Part shown: positions 1 through 64,000 of the stretch, in pieces | Layout: each line of letters begins with the position of its first letter | Position numbering within the stretch: the first letter of the stretch is position 1 | Source: Nitrososphaerota archaeon | GTDB lineage: Archaea; Thermoproteota; Nitrososphaeria; Nitrososphaerales; Nitrosopumilaceae | DNA length: 64,000 bases | Direction: 5' to 3' | Assembly (NCBI GenBank): GCA_021323705.1 | Contig: JAJPKL010000017.1 | Span: 1-64,000, forward strand | Position numbers and translations under genes: made by a program | Notes under the pieces: generated by a model | Told to the model about the DNA's origin: nothing | Seen by the model: only the letters and a program-made list of their open reading frames with translations | Databases searched by the model: none

Positions 1-108
1 AAAGGAATTACAACTGAAGGTGGCACTGTATAACAGATTTGTGAGCATGTAGAAAAGGGTCAACATAATGTCATTTGTTAAATCATATGGAGTTAGTCAA
101 CAGAGCAC

Positions 109-2235
109 TTATTCATTGTTTCTTATTATTCTTTTATAATTAAGAATACTTACGCCCCAAATAACAATCATGAAAATTGTAATATCCTTGTAAATGTCAA
201 AATTTGGAAATTCAAAAAACGCTTTCATGCCATAGTTTCCTGCGGGAAGGTACCACCCTCGAAATACATCATTTACTCTTACTGCATCGATAATTGTTTT
301 TTTGGAGTTATCAATTAGTTCTGCCTTCCATCCTGGAAAGTAGAGCTCATTTTCAACCATAAATGTAGGTGCCTTAAGATTAATTTTGTAAGATATTTCG
401 TTTATTCCATACCGAATTTGTTCTATATCATTTTGTGCCGAGTGGATGTTTACGAATTCTGAATCAGGAATTTTAATTTGGTCTTTAATTATTTGAGTAG
501 CCGTGATATTAGGTAAGAAGATCGGCGTCCATTTCATATACATGTAATCTTGATAGATTTTATTTGACGCGACTATGTCATTGCCAGTTAACTTGAAACC
601 ACCATAATCCCACATCATAAAATTTCCGGTTAACCATCCTTCCCAAGAATAATTTCTATCACTGTATGGACTGATATTTTCCGTACTTATTCTTGATGGC
701 CTTTCATTTGGCATGTGTGTAATAACGTAAAATGTTACTAGTTTACCATCTTTGGTCAACGGAATACTATTGGCTGCATATCTTTCTTCTATACCAGAAT
801 CTGTCCAAGTCGGCATATTGAATATTACAGCCGTTCCATCAATGGCGATAATTACAAGTATGATTGACAAACCAACATAAGATAACGCAAGTTCTTTTGT
901 TTTGAATAGTTTATTTGATTTAATATTGTTATAAAAAAGGATTGCAAGTGAAGCAACAAAAATAATTATAGCAGTATTTTCTTGTTGATTAAAATTATTT
1001 CCATATAGTGAATGTATTCCCAAATAAAACCATACTCCGGCAATTATCGATCTAACTATGAAATTTTTAAAGTCATATTTTTTTTCGATTGTATGTCTTA
1101 GCCCACATAATGCAAATAGGATAATAGGGACACTAACAAATATCCGATAATCATTTACAGGAAATCTTGACAAATGCAATACAGGTATTACGTTTGTGAT
1201 ATAAACCCAGAATGGTGAATTAGGACCAAAAATCATTAGAATTCCTACAAACAACATTATGGAAAACATCCAATATCTTTTAAATGCGGAAATAGGCGTA
1301 AATGTAAAAAAGAGGATTATTGGAAGAGTAAGAAAAGTAGAAGACATCCCAAATCTTTCTTGGTTTACAAATGTGGCATTAGACATGAAAAAGGTTGCAA
1401 GCCAGCTATTTTCCATACCCCAATAATCTTGTTGTGGAAGTCCAGAAAACCTTGTTATCTCGTTTCTTTCTTGCCATATAGGTCCCAGATAAATGGATGA
1501 AATTCCGATTCCTAGAAATATCAATCCTAGAATTATTGCAAAATTAAAGAAAGTGTTTTTCTTTCCACGTTTTCTTAAATTATTAATAATTTGAGATATT
1601 ATGAAGATGGAGAGTATGAAGGCACTTGCCACGTAAATTCCTGGATAGCCACCTGTAAAGAGCAAGTATACAAAAACTGGGATCAGCATTACTTTTTTTG
1701 TTAATTTTGGATGGTCTGTATCAAGTGTAATAGCATACAAAAGCCAAGGCACAAGTGCGAATGCACGGACAATATCAGGATGTTCTGCATTATTGTAAAA
1801 ACCTCCAAAAAATTGAAATGCAAAAGACCCTACAATTGCATATCTGGGATCTTTCAAGACGTGTTTCAAAAAGAAAAACATTCCTATGCTTCCAAAGAGA
1901 ACATGAATAATTTGAAAAACAACTGCTAGGTGAAGTGTGTATTCTATACTAAAAATTGGGAAAAGCCAAAAGGGAGGATAGAATATGTTGCTTTGGGGAT
2001 CCGTAACCATTGGAAAACCCATGGCCTGGAAGGGTTGCCACATTGGAAATGTGCCTATATTAACTGCGGAAATCCAAAAAGCTATCATCGCATACCACCC
2101 TTTCCAGAAATCCCACGGAAATGCTAATCCATTAAAATAATGATTCCAGAATATTGCAATGTTCTGAACAACCAAGATTGATACGGCAAGAACTACCCAA
2201 AATTGTTTATGGTTCAACTCACTCACTGCTTTCAA
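109..2235 (-). CDS. YfhO-like polytopic membrane protein
   Basis: A 708-residue integral membrane protein with more than ten hydrophobic segments over about residues 10-480, then a soluble C-terminal part and one last transmembrane segment. The early aromatic loop with a WPWDFW-like stretch and the C-terminal 'FPGWKAELID' followed by 'RGWYLPAGNY' are typical of the YfhO family, which adds or transfers sugars in cell-envelope glycans and is related to GT-C glycosyltransferases. That family link is general knowledge; the acceptor is not known here. It is the last gene of the minus-strand glycan operon, downstream of the phosphosugar isomerase. Translation starts at TTG (base 2235). Function as a lipid-linked sugar transferase at the membrane is inference. 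Confidence 0.75.
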   Translation of the reverse strand: MKAVSELNHKQFWVVLAVSILVVQNIAIFWNHYFNGLAFPWDFWKGWYAMIAFWISAVNIGTFPMWQPFQAMGFPMVTDPQSNIFYPPFWLFPIFSIEYTLHLAVVFQIIHVLFGSIGMFFFLKHVLKDPRYAIVGSFAFQFFGGFYNNAEHPDIVRAFALVPWLLYAITLDTDHPKLTKKVMLIPVFVYLLFTGGYPGIYVASAFILSIFIISQIINNLRKRGKKNTFFNFAIILGLIFLGIGISSIYLGPIWQERNEITRFSGLPQQDYWGMENSWLATFFMSNATFVNQERFGMSSTFLTLPIILFFTFTPISAFKRYWMFSIMLFVGILMIFGPNSPFWVYITNVIPVLHLSRFPVNDYRIFVSVPIILFALCGLRHTIEKKYDFKNFIVRSIIAGVWFYLGIHSLYGNNFNQQENTAIIIFVASLAILFYNNIKSNKLFKTKELALSYVGLSIILVIIAIDGTAVIFNMPTWTDSGIEERYAANSIPLTKDGKLVTFYVITHMPNERPSRISTENISPYSDRNYSWEGWLTGNFMMWDYGGFKLTGNDIVASNKIYQDYMYMKWTPIFLPNITATQIIKDQIKIPDSEFVNIHSAQNDIEQIRYGINEISYKINLKAPTFMVENELYFPGWKAELIDNSKKTIIDAVRVNDVFRGWYLPAGNYGMKAFFEFPNFDIYKDITIFMIVIWGVSILNYKRIIRNNE

Positions 2236-2305
2236 TTATCCCAATCGATGTCTATCGGAGGATGATAAATATGTAAATATTTGAAATATAGCATATGATG
2301 GACTT

Positions 2306-3319
2306 TTACGTTAATTTGCTTTTTATGAAATCTATTGATTTTGTTGGGGTCGGATCTACCCCCAAATTTATTGCATGATAAATCGAAGCATAATCAAGAA
2401 GATATATCAGATTTATTATTTTCGCTAGTATATTACCTTCCACAGAATTTACTTCTTTGTAAGGAATCCCATTTATTGAAAAAAATTCTTTAATTATTTT
2501 CCATAGTTCTTTTGTTTTTCTATAATCATTTCTTCCCTGAATTAATATAGGTTGAGTCCGAGACTTTTGTTCCCAAGCAACAATTCCATTATGACATGCT
2601 TCTATGACGTCTTCGGCAAACGCATGTATCTTGGAATTTTCTTGTAAAGAATTTTTGAATCTTATAGCGGCAGCTTGTAATCCCATCGGATAATATATTG
2701 CGGGTACGCCAGATAGCCAAATGGCAAGATCGAGAGAAGGATTTTCAGTAGTCAAATTATTAGAAGAGATTTTATTTTGAGTTTTTTCAAGTAATGAGAT
2801 AGATTCCAAGACATCAGATTTTTTTATTGGTATGATGGAATTTAAAATATTTAAAATTGAATACAAATAAATCGGAAACGAAGTTCTAGGAGTATTTAGC
2901 AAGGGAATTTTCCTGTATTCAATTGAATTTTTTGTGCAAAATTTCTCTATTTTTCCTCCTGAGGAAAAAGCAATAATTTTTGAACCCACTTTTTTTGCCT
3001 TATGTAAAACCGTTAGAGTTTCTATTGTATTTCCCGAAACACTGGATGCGATTACAAGAGTCCGAGAATCTACAGTTTTTGGAAGATGAAATCCCTTCAC
3101 CACACAGATATGTAGTTTAGTTTTTGATAAGATAGCTGAGAGGGTATCTCCAAGTGCTCCGGATCCGCCCATGCCGACAAATACAATATGGTCAACATCT
3201 TTGAAATCAACTTGATCATAATTCATTTTATAGAAATCATTTGCCAGTTGTGGCCATTTATTGTAAATAACATGCATGCCCCCCTTATCGTATTTCTCCA
3301 ATTTAGAAATTGTAATCAA
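2306..3319 (-). CDS. Bifunctional phosphoglucose/phosphomannose isomerase-like SIS protein
   Basis: A 337-residue SIS-domain protein. Residues about 49-60 show the glycine-rich phosphosugar loop (VGMGGSGALGDTL), and a second loop 'SSVSGNTIETL' follows near residue 95, the usual SIS pair. The C-terminal half carries 'AFAEDVIEACHNGIVAWE', matching the Glu/His region of archaeal bifunctional PGI/PMI enzymes, whose usual length of about 300-340 residues agrees. It should interconvert fructose-6-phosphate with glucose- or mannose-6-phosphate, supplying hexose phosphate for sugar-nucleotide synthesis. Its place in the glycan operon suggests it serves that pathway and not central metabolism. The start is TTG at 3319; an internal ATG 14 codons downstream is an alternative. 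Confidence 0.82.
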   Translation of the reverse strand: MITISKLEKYDKGGMHVIYNKWPQLANDFYKMNYDQVDFKDVDHIVFVGMGGSGALGDTLSAILSKTKLHICVVKGFHLPKTVDSRTLVIASSVSGNTIETLTVLHKAKKVGSKIIAFSSGGKIEKFCTKNSIEYRKIPLLNTPRTSFPIYLYSILNILNSIIPIKKSDVLESISLLEKTQNKISSNNLTTENPSLDLAIWLSGVPAIYYPMGLQAAAIRFKNSLQENSKIHAFAEDVIEACHNGIVAWEQKSRTQPILIQGRNDYRKTKELWKIIKEFFSINGIPYKEVNSVEGNILAKIINLIYLLDYASIYHAINLGVDPTPTKSIDFIKSKLT

Positions 3320-3476
3320 TATAGAATTTCGGCAGAAGGGAATCTAATATAATGATTGTTGACTTATAATGAGGAGAATTTTGTCTTCTTTATTAGTTGA
3401 TACCATTAATTACTTTGGAGTGTTAAAACGATTGGAGGGGAAGGGGTATCTTCATAAACATTTGATTTGGAATTAG

Positions 3477-4394
3477 TTATTTTTTAAGTAACATTCTAGT
3501 TGTAATAAATCCTAAAACAGTAGGATACCACGTTCCAACAAGTCTAATTATGATAATGAGCGATGATACAAGCGATAATTCTATGCCTGACCGACTAAGA
3601 AACCCTACCAAACTTATCTCTGTGATTCCTATTCCTGCTGGTAGGAAAGAGACCGCGCCAAATAAAACAGATGAATATGTGATTATAGTTGTGAAAATTA
3701 TATTGAATTTCATGTTAAACGCAATAAATATAACATAAATTGTAAACATGTCAACAGCCCAAGCAAGTACACTTAGCAACCAGCTTTTTATCATGATTTT
3801 TTTAGTTGTTAACGAATAAAAAACTTCATACGATTCACTTATGTCATCAATAAATCTGTGCATCTTTGGAACTTTCAGTAATAATGTAGTGATTGATTTG
3901 AATAATTTTCTCACCCTTATTGCAAGATAAGATATTATCAAAAAGAAACCAATAATGCCGATTAATATTGTAACTTCGCGGAAATTTTGAAAAAATAGAA
4001 AAAATCCTATTATTGTGACTGTTGCTAGCAAGTCGTGAAATCTTTCTAGAAAGGTAATTGGAAATGTCTTGCTTATGCTATGACCCTCCTTAATTTTTAA
4101 AAAGTATGATTTTATTACTTCTCCACTACTTCCTGGTGTAATAATCATGCTCAAACCAGAAAAATAGAGCAACATATTATTTTTTGATGATAGGTTTATA
4201 CCAATTTTTTTAAAAAGGATGTGCTGTCTGAAGCCCTTTATGATCATCGCTGATGTAGAAAGTAAAAAGATAACCGGCAGAAATTCAAATTTGAAATGCG
4301 TTATACTTGAATAAAATTTGCCAAAATCTGAATATCCTACAAATACTACATAGAAAATCATTGTTGACAGAATAAAAATAGTTACCTTTTTCAA
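3477..4394 (-). CDS. Flippase-like membrane protein (LPG synthase TM / UPF0104 family)
   Basis: A 305-residue protein with about eight hydrophobic helices. The segment 'LYFSGLSMIITPGSSGEVIKSYFLK' (shown in part: GSSGEVIKSYFL) and the C-terminal 'SFLPAGIGITEISLVGFL' are hallmarks of the lysylphosphatidylglycerol-synthase transmembrane / UPF0104 family, which includes archaeal AglD-type and flippase-like proteins. Archaeal members act with lipid-linked glycans at the membrane. The gene lies directly after a GT2-like gene, a common pairing for dolichol-phosphate-sugar synthesis and flipping. Start TTG at 4394. Exact substrate cannot be read from sequence. Confidence 0.75.
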   Translation of the reverse strand: MKKVTIFILSTMIFYVVFVGYSDFGKFYSSITHFKFEFLPVIFLLSTSAMIIKGFRQHILFKKIGINLSSKNNMLLYFSGLSMIITPGSSGEVIKSYFLKIKEGHSISKTFPITFLERFHDLLATVTIIGFFLFFQNFREVTILIGIIGFFLIISYLAIRVRKLFKSITTLLLKVPKMHRFIDDISESYEVFYSLTTKKIMIKSWLLSVLAWAVDMFTIYVIFIAFNMKFNIIFTTIITYSSVLFGAVSFLPAGIGITEISLVGFLSRSGIELSLVSSLIIIIRLVGTWYPTVLGFITTRMLLKK

Positions 4395-4508
4395 GTGAAT
4401 CGATTAGATGAATTAAACTGCTATTAATTATGTTATTGTTACTAATTGATTTAATTATCATTAGATTTGTCGCATAAAGTCGCTATATTTGAAAGGACTA
4501 GTGATATC

Positions 4509-5225
4509 TCATCTTTCTTTTAGTAAAGAGATTCTTTTTTGCATGATTTTTTTGAACATCGAAGTGGAAAATGAACCTATTTTTATTTTTGAATCTTTTC
4601 TTATATCATTGAAATTAGTAGGCATTTCGAAAAGTCTAAGAGATCTTTTTCTGGCATAAATTAGAATTTCTGTTTGGAGAAAAGGGCCATTATCCACTAA
4701 ACGATTTCTGAATTTTTTTATCTCATCTAATCTAAACGTTATAGCTGATTGCGTATCAGAAATTTTCAAATTGAATACCATGTTTACGAGGATATTGTAG
4801 CATTTTGAAAAAAACTTACGCTTAAGAGGTCTGTTATCTATAAAACCTTCCTGCCCTCTTGCAGATATTATAATATCATAACCCTCAAGAATTTTTTTAA
4901 TAGAGTTTCCTATAAAATCAAAACCAGTGGGGATTTCTATCCCATTAGAACATACAATAGGATATTTTGCATTATCAATTCCAGTTTTTATTGCGGCGCC
5001 TATTCCTAACTGATTTACTGAAATTAGTTTTACCTGACTCAAGCTGTTAGCTAATTCACTTACAATCTGAGGAGTTTTATCTTCACTTTTATCACAAATT
5101 AGAATTTCATATTCATTCAAAAAATCAAGAGATCTCAAATAGGAGACTGTCTCGAGTATATTACTACGTATAATTTTCTCTTCGTTGCGTGAAAGTAAGA
5201 TTAGGGACAGATTTGTTTTATTCAT
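4509..5225 (-). CDS. GT2-like (DPM1-type) glycosyltransferase, DXD region degenerate
   Basis: A 238-residue protein with the GT-A nucleotide-sugar fold of family 2: N-terminal 'LSLILLSRNEEKII', then 'EILICDKSEDKTPQI' and 'GIGAAIKTGIDNAKYPIVC'. This layout matches polyprenyl-phosphate mannosyl/glucosyl transferases. Where active family members have an Asp-Ala-Asp type metal site after the 'P-(I/V)-(V/L)' strand, this protein reads 'CSNGIEIP', so the usual metal-binding aspartates are absent. There is no membrane segment. It may be inactive, may use another metal ligand, or may be specialised. It sits between a methyltransferase and a flippase-like gene in the same operon. Start ATG at 5225. 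Confidence 0.72.
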   Translation of the reverse strand: MNKTNLSLILLSRNEEKIIRSNILETVSYLRSLDFLNEYEILICDKSEDKTPQIVSELANSLSQVKLISVNQLGIGAAIKTGIDNAKYPIVCSNGIEIPTGFDFIGNSIKKILEGYDIIISARGQEGFIDNRPLKRKFFSKCYNILVNMVFNLKISDTQSAITFRLDEIKKFRNRLVDNGPFLQTEILIYARKRSLRLFEMPTNFNDIRKDSKIKIGSFSTSMFKKIMQKRISLLKER

Positions 5226-5248
5226 TGTTATATTTTCTACAAAATTTG

Positions 5249-5980
5249 TTATTTCTTTTTACAATTGACATAGATTGTGCTAGCTATATCGGGATATTCT
5301 TTTCCTAATTCAAATAGAGCGTCAAAATATCTTTGTTTCATTTTATTATTCTCCCATAAATTTGATCGATAAAGTTTTTGCATTTGATGGTTAGGATGCG
5401 CTTTTAGGAGGAACCCTCCAGAATGAATCACTTCAAAGCCCGTGGAATATACCATTTTCTTTAATTTATGCAAATCATACATTTGCATATGTCCTACTTC
5501 AAGATCATGTTTACTCAATTCCCGAGTATTTTTCAATAGATTCATTTTTTTTCCTAACATTCGGTTTAGGGAATTTGCATTAGGCACATGTATTATCAAG
5601 ACTCCATTATCTGAAAGCCATTTTGAAATTGTGGTTAGAATTTTTTTTGGATTACTAATATGTTCAAGAACGCTTATCATTATTATGGTATCAAACTTTT
5701 GAATAGGATAATAATTTTCAATTTTGTTAACAGTAAAGTTTCCTGTAGGAATTAATTTTCGTGCTTTATGAATCAAATTTTGATTTTCATCAATACCGTA
5801 TACTTTCTCAAACTTATCTACAAGATTGCTACAAAGGGTACCATCGCCGCATCCTATATCTAGCAATGTTTTCCCTTTACAGAATTCTCTTAAAATAAGT
5901 GTCTGATACTTCCCCAAGATGTCTTCAAATGGTGCTTTGGCTCTTCTCCATTTCTCCCAGTTTACTTTACTTGAAGACAT
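5249..5980 (-). CDS. Class I SAM-dependent methyltransferase
   Basis: A 243-residue Rossmann-fold methyltransferase of the Methyltransf_11/UbiE-like type. Motif I 'LLDIGCGDGTL' lies at about residues 40-50, an acidic residue ends strand 2 in 'VYGIDENQN', and motif post-I to IV is 'FDTIIMISVLEHISNP'. This family moves a methyl group from S-adenosylmethionine; within a glycan operon it may methylate a sugar or the acyl moiety handled by the ACP genes. It is cotranscribed with the LbH acyltransferase upstream and GT2-like gene downstream (gaps of about 36 and 23 bases). The substrate is not shown by the sequence. Confidence 0.8.
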   Translation of the reverse strand: MSSSKVNWEKWRRAKAPFEDILGKYQTLILREFCKGKTLLDIGCGDGTLCSNLVDKFEKVYGIDENQNLIHKARKLIPTGNFTVNKIENYYPIQKFDTIIMISVLEHISNPKKILTTISKWLSDNGVLIIHVPNANSLNRMLGKKMNLLKNTRELSKHDLEVGHMQMYDLHKLKKMVYSTGFEVIHSGGFLLKAHPNHQMQKLYRSNLWENNKMKQRYFDALFELGKEYPDIASTIYVNCKKK

Positions 5981-6016
5981 TAATTATGTACCTTAACCTC
6001 TATAATTTGTATTTTA

Positions 6017-6721
6017 TCAAGTCGCAGATTTTATTACCCTAGCTGGATTTCCCATTGCAAGAACATTATCTGGAATACTTCTCATCACAACTGACCCTGC
6101 ACCTATTATAGAATTGTAACCTATCTCTACTCCTTGTAATATTATACAGTTGGCACCAAGACGAGCTTTATCCTTAATTTTTATGGGAGTTTTCATGTAT
6201 GAGTGACCTGCTCTGCCAAAGGAATTATCAGCAGATGTAGATATGTTCGGACCAATAAAGACATCTTGTCCTATTTCAGTAAATTCTGCTATCTGTGAAT
6301 TAATGGAAACTCGCGAATGATTTCCTATTCTTACAGCATTCATTATCAAGGCATTTGTTCCAATTATATTCTCATTGCCAAGGATGGTATTTTCTCTTAT
6401 CCACACTAAATCAGATAAGAATGAATCTATGCCAATATTTACACCTGCATATATCACCGAATTATTTCCAATGAAAACGTTGTTACCTATTACAGTTTCA
6501 TTTACATTTTTTGTTTTGTTAACCGATTTTTTTCTTGTTTCAGGCTTTATTCCTATTATAGAATTATTAAGAATTTTAACTCCATTCCCAATTTTAACGT
6601 CAGGATAGATTATTACATTATTACCTAATCTTACATTATCACCAATTGAAACATTTTCCATTATGATAACATTTTTTCCTTTATCAAATCCTTTGCCTAT
6701 TTTCTTCATATGTTTTTTCAT
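6017..6721 (-). CDS. Left-handed beta-helix acyltransferase (hexapeptide repeat)
   Basis: A 234-residue protein made almost entirely of hexapeptide repeats ([IV]-G-x-x-x-x), for example 'IGDNVRLGNNVIIYPDVKIG', ending with 'IGAGSVVMRSIPDNVLAMGNPARVI', the classical end of sugar O-/N-acyltransferases of the WbpD/WlbB, NeuD and maltose-acetyltransferase superfamily. These are trimeric enzymes that transfer acetyl or other acyl groups from acyl-CoA or acyl-ACP. Because it directly follows the LuxC/LuxE/ACP genes and is in the same locus as a DegT aminotransferase, an attractive inference is that it acylates the amino sugar with the unusual acyl group. Donor and acceptor are unproven. Start ATG at 6721. 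Confidence 0.8.
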   Translation of the reverse strand: MKKHMKKIGKGFDKGKNVIIMENVSIGDNVRLGNNVIIYPDVKIGNGVKILNNSIIGIKPETRKKSVNKTKNVNETVIGNNVFIGNNSVIYAGVNIGIDSFLSDLVWIRENTILGNENIIGTNALIMNAVRIGNHSRVSINSQIAEFTEIGQDVFIGPNISTSADNSFGRAGHSYMKTPIKIKDKARLGANCIILQGVEIGYNSIIGAGSVVMRSIPDNVLAMGNPARVIKSAT

Positions 6722-6731
6722 ATAATTTCAT

Positions 6732-8015
6732 TCATTTGTAGGTAGTGACCCATCTAACCATTCTCTCCATTCCAAACATGCCATCCCATGGAGAATCGAA
6801 TAAACTCATTGAACCTACATTTGGACACCTATCCCCTCCAAGCAAGGTCAAATTATCAATAATCTTCAATCTTTTGTCTTTTTTCATTACGATACCGATT
6901 GTTTGAATTTTACGCGAATTGTTTTCGTTACTTAGTTTATAATAATCTAGGCGGCGAACATGAATTACTCTAGAAAAGACAGGTTTAGCCAAGGAAGTTT
7001 CCACAGACGAAATTACTGTCCATTCTACTCCCTTTGATGAGTAGACGTTGTTTGTCAAGGCAGACTCTGCCCTCAAAGAAATAATTTCTGCCGATTTTTC
7101 TTCATTTATTGTTTGTTTTGGCAGTAGTATTCTATTTACATCATCTAATGCTTTGGCTAATTGTCGTGCAAAATTATCAATGATTTCGTTATTTGTGGAA
7201 TCAATTAATATTGTATGTGGAGAAGAACAAGCATATTGATCAAACATACTTACATCTATAGCAATTTTTTGAACAATTTGACTAAGATTGTCCTTTAACG
7301 AAATCTCATCTATAATTACATAAGAATACTTCGGTCCATATACGATATCCTCCGTAAACGGTGACTTTGGTAAAGAAATTATCGAGTTAACAGCTTCCCA
7401 ACCACCCCATGCAACTCTCACATCGGCGACTTTTGATAAAACGGTCTGATTTTCCACGTCATTTCGGTTAAGGTAGATCGCTTGTATGCATTGTAACATA
7501 TCTTTCCCTTTAATTACATTCGTATCCACTCTTGAAAAGCTGTCAAGTAGATCTATTAACAGATCATGTTTCGCAGGAACCTTAATTATGGATACATTCT
7601 TTGTGATTAAAGCTTGAATGGCTGAAAAGATTCCAAGCAAGTCTACATTTCCTGCAATCCAATGCGAGATTACCCCTCTTGGTTGTGCATGAAATAAAAG
7701 CTCATTGTCACCTAGATCTACAAAAGAATCAAGGGCATGTCGGTTGCCGTGTAGTGCTACATCTAACTTGTTTTCCATATATCTTTGTGAAAGAAATAAT
7801 GAAACGTATCTTGAATTTACGCCTATTTTATACTTGAATTCGGACGCCCAAAATTTCCCTAAATTATCAAAGTATTCAATTATATCGTCAACATTTTTTG
7901 AATGCAGCCAATTTCTTGATTGGTGGATTTTTTTTATATGCTCCTCAATCAGATTTGTTTCTATATCTGTCTTTTTACCATTGAAGATTAATATCTTAGC
8001 CAATAGTATCTCCAC
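6732..8015 (-). CDS. luxC-like: LuxC-like acyl-CoA/acyl-protein reductase
   Basis: A 427-residue aldehyde-dehydrogenase-fold protein of the acyl-CoA reductase (LuxC) family. The catalytic cysteine context 'FDQYACSSPHTI' (Cys263) matches the LuxC active site, and 'QPRGVISHWIAGNVDLLGIFS' near residues 111-131 fits the nucleotide-binding part. LuxC reduces an acyl thioester with NADPH to an aldehyde, normally taking the acyl group from the LuxE cysteine. Its reading frame overlaps the end of the LuxE-like gene by 20 bases, so the two are translationally coupled, as expected for a complex. The aldehyde is probably an intermediate for a surface-glycan substituent, since no luciferase genes are present. 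GTG start at 8015. Confidence 0.85.
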   Translation of the reverse strand: MEILLAKILIFNGKKTDIETNLIEEHIKKIHQSRNWLHSKNVDDIIEYFDNLGKFWASEFKYKIGVNSRYVSLFLSQRYMENKLDVALHGNRHALDSFVDLGDNELLFHAQPRGVISHWIAGNVDLLGIFSAIQALITKNVSIIKVPAKHDLLIDLLDSFSRVDTNVIKGKDMLQCIQAIYLNRNDVENQTVLSKVADVRVAWGGWEAVNSIISLPKSPFTEDIVYGPKYSYVIIDEISLKDNLSQIVQKIAIDVSMFDQYACSSPHTILIDSTNNEIIDNFARQLAKALDDVNRILLPKQTINEEKSAEIISLRAESALTNNVYSSKGVEWTVISSVETSLAKPVFSRVIHVRRLDYYKLSNENNSRKIQTIGIVMKKDKRLKIIDNLTLLGGDRCPNVGSMSLFDSPWDGMFGMERMVRWVTTYK

Positions 8016-9090
8016 ATCCTTTTACTTCTGCCTTTTCAGATCGCTTATCGAATTGGAAGTATTTTCCTTTCCGGCCACAAGGGCAATCGTCAATTCCCAC
8101 AATATGCCCCAGATCATCCGAAAGTATTGATATTCCAGGATAACTTCTAGGGAGGGGGCTGATAAGCTGGATAAAACCACTCTTGCCAATACCTTCATTT
8201 TCTAGCGTCACAGTATTTCGTATTAGTATTTCTGAGTAAAGAGGAACGTGTTTATTTCCATATTCACATTCCGGATAAACGGTTCCCAATTGTTCAGTCA
8301 TACCATAGATATCGATTATCCGGTTATTTGTTGTATGAAAAAAGTCACAGATGTTTTGATACAATTTATCTTTAGACATGTTGATGTCCCTTAATTTTTT
8401 CCACCCTCCGATATGAATAACATATGGATCTTTAAGATCTGTTAGTAAAGTCTTGACTTCTCTATTATCCATGTTTTGTTCAATGACATTATGAATTAGC
8501 CAAGTAAATCCAAAAATACAATAAGTCTTGCCAAAATCTATATTTTTAATTTTAGAGGGATCTAACTGTAGATTTTTGTTTAAAATGAAATTTATTGACT
8601 TCATGAAGGGTATGAAGCCTCTAATAGCTGATACACGAGATTTGATATCATTACCGCCGATAGATGCGTCATCAGAATCCATAACAATGAAATCTTTCTT
8701 TTCATGAATGAAGCTAGAAACAATGGCAATTAATGCTTTGGTTTGTCTCAATGATGTTATTCGATCTAATGAAATTATACTTGGAGAGTCTCCTGTTGTT
8801 GCACTTGAATAAACAGTTTTAAAAATATCCTTCTCATCTACTGACTTTAAGTGAAATTTCTTGAATAAGGATACCGGAAGGTATGGAATTTCCTCTAGGA
8901 GGTAATCAGACTGAGGCGAAAATGCCTTGTTGTCACATAATTTTCTGAATTCGACAGAATTTTTATAATGAAAGTTAATCGCTTCTCTAATGGATGACAA
9001 AAAGAGATTTTTTTTTTCTTCAGTTGTTAAAGAATATGGTTTCATATCTAACAGCTTTTCAACTAATTGATTGTTCATTATTTCACTCAT
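7996..9090 (-). CDS. luxE-like: LuxE-like acyl-protein synthetase
   Basis: A 364-residue member of the LuxE / PaaK-like branch of the adenylate-forming superfamily. The phosphate-binding loop is 'SSATTGDSPS' (residues about 95-104), the A5-like motif is 'DIYGMTEQLG', and the C-terminal region has the family's 'DDCPCGRKGKYFQFDKRSEKAE'-type stretch (read in part as CPCGRKGKYF). LuxE activates a carboxylate with ATP and holds it as a thioester for LuxC. Length matches the family (about 360-370). It overlaps LuxC by 20 bases and follows the acyl ligase with an 8-base gap. Two adenylating enzymes side by side suggest that one loads the ACP and the other loads the reductase. Confidence 0.85.
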   Translation of the reverse strand: MSEIMNNQLVEKLLDMKPYSLTTEEKKNLFLSSIREAINFHYKNSVEFRKLCDNKAFSPQSDYLLEEIPYLPVSLFKKFHLKSVDEKDIFKTVYSSATTGDSPSIISLDRITSLRQTKALIAIVSSFIHEKKDFIVMDSDDASIGGNDIKSRVSAIRGFIPFMKSINFILNKNLQLDPSKIKNIDFGKTYCIFGFTWLIHNVIEQNMDNREVKTLLTDLKDPYVIHIGGWKKLRDINMSKDKLYQNICDFFHTTNNRIIDIYGMTEQLGTVYPECEYGNKHVPLYSEILIRNTVTLENEGIGKSGFIQLISPLPRSYPGISILSDDLGHIVGIDDCPCGRKGKYFQFDKRSEKAEVKGCGDTIG

Positions 9091-9097
9091 TCCGGCA

Positions 9098-10540
9098 TCA
9101 ACGCAAAAGGAATCTTTGCACCTTTCCGTATTCGGTTTTGGGTAAATTTTTTACAAATTCAATTTTTGTTGGCACTTTATATCTTTCGAGATTTTTTATG
9201 CAATAATTCATTATAGTTAAAGAATCAAGTTTTGGGTCATCAGTTATGACAAACATCTTGACAATCTTTCCAAATAGTTCGTCGTCAACCCCTACAGCAA
9301 CTGCATCAACAATACCAGATATGCTTTTAACAATCTTCTCTATCTCGTCTGGCATTACTTTTTCTCCACCTACGTTAATCAGATTATCTTTTCTGCCCAA
9401 TAAATACAAGTACCCTTCCTCGTCAAAACGACCAACATCACCTGTTTTTAGCCACCCTTCTTCAAATTTGTCTTTATCTCTTATATTATTCCAGTATCTT
9501 TCAATCACATTTTTTCCTCGTATACATATTTCCCCTTCTTTGGCTTCTTTGCCATCATCGCCAACAACTTTAATCTCCACTCCAGGTGCAGGAATTCCAA
9601 CAGAATTTTCTTTTCCAGATTTACCATTAAATATCATAAATGTTGATCTTGAAGCCTCAGTTAATCCATAATATGTTGCAAATTTGGTTAACGGAAATAG
9701 TCTAAGAATTTCTTTTACTGTTTGTTCATTCACTGCGGTGCTATTTGTAATAATAAGACGCAATCTCTTACAGTTTTCTACAAAATCATTTCTAAAATTT
9801 TTTAATAATTTAGCTAATGTAGGAGGTACAGCTGCCAGAGTACTTGCATTATATTCATTAATTGATTTTAACAGATCCAGTGGATTTATGGTGTTTTTAT
9901 GAAGAATAATTGTCGATCCGCTATACAGAGATGTATGAAGGCATCCTAACCCAAATGAGTGAGATAATGAGAGAGGTACGATATGAACGTCATCTGAAAC
10001 ACACTCCAAAACTTTAACAATATTTTCGGTTGTAAAGAGAATATTCGAATGTTTAATTAGGGAACCCTTCGGTATGGTGGTTGTTCCTGAAGTATAAATT
10101 AATGCTGCATATTCTGAAGATATTGAATTTTCCTGATCATTTTGAGTTGATTTTTCCATGAACTCTTTAAATTCATTTAATTCAACATTTTTTGAATCCA
10201 AGGTCTTTGTTTTAGACATGATATCTCTTGATGTTATAATGGTCTGAGGTTTTGCGGATTCAATCTGATTATTCAAATTTAATTCGGAAATATTTGGAGA
10301 AATTACATGTGCAATATGACCCGCTCTAATGACACCTAAATACGATATTACAAACTCGACTGAATTATCAAAAAATATGGAAACAACTGAATTTTGTCGA
10401 TACCTTTTCAGAGATGATGAAAATTGTACTACTGAATTATAGATAGTTTCATAATCATATTTGCCATCTTTTGTAATTACCGCTATTTTGTTTGGATTTT
10501 TCTCTTTAGAGACGGTCAAGTAATCTACAATCGTATTCAT
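9098..10540 (-). CDS. AMP-dependent acyl-CoA/acyl-ACP synthetase (ANL superfamily)
   Basis: A 480-residue adenylate-forming ligase. Core motifs are all visible: 'YTSGTTTIPKGS' (A3, residues about 149-160), 'YYGLTEASR' (A5), 'KTGDVGRFDEEGYLYLLGRKD' (A7/A8, given in part) and the C-terminal catalytic lysine context 'PKTEYGKVQR' (A10). It should activate a carboxylic acid as acyl-AMP and pass it to CoA or a phosphopantetheine arm. The ATG overlaps the end of the ACP gene by 4 bases, which strongly suggests that the carrier protein is its partner. The acid is unknown. The short length compared with fatty-acyl-CoA synthetases is usual for stand-alone adenylation enzymes. Confidence 0.88.
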   Translation of the reverse strand: MNTIVDYLTVSKEKNPNKIAVITKDGKYDYETIYNSVVQFSSSLKRYRQNSVVSIFFDNSVEFVISYLGVIRAGHIAHVISPNISELNLNNQIESAKPQTIITSRDIMSKTKTLDSKNVELNEFKEFMEKSTQNDQENSISSEYAALIYTSGTTTIPKGSLIKHSNILFTTENIVKVLECVSDDVHIVPLSLSHSFGLGCLHTSLYSGSTIILHKNTINPLDLLKSINEYNASTLAAVPPTLAKLLKNFRNDFVENCKRLRLIITNSTAVNEQTVKEILRLFPLTKFATYYGLTEASRSTFMIFNGKSGKENSVGIPAPGVEIKVVGDDGKEAKEGEICIRGKNVIERYWNNIRDKDKFEEGWLKTGDVGRFDEEGYLYLLGRKDNLINVGGEKVMPDEIEKIVKSISGIVDAVAVGVDDELFGKIVKMFVITDDPKLDSLTIMNYCIKNLERYKVPTKIEFVKNLPKTEYGKVQRFLLR

Positions 10541-10788
10541 ATACGAGATTTAACTATCTTTAAAAGATCTTCTGCAGTTTTTATTGATAATGCATCTTCT
10601 GGAGTTGTCATAATGTTGAATTTTGATTCCACTGCAGTAACTAATTGTAATTGAGCAAATGAATCCCAGTTAGCATAGTGTTCTTGAGGCTTTTTCCAAT
10701 CAAAGGAAGACTCCGTCATATCTGGAAAAATAGTAAGAAATATCTTTTTTAACTCATCTTCTACGCTAGATGTTTTTTCCAACATCAA
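10537..10788 (-). CDS. Acyl carrier protein
   Basis: A small acidic-helical protein (82-83 residues) with the phosphopantetheine attachment site 'NWDSFAQLQLV' (Ser43, the D-S-(L/F) motif), preceded by helix I and followed by a loop and 'TAEDLLKIV' helix. This is the PP-binding domain of a discrete ACP. The first codon in the longest frame is TTG at 10788, directly followed by an ATG at 10785, which is the likelier start. It is the first gene of the minus-strand operon with the acyl ligase, LuxE and LuxC, and faces acpS across 37 bases. Discrete ACPs are uncommon in archaea, which lack a classical type II fatty-acid synthase. Confidence 0.88.
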   Translation of the reverse strand: MMLEKTSSVEDELKKIFLTIFPDMTESSFDWKKPQEHYANWDSFAQLQLVTAVESKFNIMTTPEDALSIKTAEDLLKIVKSRI

Positions 10789-10825
10789 ATCGTAGCGTTT
10801 TTCAATATAATTAAATCTTTAGAAA

Positions 10826-11188
10826 ATGAATGTACATATGATGGGAAAATTTGGAATTGGAATCGATATTGTGAAAATCAATCGTTTTAGAAAAATGCCT
10901 TATCCAAAGAATAAGAAGTTTTATAATAAAATTTTTCTTTTAAAGGAAATCCAGTATTGCTTAAAGTATAGAGATTCCGCTGTGCATTTTGCAGGTAAAT
11001 TTGCTTTAAAGGAAGCTACAAAAAAATCCATAAACAAACATTTAGATCTGTTAGAAATTGAGACCTCTCATTCTAATTCGGCCCCCATAGTACGATTATT
11101 GAATAATAATAACTATACATTTATGGCTTCTTTAAGTCATGAGGATATCTATGCGATAGCTGTAGTAATTTCAGCGGAAAGTAACTAA
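10826..11188 (+). CDS. acpS: Holo-[acyl-carrier-protein] synthase (4'-phosphopantetheinyl transferase)
   Basis: A 120-residue AcpS-type transferase. The N-terminal motif 'GIGIDIVKINRF' contains the metal-binding aspartate (Asp14), and 'FAGKFALKEATKKS' contains the second motif with Glu63. These correspond to the two Mg2+ ligands of bacterial AcpS, and the length matches. It transfers 4'-phosphopantetheine from CoA to the ACP serine. The gene is divergent from the ACP gene with only 37 bases between, and ends 2 bases before the convergent Gfo/Idh gene. ATGs at 10838 and 10841 are alternative starts better spaced from the AT-rich stretch at about 10803-10816. Dedicated activation of the neighbouring ACP is the simplest reading. 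Confidence 0.85.
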   Translation: MNVHMMGKFGIGIDIVKINRFRKMPYPKNKKFYNKIFLLKEIQYCLKYRDSAVHFAGKFALKEATKKSINKHLDLLEIETSHSNSAPIVRLLNNNNYTFMASLSHEDIYAIAVVISAESN

Positions 11189-11190
11189 TT

Positions 11191-12141
11191 TTAATTTTTA
11201 TTGTTATTTTGAGTCAAAAACAAATGTGATTCCTCAATAATTCCAACAATCCTGCGTGCTACTTCTCCATTTGGAATAGGAGAGGTAATGTGTCTCTTAT
11301 TTTGGCTAACGTCAAGAAAGAAATTCAATTCATCTCTAATTGTATTATTAGGTGTGATAATTACATCTTCTAAAACCCCAGAATGGTTGTTAATAAGTTG
11401 AATTTTTTGCAATACACAGTCAACAAGTGCTGTTTTTTCGGAACCTACAATAATCATTTTTCTATTCCTAATAGGATTCAACCAACTTAATTCGATATTG
11501 ACAAAAACGTCTTTTCCGCCAAATGAATCTACTAAATGATAATTTATGATCGCAAATTCTACATTTTTTTGTCTGAATCCTTCTCCTGTACAAATTATGT
11601 CTTTTGGCATTCGTTCAAAAATATTATCTAATATGTCTATGGGATGAACACCAAGGTCGAAGAGAATATCTCTATCAGGAAATATTGGTTCCAAATTTGT
11701 CCAAGATATATTGACAGTATAAATTCTTCCAAGATTTTTGTTATGGATCAATTCTTTGATCTTTTTTATTGCGTTGTTAAATCTGAAAATATGTCCTACT
11801 ATTAGTACTAAATTTTTTTCATTAGCTAGTTTTACTATTTCGTCTGCATCTTTTAGATTAGTTGCAAGAGGTTTTTCTAGCAATATGTTTTTTCCAGCAT
11901 TTAATGATTCCAGAGCTATTTTATGATGTGTGGAATTAGGTGTACAAATACTGATTGTTTTAATTTCATTGTCATTTAAAATGTCATGATAATCTTTTAC
12001 TGGTTTTGCGTTATAGTTTAATTTACAGAATTGAAGATTTTCATCAGACAAATCTGAGACTGCCACATCATGACCTAATTGAAAGTATTCGTCAACGTGT
12101 TTTTTACCCCAATAACCCACTCCTATTACACCGACTTTCAT
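11191..12141 (-). CDS. Gfo/Idh/MocA-family NAD(P)-dependent sugar oxidoreductase
   Basis: A 316-residue protein with the N-terminal Rossmann motif 'VGVIGVGYWGKKH' and the family's catalytic lysine context 'LLEKPLATNLKDAD', followed by 'LIVGHIFRFNNAI'. This family oxidises or reduces sugar hydroxyl groups. Together with the adjacent DegT aminotransferase and the LbH acyltransferase it resembles the WbpB-WbpE-WbpD (WlbA-WlbC-WlbB) route, where C3 of a UDP-HexNAcA is oxidised, aminated and acylated. The DegT stop and this ATG are directly adjacent (12142/12141), indicating coupling. The actual sugar is inferred, not shown. Confidence 0.85.
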   Translation of the reverse strand: MKVGVIGVGYWGKKHVDEYFQLGHDVAVSDLSDENLQFCKLNYNAKPVKDYHDILNDNEIKTISICTPNSTHHKIALESLNAGKNILLEKPLATNLKDADEIVKLANEKNLVLIVGHIFRFNNAIKKIKELIHNKNLGRIYTVNISWTNLEPIFPDRDILFDLGVHPIDILDNIFERMPKDIICTGEGFRQKNVEFAIINYHLVDSFGGKDVFVNIELSWLNPIRNRKMIIVGSEKTALVDCVLQKIQLINNHSGVLEDVIITPNNTIRDELNFFLDVSQNKRHITSPIPNGEVARRIVGIIEESHLFLTQNNNKN

Positions 12142-13194
12142 CTAAATGGCCTCCATTATTTTTTCGGATATTAACGCAACTTCCTCATCCTTAAGTAAAG
12201 GATATGACGGAAGAGATAAAATCTCCTTAACAAATTTTTCAGCGTTTGGGAGAACAAATCCATACTTGGAATAAAGAGGTTGCTTGTGTATGGGAATTGG
12301 ATAATGTATCGCAGTGCCTATTTTGTTATCAGATAGATGTTTCATAATTTTATCTCTATTCTTGTGTTTAATCACTATCTGATGATAGACTGCTTTGCCT
12401 TTTGGATTTTCTCCAAGAAAAAGTTCTTTACCTAACTTTTGTTGATAGATTCTAAGAATTTCTTTCCTTCTTTTATTAAATTCGTCTAAATGTTTAAGCT
12501 GAACTCTTCCTATCGCTGCACTAACAGTGTTTAATCGCATAGTAAAACCTAGTTTATCATGCTCTACTTTGGATTTCCTACCATTATCTCTCAATGACCT
12601 TATCGTATTTGCAACATCTTCATTATTGGTCGTAACCATACCGCCATCACCAGCTACAGTCATGTTTTTTGTTGAATAAAACGAAAAACAGCCCACATCT
12701 CCCAGACTTCCCGCTTTTTTGTCATCATAAATTGCACCGTGTGCTTGGCAGGCATCTTCTATAATAGGTATATTGTATCTTTGACTATATTCTATTACAG
12801 ATTCGTAATCACATGGATTTCCATATATGTGCACAGGTATTACGGCGTCTACCCCATATTCACACTTGCTAAGGTCAATATTTCCATCTTCTAAATTTAT
12901 ATCACATAATTCTGGTCTAGCCCCAACCATTAAGATACAATTTGCAGATGCTATAAATGAATTAGTACTGGTCAAGACTTTTGAGCCATTCTTTATTCCC
13001 AAGGCAAGCAAAGATAGATGAAGCGCGCTATTTCCCGAACTCACTGAAACGGCATATTTTGTTCCAATGTATCTTGCGAACTCTTCTTCAAATTTGAATA
13101 CACTTTCTCCCATGATAAAATTCTCATTGTAGAGAGCTTGTAACGCAACCTCTTCCATCTCTTTTGTAAATTTGATATCAAAAAATGGTATCAC
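12142..13194 (-). CDS. DegT/DnrJ/EryC1/StrS PLP-dependent sugar aminotransferase
   Basis: A 350-residue fold-type I aminotransferase. 'SSGNSALHLSLLALG' near residues 55-69 forms the PLP phosphate site, 'IEDACQAHGAIYDDKKAGSLG' carries the PLP-ring aspartate, and 'FSFYSTKNMTVAGDGGMVTT' has the Schiff-base lysine (in STKN). This family puts an amino group on a keto-sugar nucleotide. The gene is in a tight trio with a sugar nucleotidyltransferase upstream and a Gfo/Idh dehydrogenase downstream, so the product is likely an amino sugar for the surface glycan. An aldehyde from the LuxC protein is an alternative, more speculative amine acceptor. GTG start. Confidence 0.88.
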   Translation of the reverse strand: MIPFFDIKFTKEMEEVALQALYNENFIMGESVFKFEEEFARYIGTKYAVSVSSGNSALHLSLLALGIKNGSKVLTSTNSFIASANCILMVGARPELCDINLEDGNIDLSKCEYGVDAVIPVHIYGNPCDYESVIEYSQRYNIPIIEDACQAHGAIYDDKKAGSLGDVGCFSFYSTKNMTVAGDGGMVTTNNEDVANTIRSLRDNGRKSKVEHDKLGFTMRLNTVSAAIGRVQLKHLDEFNKRRKEILRIYQQKLGKELFLGENPKGKAVYHQIVIKHKNRDKIMKHLSDNKIGTAIHYPIPIHKQPLYSKYGFVLPNAEKFVKEILSLPSYPLLKDEEVALISEKIMEAI

Positions 13195-13252
13195 AGATAC
13201 AATCCACTAAGAAGTTTCTTTTATACTATTCAATTTAATCGAAACCAAATTT

Positions 13253-13963
13253 TTAATCATAAAGCCAAAATAAAGAGCCAATTTCATTTTGAAGTTTTTC
13301 GAAATCCTTTGGTATGCCTATGTCTATATAATAACCACTAAATAGGTATCCTAAAAAGGGCTTTTCGATTTTAAAACAGGCAAAAACGTCTCGTTCTAAT
13401 GAGAAATGATTTGGAAGGGATAGCCAATCGATAGAGTCCTTTTTAATCAAATATGCTCCTGCGTTAACATATACTTCTTTAGAGGTAATTCCCTTTTCAA
13501 CAAAGGAGGTTATGTTATTATTAGAATCTAATATAATTACTCCAAACCTTTCAGGATTTACAACTTTTGTTACTGCAAGAGAAATATTAGAATTATTTTT
13601 CTTATGAAATTCTACAAAATCAGTATATTGGACTTCCATTAAAACATCTCCATTTACAACCAGAAATTCTTTTTCTAATAGATCATATGCGTTTTTTAGT
13701 GCACCGCCAGTGCCCAGTGGTTCGCTTTCCAACGAATAGTTAATTCTTACATCAAATTTAGTACCATCTTGAAAATAGTCTTTTATCATATCATGTTTAT
13801 AACCAGAACAAATTAGAAGATCTCTAAACCCTTGTTTATGCAGATATATTATCAAGTGTTCCAGAAATGGCTTGCCGTTTACAATAGCCATCGATTTTGG
13901 CCTATCTGATACAACTTGACGTAGTCTCGTTCCCAAACCACCAGCCAAAATTACTATCTGCAT
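13253..13963 (-). CDS. Sugar-1-phosphate nucleotidyltransferase (HddC/RmlA-like)
   Basis: A 236-residue NTP-transferase with the signature 'ILAGGLGTRLRQVVSDRPKSM' at the N-terminus and 'FLVVNGDVLMEV' holding the metal-binding aspartate. The protein is the short form without a beta-helix tail, similar in length to D-glycero-D-manno-heptose-1-phosphate guanylyltransferases and mannose-1-phosphate guanylyltransferases. It makes the NDP-sugar that enters the glycan pathway. It is the first gene of the three-gene minus-strand unit ending at 11191. The nucleotide and sugar cannot be fixed from sequence. Confidence 0.82.
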   Translation of the reverse strand: MQIVILAGGLGTRLRQVVSDRPKSMAIVNGKPFLEHLIIYLHKQGFRDLLICSGYKHDMIKDYFQDGTKFDVRINYSLESEPLGTGGALKNAYDLLEKEFLVVNGDVLMEVQYTDFVEFHKKNNSNISLAVTKVVNPERFGVIILDSNNNITSFVEKGITSKEVYVNAGAYLIKKDSIDWLSLPNHFSLERDVFACFKIEKPFLGYLFSGYYIDIGIPKDFEKLQNEIGSLFWLYD

Positions 13964-14172
13964 ATCTATGAAAAAGAAATTTATGACTAATATTAATTAT
14001 AATTTTGTTAACGTACTTTGATTTAAGATAAAAATGTAGGATGTAAATTTACTGAAAGCCTTGTAGATGAAATTAACAATCCTAATGAAATGGAAAAATT
14101 TTGTTAAAGTATTCTAGATTGATGCCAAGTAGATGAAATTGAGATGGTAAAGATGGATTCATTCCAAAATCG
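13964..14172. other. Intergenic stretch at the composition boundary
   Basis: About 209 bases separate the AT-rich glycan island from the large secreted protein gene. Two similar 'GTAGATGAAATT' words occur (about 14063 and 14131). On the plus strand a short open stretch (about 14038-14106) reads as a protein-like fragment ending 'VDEINNPNEMEKFC' before a TAA, without a start codon of its own. It could be a gene remnant at the island edge. No RNA gene or terminator hairpin was recognised. Confidence 0.3.
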
Positions 14173-17100
14173 TTATTTTATGTGTGCTGTTGCATTTACA
14201 TGAATAGCTGTGTTTAGCGGATATCCACTAGGCAATGTTCTATCAGAGTAGGTAGCAGTCACATCATCCCCTGAACCTACATGCAATATACCACTACTTG
14301 CGGAGTTGCCCTGTGTAAACTTTACTGAGCCACTAAATACTCCAGTTGATGGTCCCGTTTCTACCACATCAACGTAAGTACCTATAGGATCTGAGGTGGA
14401 CCGGACTTGAATCAAATGGGTGTAAATATCCACAAGATTTCGATTTTGATCCAAGTCTTTGTCAATTAATGTTATAATTCCATTTCCACCTACTCGATAC
14501 TTTGATGAATCCCACATAAGCAGTCCTATGTTCCACTTTATGGGTACAGCTCTCTGAATTTCTTGATTACCATGTAAGAATGATACGGTAATTACATCAT
14601 TACCATCATCTTGAATGCTTCCAGTAGGACCACTTCCGTTGGTAAGGCTTGGTAAGGGTGTACTTGTATCAGTTACAGAGTAATTGAATCCTGTTAGGTC
14701 CATCCTGCCTGTAAATATTCCTGTATCTACTCCTGTTTCAACAAGTTTGAAATTATGAAGTGTGTGCTGTGCTGTAGATATTGTAACAGAACTACTGTTG
14801 GTGTTTCCTATCACATCAATTAGATTTGGATCAGTGTTCATCTCAGGTGCTATAACAGTAATGTATACACGGTCTTTCCAAGAATACTGATTTTTATCAA
14901 GTTCAATCCTATCTATGGTTTGATGCTGAATAGGCTGATGATAAGTAACACTAGTTATTGACGCAGTTTTCAGTGAATCCATATCATCAGTTATTTTAGT
15001 TAGGATTTGTGATTTCAGTGGTGGAACAACGATTGTATTGTTTGCATAATTTCGTACAACCTGTAACATTTGTTGGGTATCATACAGATCATCGGACTTT
15101 ACAAAGTTGTCCGCTGCGGTCAGATAAGTTTGTAATTGTGCAATATCACTTGTAGAATTTTTAAAGAATGCAGGAGGCATTGAATTTATGCTTGCCTCTA
15201 TTGAATGAATTCTTTCAGATCGGATCTCCCTTACTTCATGCATTGTTATCTCTTTTGCCAGAGTATACCTCTGATTGTGGATTAGTGTCCATCCCCACTG
15301 CTCATACCAAGAAACCAACCTTGCTCTCAATTCTCCCGTATATGTAATTGTCTGGTTTGGATAGTCAAAACTCATTGTGGAGTTTGCAATCTTTGCAAAT
15401 TGCGGTGCAATTGGAGTTTTGATCAATGTCATATTGTCAAGATTGAATGACGATGTAGTTGCGTTATAAAATCCTGAGTTTGGATTGTATTTTTGGAATC
15501 CAGTAGAGCTTGAAGTCGGTGGTAACTGAATGATACCCATGCTTCCGCCGGAAGGTGTTGAACTTACAGGAGGGTCAAGATTTACAGAACTCAATACATG
15601 TATGCCATCAGACCAGCTAGAGTAGGACTTTGAGTTTAGCATTAGATTATCCCAATCATCAAAGTCTGACAATGAATTTGATACAACTTCACTACCGTCA
15701 CAAAATGCAGAGTGAATGTTATTGATGTCTGTACTTCCCACCATCGACGAATCTATTATGCCATTTCCATTGGCATCAATAGGTGCTTGCCCTTCTGGAA
15801 ATAGACTGATATCTGACGGTGACAGCACATAATTCCTTATTTGAACATCATCTATCAAGCCGTTAAGTGAGTATGCACCATTGTCTCCTCTTGCTCCAAT
15901 CTTCAGAGTGGCCGATGATGGCCATGATGTGTATGTGGAAGCAAAGTGTGTCGTACTGTCTAGAGTACCATTAATGTATATGCTTAGCGTACCTGCATTA
16001 TCAAACGTAGCCACCACGTGAGTCCAGTCACCTATTTTTGCAATCACCGTATTACTAGCAACGCCTTGAGCAGTTAACCCCTCAACTACGTATGCATAGA
16101 TCCTGTTATCAGAACCAAGTCTTAGGGCATATCCCCCACCTGCAGATGTCCAATCATATTTTTCTATGATGCCTTGTTGTTGGTTTAGTACGCTTGGATT
16201 AATCCATGCGCTCAGAGTCCAAGGACCAGTAAGGTTGGTAGAGGTCGAACTCGGAATAGTGAGATAATAACCATTGAGATTTGCTGAATAGCTACCAATT
16301 TTACCTGTTGAGAACACAGCTGTTGCCGAACCACCGGATGATGAGGTTGGTGTTACAGAATTTGCATTACCACTAGAATCTGCTAGATTATTTTCTAACT
16401 GCAACCATAATGTGTTACTAGACGACATTTGATCATTCATAATATATTGAATATCAAAAGCAGGCAACGCATAATTCCTTATTTGAACATCATCTATCAA
16501 GCCGTTAAGTGAGTATGCACCATTGTCTCCTCTTGCTCCAATCTTCAGAGTGGCAGATGATGGCCATGATGTGTAGGAGACAGATACGGTACTGTCCAGA
16601 ATACCGTTAATGTATATGCTTAGCGTACCTGCATTATCAAACGTAGCAACAACATGATACCATTTGCCCTGTTGAAGTACTGTGTTACTGGCAATGCCTT
16701 GCACTTTTGTTCCTTCAACTACATAGGCATGGATCCTGTTGTCAGCGCCAACCCTGAGTGCATATCCCCCACCTGCAGATGTCCAGTCGTATTTTTCTAT
16801 GATGCCTTGTTGTTGGTTTATGACACTCAGATTAATCCATGCGCTCAGAGTCCAAGGACCAGTAAGGTTAGTTGCGTCAGAATTTGGTGCAGTGAGATAA
16901 TCTGTACCGTCAAGCTTGAGCGAGTAGGTTCCAACTTGGCCTCCTACATAACTTAGAGCTTTTGTTGCGCCAGTAAATACTGGAGAAACAGTGACGCCGT
17001 TTCCACTAGAGTCTGCCAGATTATTTTCTAATTGTAACCATAAAGTTTGATATGCAGAGTTACCAGCCCACGTAGTCTTGTATATCAACCCACTATTTAC

Positions 17101-18603
17101 TCCATAAACAGTTTGCAGATTTGGCGGTCCGCTAATGCCAACACCGCTGCTCTCAGTAATGCCATTTTCATTTAGAGTTCCAAGTATTGAGGTGTGCGAG
17201 TAGTCAAGCGGCCTGTTTATTGGAAATAGTTCCTTGAATTGTCTTGAATAGCTCATAACACTGAGATAGTTTGGCTTGCAGTTGTCTGGTACGTTGCCCC
17301 CATGATCTAAACCAAGATTGTGGCCAAGTTCATGCATAAACGTCCCTTCTTGCTGGTCAGTAGTTCCTATGTCTCCGGTAAAGCTGCCAAGCGAGATAAT
17401 CAAGTCGTTTCCCGGTTGTTCGGCCTCACCTGAAGATCCTTCACCGCCTGTCTGTGAATGAATAAACAACGCATAATGGAATACTTGCTTCTTTGATGTC
17501 AGGTTCTCTTGATATGTCCATGTAGAAGGTACGTTTTTCAAATCTGCTGGAAGTGCAAAATGTGCCTGTTTTATGAGATCAAAATCAGTTGGGTTAGTTG
17601 CCCCTGAACCGCCAGGAATTGGGGTTGAAATGGTGTCCTTGTGTATTGAAATCTGGTTACCCAGTATTATGTGAAGATGTATTCCGCTCTTGCATGTGCT
17701 ACAAGCTTTGAATGGAGAGTGCACAAATGAATCAACCACATCTATCAAGGCGTTTGTATCAGGCTTGTGACCCACCATCCAGTCAACTTGGACATAAACA
17801 TCAGCTATTGCTTTATCAGGACATACTAAATCGCCTAGTGCGTCATACCATTGATTAGATCCGCTTGGCGAGGTATAAGCTAGGGTTGAGTCATAGGAAG
17901 CATTTGGATCACATGGTAAGTAGTAGTATCCATTTGGGATGGAACCAGTCGAGTCTGCTACAAGATATGGGATCTGAAGTCCCGGATTGGACTGTCCTGC
18001 AGGGATCTTCCAGTTGTCACAAACGCCGTCATTTGCCTGATTATTGCCATAATTAGAACAATCCGCTATCACCTTACCCCACAAAGGTTGTGGCGATATT
18101 GGGGTGGGCGGCCATGTGCCATATTCAGTATTGATTACAGATGCAGATGATGTTACAGTTGGCGTTGTTCCAGCAGGATATGTTGCAGTAATGGTTATGG
18201 GCGAACCTGCTGCCGGAGCTGTACTTCCGATATTTAACATCACGTTTGTGCTAGAATATAAAATTGTAAAATTAATGTACGGGCTTTGGTATATGTGATT
18301 TACAGGATCTACCAGCTGAAGGGGAAAGTCATAACCTGCAGTTCCAGGAACGCCAACATGCACCTTTACAGGGGAAGGTGGTGCGCTGGGATCGGTTACA
18401 GTAAGTACGAAGGAATGATCAAAAAAGTATGTCGCATTATCAAATGTTAGAGCTGTAGTTGTAGATCCATAAACATGGTGCGAGACTGGAAGGAAAAGAA
18501 CGAGACTGAAGAACAGTCCACAGACTAGAATGCAATTTTCATTTGATATCTTTGCAAATAAAAAATCAACCTTATGAAATGCTATGCCCTCCTTAACCCC
18601 CAC
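14173..18603 (-). CDS. Secreted metzincin-type metalloprotease with two LamG domains
   Basis: A 1476-residue exported protein. A hydrophobic signal segment lies at about residues 25-45. Around residues 424-436 is the zinc site 'HELGHNLGLDHGG' (HExxHxxGxxH), followed by 'LSVMSYSR', the Met-turn that defines metzincins. Two LamG (concanavalin-A-like) domains follow at about 540-730 and 750-950, each with 'GPWTLSAWINxSVxNQQQGIIEKYDW'-type sequence (paraphrased). The C-terminal 300 residues contain two copies of an 'ETG-x-x-TG-x-F-x-G' repeat also found in the protein at 19790. The metzincin plus LamG layout recalls pappalysin-type M43 peptidases. It likely acts outside the cell on proteins or glycoproteins. 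Start GTG at 18603; no obvious sorting signal at the C-terminus. Confidence 0.82.
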   Translation of the reverse strand: MGVKEGIAFHKVDFLFAKISNENCILVCGLFFSLVLFLPVSHHVYGSTTTALTFDNATYFFDHSFVLTVTDPSAPPSPVKVHVGVPGTAGYDFPLQLVDPVNHIYQSPYINFTILYSSTNVMLNIGSTAPAAGSPITITATYPAGTTPTVTSSASVINTEYGTWPPTPISPQPLWGKVIADCSNYGNNQANDGVCDNWKIPAGQSNPGLQIPYLVADSTGSIPNGYYYLPCDPNASYDSTLAYTSPSGSNQWYDALGDLVCPDKAIADVYVQVDWMVGHKPDTNALIDVVDSFVHSPFKACSTCKSGIHLHIILGNQISIHKDTISTPIPGGSGATNPTDFDLIKQAHFALPADLKNVPSTWTYQENLTSKKQVFHYALFIHSQTGGEGSSGEAEQPGNDLIISLGSFTGDIGTTDQQEGTFMHELGHNLGLDHGGNVPDNCKPNYLSVMSYSRQFKELFPINRPLDYSHTSILGTLNENGITESSGVGISGPPNLQTVYGVNSGLIYKTTWAGNSAYQTLWLQLENNLADSSGNGVTVSPVFTGATKALSYVGGQVGTYSLKLDGTDYLTAPNSDATNLTGPWTLSAWINLSVINQQQGIIEKYDWTSAGGGYALRVGADNRIHAYVVEGTKVQGIASNTVLQQGKWYHVVATFDNAGTLSIYINGILDSTVSVSYTSWPSSATLKIGARGDNGAYSLNGLIDDVQIRNYALPAFDIQYIMNDQMSSSNTLWLQLENNLADSSGNANSVTPTSSSGGSATAVFSTGKIGSYSANLNGYYLTIPSSTSTNLTGPWTLSAWINPSVLNQQQGIIEKYDWTSAGGGYALRLGSDNRIYAYVVEGLTAQGVASNTVIAKIGDWTHVVATFDNAGTLSIYINGTLDSTTHFASTYTSWPSSATLKIGARGDNGAYSLNGLIDDVQIRNYVLSPSDISLFPEGQAPIDANGNGIIDSSMVGSTDINNIHSAFCDGSEVVSNSLSDFDDWDNLMLNSKSYSSWSDGIHVLSSVNLDPPVSSTPSGGSMGIIQLPPTSSSTGFQKYNPNSGFYNATTSSFNLDNMTLIKTPIAPQFAKIANSTMSFDYPNQTITYTGELRARLVSWYEQWGWTLIHNQRYTLAKEITMHEVREIRSERIHSIEASINSMPPAFFKNSTSDIAQLQTYLTAADNFVKSDDLYDTQQMLQVVRNYANNTIVVPPLKSQILTKITDDMDSLKTASITSVTYHQPIQHQTIDRIELDKNQYSWKDRVYITVIAPEMNTDPNLIDVIGNTNSSSVTISTAQHTLHNFKLVETGVDTGIFTGRMDLTGFNYSVTDTSTPLPSLTNGSGPTGSIQDDGNDVITVSFLHGNQEIQRAVPIKWNIGLLMWDSSKYRVGGNGIITLIDKDLDQNRNLVDIYTHLIQVRSTSDPIGTYVDVVETGPSTGVFSGSVKFTQGNSASSGILHVGSGDDVTATYSDRTLPSGYPLNTAIHVNATAHIK
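15828..15933. repeat. 106-bp internal repeat, copy 1 (LamG coding)
   Basis: This stretch inside the second LamG domain matches 16470-16575 at all but one position by eye. The offset is 642 bases (214 codons), so the copy is in frame and reflects duplication of a whole LamG domain, with later homogenisation or a recent origin. Confidence 0.85.
16470..16575. repeat. 106-bp internal repeat, copy 2 (LamG coding)
   Basis: Partner of 15828-15933, inside the first LamG domain of the same gene. Only one difference was found (a C/A exchange in the GGC(C/A)GATGATGG stretch). Flanking parts of the two domains have diverged further. Confidence 0.85.
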
Positions 18604-18689
18604 ATTACTTTTGGTTAGAATTATTTATCTATGATCTTTAAATCACCCATTCAAGTAAATTTCTTTGCAAAAATGTATCTAATTATGAT

Positions 18690-18717
18690 ATTTTTTGCGG
18701 CTGCATAGAAATCATCC
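18690..18717. repeat. Left IS end: 9-bp target duplication plus 19-bp inverted repeat
   Basis: Bases 18690-18698 read ATTTTTTGC and recur at 19669-19677. Bases 18699-18717 read GGCTGCATAGAAATCATCC, the exact reverse complement of 19650-19668. This marks the left boundary of the insertion sequence. Confidence 0.93.
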
Positions 18718-19668
18718 GATTTTGACTAATTTGTAGATCATACCATACCAACAGATCAAGATCTCAGGACGTTTTATGACGCCCATGAAAAATAAATATC
18801 AGCGCATGATTGCACTCATGCGCCAAATTCTCAAGAAAATGCATGTTCCTCTTTATTTGCATTCCAAATCAAAGCATGTATTTTCTGTACACCAGCATGT
18901 AATCATGCTTGTACTAAGACAGTACGAGTCAAAAAGCTACGAGTCTTTTGTAGAATGGTTGGAAGTGTCTACCGAGATTACACAGATGCTTGGAATGAAG
19001 ACCATCCCGCATTACACCACACTACAAAAGGCAGCTGCAAGACTGAGTGACATTTTATTGCATGTTGCGATAGGAAGGTTCATCGGCCTAGTATGTCCAG
19101 ATAAAATATTTGCAGGTGCTGATGCTACAGGATTTGAAGACAGACATGCGGCTTCTTACTATACATACCGCGCTTGTCTTGTTCGCTCGTACACAAAACT
19201 GTCTGCAGGTTCTGACATGAAAACACAACTTGTCATCGCTGTAGTGATACGGCACAACTCTACAGGTCATGAGATCAAGCTTTTTCCTAAAATATTTGAA
19301 GAGGTAACAACTGTTGCTACACCCTGGATATTTGTTCTGGACATGGGATACGATGCAGAATGGGTCCACCAGATGATTCGACGGCATCAGATTGTATCAA
19401 TGATTCCTGTCAGGAAAAAGAGTGACACCATAGGACGTACCAAGGGCAGGTACAGAAAACAGATGAGAAGAGGATTTGATGAATCATTGTACCATCAGAG
19501 AAACAAATGCGAGACAATATTTTCAGTTATTAAGAGAAGGTTTGGATCTGAGATCAAATCATACAATGGAATCATGAAAGAAAGAGAGCTATTGTACCGT
19601 GTTCTGGCATACAACTGTCACAGAATGTGCATGATTTCTGCTTTATTGTGGATGATTTCTATGCAGCC
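18699..19668 (+). mobile_element. IS5-family insertion sequence, IS903-like, 970 bp, intact
   Basis: The element is bounded by perfect 19-bp inverted repeats beginning GGC and flanked by a 9-bp direct repeat. Size of about 1 kb, ends beginning GGC, a 9-bp target duplication and a single DDE transposase frame are all features of the IS903 subgroup of IS5. Identical ends and an exact target duplication point to a fairly recent, complete insertion. It lies between two secreted-protein genes that share a domain, and leaves about 120 bases before the start of the downstream gene, where an AT-rich promoter-like stretch (about 19709-19722) remains. Confidence 0.92.
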
Positions 19669-19681
19669 ATTTTTTGCTTAA
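18776..19681 (+). CDS. IS5-family (IS903-like) DDE transposase
   Basis: A 301-residue transposase. The DDE residues appear to be Asp116 in 'FAGADATGF', Asp189 (or Asp193) in 'FVLDMGYDAEW' and Glu246 in 'QRNKCETIFSVIKRRFG', the last matching the Y-(2)-R-(3)-E-(6)-K type signature of IS4/IS5 enzymes. The N-terminus is a helical DNA-binding region. The coding frame runs through the right inverted repeat (residues '..MISMQP') and out of the element: the last three residues FFA come from the target duplication and the stop codon TAA at 19679-19681 lies in flanking DNA. The transposase therefore borrows its stop from the insertion site. Confidence 0.9.
   Translation: MTPMKNKYQRMIALMRQILKKMHVPLYLHSKSKHVFSVHQHVIMLVLRQYESKSYESFVEWLEVSTEITQMLGMKTIPHYTTLQKAAARLSDILLHVAIGRFIGLVCPDKIFAGADATGFEDRHAASYYTYRACLVRSYTKLSAGSDMKTQLVIAVVIRHNSTGHEIKLFPKIFEEVTTVATPWIFVLDMGYDAEWVHQMIRRHQIVSMIPVRKKSDTIGRTKGRYRKQMRRGFDESLYHQRNKCETIFSVIKRRFGSEIKSYNGIMKERELLYRVLAYNCHRMCMISALLWMISMQPFFA
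19650..19677. repeat. Right IS end: 19-bp inverted repeat plus 9-bp target duplication
   Basis: Bases 19650-19668 are the reverse complement of the left repeat; 19669-19677 repeat the left flank ATTTTTTGC exactly. The transposase reading frame continues across this boundary. Confidence 0.93.
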
Positions 19682-19789
19682 AAATGATATACTCATGCAG
19701 AAATTCAGGATTATTTTATACTTTACTTTCATCAGATGAAAGCAAGTTATTAAGAATGCAGATTTGAAATAACTCCATGACGCTATGAA

Positions 19790-21547
19790 ATGATCAATAG
19801 TTCAAAAGAAAGTGGATGGGTTTTAGCTTGTAGTGTCAGTGCACTAGTCTGTACTCTTTTTTTATCTATTTGTGTACCATCAGCATGGGCAGACCCACTA
19901 AATGTTGTAGAATTTAGTTTTCCGGGTGGAGTAACACTAAGCGATAACGTCTTTTTTGATGTCAAGGAATCTGGAGCTGACACAGATTGCCCAGAAAAAG
20001 GAGGGCCAATCTCTGTTACTATAAAGTCCATCAAGCCTGATACTACAATTCGAGATTCGATTACATTGCAGGCTGTAGAAATTAACGATCCAACGCCAGG
20101 ACTTAGAAATCCAACACCGAACACATGCATCTTTGGCAACACTGCATTATATCTATCACCTGACAATCAGCGTTTTGCAATAGAGTCAACTGTTACCATA
20201 ACACAAGACGATTCAAGTGGAGGCAAGACAACTAACGGAATAATAGATACAATATCTGTCACCGTATCGTCCACATCAACACCATCAGGAACATCTCTTA
20301 CCCTTACTGAGACAGGACCCAATACAGGAGTCTTCAAGGGACAGATCAAGTTTACTGCAGGCCCTACTATATCTGGTAGTGCACTCCATGTATCACAAGG
20401 AGATATTATCAAGGTCAATTACCTAGGCATTCTTTCATATGGCCAGATCCTTCCAAGCCCTAACGGTAGTACTGGACTATTGGTGGCAGATGTCGGAGAT
20501 ACCATTGAAGCAACATACAACGGATTTTCAGGTACAACATCTGTCTGTGTCTGCGGAGGACCTGGAGGTGGAGGAGGCGGACTTGTAAGACCAGGACTTG
20601 TACTTGACTTTATATCTGGAGGAGGCCTTGGTGGTTTCTTTGAAAGCATATTCAACCCACCAAGTATCGGAAACGACTACCACAACCAGTACGGCGGCGG
20701 AATCACAATCAACGGAAAGCCGTTTGACATCAAAAACTATTCCACTACGATACAGCAGCAGGTGCTAAAGATTGGCAAGCCTGCCAACTTTACACTAAAA
20801 ATGTACGACGAGAGGGGAGCATATACGATATCCCACGCAGGCATGTACTTTCACTTCAAGGGCGACCCTGCAGTAAATAACGCAGACACATGGATTTCAT
20901 GGGACAAGTACAAGGGAATACAGACGCACGACCCAAACCACATATTCAACGATATCACGGTTGACACAAAGATTGACGGCAACTATTTCCGCGTCATGTT
21001 TACCATGACACCACAAAAGACAATGCCCGACTCGAGCCTCATATTTAGGATGTGGGACGACAAGCGCGCAGTGGGAGATGTGCCAATCTGGGGCGCCATT
21101 GTTATAGTAGACCCAAACGAGCCCGTACCCGTAAAGAAGGTGCCAGAAAACCAGTACAGCGATTACGCCACGCTGCAGAAAATTCTAGACGGGGATGGCT
21201 ATTACATCCCAACCATGCTCAACAAGTTTCATGCCATGCCGGACATCTACACATCCCTTAAGATAAACTGGGTCTACGACAGGGGCACAGACAAGCTGAC
21301 AATGGTACAATCTGACAAGTCAGGAAACCTCCTTGGTACAATAACGTGCAGCCTTTTCAAAAAGACACCGCAGCCAACTGTGACAGACCACGACTATTTC
21401 ATATTTACAGTACAGCAGCTAAACAGGCAAAACCAAACTCAGGAAGACCTGGCAAAAATGACTGAGGCCCAAAAGGCAGTAAAGATTCTACAAGAGTTGA
21501 GCATGATACGTCAGAACAATTTTGCAGGCGAGTTTCTGCATCATTGA
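19790..21547 (+). CDS. Secreted thaumarchaeal protein with 'ETGPxTGVF' repeat domain
   Basis: A 585-residue exported protein with a signal peptide over residues 8-35 ending in 'PSAWADP'. Residues about 120-250 contain 'LTETGPNTGVFKGQIKFT' and 'ALHVSQGDIIKVNYLG', the same type of repeat as in the C-terminus of the metalloprotease at 14173. A Cys-x-Cys plus glycine-rich linker (about residues 249-262) precedes a long C-terminal region with many Tyr and Asp, which I do not recognise. No catalytic motif was seen. A role in the cell envelope or surface layer is likely. The codon usage becomes richer in G and C in the second half of the gene. Confidence 0.7.
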   Translation: MINSSKESGWVLACSVSALVCTLFLSICVPSAWADPLNVVEFSFPGGVTLSDNVFFDVKESGADTDCPEKGGPISVTIKSIKPDTTIRDSITLQAVEINDPTPGLRNPTPNTCIFGNTALYLSPDNQRFAIESTVTITQDDSSGGKTTNGIIDTISVTVSSTSTPSGTSLTLTETGPNTGVFKGQIKFTAGPTISGSALHVSQGDIIKVNYLGILSYGQILPSPNGSTGLLVADVGDTIEATYNGFSGTTSVCVCGGPGGGGGGLVRPGLVLDFISGGGLGGFFESIFNPPSIGNDYHNQYGGGITINGKPFDIKNYSTTIQQQVLKIGKPANFTLKMYDERGAYTISHAGMYFHFKGDPAVNNADTWISWDKYKGIQTHDPNHIFNDITVDTKIDGNYFRVMFTMTPQKTMPDSSLIFRMWDDKRAVGDVPIWGAIVIVDPNEPVPVKKVPENQYSDYATLQKILDGDGYYIPTMLNKFHAMPDIYTSLKINWVYDRGTDKLTMVQSDKSGNLLGTITCSLFKKTPQPTVTDHDYFIFTVQQLNRQNQTQEDLAKMTEAQKAVKILQELSMIRQNNFAGEFLHH

Positions 21548-21738
21548 TGCGCTAAAATTTAGAATTCTTGACAAAATAGTAGTTGAAAACTTGCAATTCT
21601 AGGGTTAGACATCTCAAGCACATAAACCGCATCTATAATTTTGACAGATGGTAACATGTCAGAGAGTATCATGATATAGACTGTACAAGTGTGATTGCCG
21701 GAAATGTCGTAAACCAAGACTAGAGCGATATCTATTTA

Positions 21739-21753
21739 TGATAATAGTTATCA
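21739..21753. promoter_or_regulatory. Palindromic operator candidate before the RHH antitoxin
   Basis: TGATAA-TAG-TTATCA, a perfect 15-bp interrupted palindrome ending 9 bases before the ATG at 21763. It lies downstream of an AT-rich TATA-like stretch (about 21727-21737). RHH antitoxins usually bind such sites to repress their own operon. Confidence 0.5.
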
Positions 21754-21762
21754 ATATATTAC

Positions 21763-22089
21763 ATGCCTTCAAGCTATAACCTGCCAGAAATAGTCAGAAA
21801 GGAGATAGATGAGCTGGTCAGATCAGGATACTATTCAAGCAAGTCCGATGTTGTCAAGGATGCACTCAGGTACATGTTTAGCAATAAAAAAAACCTAAGG
21901 CTTGCAGCTGCAGTAGGACTGTACAAAAAGGGCGAGGTCACTCTTGGCAAGGCGGCTGAGATTGCAGATGTTGGTATAATTGAATTCAAGGACAGACTAA
22001 AAGAGTACGGCATTAAGAGGATAATTGAATCAGAAAGCGCATCAAGGATGGACAGTGCGATTGAAAAGATGAAGGGCAGGCATGGATGA
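21763..22089 (+). CDS. RHH / UPF0175-type antitoxin
   Basis: A 108-residue protein. The N-terminal 45 residues ('YNLPEIVRKEIDELVRSGYYSSKSDVVKDALRYMF', shown in part) form a ribbon-helix-helix DNA-binding domain. Residues about 50-90 ('RLAAAVGLYKKGEVTLGKAAEIADVGIIEF', in part) match the UPF0175 family, which partners DUF3368 PIN toxins. The stop overlaps the start of the PIN gene in an ATGA, giving a coupled antitoxin-toxin operon. It should neutralise the PIN protein and repress the operon through the palindrome just upstream. Confidence 0.85.
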   Translation: MPSSYNLPEIVRKEIDELVRSGYYSSKSDVVKDALRYMFSNKKNLRLAAAVGLYKKGEVTLGKAAEIADVGIIEFKDRLKEYGIKRIIESESASRMDSAIEKMKGRHG

Positions 22090-22541
22090 AGGTTGTAGCG
22101 GATACAGACATACTGAGTATTTTTGCAAGAATTGGAAGGCTTGATATTTTAAATGAACTTTTCGAGACTGTTATTGTACCACCATCAGTAAAGGTCGAAC
22201 TTGCGAAAGGGAAGATAGATATTAAGAAGCTTTATCCCGAGTTTGTCCAACTAACAACTATTGAATTAAAGAACCTAAAGGACGCACATAGTGAGCTAGA
22301 CAAAGGAGAAAAGGAATGCTATGTTATAGCAAGGAGCAGAAACATTCCGCTTGTAAGTAATGAAAAGATCGTGCATAGGTTGTGCAAGGAAGACGGCACA
22401 AGTTATTTCTCGCTGCCGAGGATACTGAGACTTGCAATCACGGATGATTTAGTCACAAGAAATGAAGCAAGACAGCTTGTTAACAGTATAGAGAAAGAGG
22501 AACACACAATAATAAAGAACAAGGATGAGATATTCAGATAA
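22086..22541 (+). CDS. DUF3368 PIN-like toxin
   Basis: A 151-residue PIN-fold nuclease of the DUF3368 group. Acidic active-site positions are visible in 'VVADTDILSIFARIG' (Asp6/Asp8), 'LDKGEKECYVIAR' (Glu) and 'PLVSNEKIVHRLC' where many PIN proteins have an aspartate-rich loop. The family cleaves RNA as toxins of type II modules. It is the second gene of a coupled pair with the UPF0175/RHH antitoxin (4-base overlap). The pair seems intact, unlike several neighbouring modules. Confidence 0.82.
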   Translation: MKVVADTDILSIFARIGRLDILNELFETVIVPPSVKVELAKGKIDIKKLYPEFVQLTTIELKNLKDAHSELDKGEKECYVIARSRNIPLVSNEKIVHRLCKEDGTSYFSLPRILRLAITDDLVTRNEARQLVNSIEKEEHTIIKNKDEIFR

Positions 22542-22565
22542 AAACACATGATCTAACCTTAGAGA

Positions 22566-22760
22566 ATGAGTAAAAGTGCCAGTAATAGATTAGGCCCAGT
22601 GGATGCACCAAATGATATAGTCAATTGTTGCTTAAGACTTGCACCATATTATGTAGTAACTAGATATCCAGATGTAGGAGAGCCTATAATTAGGAAAACC
22701 GTCAAGGAACTATTAGATGACAGTATGAAGGTGATAAGATGGATAACCCAGAGGCTCTAG
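22566..22760 (+). pseudogene. C-terminal fragment of a HEPN-domain protein
   Basis: A 64-residue frame in which 'DIVNCCLRLAPYYVVTRYPDVGEPI' and 'VKELLDDSMKVIRWITQRL' (each a stretch of the C-terminal half of HEPN domains, given in part) are clear, but the N-terminal half carrying the R-x(4-6)-H RNase motif is missing and no continuation was found in the other frames upstream. Its end overlaps the following MNT nucleotidyltransferase gene by 22 bases, the standard order of a HEPN-MNT pair. It is read as a truncated toxin remnant, possibly still translated from its own ATG. Confidence 0.65.
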
Positions 22761-23065
22761 CAATCAAACTTGCAAAGGACTTTAAGAAAAAGGCGGCAAG
22801 AAAGTACGGCATAAAAAAGATCATTCTGTTCGGATCACAAGTTACTGGCAAGACAAGAGAGGGAAGCGATATAGACCTGCTTATAGTTTCAGACAGTTTC
22901 AAAAAGAGAGCCAGTTTCATGTCAAAGCTCTTTGCAGAATGGCACATTGTACAGAAAAAGGACTTTCCTGTAGACTTTTTGCCATACAAGACAAAAGAGT
23001 TTGAGAACATGAGGAAGGGTGTTACAATAGTACACCAAGTAGTGGAAGAAGGCATCGAGATATAG
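22739..23065 (+). CDS. Minimal nucleotidyltransferase (MNT) antitoxin
   Basis: A 108-residue MNT-type nucleotidyltransferase. The motif 'ILFGSQVTGKTREGSDIDLLIV' (GS-x(9-12)-D-x-D, read at about residues 31-52) gives the metal-binding aspartates. In HEPN-MNT modules this type of enzyme adenylylates its HEPN toxin on a tyrosine to silence it. The partner directly upstream is only a C-terminal HEPN fragment, so this antitoxin may be an orphan. Confidence 0.85.
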   Translation: MDNPEALAIKLAKDFKKKAARKYGIKKIILFGSQVTGKTREGSDIDLLIVSDSFKKRASFMSKLFAEWHIVQKKDFPVDFLPYKTKEFENMRKGVTIVHQVVEEGIEI

Positions 23066-23086
23066 TGGTACAGGTACAGATACAGT

Positions 23087-23397
23087 ATGGCTTGTTCTAG
23101 AAATGATGATCCTGCACAGATAATAAGCTACATTCTAAAAAAACCCAGCAGTTCAACCCCACGCTTAGGAGCATCACCATGGTGGAGAAATTAATCTACG
23201 AAAACAAGGAATTTTCTACAAAAGATCATTTATACAAGAAACTGCCAAAAGGCATGCAGTACTCCATGTTCAACTTTATCTTGGAGCTGCTAGAAAAAGA
23301 AGACAAGATCATGTTTGATAAGGACGGTTCCTTCTTCTGGACGGGACAGGCAGGTCCAAAACTACAACAAAGTCTCAAGTCTGCAACAGAATACTAG
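23087..23397 (+). pseudogene. Small hypothetical protein, apparently split by a 1-base frameshift
   Basis: Two frames are joined here. The first opens at ATG 23087 ('MACSRNDDPAQIISYILKK') and the second runs 'TQQFNPTLRSITMVEKLIY' into the 72-residue open frame beginning at ATG 23179 and ending at 23397. They meet at a run of seven A (23137-23143); one more A would give a single 103-residue protein. The C-terminal part has a winged-helix-like look ('EFSTKDHLYKKLPKGMQYSMF', in part) and ends near an aromatic strand. I do not recognise the family. If the frame is really broken, the 72-residue part could still be made. Confidence 0.45.
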
Positions 23398-23411
23398 ATA
23401 CATTTTGCTTT

Positions 23412-23711
23412 CTATTGTGTAATCTGCCTAGTCTTCATTATCTTGACATATTTCCTTGCAACTCTTTCAAGTTGGCAGTCATCGGTTACAAGAATAAGAC
23501 TTGATTTTTTTGCAACTACAAGATATGATGCATAGTAAACTGTCAATCCTTCTTTTATGTCAAGTTCTTGAATACGTTTTTCGACTTCCTTTATGCCTAT
23601 CGTCTTCAGGTACCGTAACAAAAGCAGCATAGGATCAAGAACGGCAGTTGCAATAGCCTCCTGCCATACAGTCAAGAAAATGAATTCAACCAAGCCAATA
23701 CATAGATCCAC
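23412..23711 (-). pseudogene. Truncated VapC-like PIN toxin
   Basis: A 99-residue frame whose C-terminal half ('LTVYYASYLVVAKKSSLILVTDD', in part) is the typical VapC stretch with the D/Y-A-S-Y-L-x-x-A helix and the 'LVTDD' acidic pair. A full VapC is about 130 residues and begins with a strand carrying the first active-site aspartate; here that part is absent and the frame begins with GTG directly beside a palindrome. In 'YYASY' a tyrosine stands where most VapC proteins have aspartate. No antitoxin gene is next to it on the same strand. Likely a decayed toxin. Confidence 0.6.
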
Positions 23712-23729
23712 TTAGATTTTAAATCTAAG
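23711..23729. promoter_or_regulatory. Palindromic operator between VapC remnant and wHTH gene
   Basis: CTTAGATTT-T-AAATCTAAG, a perfect 19-bp palindrome. Its left end coincides with the first base of the VapC-remnant GTG codon, and its right end is followed at once by a TATA box (TTTATATA, 23732-23739) that serves the plus-strand wHTH gene. A regulator bound here would block TFB/TBP access. Confidence 0.55.
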
Positions 23730-23770
23730 TCTTTATATAGTAGAAAGTACTATCATGCTCCGAAGTACAA

Positions 23771-24280
23771 ATGAAGGTAGAATCGCTGTTTGGGGGAAAG
23801 ACCAGATTTGCCGTACTAGAAACGCTGGCAGATGCCACCGATGGTACCACTGCCTATCAGATTGCAATTACCAAAGGACTAGACCCGGCAGCAACATATC
23901 GCTGCTTGGCAGAATTGTCAGAGCTTGGAATTGTCAAATCACAAACAAGGGAACGCAATCAAACATTTTACAAACTTTCAGACGGGCCAGGCAAAGCCGC
24001 TGCTGTATTTCTAAGGTCATTGAAACAAAAAACACCCCAAGTAATGGATTTTGAAACTTGGATGTCGCCCCAGATGAGATCTGAAAGAATGACAAAAATA
24101 GTCAGATTAAACCGATTAGATATGTCAAAGACCAGAAATCCTAAGAAAAAACAAGATATTGAATACATCATGTCTAAAAGAACTCCTGGAGAACTTTCTG
24201 CGTTAATTACAGCATCAAAAATAGCTTTTAGCGAATTATTTGAACAAAAAGACGGCGCATACATTCTAAAAGCAAGGTAA
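23771..24280 (+). CDS. Winged-helix transcriptional regulator paired with a nucleotidyltransferase
   Basis: A 169-residue protein with an N-terminal winged helix-turn-helix (about residues 8-70: 'TRFAVLETLADA...YRCLAELSELGIV'), then a charged linker and a C-terminal helical part. The TATA box at 23732-23739 sits about 33 bases upstream of this ATG. It is followed after 9 bases by a nucleotidyltransferase-fold gene. A regulator-nucleotidyltransferase pair resembles the AbiEi-AbiEii or MNT-type toxin-antitoxin layout. That functional reading is inference. The palindrome upstream is a candidate autoregulatory site. Confidence 0.7.
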   Translation: MKVESLFGGKTRFAVLETLADATDGTTAYQIAITKGLDPAATYRCLAELSELGIVKSQTRERNQTFYKLSDGPGKAAAVFLRSLKQKTPQVMDFETWMSPQMRSERMTKIVRLNRLDMSKTRNPKKKQDIEYIMSKRTPGELSALITASKIAFSELFEQKDGAYILKAR

Positions 24281-24289
24281 TGTGTAAAT

Positions 24290-24880
24290 TTGGGATCTAA
24301 AACGCGAGATAGATTTAGAACATCGCCAGAGTATAAACAGCTAAAAGAAGAAAAAGATCAATTAAAAAGAAAATTGCTCTTTTTAGGATTTTTTTCAGAG
24401 AAACTAAAAGAAAAAGGTGTTAGTGCCATAATTGTGGGTGGCGAGGCAGTAGACATCTATACAGGAGGCACCTTTGCTACGACGGATATCGATGTATTGG
24501 TACAGAACAAAACTGCGGCTGAAAAATTACTCAACAAGTTTGGGTTTGAAAAGGCAGGAAACACGCTCTGGTTAAATAAAGAGCTTGTAATTGTCATACA
24601 TGTTATGGAATCATCATACACTGGTGATTCTGGCAAGCTAAAAAAAATGAAGATAGGAAAATACGAGATTCAAATAGCGTCACCAGAGTATTTAATAAAA
24701 GATAGATTGTGTTCTTTCAAGTTCTGGAAGGACAATCCTCAAAGCGATATGGAAAAAACTGTGGCGTTGTTAAGAATATTTTCAGATTCAATTGATAATT
24801 CATATCTTGACAAACTAGCGAAGGAAAATGGTATAGAAGATGTTCTTGCCAAGGCCAGAAAATATGCATCTACAGTTTAG
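24290..24880 (+). CDS. Nucleotidyltransferase-fold protein (AbiEii / DUF6036-like)
   Basis: A 196-residue protein. After an N-terminal helical, lysine-rich part, 'AIIVGGEAVDIYTGGTFATTDIDVLV' (in part) has the G-G...D-x-D layout of the nucleotidyltransferase superfamily, as found in DUF6036 and AbiEii-like proteins. The region 'YEIQIASPEYLIKDRLCSFKFW' (in part) is the usual Lys-containing helix of this group. It is probably coupled with the wHTH gene 9 bases upstream as a toxin-antitoxin-like pair. The start is TTG at 24290, just after the upstream stop. Confidence 0.7.
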   Translation: MGSKTRDRFRTSPEYKQLKEEKDQLKRKLLFLGFFSEKLKEKGVSAIIVGGEAVDIYTGGTFATTDIDVLVQNKTAAEKLLNKFGFEKAGNTLWLNKELVIVIHVMESSYTGDSGKLKKMKIGKYEIQIASPEYLIKDRLCSFKFWKDNPQSDMEKTVALLRIFSDSIDNSYLDKLAKENGIEDVLAKARKYASTV

Positions 24881-25051
24881 CTAAATGAGAAGGAATGTAG
24901 AACCAAAAGCAGATCTCCATTCATTTATTCCAAGTATGTTTTTTGCTGATTTTATTTTAGCATCAGCATTCTTGATCTCATTTTTGATTTGATCAATGTC
25001 AGACTCAAACTTTACAATCCTATCTTGCTTCAACAAGTCGCTTAAACTCAT
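24881..25051 (-). pseudogene. N-terminal fragment of a HEPN protein
   Basis: A 56-residue frame beginning at an ATG (25051) that overlaps the last 32 bases of the nuclease-wHTH-MNT gene. The sequence 'MSLSDLLKQDRIVKFESD', then 'IKNADAKIKSAKNILGI' and 'EWRSAF', closely follows the standard start of HEPN partners of MNT proteins (about 130-150 residues). It stops at 24881, one base from the end of the convergent nucleotidyltransferase gene. The catalytic R-x-H part is lost. The position suggests a recombination junction that cut the toxin. Confidence 0.6.
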
Positions 25052-26054
25052 TTTCATCACCAGTTATCATTATTGTGGAAGTCTTTGAGATTTCCTTTAT
25101 CAGCGGTATCCTCTTGTTTGCCTTGTCCAAGAATTCTTCTTCTGTCCACAAAAGATAGTTTATTTCACGACCTAATGTCCTTTCCGTTTTGGATATAGAT
25201 CTTAGAAGGATATCGTCGCTTACGTCCCCTATTACCAACAAGTCAATGTCACTTGATTGCGATTCAGTTCCTTTTGCAAATGAGCCGTAGATTAGAGCAT
25301 ACTTTATCCGTTCTTTTGGCAAATTTCTGGAAATGACTTCATCTAGCATTTCAAACTTTAAGAATATTCTTTTTAATTCGTTGAATATTACGCCTTTATT
25401 ATTAATTTTATAGAACACCAGATTTCCTTGGACTCGTCTTTGTACAATGCCCATATTGTAAATCAAGGGCATCTCCTTTGCCACCGTAGAGGGAGCAAGG
25501 GAGGATCTTCTTGCAATATCATTTGCATGGAATTCACTGGAAGAATTCAAGAGCAATAACTTTAGGATCAGTACCATCGCCCTGCTTCTGAACAGGTTTT
25601 CAAGCGAGCTCTTAATTGATACAACCTTTTGTGGTTTTTTCTTTTCCTTGAAGACTAGGCTTCTTACCGAAGACAGTGCATCACCCATGACAGGTTTTAC
25701 TATTTCTTCCACCCCATCATTTACCAGCAATAGTCCAAGACCAAGATTTTGGCAAGAGTTTTGAATTTCCTTAGAAGATCTGCCTTTTGGGATTGCAAGA
25801 TACGAGAAATTTACCGCGTTCTTTTGATGCAGAGCTTGTTCAACCCCTCTTTGCATGTTACCAAGTCCACCCTTTACTTCTATTGTGGCTATTTTACCAT
25901 CCTTTGTGGCTATCACATCTACAATCCTTCCCCTCAGCTTGGCCTCGTGGTAGGTCTTCCACCCCCTCTTTTCTAGATACTTTTGTGCCTTTTGCACAAC
26001 GGCATCTTCCGTATTTATAAAAATAGTATTTCTATTATGCGAATAACTATTCAC
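25020..26054 (-). CDS. PD-(D/E)XK nuclease-like / wHTH / MNT nucleotidyltransferase fusion
   Basis: A 344-residue protein with three parts. Residues about 18-115 look like a restriction-endonuclease fold: Glu37, Asp46 in 'RIVDVIAT', Glu59-Val-Lys61 in 'IEVKGG' and Gln73 in 'GVEQALH', the classical E-D-ExK-Q series of nucleases. Residues about 155-225 form a winged helix ('FHANDIARRSSLAPSTVAKEM', in part). Residues about 250-335 are an MNT domain with 'LIYGSFAKGTESQSSDIDLLVI' (in part; Gly257-Ser258, Asp269, Asp271). The partner gene downstream is a truncated HEPN overlapping its stop. The GTG start at 26054 is uncertain; GTG at 25997 would leave both palindromic repeats outside the coding region. 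Role in defence or toxin control is inference. Confidence 0.75.
   Translation of the reverse strand: MNSYSHNRNTIFINTEDAVVQKAQKYLEKRGWKTYHEAKLRGRIVDVIATKDGKIATIEVKGGLGNMQRGVEQALHQKNAVNFSYLAIPKGRSSKEIQNSCQNLGLGLLLVNDGVEEIVKPVMGDALSSVRSLVFKEKKKPQKVVSIKSSLENLFRSRAMVLILKLLLLNSSSEFHANDIARRSSLAPSTVAKEMPLIYNMGIVQRRVQGNLVFYKINNKGVIFNELKRIFLKFEMLDEVISRNLPKERIKYALIYGSFAKGTESQSSDIDLLVIGDVSDDILLRSISKTERTLGREINYLLWTEEEFLDKANKRIPLIKEISKTSTIMITGDENEFKRLVEAR
26017..26035. promoter_or_regulatory. Operator-like repeat A near the nuclease-wHTH-MNT start
   Basis: An 18-bp word AAATAGTATTTCTATTAT (26021-26038) recurs at 26062-26079, 41 bp away (about four helical turns). With flanks it forms an imperfect palindrome ATAAAAAT-AGT-ATTTCTAT. 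Likely bound by the wHTH part of the adjacent protein. Confidence 0.5.
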
Positions 26055-26057
26055 GAT

Positions 26058-26076
26058 ATAGAAATAGTATTTCTAT
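26058..26076. promoter_or_regulatory. Operator-like palindrome B near the nuclease-wHTH-MNT start
   Basis: ATAGAAAT-AGT-ATTTCTAT, a perfect interrupted palindrome with 8-bp arms, immediately upstream of the GTG at 26054 and next to a TATA-like stretch (26079-26085). Second copy of the repeat at 26017-26038. Confidence 0.55.
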
Positions 26077-26246
26077 TATATATAGTTAGTACCAACCTAG
26101 TATCAGTTGCCACATCAGATGCATTCTCCTGAAAAAGAAGTTTTTCTGAGAATTTGTTGAGGAGAGGTCTGTCATGATCTGGTGAATTATGGTGTATTTT
26201 TTTGAGTTCTGTTAACTCGTAGAGGAAAATTTGATGAACCAGAAAA

Positions 26247-27584
26247 TTACTTGAGCGATTCCCCAAATATTTTGACCAAAATCTTCAGCGATAGTACCAC
26301 AGGATACACTACCATGTATTTCATGACGCGTGCAAAGTTCTTGTGTGATTTCATAGATTCGGCAATCTCGGGGCTGAACGTATAGTATACGTCAAGAATT
26401 TTCTCAAACTGTTTTTTGTGCGGCGACTTTAACAAAACATTGTCGCGGTATTCACGCAACATCTGAACGTGGGGATGCAGCTCAGACCCAAGAGCGGCTG
26501 TTGCAATAAAGCACCCCTTCTTCTTCTGAGGGGCCTCAATCAGAGGCCGCGTGTCAGCAAAGTCCTTTGCCTTTTGCAGGATGTTGTCCTTGTTGGTATA
26601 GTCTGTATACCACAGGATACAGCCGCCATATCCAAGGTCTGAGGCATTTGAGAGAAAGTTTTGTGCGGCAGGAACCTCCTGGGCTGCATCATATGGCACA
26701 TGCCCCACTGGATATCCACACTCTCCAATGATGCAGGGCCTGCCTCCAAAGTCAGACGGAGAATATGGAGAAAGCGAGCCGTCCGTATTGTACACATGAA
26801 AGTCAAAAAAGTCAAGATATGATGCAAGTGAACCAGAGTTGTTTTTTGCCGTATCATATCCCATAAAGCCGCACGATATCTTGACCTGAGGGTTTGCAGT
26901 CCTGATGGAACTACAGCACGCAATAATGAAATTTTGTATGTCAGAGAAGACAAGCGTGTCTTTTTGCATCAAACATTCAGGCTCGTTTATCAAGTCTATT
27001 GCAAACAGTCCTGGGTGCGACCCAATCTGGTTTATCAGCGGTACCAGCGCATTTGCAGTAAACTTGGATAGAGATGCACTGTCCTTGAACAACGACCTTG
27101 CAATCCCCTTCCAGGTGTTTTGCAGGCTGGTATAGTCCTGCGTCTTGCCCGCATTTACTATATCCTGCGACGGAGTTCCATAGGCTGCCCAAAAGTCAAA
27201 AAGACATAGGTAAACTTGGATTCCGTTTGCAGAAGCAGCGTCAAGAACCTTGCCAAGGTTTATCAAGAATTCAGGATCGATTCCAGTCACCGCTCCCTTG
27301 CTGTCAAACTGCAGCCCTTCAAACCTCTCAAAGGCCCACACCCGCACCACGCCAAGGTTTTTCTGAGCAGATTGCACATTTTGAAAAAATCCAGTCACGT
27401 CCCCCGGATGACCCGAAAGATATGGCTGTGGAGGGCTTGGATCAGGCAGTGACGGGTCAGGTATCGGGTTCTCATACAATCGTATACCAGAGTACTGGTT
27501 GTTTCCAATGTCATGGTCGTACTGCCCTGAAAACCACCCGTTGTTTATACCGACAAGAAACTTGGAACCTGCTTGAAATGACAA
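26247..27584 (-). CDS. GH5-like glycoside hydrolase with C-terminal CFI-box domain
   Basis: A 445-residue protein. Residues 1-345 form a TIM-barrel like cellulase/mannanase family 5: the acid/base glutamate in 'IDLINEPE' (Glu201), 'DFHVYNTDG' (His263), the nucleophile in 'IIGECGYP' (Glu288) and 'CILWYTDY' near residue 325. From residue 358 the sequence 'GCFIATAALGSE...LREYRDNVLL...YYTFSPEIAESM' is the CFI-box C-terminal domain found on many secreted or membrane-near proteins, ending in a hydrophobic helix. No signal peptide is visible at the TTG start. It probably acts on a beta-linked glycan; a cytosolic or atypically exported location is open. Confidence 0.75.
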   Translation of the reverse strand: MSFQAGSKFLVGINNGWFSGQYDHDIGNNQYSGIRLYENPIPDPSLPDPSPPQPYLSGHPGDVTGFFQNVQSAQKNLGVVRVWAFERFEGLQFDSKGAVTGIDPEFLINLGKVLDAASANGIQVYLCLFDFWAAYGTPSQDIVNAGKTQDYTSLQNTWKGIARSLFKDSASLSKFTANALVPLINQIGSHPGLFAIDLINEPECLMQKDTLVFSDIQNFIIACCSSIRTANPQVKISCGFMGYDTAKNNSGSLASYLDFFDFHVYNTDGSLSPYSPSDFGGRPCIIGECGYPVGHVPYDAAQEVPAAQNFLSNASDLGYGGCILWYTDYTNKDNILQKAKDFADTRPLIEAPQKKKGCFIATAALGSELHPHVQMLREYRDNVLLKSPHKKQFEKILDVYYTFSPEIAESMKSHKNFARVMKYMVVYPVVLSLKILVKIFGESLK

Positions 27585-27906
27585 TAGGATCTAGATATCT
27601 CTCAAGTATTAAACGGTTTATAGAATCCCGGACACTACCAGCTCTTCTACAAATAACGATGTAAAAAATTTTGTTTTGTTCAATTATTTTTGTTAGATTC
27701 TCATTGGATGTTTTTTTAACGACAATTTTTTCGAGTGTATAAATTTCGCCCCAGTTATCTTTTTGAACAAGAAATACGTAATGAAGATTGCAACCTATTT
27801 CTCTTACCAAGGATGGGGTTGTCCTGGGAGTATGCATCCAGACATCTTGCTCCCAGGAGATTTTGATTTCCAGAATTTCTGAAAATGTTCTAATAAAATA
27901 ATTCAA
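27511..27906 (-). CDS. Hypothetical protein
   Basis: An open frame of 131 residues upstream of the GH5-like gene on the same strand, overlapping its first 74 bases in another frame. The middle part ('HYVFLVQKDNWGEIYTLEKIVV', in part, and 'FYIVICRRAGSVRDSINRLI', in part) looks like real coding sequence with alternating strands and helices; the C-terminal 25 residues in the overlap look less natural. Start TTG at 27906. No family recognised. A frameshift near the end, or a shorter real product, is possible. Confidence 0.45.
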   Translation of the reverse strand: MNYFIRTFSEILEIKISWEQDVWMHTPRTTPSLVREIGCNLHYVFLVQKDNWGEIYTLEKIVVKKTSNENLTKIIEQNKIFYIVICRRAGSVRDSINRLILERYLDPIVISSRFQVSCRYKQRVVFRAVRP

Positions 27907-27934
27907 CTCACGTCATGTTACAAGCCATGTTCCC

Positions 27935-28323
27935 TTACTGGTTTAGTTTAGTCTTGACTTTGGCCAAGATTCGCTCTGCCAGTTTTATTGTCTTGAGAGC
28001 ATCGTCCTCATTCATCAAGTCCGGCTGATATTCAGAGGCGTTCTTTCTGTCTATCAAGTATGCAAACTGCTTCCTTATCTCTTCATACTCTGGAGAAGGA
28101 AGAATGCTTGAGCAAGAGAGATTGCCTCGGTATGATCGTCCGATCCGCGTTTGCTTTTAAACTTGGTAGTTAGGGCATCAAGTGCGTTGATGGAACTGTG
28201 AATTGCATTTGTTATTGCACTATTGTATCGCTTATTTTTTAACGAGTCGTTAGCGGTTGCCAGAAATTCATCAGCTTTTAAGATGTAGTTTGGCGCCTTT
28301 TTTGGATCTACAGGTCTTGCCAT
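27935..28323 (-). pseudogene. HEPN-domain toxin, disrupted by a 1-base frameshift
   Basis: The frame from ATG 28323 ('MARPVDPKKAPNYILKADEF', 'YNSAITNAIHSSINALDALT') is a HEPN domain of the archaeal MNT-partner kind, but it runs out of frame near 28108 and stops at 28075. The expected continuation is present one frame over: 'SILPSPEYEEIRKQFAYLID', 'NASEYQPDLMNEDDALKTIK', 'LAERILAKVKTKLNQ', ending at TAA (27935-27937). One extra A on the coding strand at about 28108 would restore a 129-residue protein. The start directly follows the stop of the MNT gene (28324), so this was a coupled MNT-HEPN operon. Confidence 0.75.
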
Positions 28324-28923
28324 TTATGGAGCCTTGATGCTTTTGCCGCATATTAGAACATGGTTATCAATGATTGACCGTACAAGGGATTCTTTTTGTT
28401 TAGCTTTGAATTGTTTTTCGGTAAATATTAGCGGAGATATGCCTCCATGAAATACCGAAAATATTTGTTCACTTACAATCCCGATTTGTGTAAGGGCATG
28501 ATCGCGATCATTTGATACCACTAGAACATCGATGTCGCTGTCGATCTTTTCCTGCCCTTTTGCAACACTTCCAAAAATTACTGCAGTGATAATTTTCTTT
28601 GTGTCAAGGTGTTTTTTTAGAAGAAAAAGCAGTTCAACAAAGGTGTTTTTTTCCGACTCGATTATTGGCCCTATTATTTTATTTAGAATATAGCTATTCT
28701 TGTTCAGTTCTAATTGATAAGCTCGTCCAACTGGCTGAATTGTTACGATACCAAGCTTTTCAAGGTCTTGAATGGTAAGTGCTGCCTCATTTGGTGTTAC
28801 CTTGGCTTCTCTTGCCAGTCCCCTTACAGTAAAGATCTTGCCTTGATAGTTTATCATGGTACGAAGCAAGGTGATGCTTGCCTTATTTCCAAGCACCTCT
28901 TCCAGATATCGATGCAATAGCAT
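28324..28923 (-). CDS. wHTH-MNT nucleotidyltransferase (HEPN antitoxin and regulator)
   Basis: A 199-residue protein with an N-terminal winged helix (about residues 10-75: 'ITLLRTMINYQG...EAALTIQDLEKLGIV') and an MNT domain with 'AVIFGSVAKGQEKIDSDIDVLV' (in part; GS and D-x-D) at about residues 113-135. It should silence the HEPN partner gene that follows directly, by nucleotidyl transfer. A three-unit 20-bp repeat array lies immediately upstream of the ATG, the likely autoregulatory operator bound by the winged helix. Confidence 0.85.
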   Translation of the reverse strand: MLLHRYLEEVLGNKASITLLRTMINYQGKIFTVRGLAREAKVTPNEAALTIQDLEKLGIVTIQPVGRAYQLELNKNSYILNKIIGPIIESEKNTFVELLFLLKKHLDTKKIITAVIFGSVAKGQEKIDSDIDVLVVSNDRDHALTQIGIVSEQIFSVFHGGISPLIFTEKQFKAKQKESLVRSIIDNHVLICGKSIKAP

Positions 28924-28925
28924 AA

Positions 28926-28985
28926 TGTCCTAAATTTAGGATATATGTCCTATATTTAAGATATATGTCATAAATATATGACATA
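28926..28985. promoter_or_regulatory. Three 20-bp tandem palindromic operators at the wHTH-MNT start
   Basis: Units begin at 28926, 28946 and 28966 and read TGTCCTAAATTTAGGATATA, TGTCCTATATTTAAGATATA and TGTCATAAATATATGACATA. Each is a near palindrome, the period is exactly 20 bp (two helical turns), and the array begins 3 bases from the minus-strand ATG (28923). The AT cores double as TATA-like sequence, so binding should exclude the basal factors. Confidence 0.65.
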
Positions 28986-29085
28986 GATAAACAATGATAT
29001 CAAATGATAAAACTGTCAAATGTCCCTATCTCATGAAATGCTGCCAAGAAATAGAAAAGAACAAGAAAATATAGAAATTTAATTA

Positions 29086-29367
29086 TCACTCTATTGTCTT
29101 GAGAAACTTGCGTATGTGCTCCTGCGTCGCATACTCGCCAAGCTGGTTCTTCATCAGTTCCACAATGTTACAGTACGCATCTCCAAAGGTCTCAAGCAGC
29201 ACCTTCCGAAATATCTCGGGGTTGTGGAAACAGTCCACAAAGTGCAGCGCATACTCTTGGTACAATTTGTAGTATACCTCTTCGAGAGCCGAGTTGCCGT
29301 AATCAATCAAGGCCTTTTCTATTGCATAGGATACAATTGCTTCCCTGACATTGTTTTTTGAAGCCAT
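29086..29367 (-). CDS. Small thaumarchaeal protein, NitrOD5-like
   Basis: About 93 residues from the likely ATG at 29367 ('MASKNNVREAIVSYAIEKAL'), all-helical, ending 'FGDAYCNIVELMKNQLG' and 'IRKFLKTIE'. The open frame extends upstream to 29454, but the extra residues look non-coding. The 'DYGNSALEEVYYKLYQEY...FGDAY..IV' pattern resembles the small output domain NitrOD5 known from Nitrosopumilus-type archaea, often next to or fused to signalling proteins. No enzymatic residues are visible. The family assignment is from memory of the pattern and is moderate. Confidence 0.6.
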   Translation of the reverse strand: MASKNNVREAIVSYAIEKALIDYGNSALEEVYYKLYQEYALHFVDCFHNPEIFRKVLLETFGDAYCNIVELMKNQLGEYATQEHIRKFLKTIE

Positions 29368-29476
29368 ACCTTGGTACCATGGAATCCAGAATTGATATGA
29401 GGTGCTTAGCTGGCACGGCAAATTCTTAGCTGATACAACAAGCTGGGCATACATGTTTCAGATGCGATACCATACC

Positions 29477-29746
29477 ATGTCAGAAATGTTCAAGATGGAC
29501 AAGATGGAATCAAGGGCATACCTGATGATAAACTGCGAGTCAGGAGCTGAAGAGCACGTGCTCGATGAGATAAGAACATTTCCCCAGATTGTAGAGTCAA
29601 CTCTTACCATAGGAAGGCATGACATATTGGCGCTAGTTCAGACAAGCTCGCCTGACGAGCTGAGGGATGTAATCGTGCTGAAGATACGAAGGATACCAGA
29701 GGTCCGCTGTACCACAACGCTTGTCTGCACAAGAGCAGGAGACTGA
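29477..29746 (+). CDS. Stand-alone Lrp/AsnC ligand-binding (RAM) domain protein
   Basis: About 89 residues from ATG 29477; the core begins at 'MESRAYLMINCESGAEEHVLD' (in part; ATG 29504 is an alternative start). 'HDILALVQTSSPDELRDVIV' and 'IRRIPEVRCTTTLVC' (in part) complete the beta-alpha-beta-beta-alpha-beta ligand-binding fold of Lrp/AsnC regulators. The DNA-binding HTH is absent, so it is a small-molecule-binding partner of the type common in archaea. It is divergent from the NitrOD5-like gene, and the tiny zinc-ribbon gene follows 5 bases after its stop. Confidence 0.78.
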   Translation: MSEMFKMDKMESRAYLMINCESGAEEHVLDEIRTFPQIVESTLTIGRHDILALVQTSSPDELRDVIVLKIRRIPEVRCTTTLVCTRAGD

Positions 29747-29751
29747 ACAAA

Positions 29752-29874
29752 ATGTACGAAAAAACCCAGTGCCAGTCTTGCGGATGCGATAGTGCGTTCG
29801 TAGTTCCAGAGCCAAGATACAACGGATACAGGGGCAGGTGTCCTGACTGCGGCGGGGACTGGCCCGAGTCCTGA
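29752..29874 (+). CDS. Small zinc-ribbon protein
   Basis: A 40-residue frame (ATG 29752) with 'CQSCGCD' and 'CPDCGGDWPES', two Cys-x2-Cys knuckles about 20 residues apart, as in zinc ribbons. It lies 5 bases behind the RAM-domain gene, so cotranscription is likely. Small size kept it below usual gene-calling limits. Function unknown. Confidence 0.6.
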   Translation: MYEKTQCQSCGCDSAFVVPEPRYNGYRGRCPDCGGDWPES

Positions 29875-29958
29875 TGATACAAAAAAATTCAAAGATTAGC
29901 TTTAGGTCAGCTAAGAATCAATGATCAGCGTTTTATTGTAAATTTTTCAGAGAAACCT

Positions 29959-30047
29959 GTCGGCGTCGCCAAGCTCGGCATGGCGGAGGTCTGAAAAACC
30001 TTATCCGGTTTGTTCCCGGACCGTGGGTTCAACTCCCACCGCCGACG
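29959..30047 (+). tRNA. Type II (Ser-like) tRNA with anticodon reading GAA
   Basis: The acceptor stem GTCGGCG/CGCCGAC pairs fully, the D arm is GCC...GGC with a GG in the loop, and the T arm is GTGGG-TTCAACT-CCCAC. A 20-base variable region (30003-30022) has a TCCGG/CCGGA stem, the mark of Ser and Leu tRNAs; the discriminator base 30047 is G, which fits Ser and not Leu. The anticodon stem GAGGT/ACCTT closes a seven-base loop CTGAAAA (29991-29997), so the anticodon at 29993-29995 is GAA (Phe). Compared with a Ser GGA loop (CTGGAAA) this is one base change. No intron fits. No CCA is encoded. Confidence 0.8.
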
Positions 30048-30100
30048 GGTTTGCATCAATATTGATTTGGTCTCTAATAATGTTTTAGACTTTGAACAGA

Positions 30101-31534
30101 TTACCACTCAAACCTGTATGCCTCATATGCAACAAGGTTTGATTTCTGCCACAATATTTCAGTGCGGTCCTTGAGATATTTCACCTTGGCAGCAGGGTTT
30201 GCGTGGGTCTTGTAGCCAGTCTCCGGGTCAACCCTTAGCACCCTGTTTTTTACCTCCATCCCCTTTGGCGCAACAAAGCGGTACTGTAGTTCCTTGCAGT
30301 CAGATGACACCTTGTAGAAAAAGTTGCGCTCAGGCTCCTCCCAGTCATACTGCAGCGTGATCTTCTGTCCCTTCTGGTTTGGCTTGAGCGGCCTGTCAAG
30401 CTTTACAATAAACTCCTTGCGGTACGGCTTGTTTACGCTAAGCGATATTATCTTAAGTTCTTTTTTCGAGTCATCAGTTACAACAACGTTCATGTCAGCA
30501 AAGTCCCGCGGGACGTCGCCGTCAAGGTAGTAGAATATCTGGTCCTTTGGCTCGGCAGAAATGTTCTTGATGTCCCAGGTCCACCTGTGGCGCACCATCA
30601 TGGTTTTAGGATCGGTCACCTCGACGCCAAGTCCTATGCCCGAAAAGTAAAACGTGTTACTATTTTTGAGGTCCTGCTCCGCTGCCTTGCTTTTCTGGAC
30701 CTTGCCCTTTTTTGGGCTATTCTTGTTGCCAAACCCATCGCCGTAGATGTTGTAAATCAACAGCTGCTCGCCGTGCTTTACCGTATAGTCCCCGACAGGA
30801 TGCATGATTGCTCGATATTCAGGCGAGAGCCTGCGTATGTCGTCTGCTATTTTAGATGACGCAAAGATCTGCATCGGCCCGCCAAGGTCCATGACGCGGC
30901 GAGCTGCAATGATTCCAGGACCCCAGAAGGTTTTGTTGCCGTTGAGGTCATCAATCGTATACACAGGGCCGGTATCTATTCCCACCCGGATGAATAGCTT
31001 CTCCTTTGTTGTGCGAAGCTGGTTGTATCTTGAAATTGCTTTTTGTGTCTCAATTGCAAGGCGCAAGGGCTTTTCTGGGCTGTCAGAGAATCCAATCACC
31101 ATGCCATCTCCTGTTGTGAGTACCACTGCAGAGCTTGGGCTGTGCTGGAATATCTCAGATTTTCGAATCAAGTCTGTTAGTATGAGAATCTTGCGGGCCT
31201 GCTCCTTTGTTGATATGGCAGGGTCTGAGCTGCCTACTATATCAGTAAAGAACCAGTGGTATGTCTTGGTGAGGGTGCGCACGTCCTCGATTAGAAACTC
31301 GTCGTTTTGGAGCAGGCGCGATATGTGGGACACAAAGTTGTTCGGTGCAGCACGCAGTATGTCGTATGCATTGGTAGGCATTACTCCAAGCTTTATCTTG
31401 TGGCGCTTTAGCTCTTCAAGCAGCCAGTCGCGCCCCTTGCCTTTTTCTTCCAGTAGGCCAAGCACCTCGGCAATCTTTGCAATCTTGTTCTTACCCCTTC
31501 CCTTTAGCAAACACTTTCTTGTGGGCTCTGGCAT
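30101..31534 (-). CDS. Class III nucleotidyl cyclase-like protein with C-terminal beta domain
   Basis: A 477-residue protein. Residues about 90-265 are a class III adenylate/guanylate cyclase homology domain: first metal aspartate in 'WFFTDIVGSSD' (Asp98), second in 'LTTGDGMVIGF' (Asp143), and 'RVGIDTGPVYTIDD'. In the transition-state segment 'GPGIIAARRVMDLG' the usual Asn is replaced, while arginines remain. The last 190 residues are a separate beta-rich domain not recognised. No membrane segment is present, so it would be cytosolic. It could produce cAMP or act as a degenerate nucleotide sensor. It is near a second cyclase-like gene at 31733. Confidence 0.72.
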   Translation of the reverse strand: MPEPTRKCLLKGRGKNKIAKIAEVLGLLEEKGKGRDWLLEELKRHKIKLGVMPTNAYDILRAAPNNFVSHISRLLQNDEFLIEDVRTLTKTYHWFFTDIVGSSDPAISTKEQARKILILTDLIRKSEIFQHSPSSAVVLTTGDGMVIGFSDSPEKPLRLAIETQKAISRYNQLRTTKEKLFIRVGIDTGPVYTIDDLNGNKTFWGPGIIAARRVMDLGGPMQIFASSKIADDIRRLSPEYRAIMHPVGDYTVKHGEQLLIYNIYGDGFGNKNSPKKGKVQKSKAAEQDLKNSNTFYFSGIGLGVEVTDPKTMMVRHRWTWDIKNISAEPKDQIFYYLDGDVPRDFADMNVVVTDDSKKELKIISLSVNKPYRKEFIVKLDRPLKPNQKGQKITLQYDWEEPERNFFYKVSSDCKELQYRFVAPKGMEVKNRVLRVDPETGYKTHANPAAKVKYLKDRTEILWQKSNLVAYEAYRFEW

Positions 31535-31569
31535 CTATTAAGGGATATTGTACTACAATCTACCAACAA

Positions 31570-31674
31570 TTAATATCTGAGAAGATTGTCCCATGCATCC
31601 AACTCTGCGCATAGTGTTGCAACAAGGTTTCCTCCCCCGCCGCCTGCTGCAAGAATTTTTTCCTGTCGACTCAT
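31570..31674 (-). CDS. Possible 34-residue glycine-rich small protein
   Basis: A short frame (ATG at 31674, stop at 31570) between two cyclase-like genes: it begins 'MSRQEKILAAGGGGGNLVAT' and ends 'ELDAWDNLLRY'. The balanced composition makes it worth listing, but its size gives little statistical support and no ribosome-binding site is needed in leaderless archaea. It could be chance. Confidence 0.25.
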   Translation of the reverse strand: MSRQEKILAAGGGGGNLVATLCAELDAWDNLLRY

Positions 31675-31732
31675 GGTATAGGTATGGTGGACCGGACATA
31701 TTACCCTGATTTGCGTTTGCAGCTAACTATTT

Positions 31733-32416
31733 TCACTGCAAGCTAATCTGGCGTGATCTTGTCACGGTATAGACAGGATAGCTAAACTTTAACCCAAGCC
31801 CATAGGACCCAAGTGTAGAAAACTCGTATCCCTTCATCGATTTTACAATCTGGTAGAGATCCCCACCTATCACAAAACCGTTTGCTGACGCGGCACCGTT
31901 TATCTTTGCACACAGGTTTACTGTAGGACCGAATATGTCCTCGCCCTCAGTTGTTGACTTGGCAACTATACCGTAATCTGCAGAGACCCTAAAGTCTGTT
32001 TTTGGAAGGAGTTTTTCTGACATGATGTCATTTATGGTTCCATGCGAATCCAGTATTGCAAGGCTGCACTCTAGCACATCCAAAAAAGAGTCCCGGTCTG
32101 AATCATAGTCAGTCCTTGGGAAATAGTACAAGAGGCTGTCGCCTATGTTTTTTACAACCTTTGCACCAAACTCTTGTACTATTGTAGACATGGCTTTGTG
32201 AAAGGTACCATAGTATTCCCCCATCTTAATACTAGGTATGCGTGCAGTGTTTGCAGTAGAGTTTACTACATCTACAAGCCCAATGCAGTAGCTCTTGGAC
32301 ATTCCAGTAAAGACTGCGTTGCGCTTGATGTTTTCTTTCACAAGCCTTGCCAGCTCGTCTCTGCGAAGGGCAAGCGACCTGCCTCTATGCACCATCACGA
32401 ATATCTTATAGAACAT
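31733..32416 (-). CDS. Class III adenylate/guanylate cyclase-like protein
   Basis: A 227-residue single-domain cyclase homologue. Metal-site aspartates are visible in 'CIGLVDVVNSTA' (Asp49) and 'KNIGDSLLYYFP' (Asp93). The transition-state segment 'FGPTVNLCAKINGAA' keeps Asn, but the usual Arg is Lys. It lacks transmembrane or sensor domains; a short basic N-terminal extension precedes the core, and ATG at 32395 is an alternative start. Together with the larger cyclase-like gene downstream it suggests a small cyclic-nucleotide signalling locus. Activity is not certain. Confidence 0.75.
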   Translation of the reverse strand: MFYKIFVMVHRGRSLALRRDELARLVKENIKRNAVFTGMSKSYCIGLVDVVNSTANTARIPSIKMGEYYGTFHKAMSTIVQEFGAKVVKNIGDSLLYYFPRTDYDSDRDSFLDVLECSLAILDSHGTINDIMSEKLLPKTDFRVSADYGIVAKSTTEGEDIFGPTVNLCAKINGAASANGFVIGGDLYQIVKSMKGYEFSTLGSYGLGLKFSYPVYTVTRSRQISLQ

Positions 32417-32503
32417 TGTTCTGATAATGGCAACTTAGCTTGATTGGCAACCGCTTAGCTTGGTACACAAACCGTACTGATATGACACAAAACAATCTTT
32501 AGA

Positions 32504-33337
32504 TTGATGGCATTCGTTAGCCAAGTGGTGAGGAAGGGGTTAGACTCTGCGGCAGCAGACTTTTTGGAGCTTGCAAGCGAGCAGAGGCTTGAAATTTTAT
32601 CCAGATTGTACGAACAAAACCAGAAGGTGTCTACAGTTGCAAAGGATATCGAGGCTACCGTGCCCGAGGTGTTTAGAAACTTTGAGAGGCTTGCAAAGGC
32701 AGGCCTAATATCAAAGGAGACAGACGGCAGCTACTCACTTAGTACTGCAGGAAGGCTGATGTGGAATCAGATCTCGCTTGTCAAGTTTCTCTCAGAGAAC
32801 AAAAAGTACCTCAAGACACACGGGTTTTCAGACATTTCAGAAAAGTTCCTCCAGAGAATTGGCGCCCTAGAAAGCTGTGAGCAGGTCAAGGGAGTAGTCA
32901 AGGTGCTTGAAAAATGGAAGGAGATCTACGAGAACGCAGAGAGCTACATCTACAACGTATTATTTGAGGTGCCGTATACAGCAGATTTTATTGAACCAAT
33001 TGTAAAAAAGGCAAGCAGTGGAGTGCGCGTGCGCTCTGTATTTTCAAGTACGGCCATAATTCCAAGCGACAGAAAAAAAGTCTTTGAAAAGCACGGTTTT
33101 AGAAAACTAGTCGAGGAAGGAAAGGTGGAGCGCCGCATGAAAGAAGAGGTAAGAACAGTTGTGATACTAAACGAGAAGGAAGCATGTGTGATGTTTCCAG
33201 CGTCAGATGGAAGTCCCGACATGAGCGAGGGCTTTTACTCAAAGAACCCAAGGTTCCACGAGTGGTGCCTTGACTATTTTACGCACTGCTGGGATGACGC
33301 AGGACCGTTTTCTGAAAGCAGGCTGAAAAATGCGTGA
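32504..33337 (+). CDS. HTH transcriptional regulator with FilR1-like sensor domain
   Basis: A 277-residue protein. Residues about 20-90 form a winged HTH ('QRLEILSRLYEQNQKVSTVAKDI', in part), and the C-terminal half ('ESYIYNVLFEVPYTADFIEPIVKKASSGVRVRSVF', in part) matches the PLD-like/FilR1 (methanogenesis-regulatory) sensor type seen in many archaeal regulators. It is divergent from the cyclase-like gene at 31733 across 87 bases. Ligand and targets are unknown. The start is ATG at 32504, with a second ATG next to it. Confidence 0.75.
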   Translation: MMAFVSQVVRKGLDSAAADFLELASEQRLEILSRLYEQNQKVSTVAKDIEATVPEVFRNFERLAKAGLISKETDGSYSLSTAGRLMWNQISLVKFLSENKKYLKTHGFSDISEKFLQRIGALESCEQVKGVVKVLEKWKEIYENAESYIYNVLFEVPYTADFIEPIVKKASSGVRVRSVFSSTAIIPSDRKKVFEKHGFRKLVEEGKVERRMKEEVRTVVILNEKEACVMFPASDGSPDMSEGFYSKNPRFHEWCLDYFTHCWDDAGPFSESRLKNA

Positions 33338-33505
33338 TCTTCAAAGTACGTCTTGAGACTTGAACAAGAACAATATTTTTACCCATTAGAGAATTTTCAA
33401 CCAATTTTGTTTTAAATTGATTTTTTATTTTACTCACATCATAATCAGCAAATTCTACAACATGATGCAGAAACATCAGAGAATTGTTTTATAGAACATT
33501 TTTCC

Positions 33506-34033
33506 ATGTTTGTACCAATGATTTCAAAAACAATTTTGGCAGCATCGCTTGTTGCGGTAATTTCAGCCTCTGTCATACTGCCTGCCATGGCAACCTCTTT
33601 TGCATCATGGCAGTCTGTAACTGGAAGCTCAGTTACTGCAAGAAACGACAAGACAACAACACTGTCAGTGCAGGCCTCTGATATTGTTCCACGCCACACT
33701 AGTCTTGCAGCAGGTTTTGCATGGATTTATTCAGGCGGACCCGATACTGCGTTTGTGGTGGTAACACATGATGGGCTTCGAGATTCGGCCCAAAATCCAG
33801 ACGGATGGCACGTTCACAGCGTCTTACTTGGAGGAACACCGTCCGTGAGCAATGCCTGCATTCTTGGTGCATCACCTGACACCAACGCCGGCATATCAAT
33901 TCAAGGAAACACAATCAATGTCAATGTTAGAAACTCTGAATTTACCAGTTCCCTCTCAGGAACGGTGGTTGGATTTTCAGTTGTACAAGACAGTGCATGC
34001 GGTTCCGGATTGGGCGTAGATATTGTGCCGTAA
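33506..34033 (+). CDS. Secreted hypothetical protein
   Basis: A 175-residue protein with a clear signal peptide ('MISKTILAASLVAVISASVI...PAMATS', cleaved after about residue 29). The mature part is beta-rich, with two cysteines (in 'NACILG' and 'DSACGSG') that may form a disulfide. No catalytic motif is seen. A T-rich stretch follows the stop. Expected at the cell surface or outside. Confidence 0.7.
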   Translation: MFVPMISKTILAASLVAVISASVILPAMATSFASWQSVTGSSVTARNDKTTTLSVQASDIVPRHTSLAAGFAWIYSGGPDTAFVVVTHDGLRDSAQNPDGWHVHSVLLGGTPSVSNACILGASPDTNAGISIQGNTINVNVRNSEFTSSLSGTVVGFSVVQDSACGSGLGVDIVP

Positions 34034-34048
34034 AATCACACATCCAAC

Positions 34049-34064
34049 ACTTTTTTTCTTTTGT
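34049..34064 (+). terminator. T-rich transcription termination signal
   Basis: Just after the stop at 34033 the plus strand reads a CTTTTTTTCTTTTG tract. Archaeal RNA polymerase terminates at such T-runs without a hairpin. Confidence 0.45.
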
Positions 34065-34111
34065 TACGCTGTATACGGTACGCTAGAAAATATTTCAAAT
34101 TAAATTTTTAA

Positions 34112-34172
34112 TTCTTACCACTACAATACAACGCAGTTCTTATCACTACAATACAATGCAATACGTTGCATT
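34112..34172. promoter_or_regulatory. Two 25-bp direct repeats and an adjoining palindrome
   Basis: Imperfect direct repeats begin at 34112 (TTCTTACCACTACAATACAA) and 34137 (TTCTTATCACTACAATACAA) with a 25-bp period. The second runs into AATGCAA-TACG-TTGCATT (34155-34172), an interrupted palindrome with 7-bp arms. A TATA-like TTTATAA follows at about 34189. This looks like a regulator-binding region for the gene at 34252. Confidence 0.45.
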
Positions 34173-34251
34173 GCGTTTCATCAAATACCTTTATAACATG
34201 ATGCCAAGACGTTAGGAGCAATCGATGGGGGTTACTGTATGAATTATTAAG

Positions 34252-34656
34252 ATGCTGACATATGGAATTCCAATGAAATATTTTCAGAACGGCAGGTTGA
34301 AGGTTTACCAGATTCATAGTGCACACGGAGGGTCAAAGGAAATAATGGATAACTGCAAAAGGGATATCGCAATGATCCTCGCCGACCTTAGGCCGCCATT
34401 TAGGATGGTCTCAAGGATTGTACACGATATCAGTACGATGAATGGCATGTCAGTTGAGATTGAGCTTGAACGCTCCACACACCAGTCCTTTGAGGGCTTT
34501 GGCGGTTCCCTCATCTGCCCATACGATGTATCAAAGATGGAGCCTAGCAGAAAAAAGAAGTGGCTCGACGAACTGCGGGCAAACCACCATTCAATAATTT
34601 ATGCCTCAAAGTTTGGAGAGGGAAGCGTTGTCATGTCGCAGGACCTTGAAAAGTAA
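34252..34656 (+). CDS. Hypothetical protein, MEDS-like C-terminal region
   Basis: A 134-residue protein (ATG 34252; ATG 34273 also possible). The last 60 residues ('GFGGSLICPYDVSKMEPSRKKKWLDELRANHHSIIY', in part) resemble the end of MEDS/DcmR sensory domains, where 'C-x-Y-D' begins a helix and 'L-x-x-H' follows. The usual N-terminal part of MEDS is absent or divergent. It may be a small sensory or regulatory protein. The assignment is tentative. Confidence 0.5.
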   Translation: MLTYGIPMKYFQNGRLKVYQIHSAHGGSKEIMDNCKRDIAMILADLRPPFRMVSRIVHDISTMNGMSVEIELERSTHQSFEGFGGSLICPYDVSKMEPSRKKKWLDELRANHHSIIYASKFGEGSVVMSQDLEK

Positions 34657-34752
34657 AAAATAAGCTTTGCAACTTGATTAAATGAAGTCAAATTCCAGTT
34701 TTATAAAAAAATACGGTACAAGAGAATCCTCTAAATACGAATCATACTCTAG

Positions 34753-35285
34753 ATGTCAAGTGGCAGCAAAGAGGGCAAAAAAACAATCAGTTTCAGGCTT
34801 GATCCCCAAATCATAGAAAAATATCGCAGGCCGCAAAAGAAGACAAGATAACACTCAACGCACTTGTAGACCAGATTTTTGACAACTATGTGTACTGGGA
34901 TAGAAGGTCAAGCATGGCAGGCTGGATTTTGGTAAAAAATGATGTCATGAAATTGTTCACCGACAGCTTGAGCAAAAACACATTGAAAAAACTTGCAGCA
35001 AGAGCTGCAAAGATAGTGATGAAGGATACATTGCTTTCAATCTCAGGCAAGATAGACCTCGAGTCATGGCTTTTGGTTACAAAGTACAGGTCGGTGAAAT
35101 CGAACTTTGTCTACCAAGAGTTGCGCAGTGCAGGCAAGATCAAGATAGTCATCACGCATGGCTTGGGACCAAAGTGGTCTTTCTTTCACAAGATATACTA
35201 TATGCAGATGCTAAAAGATCTTGGAAGAAAGGCAAGTGTTGACAGTACCCCAAACTCGCTTGTAATAGAGATAAAGAATGGATAA
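34753..35285 (+). pseudogene. RHH-type DNA-binding protein, split by a 1-base frameshift
   Basis: The frame from ATG 34753 ('MSSGSKEGKKTISFRLDPQI', a ribbon-helix-helix strand) is open only to about 34850, but the other frame continues from 'SQAAKEDKITLNALVDQIFD' through the 131-residue open part to 35285. One more A in the run at 34817-34821 would join them into a 177-residue protein. The C-terminal region ('KNTLKKLAARAAKIVMKDTL', 'DLESWLLVTKYRSVKSNFVY') is of a kind I associate with thaumarchaeal RHH proteins, but do not recognise by name. If intact in the organism, it is a transcriptional regulator. Confidence 0.65.
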
Positions 35286-35325
35286 ATTAGAAAGATTCTA
35301 GAGTAATGCATTTTTTAGCAATTCC

Positions 35326-36486
35326 ATGAATGTACTTTTGCTCTCGCAATTCTTCTCAACCACAAGGGGTGGTGGTGAGTACATCTTCAGCCTTATTGCA
35401 AGGAACTTGGCAGAAGACAACAACAAGGTATTTGTGATAACAAACAAGATTGCAGGAGAAAACTATCAAGAGCACAAAAACATCGATATAATTTTTGTAC
35501 CTCCGGTATTGCAATACAAGGGAGGGCTGCCTCCGGGATTTTCAGACAACATCAGATATACCATTAATGCGGTAAGACAAGGCCTCAAGATAATAAAAAA
35601 AGAAAAGATTGACATAATACACTCTAACAACTTTGCACCAGCCCTTGCCGGCTCCATACTTTCTAGTCTGACTGGCAGGCCGCACATTACTACAGTACAT
35701 GATGTCTTTTCGCTGTGTGGCAAGAATTATTGGAAAGAGTGGGGAAAGCAAAGTGAAGTATCAAGCACGAATGTACGCCTTGCGCCTTTTTTTGAAAAAC
35801 TGATGATAAAGTTAAGATACGATCGCATCCATACGGTTAGCGAGGCAACAAGGGACGACCTTCTAAAGTTTGGAGCAAAAAAACCAATCCACGTAATACA
35901 CAATTCCATAGAATCAACGCAAGTAAACAATGCTGCATCAAATCCACTGCAGTTTACCTATGTAGGAAGACTTGTCTTTTACAAAAACCTCGAGGTTGCA
36001 ATAAAAGCAGTAGATATCGTACGAAAGACAGAGCCCCAGGTCAAGCTTGTAATAATTGGCAGCGGTCCCCATAGAAAAACACTTGAAGAAATGGTAACAA
36101 GGTTGAGTCTTGAAAAAAACATCGAGTTTAGAGGATATGTCACGCCTGAGGAAAAGTCAAGAACGATTGCCGAGTCTGCTGCCCTGATATTTCCAAGCTT
36201 GTGCGAGGGCTTTGGTCTTGTAATACTAGAGGCATACGAACAAAAAAAACCGGTCTTGGTATCAGATGTCAAACCCATGTCAGATATAGTGTCAGACGGT
36301 ATAACAGGACACGTCTTGGATCCGCATGACGAAAATGCATGGGCTCAGGCACTTCTTGATATAATAAAAGATCCAGCAGATGCCGCAAAGATTGGCCAAA
36401 ATGGATACCACATGTTGGAAAAAGAATACGGTCAGAAATCAATGTATCAAAAAATCATCAATATGTATGAAGAAGTATTGCAGTAA
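35326..36486 (+). CDS. GT4-family glycosyltransferase
   Basis: A 386-residue GT-B enzyme. The N-terminal 'FFSTTRGGGEYIFSLIARNL' contains the glycine-rich acceptor loop; the C-terminal half has 'FTYVGRLVFYKNLEVAIKAV' and the family 4 E-x(7)-E motif in 'PSLCEGFGLVILEAYEQKKPVL' (in part), which binds the nucleotide sugar. It retains configuration and transfers a sugar to a lipid or glycan. It stands apart from the 1-14 kb island, with more GC-rich codon use. No transmembrane segment. Confidence 0.85.
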   Translation: MNVLLLSQFFSTTRGGGEYIFSLIARNLAEDNNKVFVITNKIAGENYQEHKNIDIIFVPPVLQYKGGLPPGFSDNIRYTINAVRQGLKIIKKEKIDIIHSNNFAPALAGSILSSLTGRPHITTVHDVFSLCGKNYWKEWGKQSEVSSTNVRLAPFFEKLMIKLRYDRIHTVSEATRDDLLKFGAKKPIHVIHNSIESTQVNNAASNPLQFTYVGRLVFYKNLEVAIKAVDIVRKTEPQVKLVIIGSGPHRKTLEEMVTRLSLEKNIEFRGYVTPEEKSRTIAESAALIFPSLCEGFGLVILEAYEQKKPVLVSDVKPMSDIVSDGITGHVLDPHDENAWAQALLDIIKDPADAAKIGQNGYHMLEKEYGQKSMYQKIINMYEEVLQ

Positions 36487-36547
36487 AAAACTAATGATAC
36501 CATCCTGAAAATAAAGAGAGAAATAAAGTCGTTAAGACAAATTACTA

Positions 36548-37132
36548 ATGCAGCAACTCTGGAGAAACGATGCCAGATACATCATCAAGACAGCGTTGGT
36601 CTTCTGTGCGCTGTCAGCAGCGTTCTCCTTTGTTGGAATGCTCCTTCCAGAAAAGGGACCTCTGCCAAACCCAAGCGGCGCTCTGAATGCTCGCGAGATT
36701 GGAGGCCATATACTGTGGGGACTTGCTGCAGGCGCAGTATTTCTCAACGCAAGATATGTCATAATCACCGGCCTCTTTGCCGTATTAATTGATTCAGACC
36801 ACCTAATCGCGTTGCTCCACGTTGATGCGTTATCACGAATATCACACTCTTTTGCGTTTAGTGTTATCGCAGTGATAACATTGATGATATCATTTGGAAG
36901 AAGGGATGTAAAACTTGGCGCAGCGGCATTTGTCGGAGTGCTGTCACATCTTTCATATGATACATTTGCAGGAGAGGATGGAAAGTTTCCACTCTTTGTT
37001 CCCTTTTATAACCACCAGATAACATTTCCAAACATTGATTGGGTATACTTTGAGCTAGCCGCAGTTGCAGTGTCAGGAATCGTAACCATCTTGGCAGTAA
37101 GGCAGTCAAAAAAGATTCAGGCCAGCACCTAG
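36548..37132 (+). CDS. YdjM/DUF457-family membrane-bound metal-dependent hydrolase
   Basis: A 194-residue membrane protein with about five hydrophobic segments. 'GGHILWGLAAGAVF', 'LIDSDHLIALLH', 'RISHSFAFSV' and 'LSHLSYDTFAGEDG' contain the His/Asp pattern of the DUF457 (YdjM) family. Substrate unknown. Separate small operon; the GT4 gene upstream ends 61 bases before. Confidence 0.7.
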   Translation: MQQLWRNDARYIIKTALVFCALSAAFSFVGMLLPEKGPLPNPSGALNAREIGGHILWGLAAGAVFLNARYVIITGLFAVLIDSDHLIALLHVDALSRISHSFAFSVIAVITLMISFGRRDVKLGAAAFVGVLSHLSYDTFAGEDGKFPLFVPFYNHQITFPNIDWVYFELAAVAVSGIVTILAVRQSKKIQAST

Positions 37133-37183
37133 AACGCAATAAAGTGTCCACTGGGATATCATACGTCTGGTACCTAGAACTGT

Positions 37184-37381
37184 CTATGTTGTCTGCGTTA
37201 CCAAGTTCTTTGGATTTTTGTTGAACTTGTTTACTATATACTGCACCTTGTCGTCACCTTCAGGTAGTGGATTTGCACATCTGCTGCACTTTGGCAAGGT
37301 AACGACTGCGTCATATTCTATCTCGCCTATGAACCTGTCACACCTAGAACAGCGAACTGATTTCATGTCGTAGATATTCAT
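37184..37381 (-). CDS. Small zinc-ribbon protein
   Basis: A 65-residue protein with 'VRCSRCDRFIGEI' and 'PKCSRCANPLPEGD', two Cys-x2-Cys pairs forming a zinc ribbon. A perfect 14-bp palindrome stands directly before the ATG. No function can be assigned beyond metal binding. Confidence 0.65.
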   Translation of the reverse strand: MNIYDMKSVRCSRCDRFIGEIEYDAVVTLPKCSRCANPLPEGDDKVQYIVNKFNKNPKNLVTQTT

Positions 37382-37382
37382 T

Positions 37383-37396
37383 GTATTATATAATAC
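37383..37396. promoter_or_regulatory. 14-bp palindrome abutting the zinc-ribbon gene start
   Basis: GTATTATATAATAC is a perfect palindrome beginning 2 bases upstream of the minus-strand ATG (37381). Its position over the expected transcription start suggests an operator, but the AT-only core also could arise by chance. Confidence 0.35.
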
Positions 37397-37484
37397 GACG
37401 CCATTGCTATTAAGGGATCAGGAAATTCCCAAGGATGCAGAGAAGCAAAACCACTAAAGACTAGTTGCAATATACCAAATACCA

Positions 37485-37889
37485 ATGAGGAAGAGATCTG
37501 CTGCAACAAAGCCAAAAAAGATTGCAAAGAAAAAGGCTGTAAAAAATGTAAATTCAGAAAATACAAAGGGTAGTGCCACAAAAAGAACTACACCAAAGAA
37601 AAATCAAAGTACAGACCCAGAGGGACTTGCATTATCAAAAAACGACATACTAGAGTTCTGCGACAGGGTGCTCAAAAAATGGCAGCAAGATCCGGTACAC
37701 AACGCAAGAAACATCCCTGCAATGCTTGCAGTCAGGACAAGTGTCTTTTTCTCGGACGAAACATCGCTCAAGGCAATCTGGTCTGAAATAATATCATGGG
37801 TCTACCAGTTGTTGTACGAGAATGCACAGGCCCAAGCACGAAAGGAAGGACAGAGCTGGGCGCAAGTGTTCTCAAAGATAAAAAAGTGA
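37485..37889 (+). CDS. Hypothetical protein with lysine-rich N-terminus
   Basis: A 134-residue protein. Residues 1-45 are rich in Lys/Arg/Thr ('KPKKIAKKKAVKN'), suggesting nucleic-acid binding or disorder; residues 50-134 are helical ('ILEFCDRVLKKWQQDP', 'WSEIISWVYQLLYENAQAQA'). Not recognised. The basic tail resembles those of archaeal chromatin-associated proteins, but that is only a composition argument. Confidence 0.6.
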   Translation: MRKRSAATKPKKIAKKKAVKNVNSENTKGSATKRTTPKKNQSTDPEGLALSKNDILEFCDRVLKKWQQDPVHNARNIPAMLAVRTSVFFSDETSLKAIWSEIISWVYQLLYENAQAQARKEGQSWAQVFSKIKK

Positions 37890-38007
37890 CAGAACATCCT
37901 AAGCATAACGGTCTGGGCACTCAAGCCAGATAGTGATGTGAGACGTAGCGATATCAGAGAAACATGGAGATCATGTGTATATAGCTGTAGTACAATATCA
38001 TGACCTA

Positions 38008-38798
38008 ATGACGTATACCTCAAAAAAATTACTACAGACTATAAAGTTTGGATTGTTAGCAGTCGTTGCACTCTTGGCTGCCACACCTGCTCTTTCTGCA
38101 ACCATACCCACTGCTGTTGCAGAATCTGATGTTGGCAAAATTCATCACAACATAATTTCAGAGGAATGGCACGAAACGCATACGGATAGGAGCTACTGTC
38201 CCAGTAAAAATTTCCTGAACAGTCCTGATATTGAAGGCCAAAAACAAATTCTAAACATAAACTGGATTGCAAAGAACGACGAAGATTCTGGTCTTGATGG
38301 CTACTGGGGTCTTGATCATTTCAGGGAGAACCTAAAGGTTGGTCATTTCCAAATGGAACATTTTATGCAGTGAAGGTTTACAGCGGAGTGTTTGTTGCGC
38401 CACAGAGCGGAGTAAGTCCAGGCTCATCTGCAGATCCCCCCACCGGCCTTGTCCAGGGCGAGTCATCATTTGGAACCATCGATGGGGGTTATGTGGCCAC
38501 ATTTTCTGGCACGTTTGCTCCTGCGACACAGCCAAGAGCAGGATATATCGGAGCATTTGACTATGGCGGAACCCTAAGCGATGTACTGCTACAATCATAC
38601 GACAAGGGCCAGACAGGAGACATGCACCCCTATGACTGGACATCTGCATACTTTACTGGAGTCTCTGGATTTGCCCAACCCCATTGGGGATGGTCATACC
38701 AACTTGATCCAATCTTCATATCTAAAAATTCCATAAACCAGTGGTGTAACTACAACCCTGCTGATGGCGGAAATTCAGGCGACATTTTTACACCATAG
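38008..38798 (+). pseudogene. Secreted hypothetical protein, split by a 1-base frameshift
   Basis: The frame from ATG 38008 ('MTYTSKKLLQTIKFGLLAVV', signal peptide to about residue 32) breaks near 38334-38336, and the C-terminal half continues in another frame as 'WSFPNGTFYAVKVYSGVFVA' to TAG at 38796-38798. Adding one A in the A-run at 38334-38336 gives 'LKGWSFPNG' and one 263-residue protein. The second half is rich in Gly, Tyr and Trp ('GYIGAFDYGG', 'PHWGWSYQLDP'), consistent with a beta-rich exported protein. Two separate open frames (37975-38373 and 38370-38798) would otherwise be called. Family unknown. Confidence 0.65.
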
Positions 38799-38803
38799 GC
38801 AGG

Positions 38804-38822
38804 ATTCTTTTCTTTTATTTTT
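38804..38822 (+). terminator. T-rich transcription termination signal
   Basis: Shortly after the stop codon the plus strand reads TTCTTTTCTTTTATTTTTTG, a T-tract of the kind used as an archaeal intrinsic terminator. Confidence 0.45.
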
Positions 38823-38924
38823 TGTAAGGATTCAACGAGAGCTGCAAGACTGAATCTTTTGCTATATTTGCTCAACTTGTGTGCATTATACCTCTTTTAT
38901 CAAAAATACAATACCTGAAACAGA

Positions 38925-39833
38925 TTGATAGGAAAACTAATCGTCTTTGGAGTTATAGCCGCCACAGTGATAGTTATTGCGCCCGGTCTGCTAAAGGGCA
39001 GTTCCCATGTATCTCCAATTGATACCATCAAACAAGGCATAGACGAGGCCAAGCAGATACGTACAAACACCACAGGTTCCATAGTATATGGCGGCATACT
39101 TGCAAACTCTGATGCAGGCAACACAAGCAAGCAAGATAGTACAGGTGCAGGACAGACCGTTGGTACAGGTCAGATTCCACCGCAAGATGTAATCAAGCAA
39201 ACATACACAGGCCAAGTCTTTGATAACACAAACGGCACATGCCAAGTCTCAGTTCCCGGCATGGTGCAAACAATCAACGGCCATTCAGAGCTTGCACATG
39301 TAATCAAGGTTCCAAACTGCAATCTTCAGGTAAACAAGCCAGTGCAAGTCACATCGGTAACACCCAAGCAAAATTCCACCAACTCGCCTGACCGAGGAAC
39401 CGTTATCCAGGTTATTCCATACGCAAACTCTTACAATGACGGAAACACAAATCCTCCAACTGGTTCTCCAACTGGTTCACCAACTAGCAGTCAACCAAGT
39501 TCCAATAATCAAACCTCTGATCCCCAAGCCCCACCATACTTTCAAACTGTCCAGCTAAATGCAGTAAACCAAGGAACAAGTGTCTTGCTCTCATATGACG
39601 ATACCACCGGACAGACCACCCAAGTTACAGTAACCATGAAAAACAGCGAAAAGGTCCTCTTCTCTGGTACTTTTTACTCATCACAGTTTCACACTGAAGT
39701 AAATGACATTCCAAATACTCCGCATATAATAGAGATGACAATTCAAAATGCAATTTACGGTACCCTGCATGCATCAATCTATGCTCCACCAAACATTCAG
39801 AATTCAACTATATCTGGAGTATTTGCAAACTAG
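38925..39833 (+). CDS. Membrane-anchored extracellular protein with Pro/Ser/Thr-rich linker
   Basis: A 302-residue protein with an N-terminal hydrophobic segment ('LIVFGVIAATVIVIAPGLL') that serves as anchor or signal. The region about residues 78-150 has two cysteines ('GTCQVSVPG', 'VPNCNLQV'), then a low-complexity linker with 'TGSPTGSPTSSQPSS', and a C-terminal beta-rich domain. TTG start at 38925. No enzymatic motif. Probably a cell-envelope protein. Confidence 0.65.
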   Translation: MIGKLIVFGVIAATVIVIAPGLLKGSSHVSPIDTIKQGIDEAKQIRTNTTGSIVYGGILANSDAGNTSKQDSTGAGQTVGTGQIPPQDVIKQTYTGQVFDNTNGTCQVSVPGMVQTINGHSELAHVIKVPNCNLQVNKPVQVTSVTPKQNSTNSPDRGTVIQVIPYANSYNDGNTNPPTGSPTGSPTSSQPSSNNQTSDPQAPPYFQTVQLNAVNQGTSVLLSYDDTTGQTTQVTVTMKNSEKVLFSGTFYSSQFHTEVNDIPNTPHIIEMTIQNAIYGTLHASIYAPPNIQNSTISGVFAN

Positions 39834-39882
39834 GCAGCAAGTGCCGTTTCGCTTTTAAACCCATACACTTTAAGAAACTCGT

Positions 39883-41184
39883 TTGGCAGACAAGAAGAGT
39901 AAGAAACCAGATCAGGAACGCAAAAAAGAAAATGAGCAAGAAACAGCAAGGACGTTTTCTATTAGGCCCCATCTTCTTTCTTGGGCAGTCTTCATACCTA
40001 CAATTGTCATAGTTTTCATCACACTCATACCTGCAGTCTTTCCCGCACTAATTACAAGGACTACTAGTCCCTTTAATGCCGACATCTATTCGCCAAATAT
40101 TATCAACCCATTTACGCCAGGCGTTATGGCAGCACCGCTTGTTATTGTAAATATCATCATGCTTGTGATAGGCATTGCATACTATAAGAGATCAAAGTGC
40201 AAGACATACATCTCAAAGATTGCATCATTTGAGATTACAAGAAAGCAGGCCCTTATAGGAGTAATTGCCGTGCTTGTAATCTTTGCAGCAATTACTGCAG
40301 GAACCATGGCAAAGGAAGAGACATGGGTTGACTATACTGCTGTAAAAAAGAGAGTCCAGTCATGGGACATATCTCAGTTTGGCAAGAGTTTTGAGCCGCA
40401 CTTTAGGTACCTGTTGCTTTCCACGTCTTTGCACGCGTTTGGCAACATCAGGATACTTCCGTTTATCATAAGCGCCGCACTTCTTTTGCAGACATATTTT
40501 TTCACAAAGAAAATTACAGGAAAAAGGGTTGCAGGAATTGTCTCCATGATACTTTTGCTGCAAAGCGATGTCTTTGTGTCATACAGTACAACTGCAAGCT
40601 ATGAGAATTCTTGGATTCTTCTGTATCTCTTCTCACTTTACATGATACTCAAGTTCTGGCCGCCTTCTCCAGTACCATACTTTTTGTCAATCTTCTCAAA
40701 GCCCCTCACGATTGCCTTTTTCCCAATGAACATCTACTTTATTGCCCGCTCTGCTTTGCCCAAAAAAACCAAGATCTATTCCCTTGCATCGTATGGCATA
40801 GTTGCAGCAATCATCGCAGTTGCCGCATCAGCATACCAGTCAAACTTTGTTGGAACGGCTATTACATTTGGCGCCTCGGAATTTTGGCAAGGCTTTGCCG
40901 CAATGGCAATGCAGATGAGGTTTGACTATATAGTGGTGCTCTTCCTTCTACCGCTTACTGTATTGCTCTTTTTTGCATCAAGGCGGGGAGTTTTGCATGC
41001 TGATTCCATGCTGTTTTTCATCTTTGTGATACTCTTAACCGCACCGTTCCTGACAGGGTTTACAGAGCAAACAAATCAGCCTTACAGGTTTGTCTCGCTT
41101 TCCACCTTTTTTGCAATAGGTGTTGGAGTATTATTATCAGTAAAGTCTAGGAGCCAGCAGTCCGAACAATTGTCCAGTAAGTAG
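39883..41184 (+). CDS. Polytopic membrane protein (GT-C-like)
   Basis: A 433-residue protein with a charged cytosolic N-terminus and about ten transmembrane helices. 'AKEETWVDYTAVKKRVQSWD' between helices and the run of hydrophobic pairs resemble GT-C glycosyltransferases acting on lipid-linked sugars, but no firm motif such as a DxD is seen. TTG start at 39883, 49 bases behind the previous gene, so cotranscription is possible. The 3' end overlaps the convergent secreted-protein gene by 38 bases. Confidence 0.6.
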   Translation: MADKKSKKPDQERKKENEQETARTFSIRPHLLSWAVFIPTIVIVFITLIPAVFPALITRTTSPFNADIYSPNIINPFTPGVMAAPLVIVNIIMLVIGIAYYKRSKCKTYISKIASFEITRKQALIGVIAVLVIFAAITAGTMAKEETWVDYTAVKKRVQSWDISQFGKSFEPHFRYLLLSTSLHAFGNIRILPFIISAALLLQTYFFTKKITGKRVAGIVSMILLLQSDVFVSYSTTASYENSWILLYLFSLYMILKFWPPSPVPYFLSIFSKPLTIAFFPMNIYFIARSALPKKTKIYSLASYGIVAAIIAVAASAYQSNFVGTAITFGASEFWQGFAAMAMQMRFDYIVVLFLLPLTVLLFFASRRGVLHADSMLFFIFVILLTAPFLTGFTEQTNQPYRFVSLSTFFAIGVGVLLSVKSRSQQSEQLSSK

Positions 41185-41635
41185 TCATCTTGTCTCCGGG
41201 TGCCACCGGAAACCCGTCATGGTTTGCAACAACCAATACCTTAGGGCCGCTCGGAGTCTTTAGCGATATGAGGTTAAGAGAGACTATGGTAGGAGATTGG
41301 TGTACGAGCGTATCGTTTACCTGAAGTATCTCAATGTCCTGCCCCTGAACAGTAACTGTAGTTTTCTTGAATTGGTTTATGTTCTCATTTATTATTTGAT
41401 TAAAATTTTCTTGATCGTTTATTCTCACATTTGAAGTCTCAAGATATGAGACCAAGTTTCCTGACGAGTCACGAATCACTATCTGCGCAAAAATCCCAAG
41501 CAATTGTTGCGGTGTGGGTCCTGCTGTCTGCGCAAAAGATATTCCCACAGATGACATCAGCACACAACATATCAAAGCAGATGGTATGAGATATCGCATG
41601 TTTTTCCAGAACGATTCTTTACTAATAAGCTTCAC
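41147..41635 (-). CDS. Secreted hypothetical protein
   Basis: A 162-residue frame from GTG 41635; ATG 41599 ('MRYLIPSALICCVLMSSVGI..FAQ') is the likelier start because it gives a compact signal peptide. The mature part is small and beta-rich ('TTVTVQGQDIEILQVNDT') without catalytic motifs. Convergent with the GT-C-like gene, sharing 38 bases of 3' coding sequence. Confidence 0.65.
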   Translation of the reverse strand: MKLISKESFWKNMRYLIPSALICCVLMSSVGISFAQTAGPTPQQLLGIFAQIVIRDSSGNLVSYLETSNVRINDQENFNQIINENINQFKKTTVTVQGQDIEILQVNDTLVHQSPTIVSLNLISLKTPSGPKVLVVANHDGFPVAPGDKMTTYWTIVRTAGS

Positions 41636-41682
41636 GAATATCCAAATACATTATTAAAGGAACAAAAATCAAATCCAAGCGA

Positions 41683-41755
41683 AGCCCGGTAGTGTAGCGG
41701 TCAAGCATAGGGGCCTTTGGAGCCCTTGACCCCAGTTCGAATCTGGGCCGGGCTA
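41683..41755 (+). tRNA. tRNA-Gln (anticodon TTG)
   Basis: The acceptor stem AGCCCGG/CCGGGCT, D arm GTG..CAT, anticodon stem GGGGC/GCCCT around loop CTTTGGA (anticodon TTG), and T arm CCCAG-TTCGAAT-CTGGG all form. The discriminator is A (41755) and CCA follows in the genome (41756-41758). No intron. Confidence 0.9.
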
Positions 41756-41808
41756 CCAAAAAATCTAAAGCTGTTTTTCAATCTCTCGTGTTGCCGCTTT
41801 CGTAAAAT

Positions 41809-42051
41809 CTAGATGTAATGCATGTACTGCATTGGAGCAGGCATAAAGTGAGGAAGTATTGTAATCCCTACCAGAAGTGGCACAACAAACAACAAAATAG
41901 GAATTGCGGCAAGGATTATTCCAAGCAAGAGACAGCTTCTGGCCCTCTTTGGGTCGTCGTCGCGTATGACAAAGTACGCAACTATTCCCCCAAGTATGTT
42001 AAACACTATTGGTAAGAGAAACCAAAGGCTGCTTCTTCGTCTAATCTGCAC
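41809..42051 (-). CDS. Small membrane protein
   Basis: An 80-residue protein with two hydrophobic helices: 'SLWFLLPIVFNILGGIVAYF' and, after a basic loop 'DDDPKRARSC', 'LLGIILAAIPILLFVVPLLV'. The layout 'W-x-x-P..GG.....R..D..KA' is common in archaeal small two-helix proteins. Function unknown. GTG start. Confidence 0.6.
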   Translation of the reverse strand: MQIRRRSSLWFLLPIVFNILGGIVAYFVIRDDDPKRARSCLLLGIILAAIPILLFVVPLLVGITILPHFMPAPMQYMHYI

Positions 42052-42111
42052 TGTACAATTTACACAGATTTTCCATTTAAACGGTGCTCTGCCTGCCTAG
42101 GAATGATTGAC

Positions 42112-42777
42112 TCAGAGACCCATGCTTTTTAGTGCTTCGTTGAGTGCCTGCGATATTTTGTATACCGGCACAAATGTACTTGAACCTGCCTTGGATATCA
42201 TGCCAGCATATGGATCGCATGTAACGCGCGAGGTCTGCCCAAAGCTTACATAGTATGACCCTAGTGCCTCTGACATGCAGACAGGATTTGTCATTAACAG
42301 ATTGGTCCCTCCGCCATGTCCGCCAGTAGATGCGGTCCCCGGACCTCCGCCTGGTGTTACAATAGAGCTTGTGCCTGTTTCTGGGGTTACTGGAATGCTT
42401 CTTGTGTATATTGTGATTATGTTGCCGCTAATGGTAAATGGTACGTTTGGTGCAGTGTTTGGCACGCCTATTCCCCACTGCCTGTTATTGTTCATCATCG
42501 CAAACTGGACCACCACATCACACCCCTTGTGTGCCTTGTCTGTGAGTTCCTGCACCAGACCAACATAAGTCGCGTTGATGTTGTGTCTCTGCAGCACAGT
42601 AAATGCAGTCCGTATAGAGTCTGGCCCTACTCCCTGATCAATTGGTTGTAGTACGCAAACTGTTTGCTGGATGCCATTTGCGGAAATTTCTGGCAAATAC
42701 ATCCCTGCGCCAAATAGCACTGCAATCGATATAGCCAGCGCCACAAATTTTTGCTTATGGCAAATAAATTCAAGCAA
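42112..42777 (-). CDS. Secreted hypothetical protein with Gly-rich linker
   Basis: A 221-residue protein with an N-terminal signal segment ('FVALAISIAVLFGAGMYL'). The mature part has four or more cysteines ('TVCVLQP', 'HKGCDVVV', 'NPVCMSE', 'RVTCDPY') and a 'GGGPGTASTGGHGGGT' linker between two small domains. TTG start at 42777, overlapping the end of the small RHH gene by 8 bases, so both are probably in one operon. Not recognised. Confidence 0.6.
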   Translation of the reverse strand: MLEFICHKQKFVALAISIAVLFGAGMYLPEISANGIQQTVCVLQPIDQGVGPDSIRTAFTVLQRHNINATYVGLVQELTDKAHKGCDVVVQFAMMNNNRQWGIGVPNTAPNVPFTISGNIITIYTRSIPVTPETGTSSIVTPGGGPGTASTGGHGGGTNLLMTNPVCMSEALGSYYVSFGQTSRVTCDPYAGMISKAGSSTFVPVYKISQALNEALKSMGL

Positions 42778-42946
42778 TAGGCGGCACCTCCGTTAGTTTC
42801 AGGTTGTTCTTTGACACATAGAAATCAACAATAACTTCAAGCTCATTTGATACGGTCCTCTTTTCAAGGTCAGATAGCTGTCGAAGTTTCTTGAAGACGG
42901 CCTCCTTTAGAGTTGCAGTTGTGAACCCCTTGGCTTTCTTGCCCAT
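42770..42946 (-). CDS. Small ribbon-helix-helix regulator
   Basis: A 58-residue frame (ATG at 42946): 'MGKKAKGFTTATLKEAVFKK', 'SDLEKRTVSNELEVIVDFYV' matches the beta-alpha-alpha RHH pattern of CopG-like repressors. Its ATG coincides with the end of an 18-bp palindrome, one of three shared with the divergent RHH gene at 43047. A TATA-like stretch (ATATAAAAA, 42970-42979) lies about 25-33 bases upstream of the ATG, indicating a leaderless mRNA. It overlaps the secreted-protein gene downstream. Confidence 0.7.
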   Translation of the reverse strand: MGKKAKGFTTATLKEAVFKKLRQLSDLEKRTVSNELEVIVDFYVSKNNLKLTEVPPIA

Positions 42947-42963
42947 ACAGTAAAGTTACTGTA
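42946..42963. promoter_or_regulatory. RHH operator 1
   Basis: TACAGTAA-AG-TTACTGTA. The last base of the site, read on the minus strand, is the A of the ATG of the small RHH gene. Confidence 0.7.
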
Positions 42964-42981
42964 TATCGAGATATAAAAATT

Positions 42982-42999
42982 TACAGTAATATTACTGTA
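42982..42999. promoter_or_regulatory. RHH operator 2 (central)
   Basis: TACAGTAATATTACTGTA, a perfect 18-bp palindrome between the two divergent start codons. Confidence 0.7.
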
Positions 43000-43029
43000 C
43001 ATTTAATCAAAGTAACCTTAAATGAAGTA

Positions 43030-43047
43030 TACGGTAAAGTTACCGTA
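43030..43047. promoter_or_regulatory. RHH operator 3
   Basis: TACGGTAA-AG-TTACCGTA. The final A is the first base of the ATG of the plus-strand RHH gene, mirroring operator 1. Confidence 0.7.
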
Positions 43048-43238
43048 TGGCAAGAAAGGACTGGGTAAGCGCAAACATTCCTGTGGGGTTGGCAGAGAGG
43101 CTGGATGAGTTTCTCAAGACACAAGACTCGTACAAGATGGGTTATACAAGTAGAAACCAGATAATCGTGGATATAGTAAAAGAATTTTTGTCCAAGTACG
43201 ATTCGAAAAGTGAAAAGCGTTCTAGGTCAAAGAGCTAG
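43047..43238 (+). CDS. Ribbon-helix-helix DNA-binding protein
   Basis: A 63-residue protein with an RHH fold: strand 'WVSANIPVGLAERLDEFL', then 'YTSRNQIIVDIVKEFLSKY' and a basic tail. Divergent from another small RHH gene, with three near-identical 18-bp palindromes between them. Either or both proteins probably bind these sites. The 3' end overlaps the convergent ABC permease gene by 4 bases. Confidence 0.8.
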   Translation: MARKDWVSANIPVGLAERLDEFLKTQDSYKMGYTSRNQIIVDIVKEFLSKYDSKSEKRSRSKS

Positions 43239-44008
43239 ATCTCAAGTTTTGAGAGCAGTTTTGTGGCAATGCTAAAAAGCACTGCTGCTCCGGCAACCAA
43301 CACAACCATCTCATATGCTACCGTACCAGTAAAGTTTCCAAATATGCCTGCGCGCACCACATCCACAAGATAAGTCAGCGGGTTGAGATAAAACGCAGTT
43401 GCAAGTATTGGAGGTGCGCCCTCTGCGGGATAAAATGCCGTACTGACAAATGCAAAGAACAAAAATACCGTATTTATCACAACGTTGAATCCTTCGCTTG
43501 ACTTGAGTCTTGTGGATATGATTGATGCAATCGAGCCAAAAAGTATTGCTCCAGTGATTGACGCAAAGACAACAAGCGGAACAGTCAAGATGTTAAACTC
43601 TACCGACTTGAAAAAGAGTGGGTACCCAATTGCAGTAATCAGTCCGGCAGAGACTAGTCCAATTATGCCAATTGTATACACGTTTGAGAGGATGTACTGT
43701 GCACGGGTAAAGGGTCCCACAAGTATCTGCTCAAACATTCCATGCCTCCTGTCGTTCCATATGATGATTCCAGAGATGAGCGTGCTGTTCATTATGTTAA
43801 ACCCTATCATGCCAGAAGATATGAATGCAGGATAGTCCAGGTTCTTTTGCCCAAACGGAACGTTATGGATTAATGCCGTATATGCAAACCCCGCTACAAA
43901 GATGTAGATTACAGGAAATATCACCTGCCATATCACAAAGCCCATGTTGAGCGATATGGTAAGATTTCTATTTATCAGACGAACTATTGGATGCAAGTTT
44001 CCCTCCAA
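43235..44008 (-). CDS. ABC-2 type transporter permease
   Basis: A 257-residue membrane protein with six hydrophobic helices of the ABC-2 (DrrB/NodJ) type. 'LDYPAFISSGMIGFNIMNST' and 'GMFEQILVGPFTRAQYILSN' (the family's 'E-x-x-x-x-x-P' cytosolic loop) are visible. It pairs with the ATPase gene whose 3' end it overlaps by 41 bases. The complex exports a small molecule, lipid or glycan; substrate unknown. Confidence 0.85.
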   Translation of the reverse strand: MEGNLHPIVRLINRNLTISLNMGFVIWQVIFPVIYIFVAGFAYTALIHNVPFGQKNLDYPAFISSGMIGFNIMNSTLISGIIIWNDRRHGMFEQILVGPFTRAQYILSNVYTIGIIGLVSAGLITAIGYPLFFKSVEFNILTVPLVVFASITGAILFGSIASIISTRLKSSEGFNVVINTVFLFFAFVSTAFYPAEGAPPILATAFYLNPLTYLVDVVRAGIFGNFTGTVAYEMVVLVAGAAVLFSIATKLLSKLEI

Positions 44009-44939
44009 AATTGTTGTTAGAGTTTTTCACAACGGTCAAAAAGATCTCTTCCAAACTTGTTGGAACTACGCTTAGGTCTTCTACTGCAATGTTGTTTGCA
44101 TTTAACACCTGAAGAATCTTGACTAAGGCCTGCTCCGAGTCTGCCGAGTGCAAAGTGATTACCGTTCCCTCATCATGTGATACCTCGTACTTTCCAACCC
44201 CCTGCAGGATGGCGCCCACGTCTTCTGCCTTTCCTATGTGAACTTTGATGGTCTTTTCCCGTCCAAACTTGTTTTTGAGCTCATCTGGGGTGTCTACTGC
44301 AATGATTTTGCCGTGGTTTATGATTGCAATCTCATCGCAGAGGTATTCTGCCTCCTCAAGAATATGTGTTGTAAAAAATATCGTAAGGCCGTCCCGCACC
44401 TTTCCCTTGATATAGTCAAGCAGTCCCCTTCTGGCAGACGGATCAAGCCCTACTGTTGGTTCGTCAAGAAAGAGGAGGTCCATGTCATGCATAAACTCGC
44501 GTGCAACCTGAACACGCCTCCTCTGCCCAATTGAGATGTCGTCATTTTTCTTCTTTCGTATCTCCTGCAGGTCAAATGCAGCAAGAAGTTCCTCTACTCT
44601 GTCGCGTCGGGTTTTACTGTCAACGTCCCACATCATGCCATATTTTTCAAGCGACCTTTCTACTGTCAGGTTTGGCTCGTAACTTGGCTGCTGTAGTACC
44701 ACACCAATCTTTTTTCGCACCTTGAGCGGATACCTTGCAGCATCCATCCCAAGAATGTTTATGGTACCGCTGGTTGGCAGAATCAATGTTGTTAATAGTT
44801 TGATGGTTGTAGTCTTGCCGGCTCCGTTTGGTCCCAGAAACCCAAATATCTTTCCTGATTCCACGGATAGATCGATAGAGTCAACTGCTGTTACATTTCC
44901 ATATGACTTTGAAAGCGATTTTGCCTCAACACAAAGCAT
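43968..44939 (-). CDS. ABC transporter ATP-binding protein (DrrA-like)
   Basis: A 323-residue ATPase. Walker A 'GPNGAGKTTTIK', the signature region 'ISIGQRRRVQVAREF' (with the ABC 'S-x-G-Q' core), Walker B 'LLFLDEPTVGLDP' and switch His in 'IFFTTHILEEAE' are all present. The C-terminal part is the DUF4162-type tail of DrrA proteins. It powers the ABC-2 permease encoded by the overlapping downstream gene. Confidence 0.9.
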   Translation of the reverse strand: MLCVEAKSLSKSYGNVTAVDSIDLSVESGKIFGFLGPNGAGKTTTIKLLTTLILPTSGTINILGMDAARYPLKVRKKIGVVLQQPSYEPNLTVERSLEKYGMMWDVDSKTRRDRVEELLAAFDLQEIRKKKNDDISIGQRRRVQVAREFMHDMDLLFLDEPTVGLDPSARRGLLDYIKGKVRDGLTIFFTTHILEEAEYLCDEIAIINHGKIIAVDTPDELKNKFGREKTIKVHIGKAEDVGAILQGVGKYEVSHDEGTVITLHSADSEQALVKILQVLNANNIAVEDLSVVPTSLEEIFLTVVKNSNNNFGGKLASNSSSDK

Positions 44940-45061
44940 TTACGAACGGTTCTCTTGCCCTACTAATTTATCTACTGAAATTTTGCAAAATGGTACACAT
45001 CTAGAATTGATCGCAGTCATTCAACAATTTTATTAACACACAGATTCTATCAATTTTTGAT

Positions 45062-46459
45062 TTGTCCGAATTTGATTCATTGATGAGTAAACTGCTTGAG
45101 CAAAAGCCCGAGCTGTCAAGAAAAGACATCGAGGAGATGATCCAAAGAAAGAAGGAAAAGATTGGAGCAGGTTATCTTACAGACCAGGGCGCGCTCTTTC
45201 TTATTGCATCAGACCTGGGTGTGTCGCTTAGCGAACCTCTCAAGGTAGAGATGTCGCTTAAGGACATCTATGTTGGCGCAAAGGAGATTACGCTTGAGAC
45301 TCGTGTAATGAATGTCTATCCTGCAAGACAGTTCTCAAGAAAGGACGGCTCTCAGTTTATGTTGCGCAACATGACAGTATATGACGGCGACCAGAGGGCA
45401 AAGGTAAAGCTTTGGGATGAAAAGGCAAACCTGCCAGGCATTGAAAACTTGAAGCCGGGAGACTTGGTCAAAATAATCAAGGCATATGTCAAGTCAGACC
45501 TCAAGGGAAACCCGATAATCAACATTGGCTCAGGCTCAACCGTAGAGCCAAACAACACTCAATCCAAGATCCCAAGCCTTGATGACATAACAGATGACGT
45601 ATCAGATGTAAAGGAAGATCAACAGAACTTGGTGGTATCTGGAATCTTGGACGGAAATATTCGCACTACAGAATTTACAAATTTCAAGGGAGAGCAGAGC
45701 AAGGCTTTGCAGCTTCGACTCAAGGGCAAGGACGGTACAATTGTAAGGGCCGTACTGTGGAACAAGGATGAAAACTCGATTCCAAAGGTTGTATCAGCAG
45801 GTGCAAAGGCAAGACTGATTGGAGTAAATACCAAGGTGGGCCAGATGGGCCTTGAGCTGCACGGAGATGAGGGAACTGTCCTAGAAGTAGAGGGCGCAAA
45901 AGAGATAGCTCCGGTTGCTGCACGAATTTTGTCTGCAACAAAGGCAGATTCCGGCAGCAGGCTGCTTGTCGGAGTGCTTGAGGACAAGAAGATTGTAAAC
46001 ATTGCAGATGCGTCGTCGATAACAGCAGATCTCAAGGTTGGTGATGCAGTAGAGCTTGTGCCATCAAAGATGTATGGAAATACCATAACAATTGAGCAAG
46101 ACTCGCCGATAAAAAAGATCGAGAATCAAGACATACCAACGCTTGCTGCTGCCAGAACAAAGATAAGGGATCTCAAGCCGTCAGACGGAATTTACTGCAT
46201 CGAGGCCATAATTCTCAAGGCCCCGCAAAAGCGCGAGATACAAACAAAGTCAGGTGAGACAGTCCTGCTTTCAGAAACGTTTGTCGAAGATGACACAGGG
46301 CAGATATGGCTCAAGGGATGGAGATCACAGGCAAGGCTGCTTGAGCAGTTTACACAAGGCGAGATAATCAGCGTTACAGGAGTTACCGCAAAGCCAGGCC
46401 TTGAGGGAAGGACTGAGGCATTTCTTACCGCTTATTCTGTCGTTACAAGAAAGAACTAG
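45062..46459 (+). CDS. Replication protein A-like single-stranded DNA-binding protein
   Basis: A 465-residue protein with several OB-fold domains. Each has the 'RVMNVYPARQFSRKDGSQFML' and 'GDLVKIIKAYVKSD' type of strand pairs; a third OB region is near 'YCIEAIILKAPQKREIQTKS'. This agrees with archaeal RPA subunits that bind single-stranded DNA in replication and repair. The N-terminal 60 residues are helical ('LSRKDIEEMIQRKKEKIG'), as in other archaeal RPA proteins. There is no evident zinc finger. TTG start at 45062. Confidence 0.8.
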   Translation: MSEFDSLMSKLLEQKPELSRKDIEEMIQRKKEKIGAGYLTDQGALFLIASDLGVSLSEPLKVEMSLKDIYVGAKEITLETRVMNVYPARQFSRKDGSQFMLRNMTVYDGDQRAKVKLWDEKANLPGIENLKPGDLVKIIKAYVKSDLKGNPIINIGSGSTVEPNNTQSKIPSLDDITDDVSDVKEDQQNLVVSGILDGNIRTTEFTNFKGEQSKALQLRLKGKDGTIVRAVLWNKDENSIPKVVSAGAKARLIGVNTKVGQMGLELHGDEGTVLEVEGAKEIAPVAARILSATKADSGSRLLVGVLEDKKIVNIADASSITADLKVGDAVELVPSKMYGNTITIEQDSPIKKIENQDIPTLAAARTKIRDLKPSDGIYCIEAIILKAPQKREIQTKSGETVLLSETFVEDDTGQIWLKGWRSQARLLEQFTQGEIISVTGVTAKPGLEGRTEAFLTAYSVVTRKN

Positions 46460-46531
46460 TCTCATTTTCACCGGTAGGAATAGCCCCATAGGTTAAAAGC
46501 AGTTCATAGAACACTTACCAATGTTTAGAAA

Positions 46532-46804
46532 ATGGAAGAGTCTCCAATTATCAACTATGTTCTTCTTGTAGCCCACCTCTTGGTGGGTTTTACGCTGGTA
46601 TTTTTTGCAGCCAAGGCGTTCAAAAGAACAAGATACCCCCCGATGATACTTTTAGTGATAGGTTTTACGCTCCTTGTGCTTGGCGAAACCGTAGTGGAGT
46701 ATAGTTTTGCTTTTCTTGAAAATGAAGGCATCCAGAAGATAATTGAGGAAGGGTTTGAGATAGCCGGTTTTATCGTACTCATCATTGCTGTCAAGAAAAG
46801 CTGA
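46532..46804 (+). CDS. Small three-helix membrane protein
   Basis: A 90-residue protein with three hydrophobic segments: 'INYVLLVAHLLVGFTLVFFA', 'MILLVIGFTLLVLGETVVEY' and 'EIAGFIVLIIAVKK'. It is followed after 3 bases by an ArsR-type regulator gene, with which it forms an operon. Possibly a membrane sensor partner. Function unknown. Confidence 0.7.
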   Translation: MEESPIINYVLLVAHLLVGFTLVFFAAKAFKRTRYPPMILLVIGFTLLVLGETVVEYSFAFLENEGIQKIIEEGFEIAGFIVLIIAVKKS

Positions 46805-46807
46805 GAA

Positions 46808-47146
46808 ATGGCAAACGATGACGAGATCCTTGCAGTCCTTGCTGATGAGTACAGCAGAAAGATACTGTCGGCTCTATCAAAGAACGAGATGAATGCACAG
46901 CAGATCTCAGATGCTCTTGGCATCCCCACATCCACCACATACAGAAAGATAAAAAATCTCGAACTGCTCGAGTTTGTAAAAAAGACCAAGGTGATACGCA
47001 CTCTTGAGGGGCTGGACGAGAGCTACTACAAAAGTTTGTTAGCGGGAATAGATGTAACATTCAAGGACGGTCAGATATCTTGCAAGGTTGAAAGGTTCAC
47101 GATGGACAAAAAGATACAAAGGCTTTGGGAAAAGTTTTCAGAGTAG
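46808..47146 (+). CDS. ArsR-like winged-helix regulator
   Basis: A 112-residue protein. Residues about 5-70 are a winged HTH ('ILAVLADEYSRKILSALSKN', 'QQISDALGIPTSTTYRKIKN'), followed by a beta-hairpin and C-terminal dimerisation helix. Cotranscribed with the small membrane protein upstream. Its stop is directly adjacent to the convergent gene end at 47147. Confidence 0.8.
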   Translation: MANDDEILAVLADEYSRKILSALSKNEMNAQQISDALGIPTSTTYRKIKNLELLEFVKKTKVIRTLEGLDESYYKSLLAGIDVTFKDGQISCKVERFTMDKKIQRLWEKFSE

Positions 47147-47557
47147 CTATTGCGGTATCTCAAGTCTTTCCTTCTGCCAATTTCTCAAAAGCAATAACGA
47201 TACAACAACGATGCCACCCTGAGTAACCTTACACAATATGTCTACTGCTCCCACATCTTCCTGTATACCAACAACCGGTAAGTTGACAGTTCTTGAAGTA
47301 ATGTACAGTCCAATCAACGCTACGGAAAGGAGGCTTGCTATCACATATGGCGCCCTGCTGTGAAGTTTGTTTTTTATCATCCACACCCCCAGCGGCAGGT
47401 ATGAGACTGCGGCAGTAGTAAACAACATGGTTTGTATCTGGCTTTCAGCATCGCTTGATTCCTGCATCTGCGAGTATGCAGTAAAAAAATAGATCCCGCT
47501 GTTTGCAAGTGCAAGAACTGTAGCAACAAGTATAAACTGCTGCACTGATCTTTTCAT
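47147..47557 (-). CDS. Four-helix membrane protein
   Basis: About 136 residues from ATG 47557 ('MKRSVQQFILVATVLALANS'), with four hydrophobic helices. The open frame extends further upstream to 47806, but that part is antisense-like overlap with the CDGSH gene and looks non-coding. Not recognised beyond a small lineage-specific membrane protein. Convergent with the ArsR-like gene. Confidence 0.6.
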   Translation of the reverse strand: MKRSVQQFILVATVLALANSGIYFFTAYSQMQESSDAESQIQTMLFTTAAVSYLPLGVWMIKNKLHSRAPYVIASLLSVALIGLYITSRTVNLPVVGIQEDVGAVDILCKVTQGGIVVVSLLLLRNWQKERLEIPQ

Positions 47558-47654
47558 GATTCCAGTTACGCATTTTGCATTTAATTGCCTACCTCCCGTT
47601 CTCATTGGTAGGAATGGCAATTGTACTGATATACAAAAAATAGTGGAAACCGGT

Positions 47655-47855
47655 TTACAGAGGTTTGACTTCTTTTCTTGTACCGTCCTTGTTGTAAAAG
47701 TAAATTTTACCCGGTTCCTCTCCGGCAGTCTTTTTGTGCGAGCCGTCACAGTATGGCTGGTTCTTGCTGAGGCCGCACATGCAGATCCACTTGGACTCTC
47801 CGCCAACCTTTATCTCCATCGGACCTGTCGCGTCTTTTTCTACGTAACGCACCAT
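47655..47855 (-). CDS. CDGSH-type iron-sulfur protein
   Basis: A 66-residue protein from ATG 47855 ('MVRYVEKDATGPMEIKVGGE'). The motif 'ICMCGLSKNQPYCDGSHKK' holds three Cys and one His (C-x-C-x(n)-C-D-G-S-H), which bind a 2Fe-2S cluster. Such proteins act in redox or iron metabolism. It lies 32 bases downstream of the Lhr-like helicase gene on the same strand. The longer open frame upstream of this ATG overlaps the helicase gene and is not used. Confidence 0.88.
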   Translation of the reverse strand: MVRYVEKDATGPMEIKVGGESKWICMCGLSKNQPYCDGSHKKTAGEEPGKIYFYNKDGTRKEVKPL

Positions 47856-47887
47856 GCCAGTTATGATATAATCGATTCTAGATAAAA

Positions 47888-50656
47888 CTAGTCCCAAAAA
47901 CCTCGGGTTGTGACGTACTGCCTTTCTGCCTCGTATACCTGTCGGTACATCTCTTCTTCTCCCACCATATTTCGCAGTATTCTTGCGCCAGTGTCTGCAC
48001 CAACACCATATCCTGAAAGCACAATAAGTGCAGTCTTTCCAAAGTTTTCCAACAGTGACGATACCTTCCATGCCCTGTTGAACTTGTGGTTCTCCTCTTG
48101 TGTTACCTTTTTTCCTGCAATCTTTTTTTGTACAATCTTTGACAGATCATAGTCAGAGTAGAACGTTGCAGTGATCTGCCTTGATTTGCAATGCGGACAC
48201 GCAAGTGTCCCGTTTATCTCATTTGTTTCAACCACCTTCTCCCACCTGCCACACCGCATGCACACAAGCCTGTGCTTTGTCTTGCCCAGCCGCGCCTTGA
48301 CAAGGTCAAGCACTCCCTTGTCTAGGTTTGCAGGAGACGAATAGTACTTGGTGGTGTGATCCAAGATTGGCTCGGCAAGCCTTGAAAAACTGTCAACTTC
48401 AAACCACCTTATCGATATTGCACCATCCCTTATCTTTTCAAGTATACGAGCTGCCCCTTCCAGGTCATACTTGTCATGAAAGAGCTCCCGCAGTGCTTCC
48501 TTTGCAAGTGGCGTGCTAGAGTACCTGTCGTACAGAAATCTTGCAGACTTGCGGTCATATACTGCCTCCCTTCCCACTATGCCAAACTTTTTTGCAACGC
48601 ACCAGGTTCTCCAGTTTACATTGTGCGTGCCAGAAAGAGACGCCCGCACGATTGATTCCAAGTCATATTGGTCTTTTAGCACAGAGACTACCGAGTCCTC
48701 TCCCACCCTGCCGTTTGATGATACCATGATTCTGTACGCGTCAGATCTCGAGTCTGCAAGATATCCGCTCTTTGCAGAAAGCATTGCAGAGAGTAGTGTA
48801 GAAAGTGTTGCGTTTATTCTTGTCCCAAGGCATGCATGCATCACTATGGTATTTCGCGCACGCTGCGATTCTACAACAATTGTTTTTTCGTCAGGAATTG
48901 CATTTATCTTCAAGTTTTCAATTATCTTGTTTGAGAGTTTCTCCTGCTTTGTCTTTGTTCGAAACAGACCAACCTTTCTTGCTGTTGTATAGTCTACCGG
49001 AATGTTCTCTCCCTCCCAGTACGGGACGTTGATTCCGGCAGACTGGACAGGTTCCACGTTTATCCTAAGCGAGCTGTCGTCCACGTTTAGAATGCGCCAC
49101 TGCATCCCGCGCAGCACAAACACATTTCCAGAGTCGCCGTAGTCTCCCACAAACCTCTGGTCAAGGCTTCCGATTATTTTTTTAGATACGGTATCAAACA
49201 CCTTGAACTTTAAGATGTCAGGAATGGTGGACAAGTTTTCAAAGTAGTACCTAAACGAGCGCCCTCTCTTCTTGAATATCATCTCTTCTTTGTCAAAAAA
49301 TATGATATATCCGTTGTGAAGTATCTCAAGGACTCCTGCCAAGTCCCCAAGTGTTGTCTTTCGAAACGGATATGCTTGGTTTATCATGGCTAACGCAGAC
49401 TCGACTGATACGGTCCCAAACTGCATCGTCATGCCGACCAAGTGGTGCGCCAAGACATCCAGTGCACCGTCGTGCACTATCTGGTCCTCAATTGATTTTT
49501 CGCGTACTCGTTCAAGTATGGCGCGGGCCTCAAACTCGTCGTCTGCATTGTTTGTCACAATCAAGCCCTTTGCAGACGAGCCCCTGCTGTGCTTGCTTCG
49601 GCCAATTCTTTGCACAAGTTTTGAGACCTGTCTTGGAGAACCATAGTGTATCACAAGTTCTACTGAACCAATATCAAGTCCAAGCTCAAGCGATGAGGTG
49701 CACACTACAATTCCCGGCTTGCCTGCCCTGAGAGTTTCTTCAGTCTCTTCCCGCACCTGCTGCGAGAGCGAGCCGTGGTGCATCTCGATTTGAAGGCTAG
49801 ACCTTTCCTTTAGCAGCGATGCAAGATATTCCGACTCGCCCCGTGTGTTTGTAAACAAGAGCACAGGCGAGTCAGGATGGTTTTTTGACACATATTCTAT
49901 TACAAAATCTACCACATCTGTTATGGTCCCGTCGATGTATCTTACTTCCACGTCATACGTCCGGATGGAATGATCCTCGATTATCTTGCATTTTCTTTTT
50001 GTGCCTACCACAAACTTGGCTGCCTCCGACGTATTGCCTACGGTTGCAGAAAGTCCCACCCTTGTTACCTGAAATTTTGTGTTTGCCTGCAGGCGCTCAA
50101 GGCTTAGAGAGAGCTGAGCCCCCCGCTCATTTCCAAGCAACTCGTGCACCTCGTCGATTACAATCCATTCAAGCTCATCAAGAGCTTTTAGCATTCCTGC
50201 TTGTGTAAGCAGAATTATGACTGTCTCAGGGGTTGTTATCAGTATGTCCGGCGGTTGTGCGGCGATTTTTTTTCGAACTGACTGAGATGTGTCTCCATGT
50301 CTTATCTGAATTGACAGCCCCTCATTTTCTGCATACCTGATAATTCTTCGAAAGACATCCCGGTTTAGAGCCCGCAATGGTGTAATATACAGCGTTTTGA
50401 TCTTTCCAGTTTTTTTTGACGTGGCAACTCTGTCAAAGATTGGCACAACAGCAGTCTCTGTCTTGCCTGAGCCAGTAGGAGCAATTACCAGAGAGTCAAT
50501 CTTTTGATGTATTACAGGAACGGCTTTTTTCTGGATCTCAGTTAGGTGTTCAAAACCAAGATTGCGAAACTTGTTCTTTAATTCAACTGGTACTAGTAGA
50601 TGACTCGGATTCCTTGGGTTCTCTTGTTCTAGATCGCTCGTATACCATTGCACCAA
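47888..50656 (-). CDS. lhr-like: Lhr-like superfamily 2 DNA/RNA helicase
   Basis: A 922-residue helicase. 'APTGSGKTETAVVP' (motif I), 'VIDEVHELLGNERG' (motif II, DEVH), 'LSATVGNTSEA' (III) and 'VQRIGRSKHSRG' (VI) are clear. The C-terminal region carries the winged-helix and Lhr-core extension, and 'CMRCGRWEKV...LACPHCKSRQ', a four-cysteine zinc-binding motif. Lhr proteins unwind DNA and DNA-RNA hybrids in repair. The start TTG 50656 (or GTG 50653) is uncertain; it overlaps a possible small membrane ORF. Confidence 0.88.
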   Translation of the reverse strand: MVQWYTSDLEQENPRNPSHLLVPVELKNKFRNLGFEHLTEIQKKAVPVIHQKIDSLVIAPTGSGKTETAVVPIFDRVATSKKTGKIKTLYITPLRALNRDVFRRIIRYAENEGLSIQIRHGDTSQSVRKKIAAQPPDILITTPETVIILLTQAGMLKALDELEWIVIDEVHELLGNERGAQLSLSLERLQANTKFQVTRVGLSATVGNTSEAAKFVVGTKRKCKIIEDHSIRTYDVEVRYIDGTITDVVDFVIEYVSKNHPDSPVLLFTNTRGESEYLASLLKERSSLQIEMHHGSLSQQVREETEETLRAGKPGIVVCTSSLELGLDIGSVELVIHYGSPRQVSKLVQRIGRSKHSRGSSAKGLIVTNNADDEFEARAILERVREKSIEDQIVHDGALDVLAHHLVGMTMQFGTVSVESALAMINQAYPFRKTTLGDLAGVLEILHNGYIIFFDKEEMIFKKRGRSFRYYFENLSTIPDILKFKVFDTVSKKIIGSLDQRFVGDYGDSGNVFVLRGMQWRILNVDDSSLRINVEPVQSAGINVPYWEGENIPVDYTTARKVGLFRTKTKQEKLSNKIIENLKINAIPDEKTIVVESQRARNTIVMHACLGTRINATLSTLLSAMLSAKSGYLADSRSDAYRIMVSSNGRVGEDSVVSVLKDQYDLESIVRASLSGTHNVNWRTWCVAKKFGIVGREAVYDRKSARFLYDRYSSTPLAKEALRELFHDKYDLEGAARILEKIRDGAISIRWFEVDSFSRLAEPILDHTTKYYSSPANLDKGVLDLVKARLGKTKHRLVCMRCGRWEKVVETNEINGTLACPHCKSRQITATFYSDYDLSKIVQKKIAGKKVTQEENHKFNRAWKVSSLLENFGKTALIVLSGYGVGADTGARILRNMVGEEEMYRQVYEAERQYVTTRGFWD

Positions 50657-50717
50657 CTATGCCAGCTCCAAATAAGATAACTGTGATAATCGGTATCTGA
50701 TCAAAAATTCCTGCCAT
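50583..50717 (-). CDS. Possible small single-helix membrane protein
   Basis: A 44-residue frame from ATG 50717: 'MAGIFDQIPIITVILFGAGI' (one transmembrane helix), then a basic stop-transfer 'YERSRTREPKE' and a Ser/Thr tail. It overlaps the first 74 bases of the helicase gene in a different frame. The clean helix plus charged tail look real, but length and overlap keep it uncertain. Confidence 0.4.
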   Translation of the reverse strand: MAGIFDQIPIITVILFGAGIVGAMVYERSRTREPKESESSTSTS

Positions 50718-50748
50718 GAGTCAGGTTACAACCTCGGTGATAAATAGA

Positions 50749-51396
50749 TTAAGGTATCTCTACGAGCCCAGCCGGTGTTATATCGTACATGATCTCTTTT
50801 CTTGCACCAAACGAAGGCATGACCTGAGCAAGAAACTTTGAGCCGTGCTTTTCAAGCCGAATCTTTTTGTGGGTAAAAATGCTAATTGATTTGTCAAGGT
50901 TCTCCCTCTCTTGCCCTCCAGAGCCACGAACTACGTTTGTCACTACGGCTGGAATCTTGCCCTGCACGCAGATTAGGCTCAATCTATGCATGTACTGCAT
51001 GAACTTTGTGTGCTTTTCAAGCGAGCTTGATTCCTTGGAATATTCAAACGAGAACAGGTCTGATATGTTGTCAATTACAACAAGGATAGGGCGCAGTTTG
51101 GATATTTTTTCAAGATTTGCAATCTGCTCTGCAGTGTTTGTAACCCTTGCAACCATCATGTTGTCCAAAAGTTTTTGGTCCAAGTTTCTTGCATGTAATA
51201 TCTCAATCATTGTTTCTGGTCTAAACGAACCGCTTGTGTCATGATAAATTATTTTTTGATTTATCGCATTTGCACATATATGCATTGCAAGCTGCGTCTT
51301 TCCACTGCCGCTGGGCCCAAATATATCAGTGATTGTACCCTCAGCTATTCCCCCACCTAATAACTTGTCAAGTCCAAAAACGCCAGTTGAGATCAA
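50749..51396 (-). CDS. radB-like: RadB-like RecA-family ATPase
   Basis: A 215-residue RecA-fold protein: 'STGVFGLDKLLGGGIAEGTI', Walker A 'GPSGSGKTQLAM', Walker B 'ILVVIDNISDLF', and 'VVTNVVRGSGGQERENLD'. It lacks the N-terminal HhH domain of RadA and has the length of archaeal RadB recombinase paralogues, which assist RadA and Hjc in recombination. Start TTG at 51396. Divergent from the LSm gene. Confidence 0.82.
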   Translation of the reverse strand: MISTGVFGLDKLLGGGIAEGTITDIFGPSGSGKTQLAMHICANAINQKIIYHDTSGSFRPETMIEILHARNLDQKLLDNMMVARVTNTAEQIANLEKISKLRPILVVIDNISDLFSFEYSKESSSLEKHTKFMQYMHRLSLICVQGKIPAVVTNVVRGSGGQERENLDKSISIFTHKKIRLEKHGSKFLAQVMPSFGARKEIMYDITPAGLVEIP

Positions 51397-51495
51397 ATCA
51401 TTTTACTAGAAAACACCTGAAATTAAATGGTTCAAGTGATGATCGGGAAGGCTTTTATTTACGATTTCAAGCACTGGTGACAAGTGAATTAATGA

Positions 51496-51738
51496 TTGTC
51501 ACAAGCGACTCCTAAGCGACCTCTGACAACACTTCAAAAGGGTGTCAACAAAAAGGTTGTAGTCAGACTAAAAAGCGACATCGAATACAAAGGAAAGATG
51601 AACAACGTTGATTCTTACATGAATCTAATCATGACAGACGCTGAGGAGATTAGCAATGGCAAGACCGTTGCAAATTATGGCAGGGTTATAGTTAGAGGAA
51701 ATAACGTACTTTTTATCAAACTAGAAAATGAGCTGTAA
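51496..51738 (+). CDS. LSm (Sm-like) RNA-binding protein
   Basis: An 80-residue protein with Sm motif 1 '[20 protein letters not shown]' (ending in 'D-S-Y-M-N-L') and Sm motif 2 '[11 protein letters not shown]'. Archaeal LSm proteins form heptameric rings that bind U-rich RNA. TTG start at 51496, with a TATA-like stretch (TTTTATTTA, 51453-51461) well placed upstream. Its stop overlaps the MetK ATG by one base. Confidence 0.92.
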
Positions 51739-52916
51739 TGACTCAGATAATGAACGATATGGGTAGAAACTATCTTTTTACCTCAGAATCTGTTACAGAG
51801 GGCCATCCCGACAAGGTCTGCGATCAGATATCTGACGCAATTTTAGACGAGTTCCTAAAACAAGACCCCGAATCAAGGGTCGCAGTTGAGACCATGACAA
51901 CTACGGGAATTGTAGTTGTGGCAGGCGAGGTCACATCAAAGGCAAGGTTTGATGTTCAGGACATAGTCAGAAGTACAATCAAGGAAATCGGTTACAATGA
52001 TCCCCACTATGGTTTTGATGCAGACTCGTGCAGCGTCCTAGTTTCTCTCCATGCCCAGAGCCCAGACATCTCCATGGGAGTCTCTGCAAATGAAAGCAAG
52101 GAGCAAGGCGCAGGAGACCAAGGCCTCATGTTTGGATATGCCACAAACGAGACTGCAGAGTTTATGCCGATGCCCATACTTCTTGCACACAAGCTCACCC
52201 ACAGGCTTGCAGAGGCAAGAAAGAAAAAAGAACTCCCGTGGGCAAGGCCTGACGGCAAGTCCCAGGTTACAGTAGAGTATGAGGACGGAAAACCAAAAAG
52301 AATTGAAACAATTGTAGTATCAACACAGCACTCACCTGATATTAGCAACGACCAGATTCAAAAAGAGATTTTAGACAAGGTAATCAAGCCAGTGTGTGGC
52401 AGTTTATGGAACGACAAGATAAAGATTCATGTTAACCCAACCGGCCGATTTGTAATTGGCGGGCCTCCAGGCGACGCAGGACTTACTGGACGAAAGATAA
52501 TTGTAGATACGTATGGCGGCATGGGAAGACATGGCGGTGGCGCATTTTCTGGAAAAGACCCGTCAAAGGTAGACAGGTCTGCATGCTACATGTGCAGATA
52601 CATTGCAAAAAATATTGTGGCTGCAGGACTTGCAGAGAGGTGCGAGGTTCAGGTTGCATATGCAATAGGAGTAGCAGAGCCGGTCTCGCTCATGGTGAGC
52701 ACCTTTGGTACAAGCAAGATTCCAGAGGAGCAGATTGAAAACTTGGTCAGAAAACACTTTGACATGAGACCTGCTGCAATTATATCGCAGCTAAAGTTAA
52801 AGCGCCCGATTTACAGAAAGACTGCGGCTTACGGACACTTTGGAAGAAACGAGCCAGAGTTTACGTGGGAAAGCACTGACAAAGCTGACGTATTACGAAA
52901 GGCTGCAGGCCTCTAG
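51738..52916 (+). CDS. metK: S-adenosylmethionine synthetase (bacterial-type MetK)
   Basis: A 392-residue protein with '[20 protein letters not shown]' (ATP/metal site), '[12 protein letters not shown]' (signature 1) and '[16 protein letters not shown]' (signature 2). These are the bacterial/eukaryotic MAT motifs, not those of the archaeal MAT family. It makes S-adenosylmethionine from methionine and ATP, the methyl donor for the island's methyltransferase and for cobalamin synthesis. It follows the LSm gene in one operon (1-base overlap). ATGs at 51738, 51750 and 51759 are all possible starts. Confidence 0.95.
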
Positions 52917-53750
52917 CATTTTATCGTATCCTGTGAATGCAATTCTTGAAAGGCTAGCAAGTTTCCTATGGTTTCCAACATAGTTACCTACCAAGATGCT
53001 AAGATCATCTACGCCAAAAGGCGAGCTTGCTGACACAAGGGCATCATGGTATGATTTCTCAAAATCTACATGTTTTATCTTGGCTTTTCCAACAAGATCT
53101 CGCACAAAGCGGTTGTAGGTTACAGTTTGCAGCCCCACAAGATCTATTATTTTTCTTGAGAACTGTCTGCCAGAGATTGCCTTCATTATAACTTGGGCCA
53201 CATCATATACAAAGATTGGCTGCAGCCTGTATTTTCCCGAGCCTGGAATTACAACCACTCCATGATGATATATTTGACTTGAAAGTGTCCTTGAGAGCTG
53301 ATCCCCCCTCCCTATGATATATGACGGCCGAAATATTGTATAGTCAAGGCCTGAGTGAATAATTTCCTGCTCTGCTTTGAACTTTGAGATAAAATACCCA
53401 AGCGTAGATTTTTTGTTTACACCAAGACCGCTCAAGTAAACTATTTTTCCAATTCCTGCCCTCTTGCAAAGTGCAACTGCATTTTTTGTCAAGTTGACAT
53501 TTACTGTTTCATAGTCATTTTCTGCTGTCTGCCTCCCTGTACCAATAAGATGCAAAAAGGCGGTCGAACCCTTTAGATGGCGTACAAGATTTTTTTCTGT
53601 CAGGTCCTGTGTTTTTAGGGTTTTTCCAAAATCAGTCCTTCCCTTTCTTGCAAGAGCAACAACATCAAACCCATTTCTTGCAAGAAATCTTCCTGTGTTC
53701 TTACCTACAAATCCAGTAGCTCCCGAGATAACAACTCTGTTCCTGTGCAC
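52893..53750 (-). CDS. NAD(P)-binding SDR/NDUFA9-like epimerase-family protein
   Basis: About 285 residues with a Rossmann motif '[20 protein letters not shown]' and an extended-SDR architecture of the atypical (NDUFA9/NmrA-like) group; '[20 protein letters not shown]' has the place of the catalytic Tyr-Lys pair. The long open frame runs to TTG 53774, but GTG 53750 ('[13 protein letters not shown]') is preferred because it gives the usual N-terminus and avoids overlap with the divergent dnaJ-like gene. Substrate unknown. Its 3' end overlaps metK (convergent). Confidence 0.75.
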
Positions 53751-53807
53751 AACCAAGCCACAGATCTCCGACAAATTAATTTTGGTGTTATTCCAACGTC
53801 TATTTGC

Positions 53808-54251
53808 TTGAACCTGTCTGACTGTTATCAGATTCTAGGTGTGCAAAGAGGAGCATCGCAGAAGGAGATAAAGAGTGCGTACAGACAGCTCTCGCTCAAG
53901 TACCACCCAGACAAGAGCGAGAACCACAGAGATGGCGAGAGGTTCAAGCAGATAACAGAGGCCTACCAACTTTTGCGAAAGGAAGAAAAATCAAAGAACA
54001 AAGTTTCAGAGTCAGACGTAGCTGCAAACTATGCGCACTTTTGGAAAAAGTATGACGCAAGTAAGATGAATGACGATTTCAACTTTGGGCCCAACTTTGC
54101 AGGATTTAAGAATCCCTTTGGGGCAAGCACGCAGGAAAATTACAGCCACTTTAGAGAAAAGGAAGCTTCGTTTAAGAGCACACACCTCATACTCTACGGC
54201 GGCCTTGGATTGATTGCGCTCTGGATAATACTTGCCAGCATTCTCAAATGA
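53808..54251 (+). CDS. Membrane-anchored J-domain protein
   Basis: About 147 residues from TTG 53808. The J domain is '[20 protein letters not shown]', '[13 protein letters not shown]' with the invariant HPD, and '[15 protein letters not shown]'. The C-terminus has one hydrophobic helix ('[20 protein letters not shown]'), so the domain is tethered to the membrane facing the cytosol and could recruit Hsp70. The open frame extends upstream to ATG 53745, but that would run into the divergent gene. Confidence 0.82.
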
Positions 54252-54310
54252 CCACGTCAGTCGGGTTTGCAGCAGAACCGATTAATACATAACAAAACAA
54301 CTTCTCACAC

Positions 54311-55411
54311 ATGGAGTCTGACGACAAGCCGAGGGGGAAGATGAGGACTGGTTACACCACAGGAACCTCAGCTACTGCAGGCGCAAAGGCAGGGGTGCTT
54401 GCAATTTTAAATCAAGAAAAGCAAAATGTTGTAGATGTCACACTTCCAAAAAAATCCAAGATGCAGATAAAAATTTCAAGTTGTACATTTGACAAGAGTT
54501 CTGCAACCTGCTCTGTCATAAAAGATGGTGGCGATGATCCTGACGTGACACATGGTGCAGAGATACACACTGCAGTATCTCTAACCAACAACATAGGCAA
54601 GATTGAGATAGACGGCGGCGAGGGAGTGGGCAGGGTAACAAAGCCCGGCCTTGGCCTCGAGGTGGGGTCTGCTGCAATCAACCCCACGCCAAAAAAAATG
54701 ATAACTGAAAACATTTCAGAGATTGCACAAGACCTTCTCAAAAAAAACGGAGTCAAGGTAATCATATCTGTTCCAAAGGGAAGAGATCTTGCCCCAAAGA
54801 CTGACAACCCACGTCTTGGCATTCTAGGGGGAATCTCAATTCTTGGAACAAGCGGCATCGTGGTGCCATATTCTACCGCATCGTTTGCCGCATCGATACG
54901 ACAGAGCATCGATGTAACAATCGCAATGGGAAACGATACAGTTGTTCTGACAACTGGGGGCAGAAGCGAAGAATTTGCAAGAAAGATAATTGACCTGCCA
55001 GATCATTGTTTTGTCCAGATGGGAGATTTCTCTGGATATACAGTACAGCAGTGCGCAAAAAAAGGAATCAAAAAAGCATACGTTGCAGGCTTTATTGGCA
55101 AGCTGACAAAGATGGGGATGGGAGTAAAGCAGACCCATGTGAAAGGCTCTAAGGTAGACATGGAGTTTCTGGCAGAGATTGCGCAGATATGCAACGCACC
55201 AGAGGATGTAATTTCAGAGATAAGAAAGGCAAACACTGCAAGACATGTCTTTGAGATAGTCTCAAGCAGAAACTTGGGTAGAGATTTTTTCAACCTTGTC
55301 TGTTCCAAAGTGTACACCCAGCTAAGAAACCATTCTGAGGAAAAGTTTGACATTGATGTAATAATGTTTGATTTTGACGGCAACACGATAGGCAGATTCC
55401 CCATACAGTAA
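54311..55411 (+). CDS. cbiD: Cobalt-precorrin-5B C1-methyltransferase
   Basis: A 366-residue CbiD protein: 'RTGYTTGTSATAGAKAGVLA' at the start, 'KDGGDDPDVTHGAEI', 'GGEGVGRVTKPGLGLEVGSAAINPTP' (in part) and 'TTGGRSEEFA'. CbiD methylates C1 in the anaerobic cobalamin route, using S-adenosylmethionine. First gene of the plus-strand cbiD-cbiG-cbiX-cbiC operon. ATG at 54311, with a following stretch of basic residues. Confidence 0.95.
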   Translation: MESDDKPRGKMRTGYTTGTSATAGAKAGVLAILNQEKQNVVDVTLPKKSKMQIKISSCTFDKSSATCSVIKDGGDDPDVTHGAEIHTAVSLTNNIGKIEIDGGEGVGRVTKPGLGLEVGSAAINPTPKKMITENISEIAQDLLKKNGVKVIISVPKGRDLAPKTDNPRLGILGGISILGTSGIVVPYSTASFAASIRQSIDVTIAMGNDTVVLTTGGRSEEFARKIIDLPDHCFVQMGDFSGYTVQQCAKKGIKKAYVAGFIGKLTKMGMGVKQTHVKGSKVDMEFLAEIAQICNAPEDVISEIRKANTARHVFEIVSSRNLGRDFFNLVCSKVYTQLRNHSEEKFDIDVIMFDFDGNTIGRFPIQ

Positions 55412-55424
55412 CAGATATGTTCGC

Positions 55425-56507
55425 TTGCAAAAAAGAACGTGTATGGATAAAGTAGCAATAGTTGCCATTACTAAAAACGGAATAGAGATAGCCAAAGACT
55501 TGAAGGCCAAGCATCCATCCTGGCAGGTCTTTTCCCCCTCTAAATTTTCAAATAATGATTCTGCAATAAACGGGTTTGAAGACTCTACCACAGAAAAAAT
55601 AGGCGAGCTCTTCAAAAGCTGCGAGGCGCTTGTCTGCATATTTTCTCTTGGTGCAGTAATACGCCTTGTGGCACCACACATGAAGGACAAAAAGACAGAC
55701 CCTGCAGTTGTCGTAATTGATGATACAGCCAAGTTTGTCATAAGTACTCTTTCCGGCCATCTTGGGGGCGCAAACAAACTCACAGAAGAGATTGCTGGAA
55801 CCATTGGTGCAACCCCAGTTATCACAACTGCTGCGGACGTGAACAAAACTATTGCAGTAGACTTGGTAGGAAAAGAGTTTGGGTGGCAGATAGATGATGA
55901 CTCGAAGGTTACAAGGGTCAGTGCATTTATGGTAAACGAGGAAAAGATTGGAGTATTCCAAGATGCAGGCGAGAAAGATTGGTGGCTTCCAAAAAAGGAA
56001 CTTCCAAAAAATGTCCACACGTATTCCAGCATTGAAGAGATGGTAAAATCAGACTGTAAGGGATTTTTGATAATATCTGATAAGACAATACAGGACAGGC
56101 AGTTGCTTGAGAACTCAGTGGTATACAGACCAAAGACACTTGTGGTAGGAGTGGGTCTGCACTGGGATACCACCAAGGATACAATCAAGGAGGGTCTAGA
56201 GTTCTGCCTCTCAAAGTTTGGCCTTAGCGCAAGATCAATTGCCAAGTTTGCGTCAATCAAAAAAGAGGCCCAAGTGGCAGGCCTGCGCGAGCTTGCAGAT
56301 GAGCTGAGAGTTCCAGTAGACTATTATGAAAAGGAGGACCTTGCAACCATTACAATACCAAACCCCTCGGAGGTTGTACAAACCTTTGAGGGAACCCCAA
56401 GCGTCTCTGAGGCCTCTGCGCTGAAGAGCTCTGGAGGAAAACTGATAGTTGAAAAGCAGAAATTTCCCCCCAATCTAACCATTGCAATTGCGAGGATTGT
56501 AAAATGA
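55425..56507 (+). CDS. cbiG: Cobalt-precorrin-5A hydrolase
   Basis: A 360-residue CbiG. 'CIFSLGAVIRLVAPHMKDKK' and 'STLSGHLGGANKLTEEIAGT' are the N-terminal and core motifs; the C-terminal domain has 'VVGVGLHWDTTKDTIKEGLE' and 'ASIKKEAQVAGLRELADEL'. CbiG opens the lactone ring and releases acetaldehyde from cobalt-precorrin-5A. ATG 55443 is the likelier start than TTG 55425. It overlaps cbiX by 4 bases (ATGA). Confidence 0.95.
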   Translation: MQKRTCMDKVAIVAITKNGIEIAKDLKAKHPSWQVFSPSKFSNNDSAINGFEDSTTEKIGELFKSCEALVCIFSLGAVIRLVAPHMKDKKTDPAVVVIDDTAKFVISTLSGHLGGANKLTEEIAGTIGATPVITTAADVNKTIAVDLVGKEFGWQIDDDSKVTRVSAFMVNEEKIGVFQDAGEKDWWLPKKELPKNVHTYSSIEEMVKSDCKGFLIISDKTIQDRQLLENSVVYRPKTLVVGVGLHWDTTKDTIKEGLEFCLSKFGLSARSIAKFASIKKEAQVAGLRELADELRVPVDYYEKEDLATITIPNPSEVVQTFEGTPSVSEASALKSSGGKLIVEKQKFPPNLTIAIARIVK

Positions 56508-57250
56508 GGCGGGGGTTGTTGCTAATTGACAGGGGCAGCCACGAAGATGATGTAAGACAAGAGCTGCAGTACATATGCAGCAAGGTAAAAGAAAAGGGAA
56601 ATTACCACATCTCAGACTATTGTTTTCTGGAGGTAGTCCCTCCCTATATCGAGGAAGGAATCACGTCGTGCCTTTCTGCAGAGATTGATTCGCTTACAAT
56701 TGTTCCATATTTCCTATATCCCGGAAGAAAGGTCAAGGCAGCAGTAGACTCTGCATCAAAGTTTCAGTCAAAAGCCAAGGTAAAGTTATCCATATCAAAG
56801 CCTATGAACATGCACAAGTCCCTGATTGCACTTGTGGACGAAAAGGTACAGAAGACGCTTGCCCTAAACAACGTTACCACACAAAAGAATAGTGTGGATG
56901 TCTTGGTAATAGGCCACGGCAGCAAAGACCCAGAGGCGCGGTCTGCCCTAAAATATGTTGCAGACGGACTGGCCTTGATGTATAGAAATGTAGTTTACTG
57001 CTTTTTGGAAATCGAAGAGCCAAACATAAAACAAGGAATTGACACCTGCGCAAAGAACAATCCAGACTGCCTTGTTGTGGTACCATATTTTTTGCACAAG
57101 GGAGCTCACGTAAAGCGAGACATTTACGAAGACCTAAACCCAGCCATTGAAAGTTCCACCATCAAGCAAGTACTTCTTTCAGAGCATCTTGGAACAGACG
57201 ACAAGATGGTTGACCTAGTTCTTGAGAGGGCAAAGGAGGCAGAGAGATGA
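56504..57250 (+). CDS. cbiX: Tandem two-domain CbiX-like sirohydrochlorin chelatase
   Basis: A 248-residue protein with two CbiX halves: the first begins 'GLLLIDRGSHEDDVRQELQY', the second 'VDVLVIGHGSKDPEARSALK', each followed by an E/D 'P-x-I-x-x-G-I' segment and a 'VPYFL' strand. In the second domain 'GHGS' keeps the metal-binding His; in the first the corresponding residues are 'DRGSHE', so its first His is changed. It should insert Co2+ into sirohydrochlorin. Overlaps cbiG and cbiC at both ends. Confidence 0.88.
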   Translation: MRRGLLLIDRGSHEDDVRQELQYICSKVKEKGNYHISDYCFLEVVPPYIEEGITSCLSAEIDSLTIVPYFLYPGRKVKAAVDSASKFQSKAKVKLSISKPMNMHKSLIALVDEKVQKTLALNNVTTQKNSVDVLVIGHGSKDPEARSALKYVADGLALMYRNVVYCFLEIEEPNIKQGIDTCAKNNPDCLVVVPYFLHKGAHVKRDIYEDLNPAIESSTIKQVLLSEHLGTDDKMVDLVLERAKEAER

Positions 57251-57885
57251 TCACACAGAAGGGTCAATCAATTGAGGACAAGAGCATGGAGATAATCGAA
57301 TCCGAGATAGGTTCCCATCCATATGCCAAGGACGAGTGGACCATAGTCAAGCGAGTCATACACTCTACTGCAGACTTTGATTTTGCAAGAGCAAACAAGA
57401 TAATTTTTCACAAGCAAGCAATAGAGAGCGGTACCACGGCGCTCAAGAACGGATGTAACATAGTTGTGGATGTAAACGGAGTGATAGGCCTTCTCAATAA
57501 AGACAACCTAAGCAAGTTTGGAAACAATGTAATTTGCAGCATATCAGATTCGCAGGTAGTAGAAGAGGCAAAGAGATTGAACAAGACGCGGGCCCAGACT
57601 GCAATGCGGCTTGGCGCAAAACAAATTGATGGAGGAATTGTAGCAATAGGAAATGCCCCAACAGCACTACAAGAGGTAGTACAAATGGTAAAAGAAGGTG
57701 TGACAAAACCTGCCTTGATAATTGGCATTCCTGTAGGCTTTGTCTGTGCTACCGAGTCAAAGGAGGAGCTGAGCAATACCCAAATTCCTTACATCACAAA
57801 CATTGGCCGAAAGGGAGGCAGTCCCTGTGCCTCTGCAATATTAAATGCCCTCTACATCATCCTAAAGCAAAATCTATCTTCTTGA
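57247..57885 (+). CDS. cbiC: Cobalt-precorrin-8 methylmutase
   Basis: A 212-residue CbiC protein. 'IEDKSMEIIESEIG', 'KRVIHSTADFDFAR' (catalytic His) and 'VGFVCATESKEELSN' are typical. It moves a methyl group from C11 to C12 to give cobyrinate. Last gene of the plus-strand operon, overlapping cbiX by 4 bases and the convergent cbiA by 12 bases. Confidence 0.95.
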   Translation: MITQKGQSIEDKSMEIIESEIGSHPYAKDEWTIVKRVIHSTADFDFARANKIIFHKQAIESGTTALKNGCNIVVDVNGVIGLLNKDNLSKFGNNVICSISDSQVVEEAKRLNKTRAQTAMRLGAKQIDGGIVAIGNAPTALQEVVQMVKEGVTKPALIIGIPVGFVCATESKEELSNTQIPYITNIGRKGGSPCASAILNALYIILKQNLSS

Positions 57886-59244
57886 CAGCTTGATGCAGTT
57901 TTCAACAAAGGTCTTTGCAACACTTGGCTGTGCAAAGTGCATGTGCATGTAGGATGCAAGGGTGTTGTATTGTATCATTCCATCTCTTTTCTTGTCAATT
58001 CCTATTCCAATGTCCATCTTGTATGCAAATGTAGAGTCTTTTGATATTGATTCAAGTTCAGAAAAATGAAACTCGTGCCCGTAGAGTGTCGCACCTCTCC
58101 GTGATACTGCACAAGTTCTTGATGTACTTGCCTTGGTGTAGTTGAGCTTTAGTTTCTTCTGCATGGCTGTGTCTGCCTCAAAGAGGCCAATCATATTGAA
58201 TTTCTTTTTGCCGTATCTAATAGACCGCGTAAGATACATGAGTCCGCCGCACTCTGCGTATATTGGAACCCCTTGTTCTGCCTTTTCTCTGATCTGTTTT
58301 TTCATTGAATTGTTTCTTTCAAGCAAGTCTCCCTTGACCTCTGGAAAACCCCCTCCTATGTAGAGTCCGTCACATGAAGGCACCTTCTTGTCATGAATCG
58401 GGCTGAAAAACTCAAGTGATGCCCCCTCTCTGCAAAGCGCATCAAGGTTTTCCTTGTAGTAAAAATTGAACGACTCGTCAAGGGCCACTGCAATCTTTGT
58501 TCTTTTTCTTGCATTATACGCCTGAGGTATCACTGGCAGACTTGGAGTATTACGTGAGATCTCAATAATTTTTTCAATGTTGATATGATCAGAATATGAT
58601 TTTGCAATGGAGCGTATTTTTTGTCCAAGTGATTTAATCTCACTTACTGGAACAAGCCCAAGATGTCTTGATTCCAAGCCCTGAGAAGCATCTCTTGGTA
58701 TTACACCAACAACTGGAATTCCAAGTTTTGACAGTGCCTGCCTGCATAGTTCCTCGTGCTTTTTGCTGCCTATCTTATTTAGAATCAGCCCTCCAATTCT
58801 AGAGTTTTTCTGGAACTTGACAAAGCCAAGAGCGGTGGCAGCAATAGAGCGCGCAGCCTTGCTTGCATCAAGAACCAAGATCACAGGAGCTCTTACAATT
58901 TTTGACACGTGGTATGTGCTTGCAAAATTAGAGCCGCCCTCAAACCCGTCATAGTATCCCATTACTCCTTCTACCACAGATATGTCACTTGACGAGTTTT
59001 GGACAAAGTCTTTGAGTACGCCGCGCTGCCCCATGAGCCACGCATCAAGGTTTCGTGCAGGCCTGCCTGCCACTGCAGAAAGATATGTAGGGTCTATAAA
59101 ATCGGGCCCCACCTTGAACGGCTGTACTGAATACCCATGTTTTTTTATGCCATGTATTATTGCTGAGGTAATTGTTGTCTTGCCCACTCCACTGCTTGTG
59201 CCGGCAAGCACTATCCTTGGTATCTTCTTCAAGTCTTGTCGCAA
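57874..59244 (-). CDS. cbiA: Cobyrinate a,c-diamide synthase
   Basis: A 456-residue CbiA: N-terminal ATP-binding 'AGTSSGVGKTTITSAIIHGI', then 'KVGPDFIDPTYLSAVAGRPA', and a C-terminal glutamine amidotransferase-like part with 'DGLYIGGGFPEVKGDLLERN' and the catalytic Cys in 'IYAECGGLMYLTRSI'. It amidates cobyrinate at a and c with glutamine and ATP. Convergent with cbiC (12-base overlap). TTG start at 59244. Confidence 0.94.
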   Translation of the reverse strand: MRQDLKKIPRIVLAGTSSGVGKTTITSAIIHGIKKHGYSVQPFKVGPDFIDPTYLSAVAGRPARNLDAWLMGQRGVLKDFVQNSSSDISVVEGVMGYYDGFEGGSNFASTYHVSKIVRAPVILVLDASKAARSIAATALGFVKFQKNSRIGGLILNKIGSKKHEELCRQALSKLGIPVVGVIPRDASQGLESRHLGLVPVSEIKSLGQKIRSIAKSYSDHINIEKIIEISRNTPSLPVIPQAYNARKRTKIAVALDESFNFYYKENLDALCREGASLEFFSPIHDKKVPSCDGLYIGGGFPEVKGDLLERNNSMKKQIREKAEQGVPIYAECGGLMYLTRSIRYGKKKFNMIGLFEADTAMQKKLKLNYTKASTSRTCAVSRRGATLYGHEFHFSELESISKDSTFAYKMDIGIGIDKKRDGMIQYNTLASYMHMHFAQPSVAKTFVENCIKLSRR

Positions 59245-59265
59245 CTTGGAATCGTAATAATCATA

Positions 59266-60492
59266 TTAATTTTCTTGTGGGGTGACATTTTCTTTTATCA
59301 ATCCAAAGAGTTGCCGTATCGCAAGTTTTGGATGGCTAGTAGCTAGTTTAATCATGCTGCCAAGTCCAAACTCTGCCTTTACAAAGTCCAAAAACTCTTC
59401 TGCTGAGAGGTCGTCAATTATTCCGATCTCTTTATCCCATTCCTCGTCGCTTAGGCCAAGCCACCTATACTGCACCTTTATTGCCGACGCAATCTTGGAG
59501 CCTATTGCTTTTCGCATCGAGTCTTCATATGGTTTAAGAGATTTTTTTGAGGTGTCGCCTGACTTGACTGCGTTTGCAGCCACCTCTCCTGCCTTTCTGC
59601 CAAACTCTATTGCATATCTTATTCCTTCAAGAACCAATGGGTTTGCTTGGCCTGCCGAGTCCCCAACCAAGATGAGGTTGTCCTCAACAGTTGAGGTCCG
59701 CAGCCCTTCGTTTGGAATTAGGCCGTAATGAAACTCGACAGGAACTATTCTACCTAGTTCGTCAAGGGGTTTGGGTCTTTTCTCAATTAGTTCCATTAGG
59801 CGCTGGGTGGCGTCTGCCTGCGACTCGGGTTTTCCAACACCGACACCTATTCTTGCCTTGTTTGGTCCAATCGGAAAGATCCACACATATCCAGCAGGCG
59901 AATAGTTTTGTCCTACCATAAGATACCATGTCTGCGGGTCTATCTTTTCCACATAAGCCTCATATTCCGCACCTGCCCCAAATCTTTTCCATTGTGATAC
60001 AAGTCCTGTTGCTTTTCCTACAACAGAATAAAACCCACTTGCATCTATGACCACCTTGGAGGAAAACAACATGTCTTCTTTTAGAGATGTTGCCTTGACT
60101 CCCTTTAGCTTCCCATCCTGGCTTATGATATCAGTGACACCAGTCCTAAGGAATATTTCAGCACCAGCATCTGCTGCTTGATATGCAAGAAACTGGTATG
60201 TCTTTCTAACATCAAGCACAGCAACCTCGGCTTCTTTGCTTTTTTTCAGTATTACGTTATTTGGAGAATAAAACGCATAATTTTTTATAGGATTGTAATA
60301 TTGCGGAGGAATTCCAAAAGACTTGGCCTCCTTTATCCACGTGACCCCGCTTGTCCTTACGCTTTGCCCGACGGCTTCCTCTCTCTCAAGTATTGCCACC
60401 TTGGCGCCTTTTTTTGCAGCGCTCCATCCTGCAGAGAGACCGGCAGGTCCGCCTCCAACTATGACAACATCATAATCATAATTTTTTGTCAT
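59266..60492 (-). CDS. Geranylgeranyl reductase-family FAD-dependent oxidoreductase
   Basis: A 408-residue flavoprotein with dinucleotide-binding 'DVVIVGGGPAGLSAGWSAAK', the family's 'VGQSVRTSGVTW', and the second FAD stretch 'LILVGDSAGQANPLVLEGIR'. Family members saturate geranylgeranyl chains of archaeal membrane lipids. It is placed 21 bases upstream of cbiA on the same strand, and could share its transcript. ATG at 60492. Confidence 0.85.
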   Translation of the reverse strand: MTKNYDYDVVIVGGGPAGLSAGWSAAKKGAKVAILEREEAVGQSVRTSGVTWIKEAKSFGIPPQYYNPIKNYAFYSPNNVILKKSKEAEVAVLDVRKTYQFLAYQAADAGAEIFLRTGVTDIISQDGKLKGVKATSLKEDMLFSSKVVIDASGFYSVVGKATGLVSQWKRFGAGAEYEAYVEKIDPQTWYLMVGQNYSPAGYVWIFPIGPNKARIGVGVGKPESQADATQRLMELIEKRPKPLDELGRIVPVEFHYGLIPNEGLRTSTVEDNLILVGDSAGQANPLVLEGIRYAIEFGRKAGEVAANAVKSGDTSKKSLKPYEDSMRKAIGSKIASAIKVQYRWLGLSDEEWDKEIGIIDDLSAEEFLDFVKAEFGLGSMIKLATSHPKLAIRQLFGLIKENVTPQEN

Positions 60493-60594
60493 TTGTAGTT
60501 TATTGGGCTTGGTCTAGCGTAATAACCGTTTTTTCATGGATACATATTGTTTCAAAGCGTCAGATTTTTACTGGTCGCAATAAAACAACTTTTT

Positions 60595-61128
60595 ATGGAA
60601 AAGGACGGGCTTGTAATTGTTTATACAGGTAAAGGAAAGGGAAAGACAACAGCTGCGCTTGGAATGGCATTGCGCGCAGTAGGTTACGATTACAAAGTCT
60701 GCATGATTCAGTTCATCAAGGGATCGTGGCACTACGGCGAGATGACGTCATCGAAGAGGCTTGAGCCAGAGTTTGAGCTTACTGCAGTGGGCAAGGGATT
60801 TGTAGGAATTATGGACGACAAGAGTCCTATTGAAGACCACAAAAAGATTGCAGACGAGGCGCTTGTCATTGCAAGAGAAAAAATTTCTTCACAAAAATAC
60901 AACATTGTGATTTTAGACGAGATAAACTATGCAGTAAACCTAGGGCTGGTATCACTTGACGATGTGTTAAAACTAATACAGTCCAAGCCTGCGTCTGTGA
61001 ACTTGGTTCTGACAGGAAACCATGCCAGAGATGAGATAATCGAGCTAGCTGATCTGGTGACAGAGATGAAGGAGATAAAACATCCGTTCAAATCCGGCAT
61101 AAGAGCAAAGAAAGGAATCGATTTTTAA
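60595..61128 (+). CDS. cobA: Cob(I)yrinic acid a,c-diamide adenosyltransferase (CobA/BtuR type)
   Basis: About 177 residues from ATG 60595. P-loop 'IVYTGKGKGKTTAALGMALR', 'MIQFIKGSWHYGE' and 'IVILDEINYAVNLGLVSLDD' are hallmarks of the CobA/CobO/BtuR family, which adds the 5'-deoxyadenosyl group to Co(I) corrinoids. The open frame starts at 60547, but the upstream part looks unrelated to the family N-terminus. It completes the adenosylcobalamin set with the cbi genes nearby. Confidence 0.93.
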   Translation: MEKDGLVIVYTGKGKGKTTAALGMALRAVGYDYKVCMIQFIKGSWHYGEMTSSKRLEPEFELTAVGKGFVGIMDDKSPIEDHKKIADEALVIAREKISSQKYNIVILDEINYAVNLGLVSLDDVLKLIQSKPASVNLVLTGNHARDEIIELADLVTEMKEIKHPFKSGIRAKKGIDF

Positions 61129-61228
61129 TAAATATGCTTCAAGTTACCGTTCTTGCAATAAGATCAGAACATGATACTGCAAAAATAACATCAACAACAT
61201 TAAATTAAGCGCTAAAAGCTTGAAAATC

Positions 61229-62029
61229 ATGTCTACTGCAATGCAAGAGTTTCCTGAGGTCGGAGAGATAGTTGTTGCAACTGTAACCAGAATCATGGAT
61301 CAGGGAGCCTATGTTACTCTTGACGAATACAACAACATTCAAGGATTCTTGCACATATCAGAAATTGCTACTGGCTGGATTAGAAACGTAGAAAAGTTTC
61401 TCAAGCCAGGTGAGAAAAAAGTGCTTCTTGTAAAGCGTGTAGACCCCAGACGATCTGAGATAGACCTTTCCTTAAAACAAATCTCCTCAGACCAAAAAAA
61501 GAAGAAGCTCTTGGAGTTGAAACGTAAAGAAAAGGAAAGCGCCTTGATTGAGAACTTTAAGACAAAATCAGGCCTCTCAAAGGCTGAGACTGAGAAGATT
61601 GAAAATATTCTTGTTGAAAAATTTGATTCTATTTATGATGCATTCAGTGAGGTTGCAGCAAAGGGCATATCTGTTCTGGAAGGCCTCAACATGCCACAAA
61701 AGGCAGTCTCTGCAATCGAAGAGCTAAGCTCAAAGATGCAGATACCGCATGTAGAGATAAGGGGAGTGCTGGAGCTCACAAGCACCAAGCCTGACGGCAT
61801 TGACATCATCAAACGTTCACTGGTGGCTGCCATGGAGAACAAAAAAGTGAACGTATCAATAACATACATGGGCGCGCCCAAGTACCGCCTCAGTATTACG
61901 GCACAAAATTTCAAGGATGCCGAAAAAGAGCTCAAACCCATTCTTGCATCAGTCGAGCAAGTGATGGAGAAGAGCGGCGGCACATTCAAGTTTACAAGGG
62001 AAGAATCAAAAAAGACCCGAGAGGGCTAG
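61229..62029 (+). CDS. Translation initiation factor aIF2 subunit alpha
   Basis: About 266 residues from ATG 61229 (a TTG at 61220 is possible too). The N-terminal S1 domain 'EIVVATVTRIMDQGAYVTLD', 'GFLHISEIATGWIRNVEKFL' (with the conserved 'S-E-(I/L)' region of eIF2-alpha) is followed by a helical middle domain and a C-terminal alpha-beta domain ('VSITYMGAPKYRLSITAQNF'). It forms the aIF2 complex that brings Met-tRNAi to the ribosome. Followed directly by nop10, the normal archaeal order. Confidence 0.95.
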   Translation: MSTAMQEFPEVGEIVVATVTRIMDQGAYVTLDEYNNIQGFLHISEIATGWIRNVEKFLKPGEKKVLLVKRVDPRRSEIDLSLKQISSDQKKKKLLELKRKEKESALIENFKTKSGLSKAETEKIENILVEKFDSIYDAFSEVAAKGISVLEGLNMPQKAVSAIEELSSKMQIPHVEIRGVLELTSTKPDGIDIIKRSLVAAMENKKVNVSITYMGAPKYRLSITAQNFKDAEKELKPILASVEQVMEKSGGTFKFTREESKKTREG

Positions 62030-62031
62030 AA

Positions 62032-62187
62032 ATGAAGTTCCAGATGCGCAAGTGCGACAACTGCAAGAGATACACTCTCAAAGACGCATGCCCCAAGTGC
62101 GGAAGCAAGACATCAAGTGTCCATCCCGGAAAATATTCTCCAGACGACAAGTATGCAAGATACCGCATCTCTGACAGATACAAGTGA
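62032..62187 (+). CDS. nop10: H/ACA ribonucleoprotein protein Nop10
   Basis: A 51-residue protein: 'MRKCDNCKRYTLKDACPKCG' has the four-cysteine zinc-binding core, followed by 'VHPGKYSPDDKYARYR'. This is the archaeal Nop10, part of H/ACA pseudouridylation particles. ATG at 62032, two bases after the aIF2-alpha stop. Confidence 0.95.
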   Translation: MKFQMRKCDNCKRYTLKDACPKCGSKTSSVHPGKYSPDDKYARYRISDRYK

Positions 62188-62189
62188 AT

Positions 62190-64000
62190 TTACTTGGCTG
62201 TAGAAGGAGATGCCCTTATTGATATGATGCGGGCATCATCTGGATTTACTGGCTGACTGTTAGAGTTTGTTGGCAGCGATGCTATCTTATCTACAACATC
62301 CTGGCCTGATGTTACCTGCCCAAATAGAGTATACTTGCCGTTAAGAAAACTTGCATCGCCTACTGTAATGAAGAACTGTGAGCTTCCACTGTTAACATCT
62401 TGCCCGCGTGCCATTCCTACCGTATATTTGCTGTAGTTTAGATCACTGAATTCTGGCGGTATGGTATATCCAGCGTCTCCCATTCCCCAGCTGTCTCTTG
62501 TTCCATTCTTTGTGTTGGGGTCTCCTCCCTGAATTACAAATCCCGGAACTATTCTGTGGAATAAGGTTCCATCATAGAATTTCGAGTTTGCAAGCTTCTC
62601 AAAGTTAGCAACTGTCTTTGGTGCTGCCCCATTGAACAGTTTTAGTGTAATGTCCCCATACTTTGTAGTAATTACTGCAGTGTCACCTGTTGCAGTAGAT
62701 GAACTATTTGTGGTTGTGACAGTTGGCTGTGTAGGCTGCTTGGTACTTGTAGTTTGAGTATTGTTTGTCTGCTCTGTGCTTGTTCCAAGTACATAGTTTG
62801 GATTTACTTGGTAAATCAACACGCCAGAGAAGACACCCGACCCAGTCATGTTAAGGCTTGATGACTCGTATGCAAGCTTCAGAGGCCCTGAGCCGTTTGA
62901 AGAATATTTGATGTTTTTTGAATAAATTGCAGTGTATCCGTTTTGGTAGGTCTGAGATTCTTGGTGGGTGGTAGGGTCATAGTATGTTACCGGAACAAAT
63001 GGGAACATGTGCCCAAGCAGTGTATTTTGCCAAAAGTAATCGGTGGGTGTAAACTGGTCAGGCTGCAAGAACTTTGTCTCGTCCTCTCCTCCAATTCTCA
63101 TGAACCACTGCTTCTTGCTCTCATCTCCTCCACCGCCTAGGATGTATAGGTCTTGGCCGTTTGAGCTAAACTTTTGTCCTACAACGTACACCAGAACATA
63201 GTCTGCATGCATGTCCCGCAGGGTCTTCCAAGCATCATCTGGGGAGCTTAGAAGCAGTTTTGCAATTCCTGCAATCTTGGCAGTATCAAGCGTAGCGTTA
63301 TCAACAAAGGTAGTTCTGTTGCCAAGCGTTTGTATCCAGTATCCGTAATCCCACCAAGATGCTATAACTGAGTTTGGCGGAGTGTTGTTCTTCAGCCAAG
63401 CCATCGCATCAGGCCAGTCGCTTGTTGCTATTGCAAAGTTAGAACCTCCATTTAGTATGGTTGGGGGAGATTTTACCATTGTTATCCAGTTTGATTGAAC
63501 AGGAAAGACTGTGGGTATCAACAACAGTCCCACCACTACTGCAACAAAGGCAATCTTTGAGAATCTGCCAAGGAAGACAAGTTGTTTTTTTGTCTGAGTT
63601 GTCTTCTTTTTTGAGGACTCTTTGGTAGGTTCTGCCACTTGCGGCTTGTTCTCCTTTTTTAGAATTTCTGATGTAAGACCTGCAAGTCCGATAGATGCAA
63701 GTACAATGACAGAGGATGCGGTCAACAGTTCCAGCCTAGAAAATGTCGAGCCGGCATATGCACCAACTATTCCAAGTATGAGTGCAAAAATAGTCATATC
63801 ATTTTTGATGTTAAACTGCAAAGAGCCGTTGCCATCTTTCTTTCTGAAGGTAAGCCATATTCCAAATCCTGCAAGCAGCATCAAAATTGAAAAGTAGGTA
63901 AAGTTTTGTGCCAGAGTTGGTGTGGCATGTTCTGCAACAGAATCCACCAATGGGTTTTCAGATGTCAGGAATGGATCTACTGCATTCATGTAACGGAAGC
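62190..64000 (-). CDS. aglB-like: STT3/AglB oligosaccharyltransferase fused to cyclophilin (partial, 5' cut by window)
   Basis: The frame is open to the right edge (codons before 63989 read FRY, no stop), so the N-terminal part with most transmembrane helices is outside. Within the window are 'NPLVDSVAEHATPT' (external loop 5-like), four further helices, then the catalytic 'ASWWDYGYWIQTLGNRTTFV' (WWDYG motif, about 63290-63370) of N-glycosylation oligosaccharyltransferases. After a Thr/Ser/Pro-rich linker (about 62690-62790) the last 165 residues are a cyclophilin: 'VANFEKLANSKFYDGTLFHR', 'VIQGGDPNTKNGTRDSWGMG', 'SGSSQFFITVGDASFLNGKY'. Both domains should be outside the membrane, so the protein could glycosylate secreted proteins and isomerise prolines in the same chain. 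Confidence 0.9.
   Translation of the reverse strand, partial: FRYMNAVDPFLTSENPLVDSVAEHATPTLAQNFTYFSILMLLAGFGIWLTFRKKDGNGSLQFNIKNDMTIFALILGIVGAYAGSTFSRLELLTASSVIVLASIGLAGLTSEILKKENKPQVAEPTKESSKKKTTQTKKQLVFLGRFSKIAFVAVVVGLLLIPTVFPVQSNWITMVKSPPTILNGGSNFAIATSDWPDAMAWLKNNTPPNSVIASWWDYGYWIQTLGNRTTFVDNATLDTAKIAGIAKLLLSSPDDAWKTLRDMHADYVLVYVVGQKFSSNGQDLYILGGGGDESKKQWFMRIGGEDETKFLQPDQFTPTDYFWQNTLLGHMFPFVPVTYYDPTTHQESQTYQNGYTAIYSKNIKYSSNGSGPLKLAYESSSLNMTGSGVFSGVLIYQVNPNYVLGTSTEQTNNTQTTSTKQPTQPTVTTTNSSSTATGDTAVITTKYGDITLKLFNGAAPKTVANFEKLANSKFYDGTLFHRIVPGFVIQGGDPNTKNGTRDSWGMGDAGYTIPPEFSDLNYSKYTVGMARGQDVNSGSSQFFITVGDASFLNGKYTLFGQVTSGQDVVDKIASLPTNSNSQPVNPDDARIISIRASPSTAK

Follow-up and report, generated by a model that had tools for sequence, protein, structure and literature searches.

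A five-gene cassette within a surface-sugar island of an ammonia-oxidising archaeon encodes an acyl carrier protein (ACP), a holo-ACP synthase (AcpS), an acid ligase of the ANL superfamily, and homologues of LuxE and LuxC, and its role is probably to give surface sugars an unusual acyl group. The explanation that we consider best, with about an even chance of being right, is a mobile, self-sufficient carrier cassette in which LuxE and LuxC would reduce a small acid, the ligase would load ACP, and a left-handed beta-helix (LbH) acyltransferase would acylate a sugar made by a DegT aminotransferase. What is new here is the subtype of the cassette with its own AcpS, not the ACP-ANL-LuxE-LuxC block. 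The genes occupy the following positions of the window, i.e. the whole stretch of 64,000 nucleotides that was analysed (L and G numbers denote loci and genomes used for comparison).

3477-4394, minus strand: flippase-like membrane protein (TIGR00374, E 3.3e-31), marking the island's left boundary in comparison with sister genomes
4509-5225, minus strand: family-2-like glycosyltransferase (NCBIfam PgfS/DPhHxTase-like matches)
5249-5980, minus strand: SAM-dependent methyltransferase (PF13489, E 7.8e-27)
6017-6721, minus strand: LbH N-acyltransferase, QdtC-like, predicted acyl-ACP acceptor (QdtC 3FS8, E 1.6e-19)
6732-8015, minus strand: LuxC-like acyl reductase with predicted catalytic Cys263 (PF05893, E 1e-71)
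7996-9090, minus strand: LuxE-like acyl-protein synthetase with acyl-transfer Cys359 (PF04443, E 8.5e-59)
9098-10540, minus strand: ANL-superfamily acid ligase, predicted ACP loader (PF00501, E 1.8e-62, and C-terminal domain PF13193)
10537-10788, minus strand: discrete ACP with phosphopantetheine site Ser43 in WDSF (PF00550, E 0.0047, just under the Pfam cut-off)
10826-11188, plus strand: AcpS, holo-ACP synthase, divergent from ACP (PF01648, E 2.9e-11)
11191-12141, minus strand: Gfo/Idh/MocA oxidoreductase (PF01408, E 6.1e-27; homologues in L039 and L040)
12142-13194, minus strand: DegT/DnrJ/EryC1 sugar aminotransferase (PF01041, E 1e-105)
13253-13963, minus strand: sugar-phosphate nucleotidyltransferase (PF00483, E 1.8e-38)

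All five cassette ORFs are intact, with the coordinates that a preliminary description of this DNA had assigned to them, and ACP, ANL, LuxE, and LuxC are contiguous amid glycan genes as in the Aeromonas-type block. The overlaps described there between ACP and ANL (4 bp) and between LuxE and LuxC (20 bp) were confirmed, as was Cys263 of LuxC, and alignments bore out Ser43 of ACP and Asp14/Glu63 of AcpS. The weak PF00550 match is settled in favour of ACP by fold and motif: the AlphaFold model (pLDDT 91.5) has four helices and places Ser43 where helix II begins, 50 of the 50 PDB fold matches listed are ACPs or ACP-containing complexes, and in the W-D-S motif W and S are invariant and D is found in 12/13 sequences of a second alignment. 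AcpS has both the family profile (PF01648, 43.8 bits against a cut-off of 25) and the metal-binding Asp/Glu residues, with Asp14, Glu63, and Lys67 invariant in the alignment; among NCBIfam models it scores over the cut-off of TIGR00556 and just under that of TIGR00516. PF01648 matches nothing else in the host genome, where this ACP is likewise the only ACP of its model. Judged from these sequences, AcpS could in principle arm ACP.

The motifs of ANL (YTSGTT, YGLTE, TGD, and the A10 Lys in GKVQR) mark it as an acid-adenylating ligase, and among solved enzymes it is closest to oxalyl-CoA, succinylbenzoyl-CoA, and malonyl-CoA synthetases. LuxE and LuxC clearly belong to their families, with 199.8 bits against PF04443 (cut-off 24.9) and 242.4 bits against PF05893 (cut-off 21), respectively. 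The lux acyl-transfer cysteine of LuxE, Cys359, is invariant in 17 homologues; in the model it lies on a flexible C-terminal tail (pLDDT about 28) of a PaaK-like adenylation fold that is devoid of the usual C-terminal domain. Scores against the NCBIfam long-chain equivalogs stay far below the cut-offs (LuxC 107.6 of 750 bits, LuxE 98.5 of 550 bits). The search for luciferase-family genes found none in the island, as previously noted, and the three PF00296-family genes of the host genome are all on other contigs.

The cassette-bearing island is low in GC, is located on a genuine Nitrososphaeria contig, and has been acquired horizontally. To its left lies PGI, which eleven same-genus genomes share at 57-70% identity; for the right flank, identity at the DNA level is about 70-81%. 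Sister genome G182 has both flanks on a single contig, where PGI and the next shared gene are only 2.5 kb apart. The flanks are thus present in sister species and the island is absent from them, which rules out contamination. A link to type II fatty-acid synthase (FAS) was also ruled out, as the host genome has no real ketosynthase (at most a weak partial match to beta-ketoacyl-ACP synthase, 24.2 bits over 84 model positions).

Judged from sequence, DegT, LbH, and the methyltransferase of the island represent the usual set by which an amino sugar is made and N-acylated. The best solved relative of LbH is QdtC (3FS8, matched over residues 16-232), and QdtB (3FRK, E 6e-73) and WbpE are among the best solved relatives of DegT. 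The UDP-GlcNAc3NAcA pathway (WbpB/WbpE/WbpD) was considered for Gfo, DegT, and LbH and rejected, because DegT and LbH lean toward QdtB and QdtC and Gfo is unspecific. Parts of the island recur elsewhere: LbH follows LuxC in L039, L040, and L031, DegT homologues (38%) occur in L039 and L040, the Woesebacteria cassette L039 also has a methyltransferase homologue (33%), and a homologue of the flippase-like protein (36%) lies beside PGI in sister G044. Profile scans of the island proteins detected neither a KAS III nor a ketoacyl reductase of the viosamine type, and no SDR that could represent an Aeromonas-type 3-oxoacyl-ACP reductase exists within 5 kb of LuxE.

LuxE was found in 2/250 genomes of the family (Nitrosopumilaceae relatives); a DNA search of the E. 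coli genome gave none. A search of the phylum added one real LuxE-LuxC pair, in G504, near which no ACP was detected; the remaining LuxE matches were mostly weak ANL matches. Contrary to the preliminary description, the neighbourhood itself is not exceptional: the ACP-ANL-LuxE-LuxC block is widespread in bacteria and has been reported in flagellin-glycosylation islands (PMC7874193, PMC4875605). Cassettes with their own AcpS are six in number, from two Nitrososphaeria, two DPANN, one CPR, and one Chloroflexi, and form one LuxE clade in a quick tree (SH-aLRT 100). The LuxC tree recovers the same grouping for five of the six (support 99). Apart from a stop-ridden fragment in the Nanoarchaeota genome, PF01648 matches nothing but the cassette AcpS in any of the six genomes. 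Each genome yielded one ACP, and a real ketosynthase is missing from five of them. The cassette studied here has both marks of the subtype, the genome's sole AcpS and membership in the LuxE clade. It presumably brings an AcpS because these hosts are without any other, which is how a carrier-protein pathway can operate in archaea and CPR bacteria with no sign of a ketosynthase-based FAS. In the Asgard genome of L081 no AcpS was detected despite the presence of the cassette. Among 400 Nitrososphaeria genomes 47 have AcpS, and AcpS-bearing carrier modules also exist in this class, mostly of another (FkbH) type.

The gene neighbours of related cassettes provide clues to the substrate. An Fe-ADH gene lies within or beside the ANL-LuxE-LuxC block in four of the six AcpS-bearing loci (L039, L040, L041, and L043) and in the Asgard cassettes L081 and L090. 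It is a common but not universal trait of the subtype, since neither this cassette nor its closest relative, L042, contains an Fe-ADH or any other alcohol dehydrogenase. Distantly related cassettes of Clostridium adjoin genes for 4-hydroxybutyryl-CoA dehydratase (1U8V, E 2e-243) and 4-hydroxybutyrate CoA-transferase (3EH7, E 8e-176), and three of these loci have an Fe-ADH like Cvir-Hbd2 (E 4e-125); the text of a published Clostridium flagellar study makes no mention of LuxE or LuxC. The same 4-hydroxybutyrate genes (dehydratase 77%) adjoin a Megasphaera cassette whose relationship is distant, both in the trees and by identity (LuxE 39%, ANL 27%). These neighbours indicate a short acid such as succinate. 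A short acid is the more likely substrate than a fatty acid, the lead candidate being succinate, converted to 4-hydroxybutyrate. Between the Clostridium Fe-ADHs and those encoded in glycan cassettes, identity is only about 30%. Many bacterial cassettes have SDR, transketolase, or thioesterase genes in place of Fe-ADH and may yield other products. That Fe-ADH and SDR exclude each other is no more than suggested (1/14 versus 30/74 loci, Fisher p 0.016), related loci not being independent.

According to the best explanation, LuxE would activate the free short acid with ATP, and its Cys359 would hand the acyl group to Cys263 of LuxC for reduction by NAD(P)H to the aldehyde. Conversion of the aldehyde to a hydroxy-acid would fall to an alcohol dehydrogenase, which four relatives have as Fe-ADH in the cassette and which the host presumably supplies here. 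ANL would then put this acid onto holo-ACP, and the QdtC-like LbH protein would use the loaded carrier to acylate the amino group of the nucleotide sugar made by DegT, prior to export. Also in favour of this explanation are the 14 bacterial loci in which LuxE and LuxC are fused, one same-genus protein that combines ANL, carrier, and LbH domains, and, as a precedent, the amino-sugar pathway of Pseudomonas syringae described below. The earlier claim of a carrier-based line of acid activation and reduction in an archaeal glycan island, tied neither to FAS nor to contamination, is supported. In the order then proposed, however, ANL loads ACP first, LuxE either receives the acyl group from ACP or acts on the carrier, and LuxC produces an aldehyde that ends up, as such or as an amine or alcohol derivative, on the glycan. 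We regard this order as rather unlikely. It would require two ATP-using activators in series, since LuxE retains its own adenylation fold and motif. Moreover, LuxE-LuxC pairs occur with no ACP or ANL detected nearby (L035, L037), and related Nitrososphaeria loci (L158, L160, L164) contain ACP-ANL-LbH without LuxE and LuxC. Together with the Fe-ADH of the four relatives, these latter loci fit better with reduction preceding loading. Conversely, the Clostridium 4-hydroxybutyrate loci retain ACP and ANL although their surroundings showed no LbH, L044 and L051 have ACP-LuxE-LuxC without ANL and with ACP directly adjoining LuxE, and LuxE-LuxC fusions occur beside ACP-ANL. The Clostridium loci and the ANL-less loci suggest that ACP serves the reduction itself, and both count against the best explanation. 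So do the missing alcohol dehydrogenase here and in L042, the AcpS-less Asgard genome, the bacterial cassettes with other accessory genes, and the low identity of the Fe-ADHs.

An improbable alternative is a long-chain fatty-aldehyde or lipid route like that of the lux reductase in luminous bacteria, which would result in a liposugar glycan. LuxE and LuxC do belong to the lux families, and a liposugar was suggested in the Aeromonas study (PMC7874193), but the low equivalog scores, the lack of a host ketosynthase, the preference of the nearest solved ligases for mostly small or dicarboxylic acids, and the 4-hydroxybutyrate context in two bacterial lineages all speak against it. Least probable of all is ordinary N-acylation of the glycan by ACP, ANL, and LbH, with LuxE and LuxC as inert passengers of a recent transfer. 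The rarity of LuxE in the family and the loci lacking the pair, whose ANL is sister to this ANL (support 99), would be in line with this scenario. However, LuxE and LuxC are intact, overlap in one operon, and have kept all catalytic residues, and two Nitrososphaeria genera, about 50% apart in sequence, both have the intact pair.

Succinic semialdehyde and 4-hydroxybutyrate are both intermediates of the carbon-fixation cycle of ammonia-oxidising archaea. More speculatively, and doubtful at present, the cassette might represent a carrier-linked route from succinate via succinic semialdehyde to 4-hydroxybutyrate that places N-4-hydroxybutyryl groups on surface amino sugars. Ammonia-oxidising archaea would have shed first Fe-ADH (here and in L042) and then LuxE and LuxC (L158, L160, L164), keeping ANL, ACP, and LbH to tap the central pool. 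An acylated surface sugar is predicted for organisms whose surface glycans are hardly known. LuxE/LuxC pairs are common in non-luminous genomes, and we found no role assigned to them. The two separate 4-hydroxybutyrate neighbourhoods tie a large group of these pairs to short-acid metabolism, a link that is biochemically testable.

Compared to the fatty acid reductase of the lux system (LuxC, LuxD, LuxE), the adenylation fold of LuxE with its C-terminal acyl Cys and the catalytic Cys of LuxC are shared, whereas the island lacks LuxD and luciferase, scores far below the long-chain equivalogs, and adds ACP, ANL, and AcpS. The blocks in Aeromonas and enterobacterial flagellin-glycosylation islands (PMC7874193, PMC4875605) also combine ACP, an AMP ligase, LuxE, and LuxC amid glycan genes, with a putative function in both cases; here, the 3-oxoacyl-ACP reductase is missing, and AcpS and an archaeal host without FAS are distinctive. 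A 102-Da residue of Aeromonas fits a C4H6O3 acyl group by arithmetic, and its source paper does not tie it to the cassette. A plasmid-borne exopolysaccharide cluster of Deinococcus (L031, NZ_CP026517) has the same order ACP-ANL-LuxE-LuxC-LbH, followed by an AcpS-like ORF, but contains an additional SDR, and its LuxE (36% identical) belongs to another clade. The viosamine island of Pseudomonas syringae (VioA, VioB, VioS, VioR, ACP, VioM) shares a DegT aminotransferase, an LbH acyltransferase, ACP, and a methyltransferase, and the product of VioA, VioB, ACP, and VioM is an N-(3-hydroxybutyryl)-2-O-methyl amino sugar (PMC3927599). In that system the acyl group stems from KAS III and a ketoacyl reductase, with no ANL, LuxE, or LuxC listed. 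Finally, the FkbH-type modules of ammonia-oxidising archaea (L168, L152, and others) likewise place AcpS and ACP beside LbH in glycan islands. Their AcpS is 50-57% identical to the one described here, and FkbH and MaoC replace ANL, LuxE, and LuxC.

The window comprises the initial 64,000 bases of a contig of 79,929 bases, which belongs to a 1.84 Mb assembly (Nitrososphaeria, completeness 99.8%). On its minus strand, genes for an acyl carrier protein (ACP), an acid-adenylating ligase (ANL), LuxE, LuxC, a left-handed beta-helix N-acyltransferase (LbH), a methyltransferase and a glycosyltransferase follow one another with gaps of only -20 to +36 bases and thus look like a single operon. AcpS is divergent from ACP, 37 bases upstream of it, and the minus strand also carries Gfo/Idh, DegT and then nucleotidyltransferase genes. 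A discrete ACP with Ser43, as read in the preliminary description, is borne out despite a score under the Pfam cut-off: the AlphaFold model (pLDDT 91.5) is a four-helix bundle with Ser43 opening helix II, and all 50 of the 50 PDB folds among the matches listed are ACPs or ACP-containing complexes. Asp14 and Glu63 of AcpS and Cys263 of LuxC, named there as well, are all kept, as are the adenylation motifs of the ANL, whose closest solved relatives are oxalyl-, succinylbenzoyl- and malonyl-CoA synthetases. The predicted LuxE fold resembles that of PaaK and BT_0428 and lacks the C-terminal domain typical of ANL enzymes. Its Cys359, invariant across 17 homologues and modeled on a floppy tail, matches Cys364, the C-terminal acyl-accepting residue of Photobacterium LuxE (PMC8301110).

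GC content is 30-34% across the first 14 kb of the window versus 37-48% further on. The contaminant contig considered in the preliminary description was rejected as the origin of the cassette, because the flanks are shared with same-genus genomes: PGI, at the island's left edge, has 57-70% identity in eleven of them, and the right flank about 70-81% DNA identity. In the sister genome G182, only ~2.5 kb separate PGI from the homologue of window 19790-21547, and the island genes are not found. Other features of the window are:
14173-18603: putative surface protein (1,476 aa, two Laminin_G_3 domains), with a partial homologue (36%) at the matching place in G182
18776-19681: DDE transposase (PF01609) on the right side of the island, possibly a trace of mobility
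21763-22541: UPF0175 protein adjoining a 151-aa ORF, possibly a toxin-antitoxin pair

The five best LuxE matches derive from Woesebacteria (L039), Pacearchaeota (L040), Chloroflexi (L041), Nitrosopumilus (L042) and Nanoarchaeota (L043). Together with the window they form one LuxE clade (SH-aLRT 100), and AcpS adjoins ACP in 6/6. AcpS-bearing cassettes also group in the LuxC tree (support 99), from which L039 was omitted because its LuxC is split. One ACP was found per genome, and the cassette AcpS is the sole one in all six, except that the Nanoarchaeota genome has a further fragment riddled with stops. That genome has a ketosynthase; none was found in the other five. Most bacterial cassettes in hosts with normal FAS have no linked AcpS, Deinococcus L031 and Gastranaerophilales L116 being exceptions. 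No AcpS was detectable in the cassette-bearing Asgard L081.

AcpS occurs in 47 of 400 Nitrososphaeria genomes. FkbH accompanies it in 21 of the 34 loci read, with ACP in 20 of these 21 and MaoC where checked. An LbH-FkbH-ACP-MaoC-AcpS module beside glycosyltransferase and nucleotidyltransferase genes is widespread in the class, and we found no report of it. Its loci are:
L152, L153, L155, L156, L159, L162, L165, L168-L174, L177, L180-L183
FkbH points to surface glycans bearing a group derived from glyceryl-ACP. L158 and L164 combine AcpS, ACP, ANL and LbH; L160 has the same genes except that no ACP was called there. LuxE and LuxC are absent from these three loci, and the host genomes have no LuxE match. 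Since their ANL is sister to that of the window (99) within the AcpS-cassette clade (99), this lineage probably lost LuxE/LuxC, or parts recombined. The nearest relatives of the window proteins are an FkbH-type AcpS (57%), the ANL and ACP of L158/L160/L164 (44-49%) and the LuxE/LuxC of L042 (49-51%); by sequence affinity, the cassette is a mosaic. At L175 (G097, same genus), ANL, carrier and LbH domains are encoded as one protein. This and L154 (G731) are ~1,350-aa fusions, the LbH part consisting of repeats, and PF01648 matches lie close to the fusion genes in both genomes. At L157:8175-9826, in another Nitrososphaeria-class genome, AcpS-ACP is followed by a phosphate acetyl/butyryltransferase gene (PF01515), which may represent a different way of loading the carrier.

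We favor a scheme of two modules, for which we infer substrate, step order and glycan. LuxE/LuxC and an alcohol dehydrogenase would convert a short acid to a hydroxy-acid, which ANL, ACP and LbH would then attach to an amino sugar. An iron alcohol dehydrogenase (Fe-ADH) lies inside the cassettes of L039, L040, L041, L043 and Asgard L081 and L090, and is absent from those of the window and L042. In seven of eight Clostridium loci, 4-hydroxybutyryl-CoA dehydratase adjoins ACP-ANL-LuxE-LuxC (the eighth contig ends first), 4-hydroxybutyrate CoA-transferase also being adjacent in six of the seven; in three loci, the stretch read contains an Fe-ADH resembling Cvir-Hbd2. In Megasphaera L071, the same dehydratase (77%) and transferase (64%) stand next to a cassette from a distant lineage (LuxE 39%, ANL 27%). 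The recurrence of these pathway genes next to two distantly related cassettes argues for LuxE/LuxC as the source of a C4 semialdehyde in these loci. We infer that the acid reduced is succinate, and a carrier-linked succinate reduction route to butyrate is possible. A sigma-54 regulator and the dehydratase lie beside the cassette in L046, L050, L054, L056, L080, L094 and L118 (Clostridium) and in L071, most of which have the CoA-transferase. Alternatively, ACP might feed LuxE; the Clostridium loci, and loci in which ACP-LuxE-LuxC lacks an ANL, keep this rival order in play.

At least 583 relatives of LuxE emerged from a scan of GTDB genomes. Of 88 loci examined, all have LuxC within 5 kb of LuxE, 80 have ANL and 72 have ACP in that range; a LuxE-LuxC fusion is present in 14. 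Frequent neighbors are DegT, LbH, NeuB, transketolase halves, SDR and sugar transferase genes. Gut-bacterial cassettes (L049, L060, L063, L086, L095, L115 and others) occur with NeuB plus split transketolase genes, SDR, thioesterase or an acetolactate-synthase-like TPP enzyme; in these, the aldehyde made by LuxC may be used in carboligation. The LuxE-LuxC pair of a distant archaeon from the same phylum (L037:8105-10950, G504) lies beside hydrogenase-type genes, with no ACP or ANL detected nearby.

The ACP-ANL-LuxE-LuxC block is of an already known bacterial kind. Aeromonas group II flagellin glycosylation islands share ACP, AMP ligase, LuxE and LuxC with the window in orf1-5, which also include a 3-oxoacyl-ACP reductase (PMC7874193), and enterobacterial islands hold the same kinds of gene (PMC4875605). 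The window DegT resembles QdtB and its LbH QdtC, and the set of DegT, LbH, ACP and methyltransferase is shared with the viosamine island of Pseudomonas syringae, where it yields an N-3-hydroxybutyryl, O-methyl sugar (PMC3927599).
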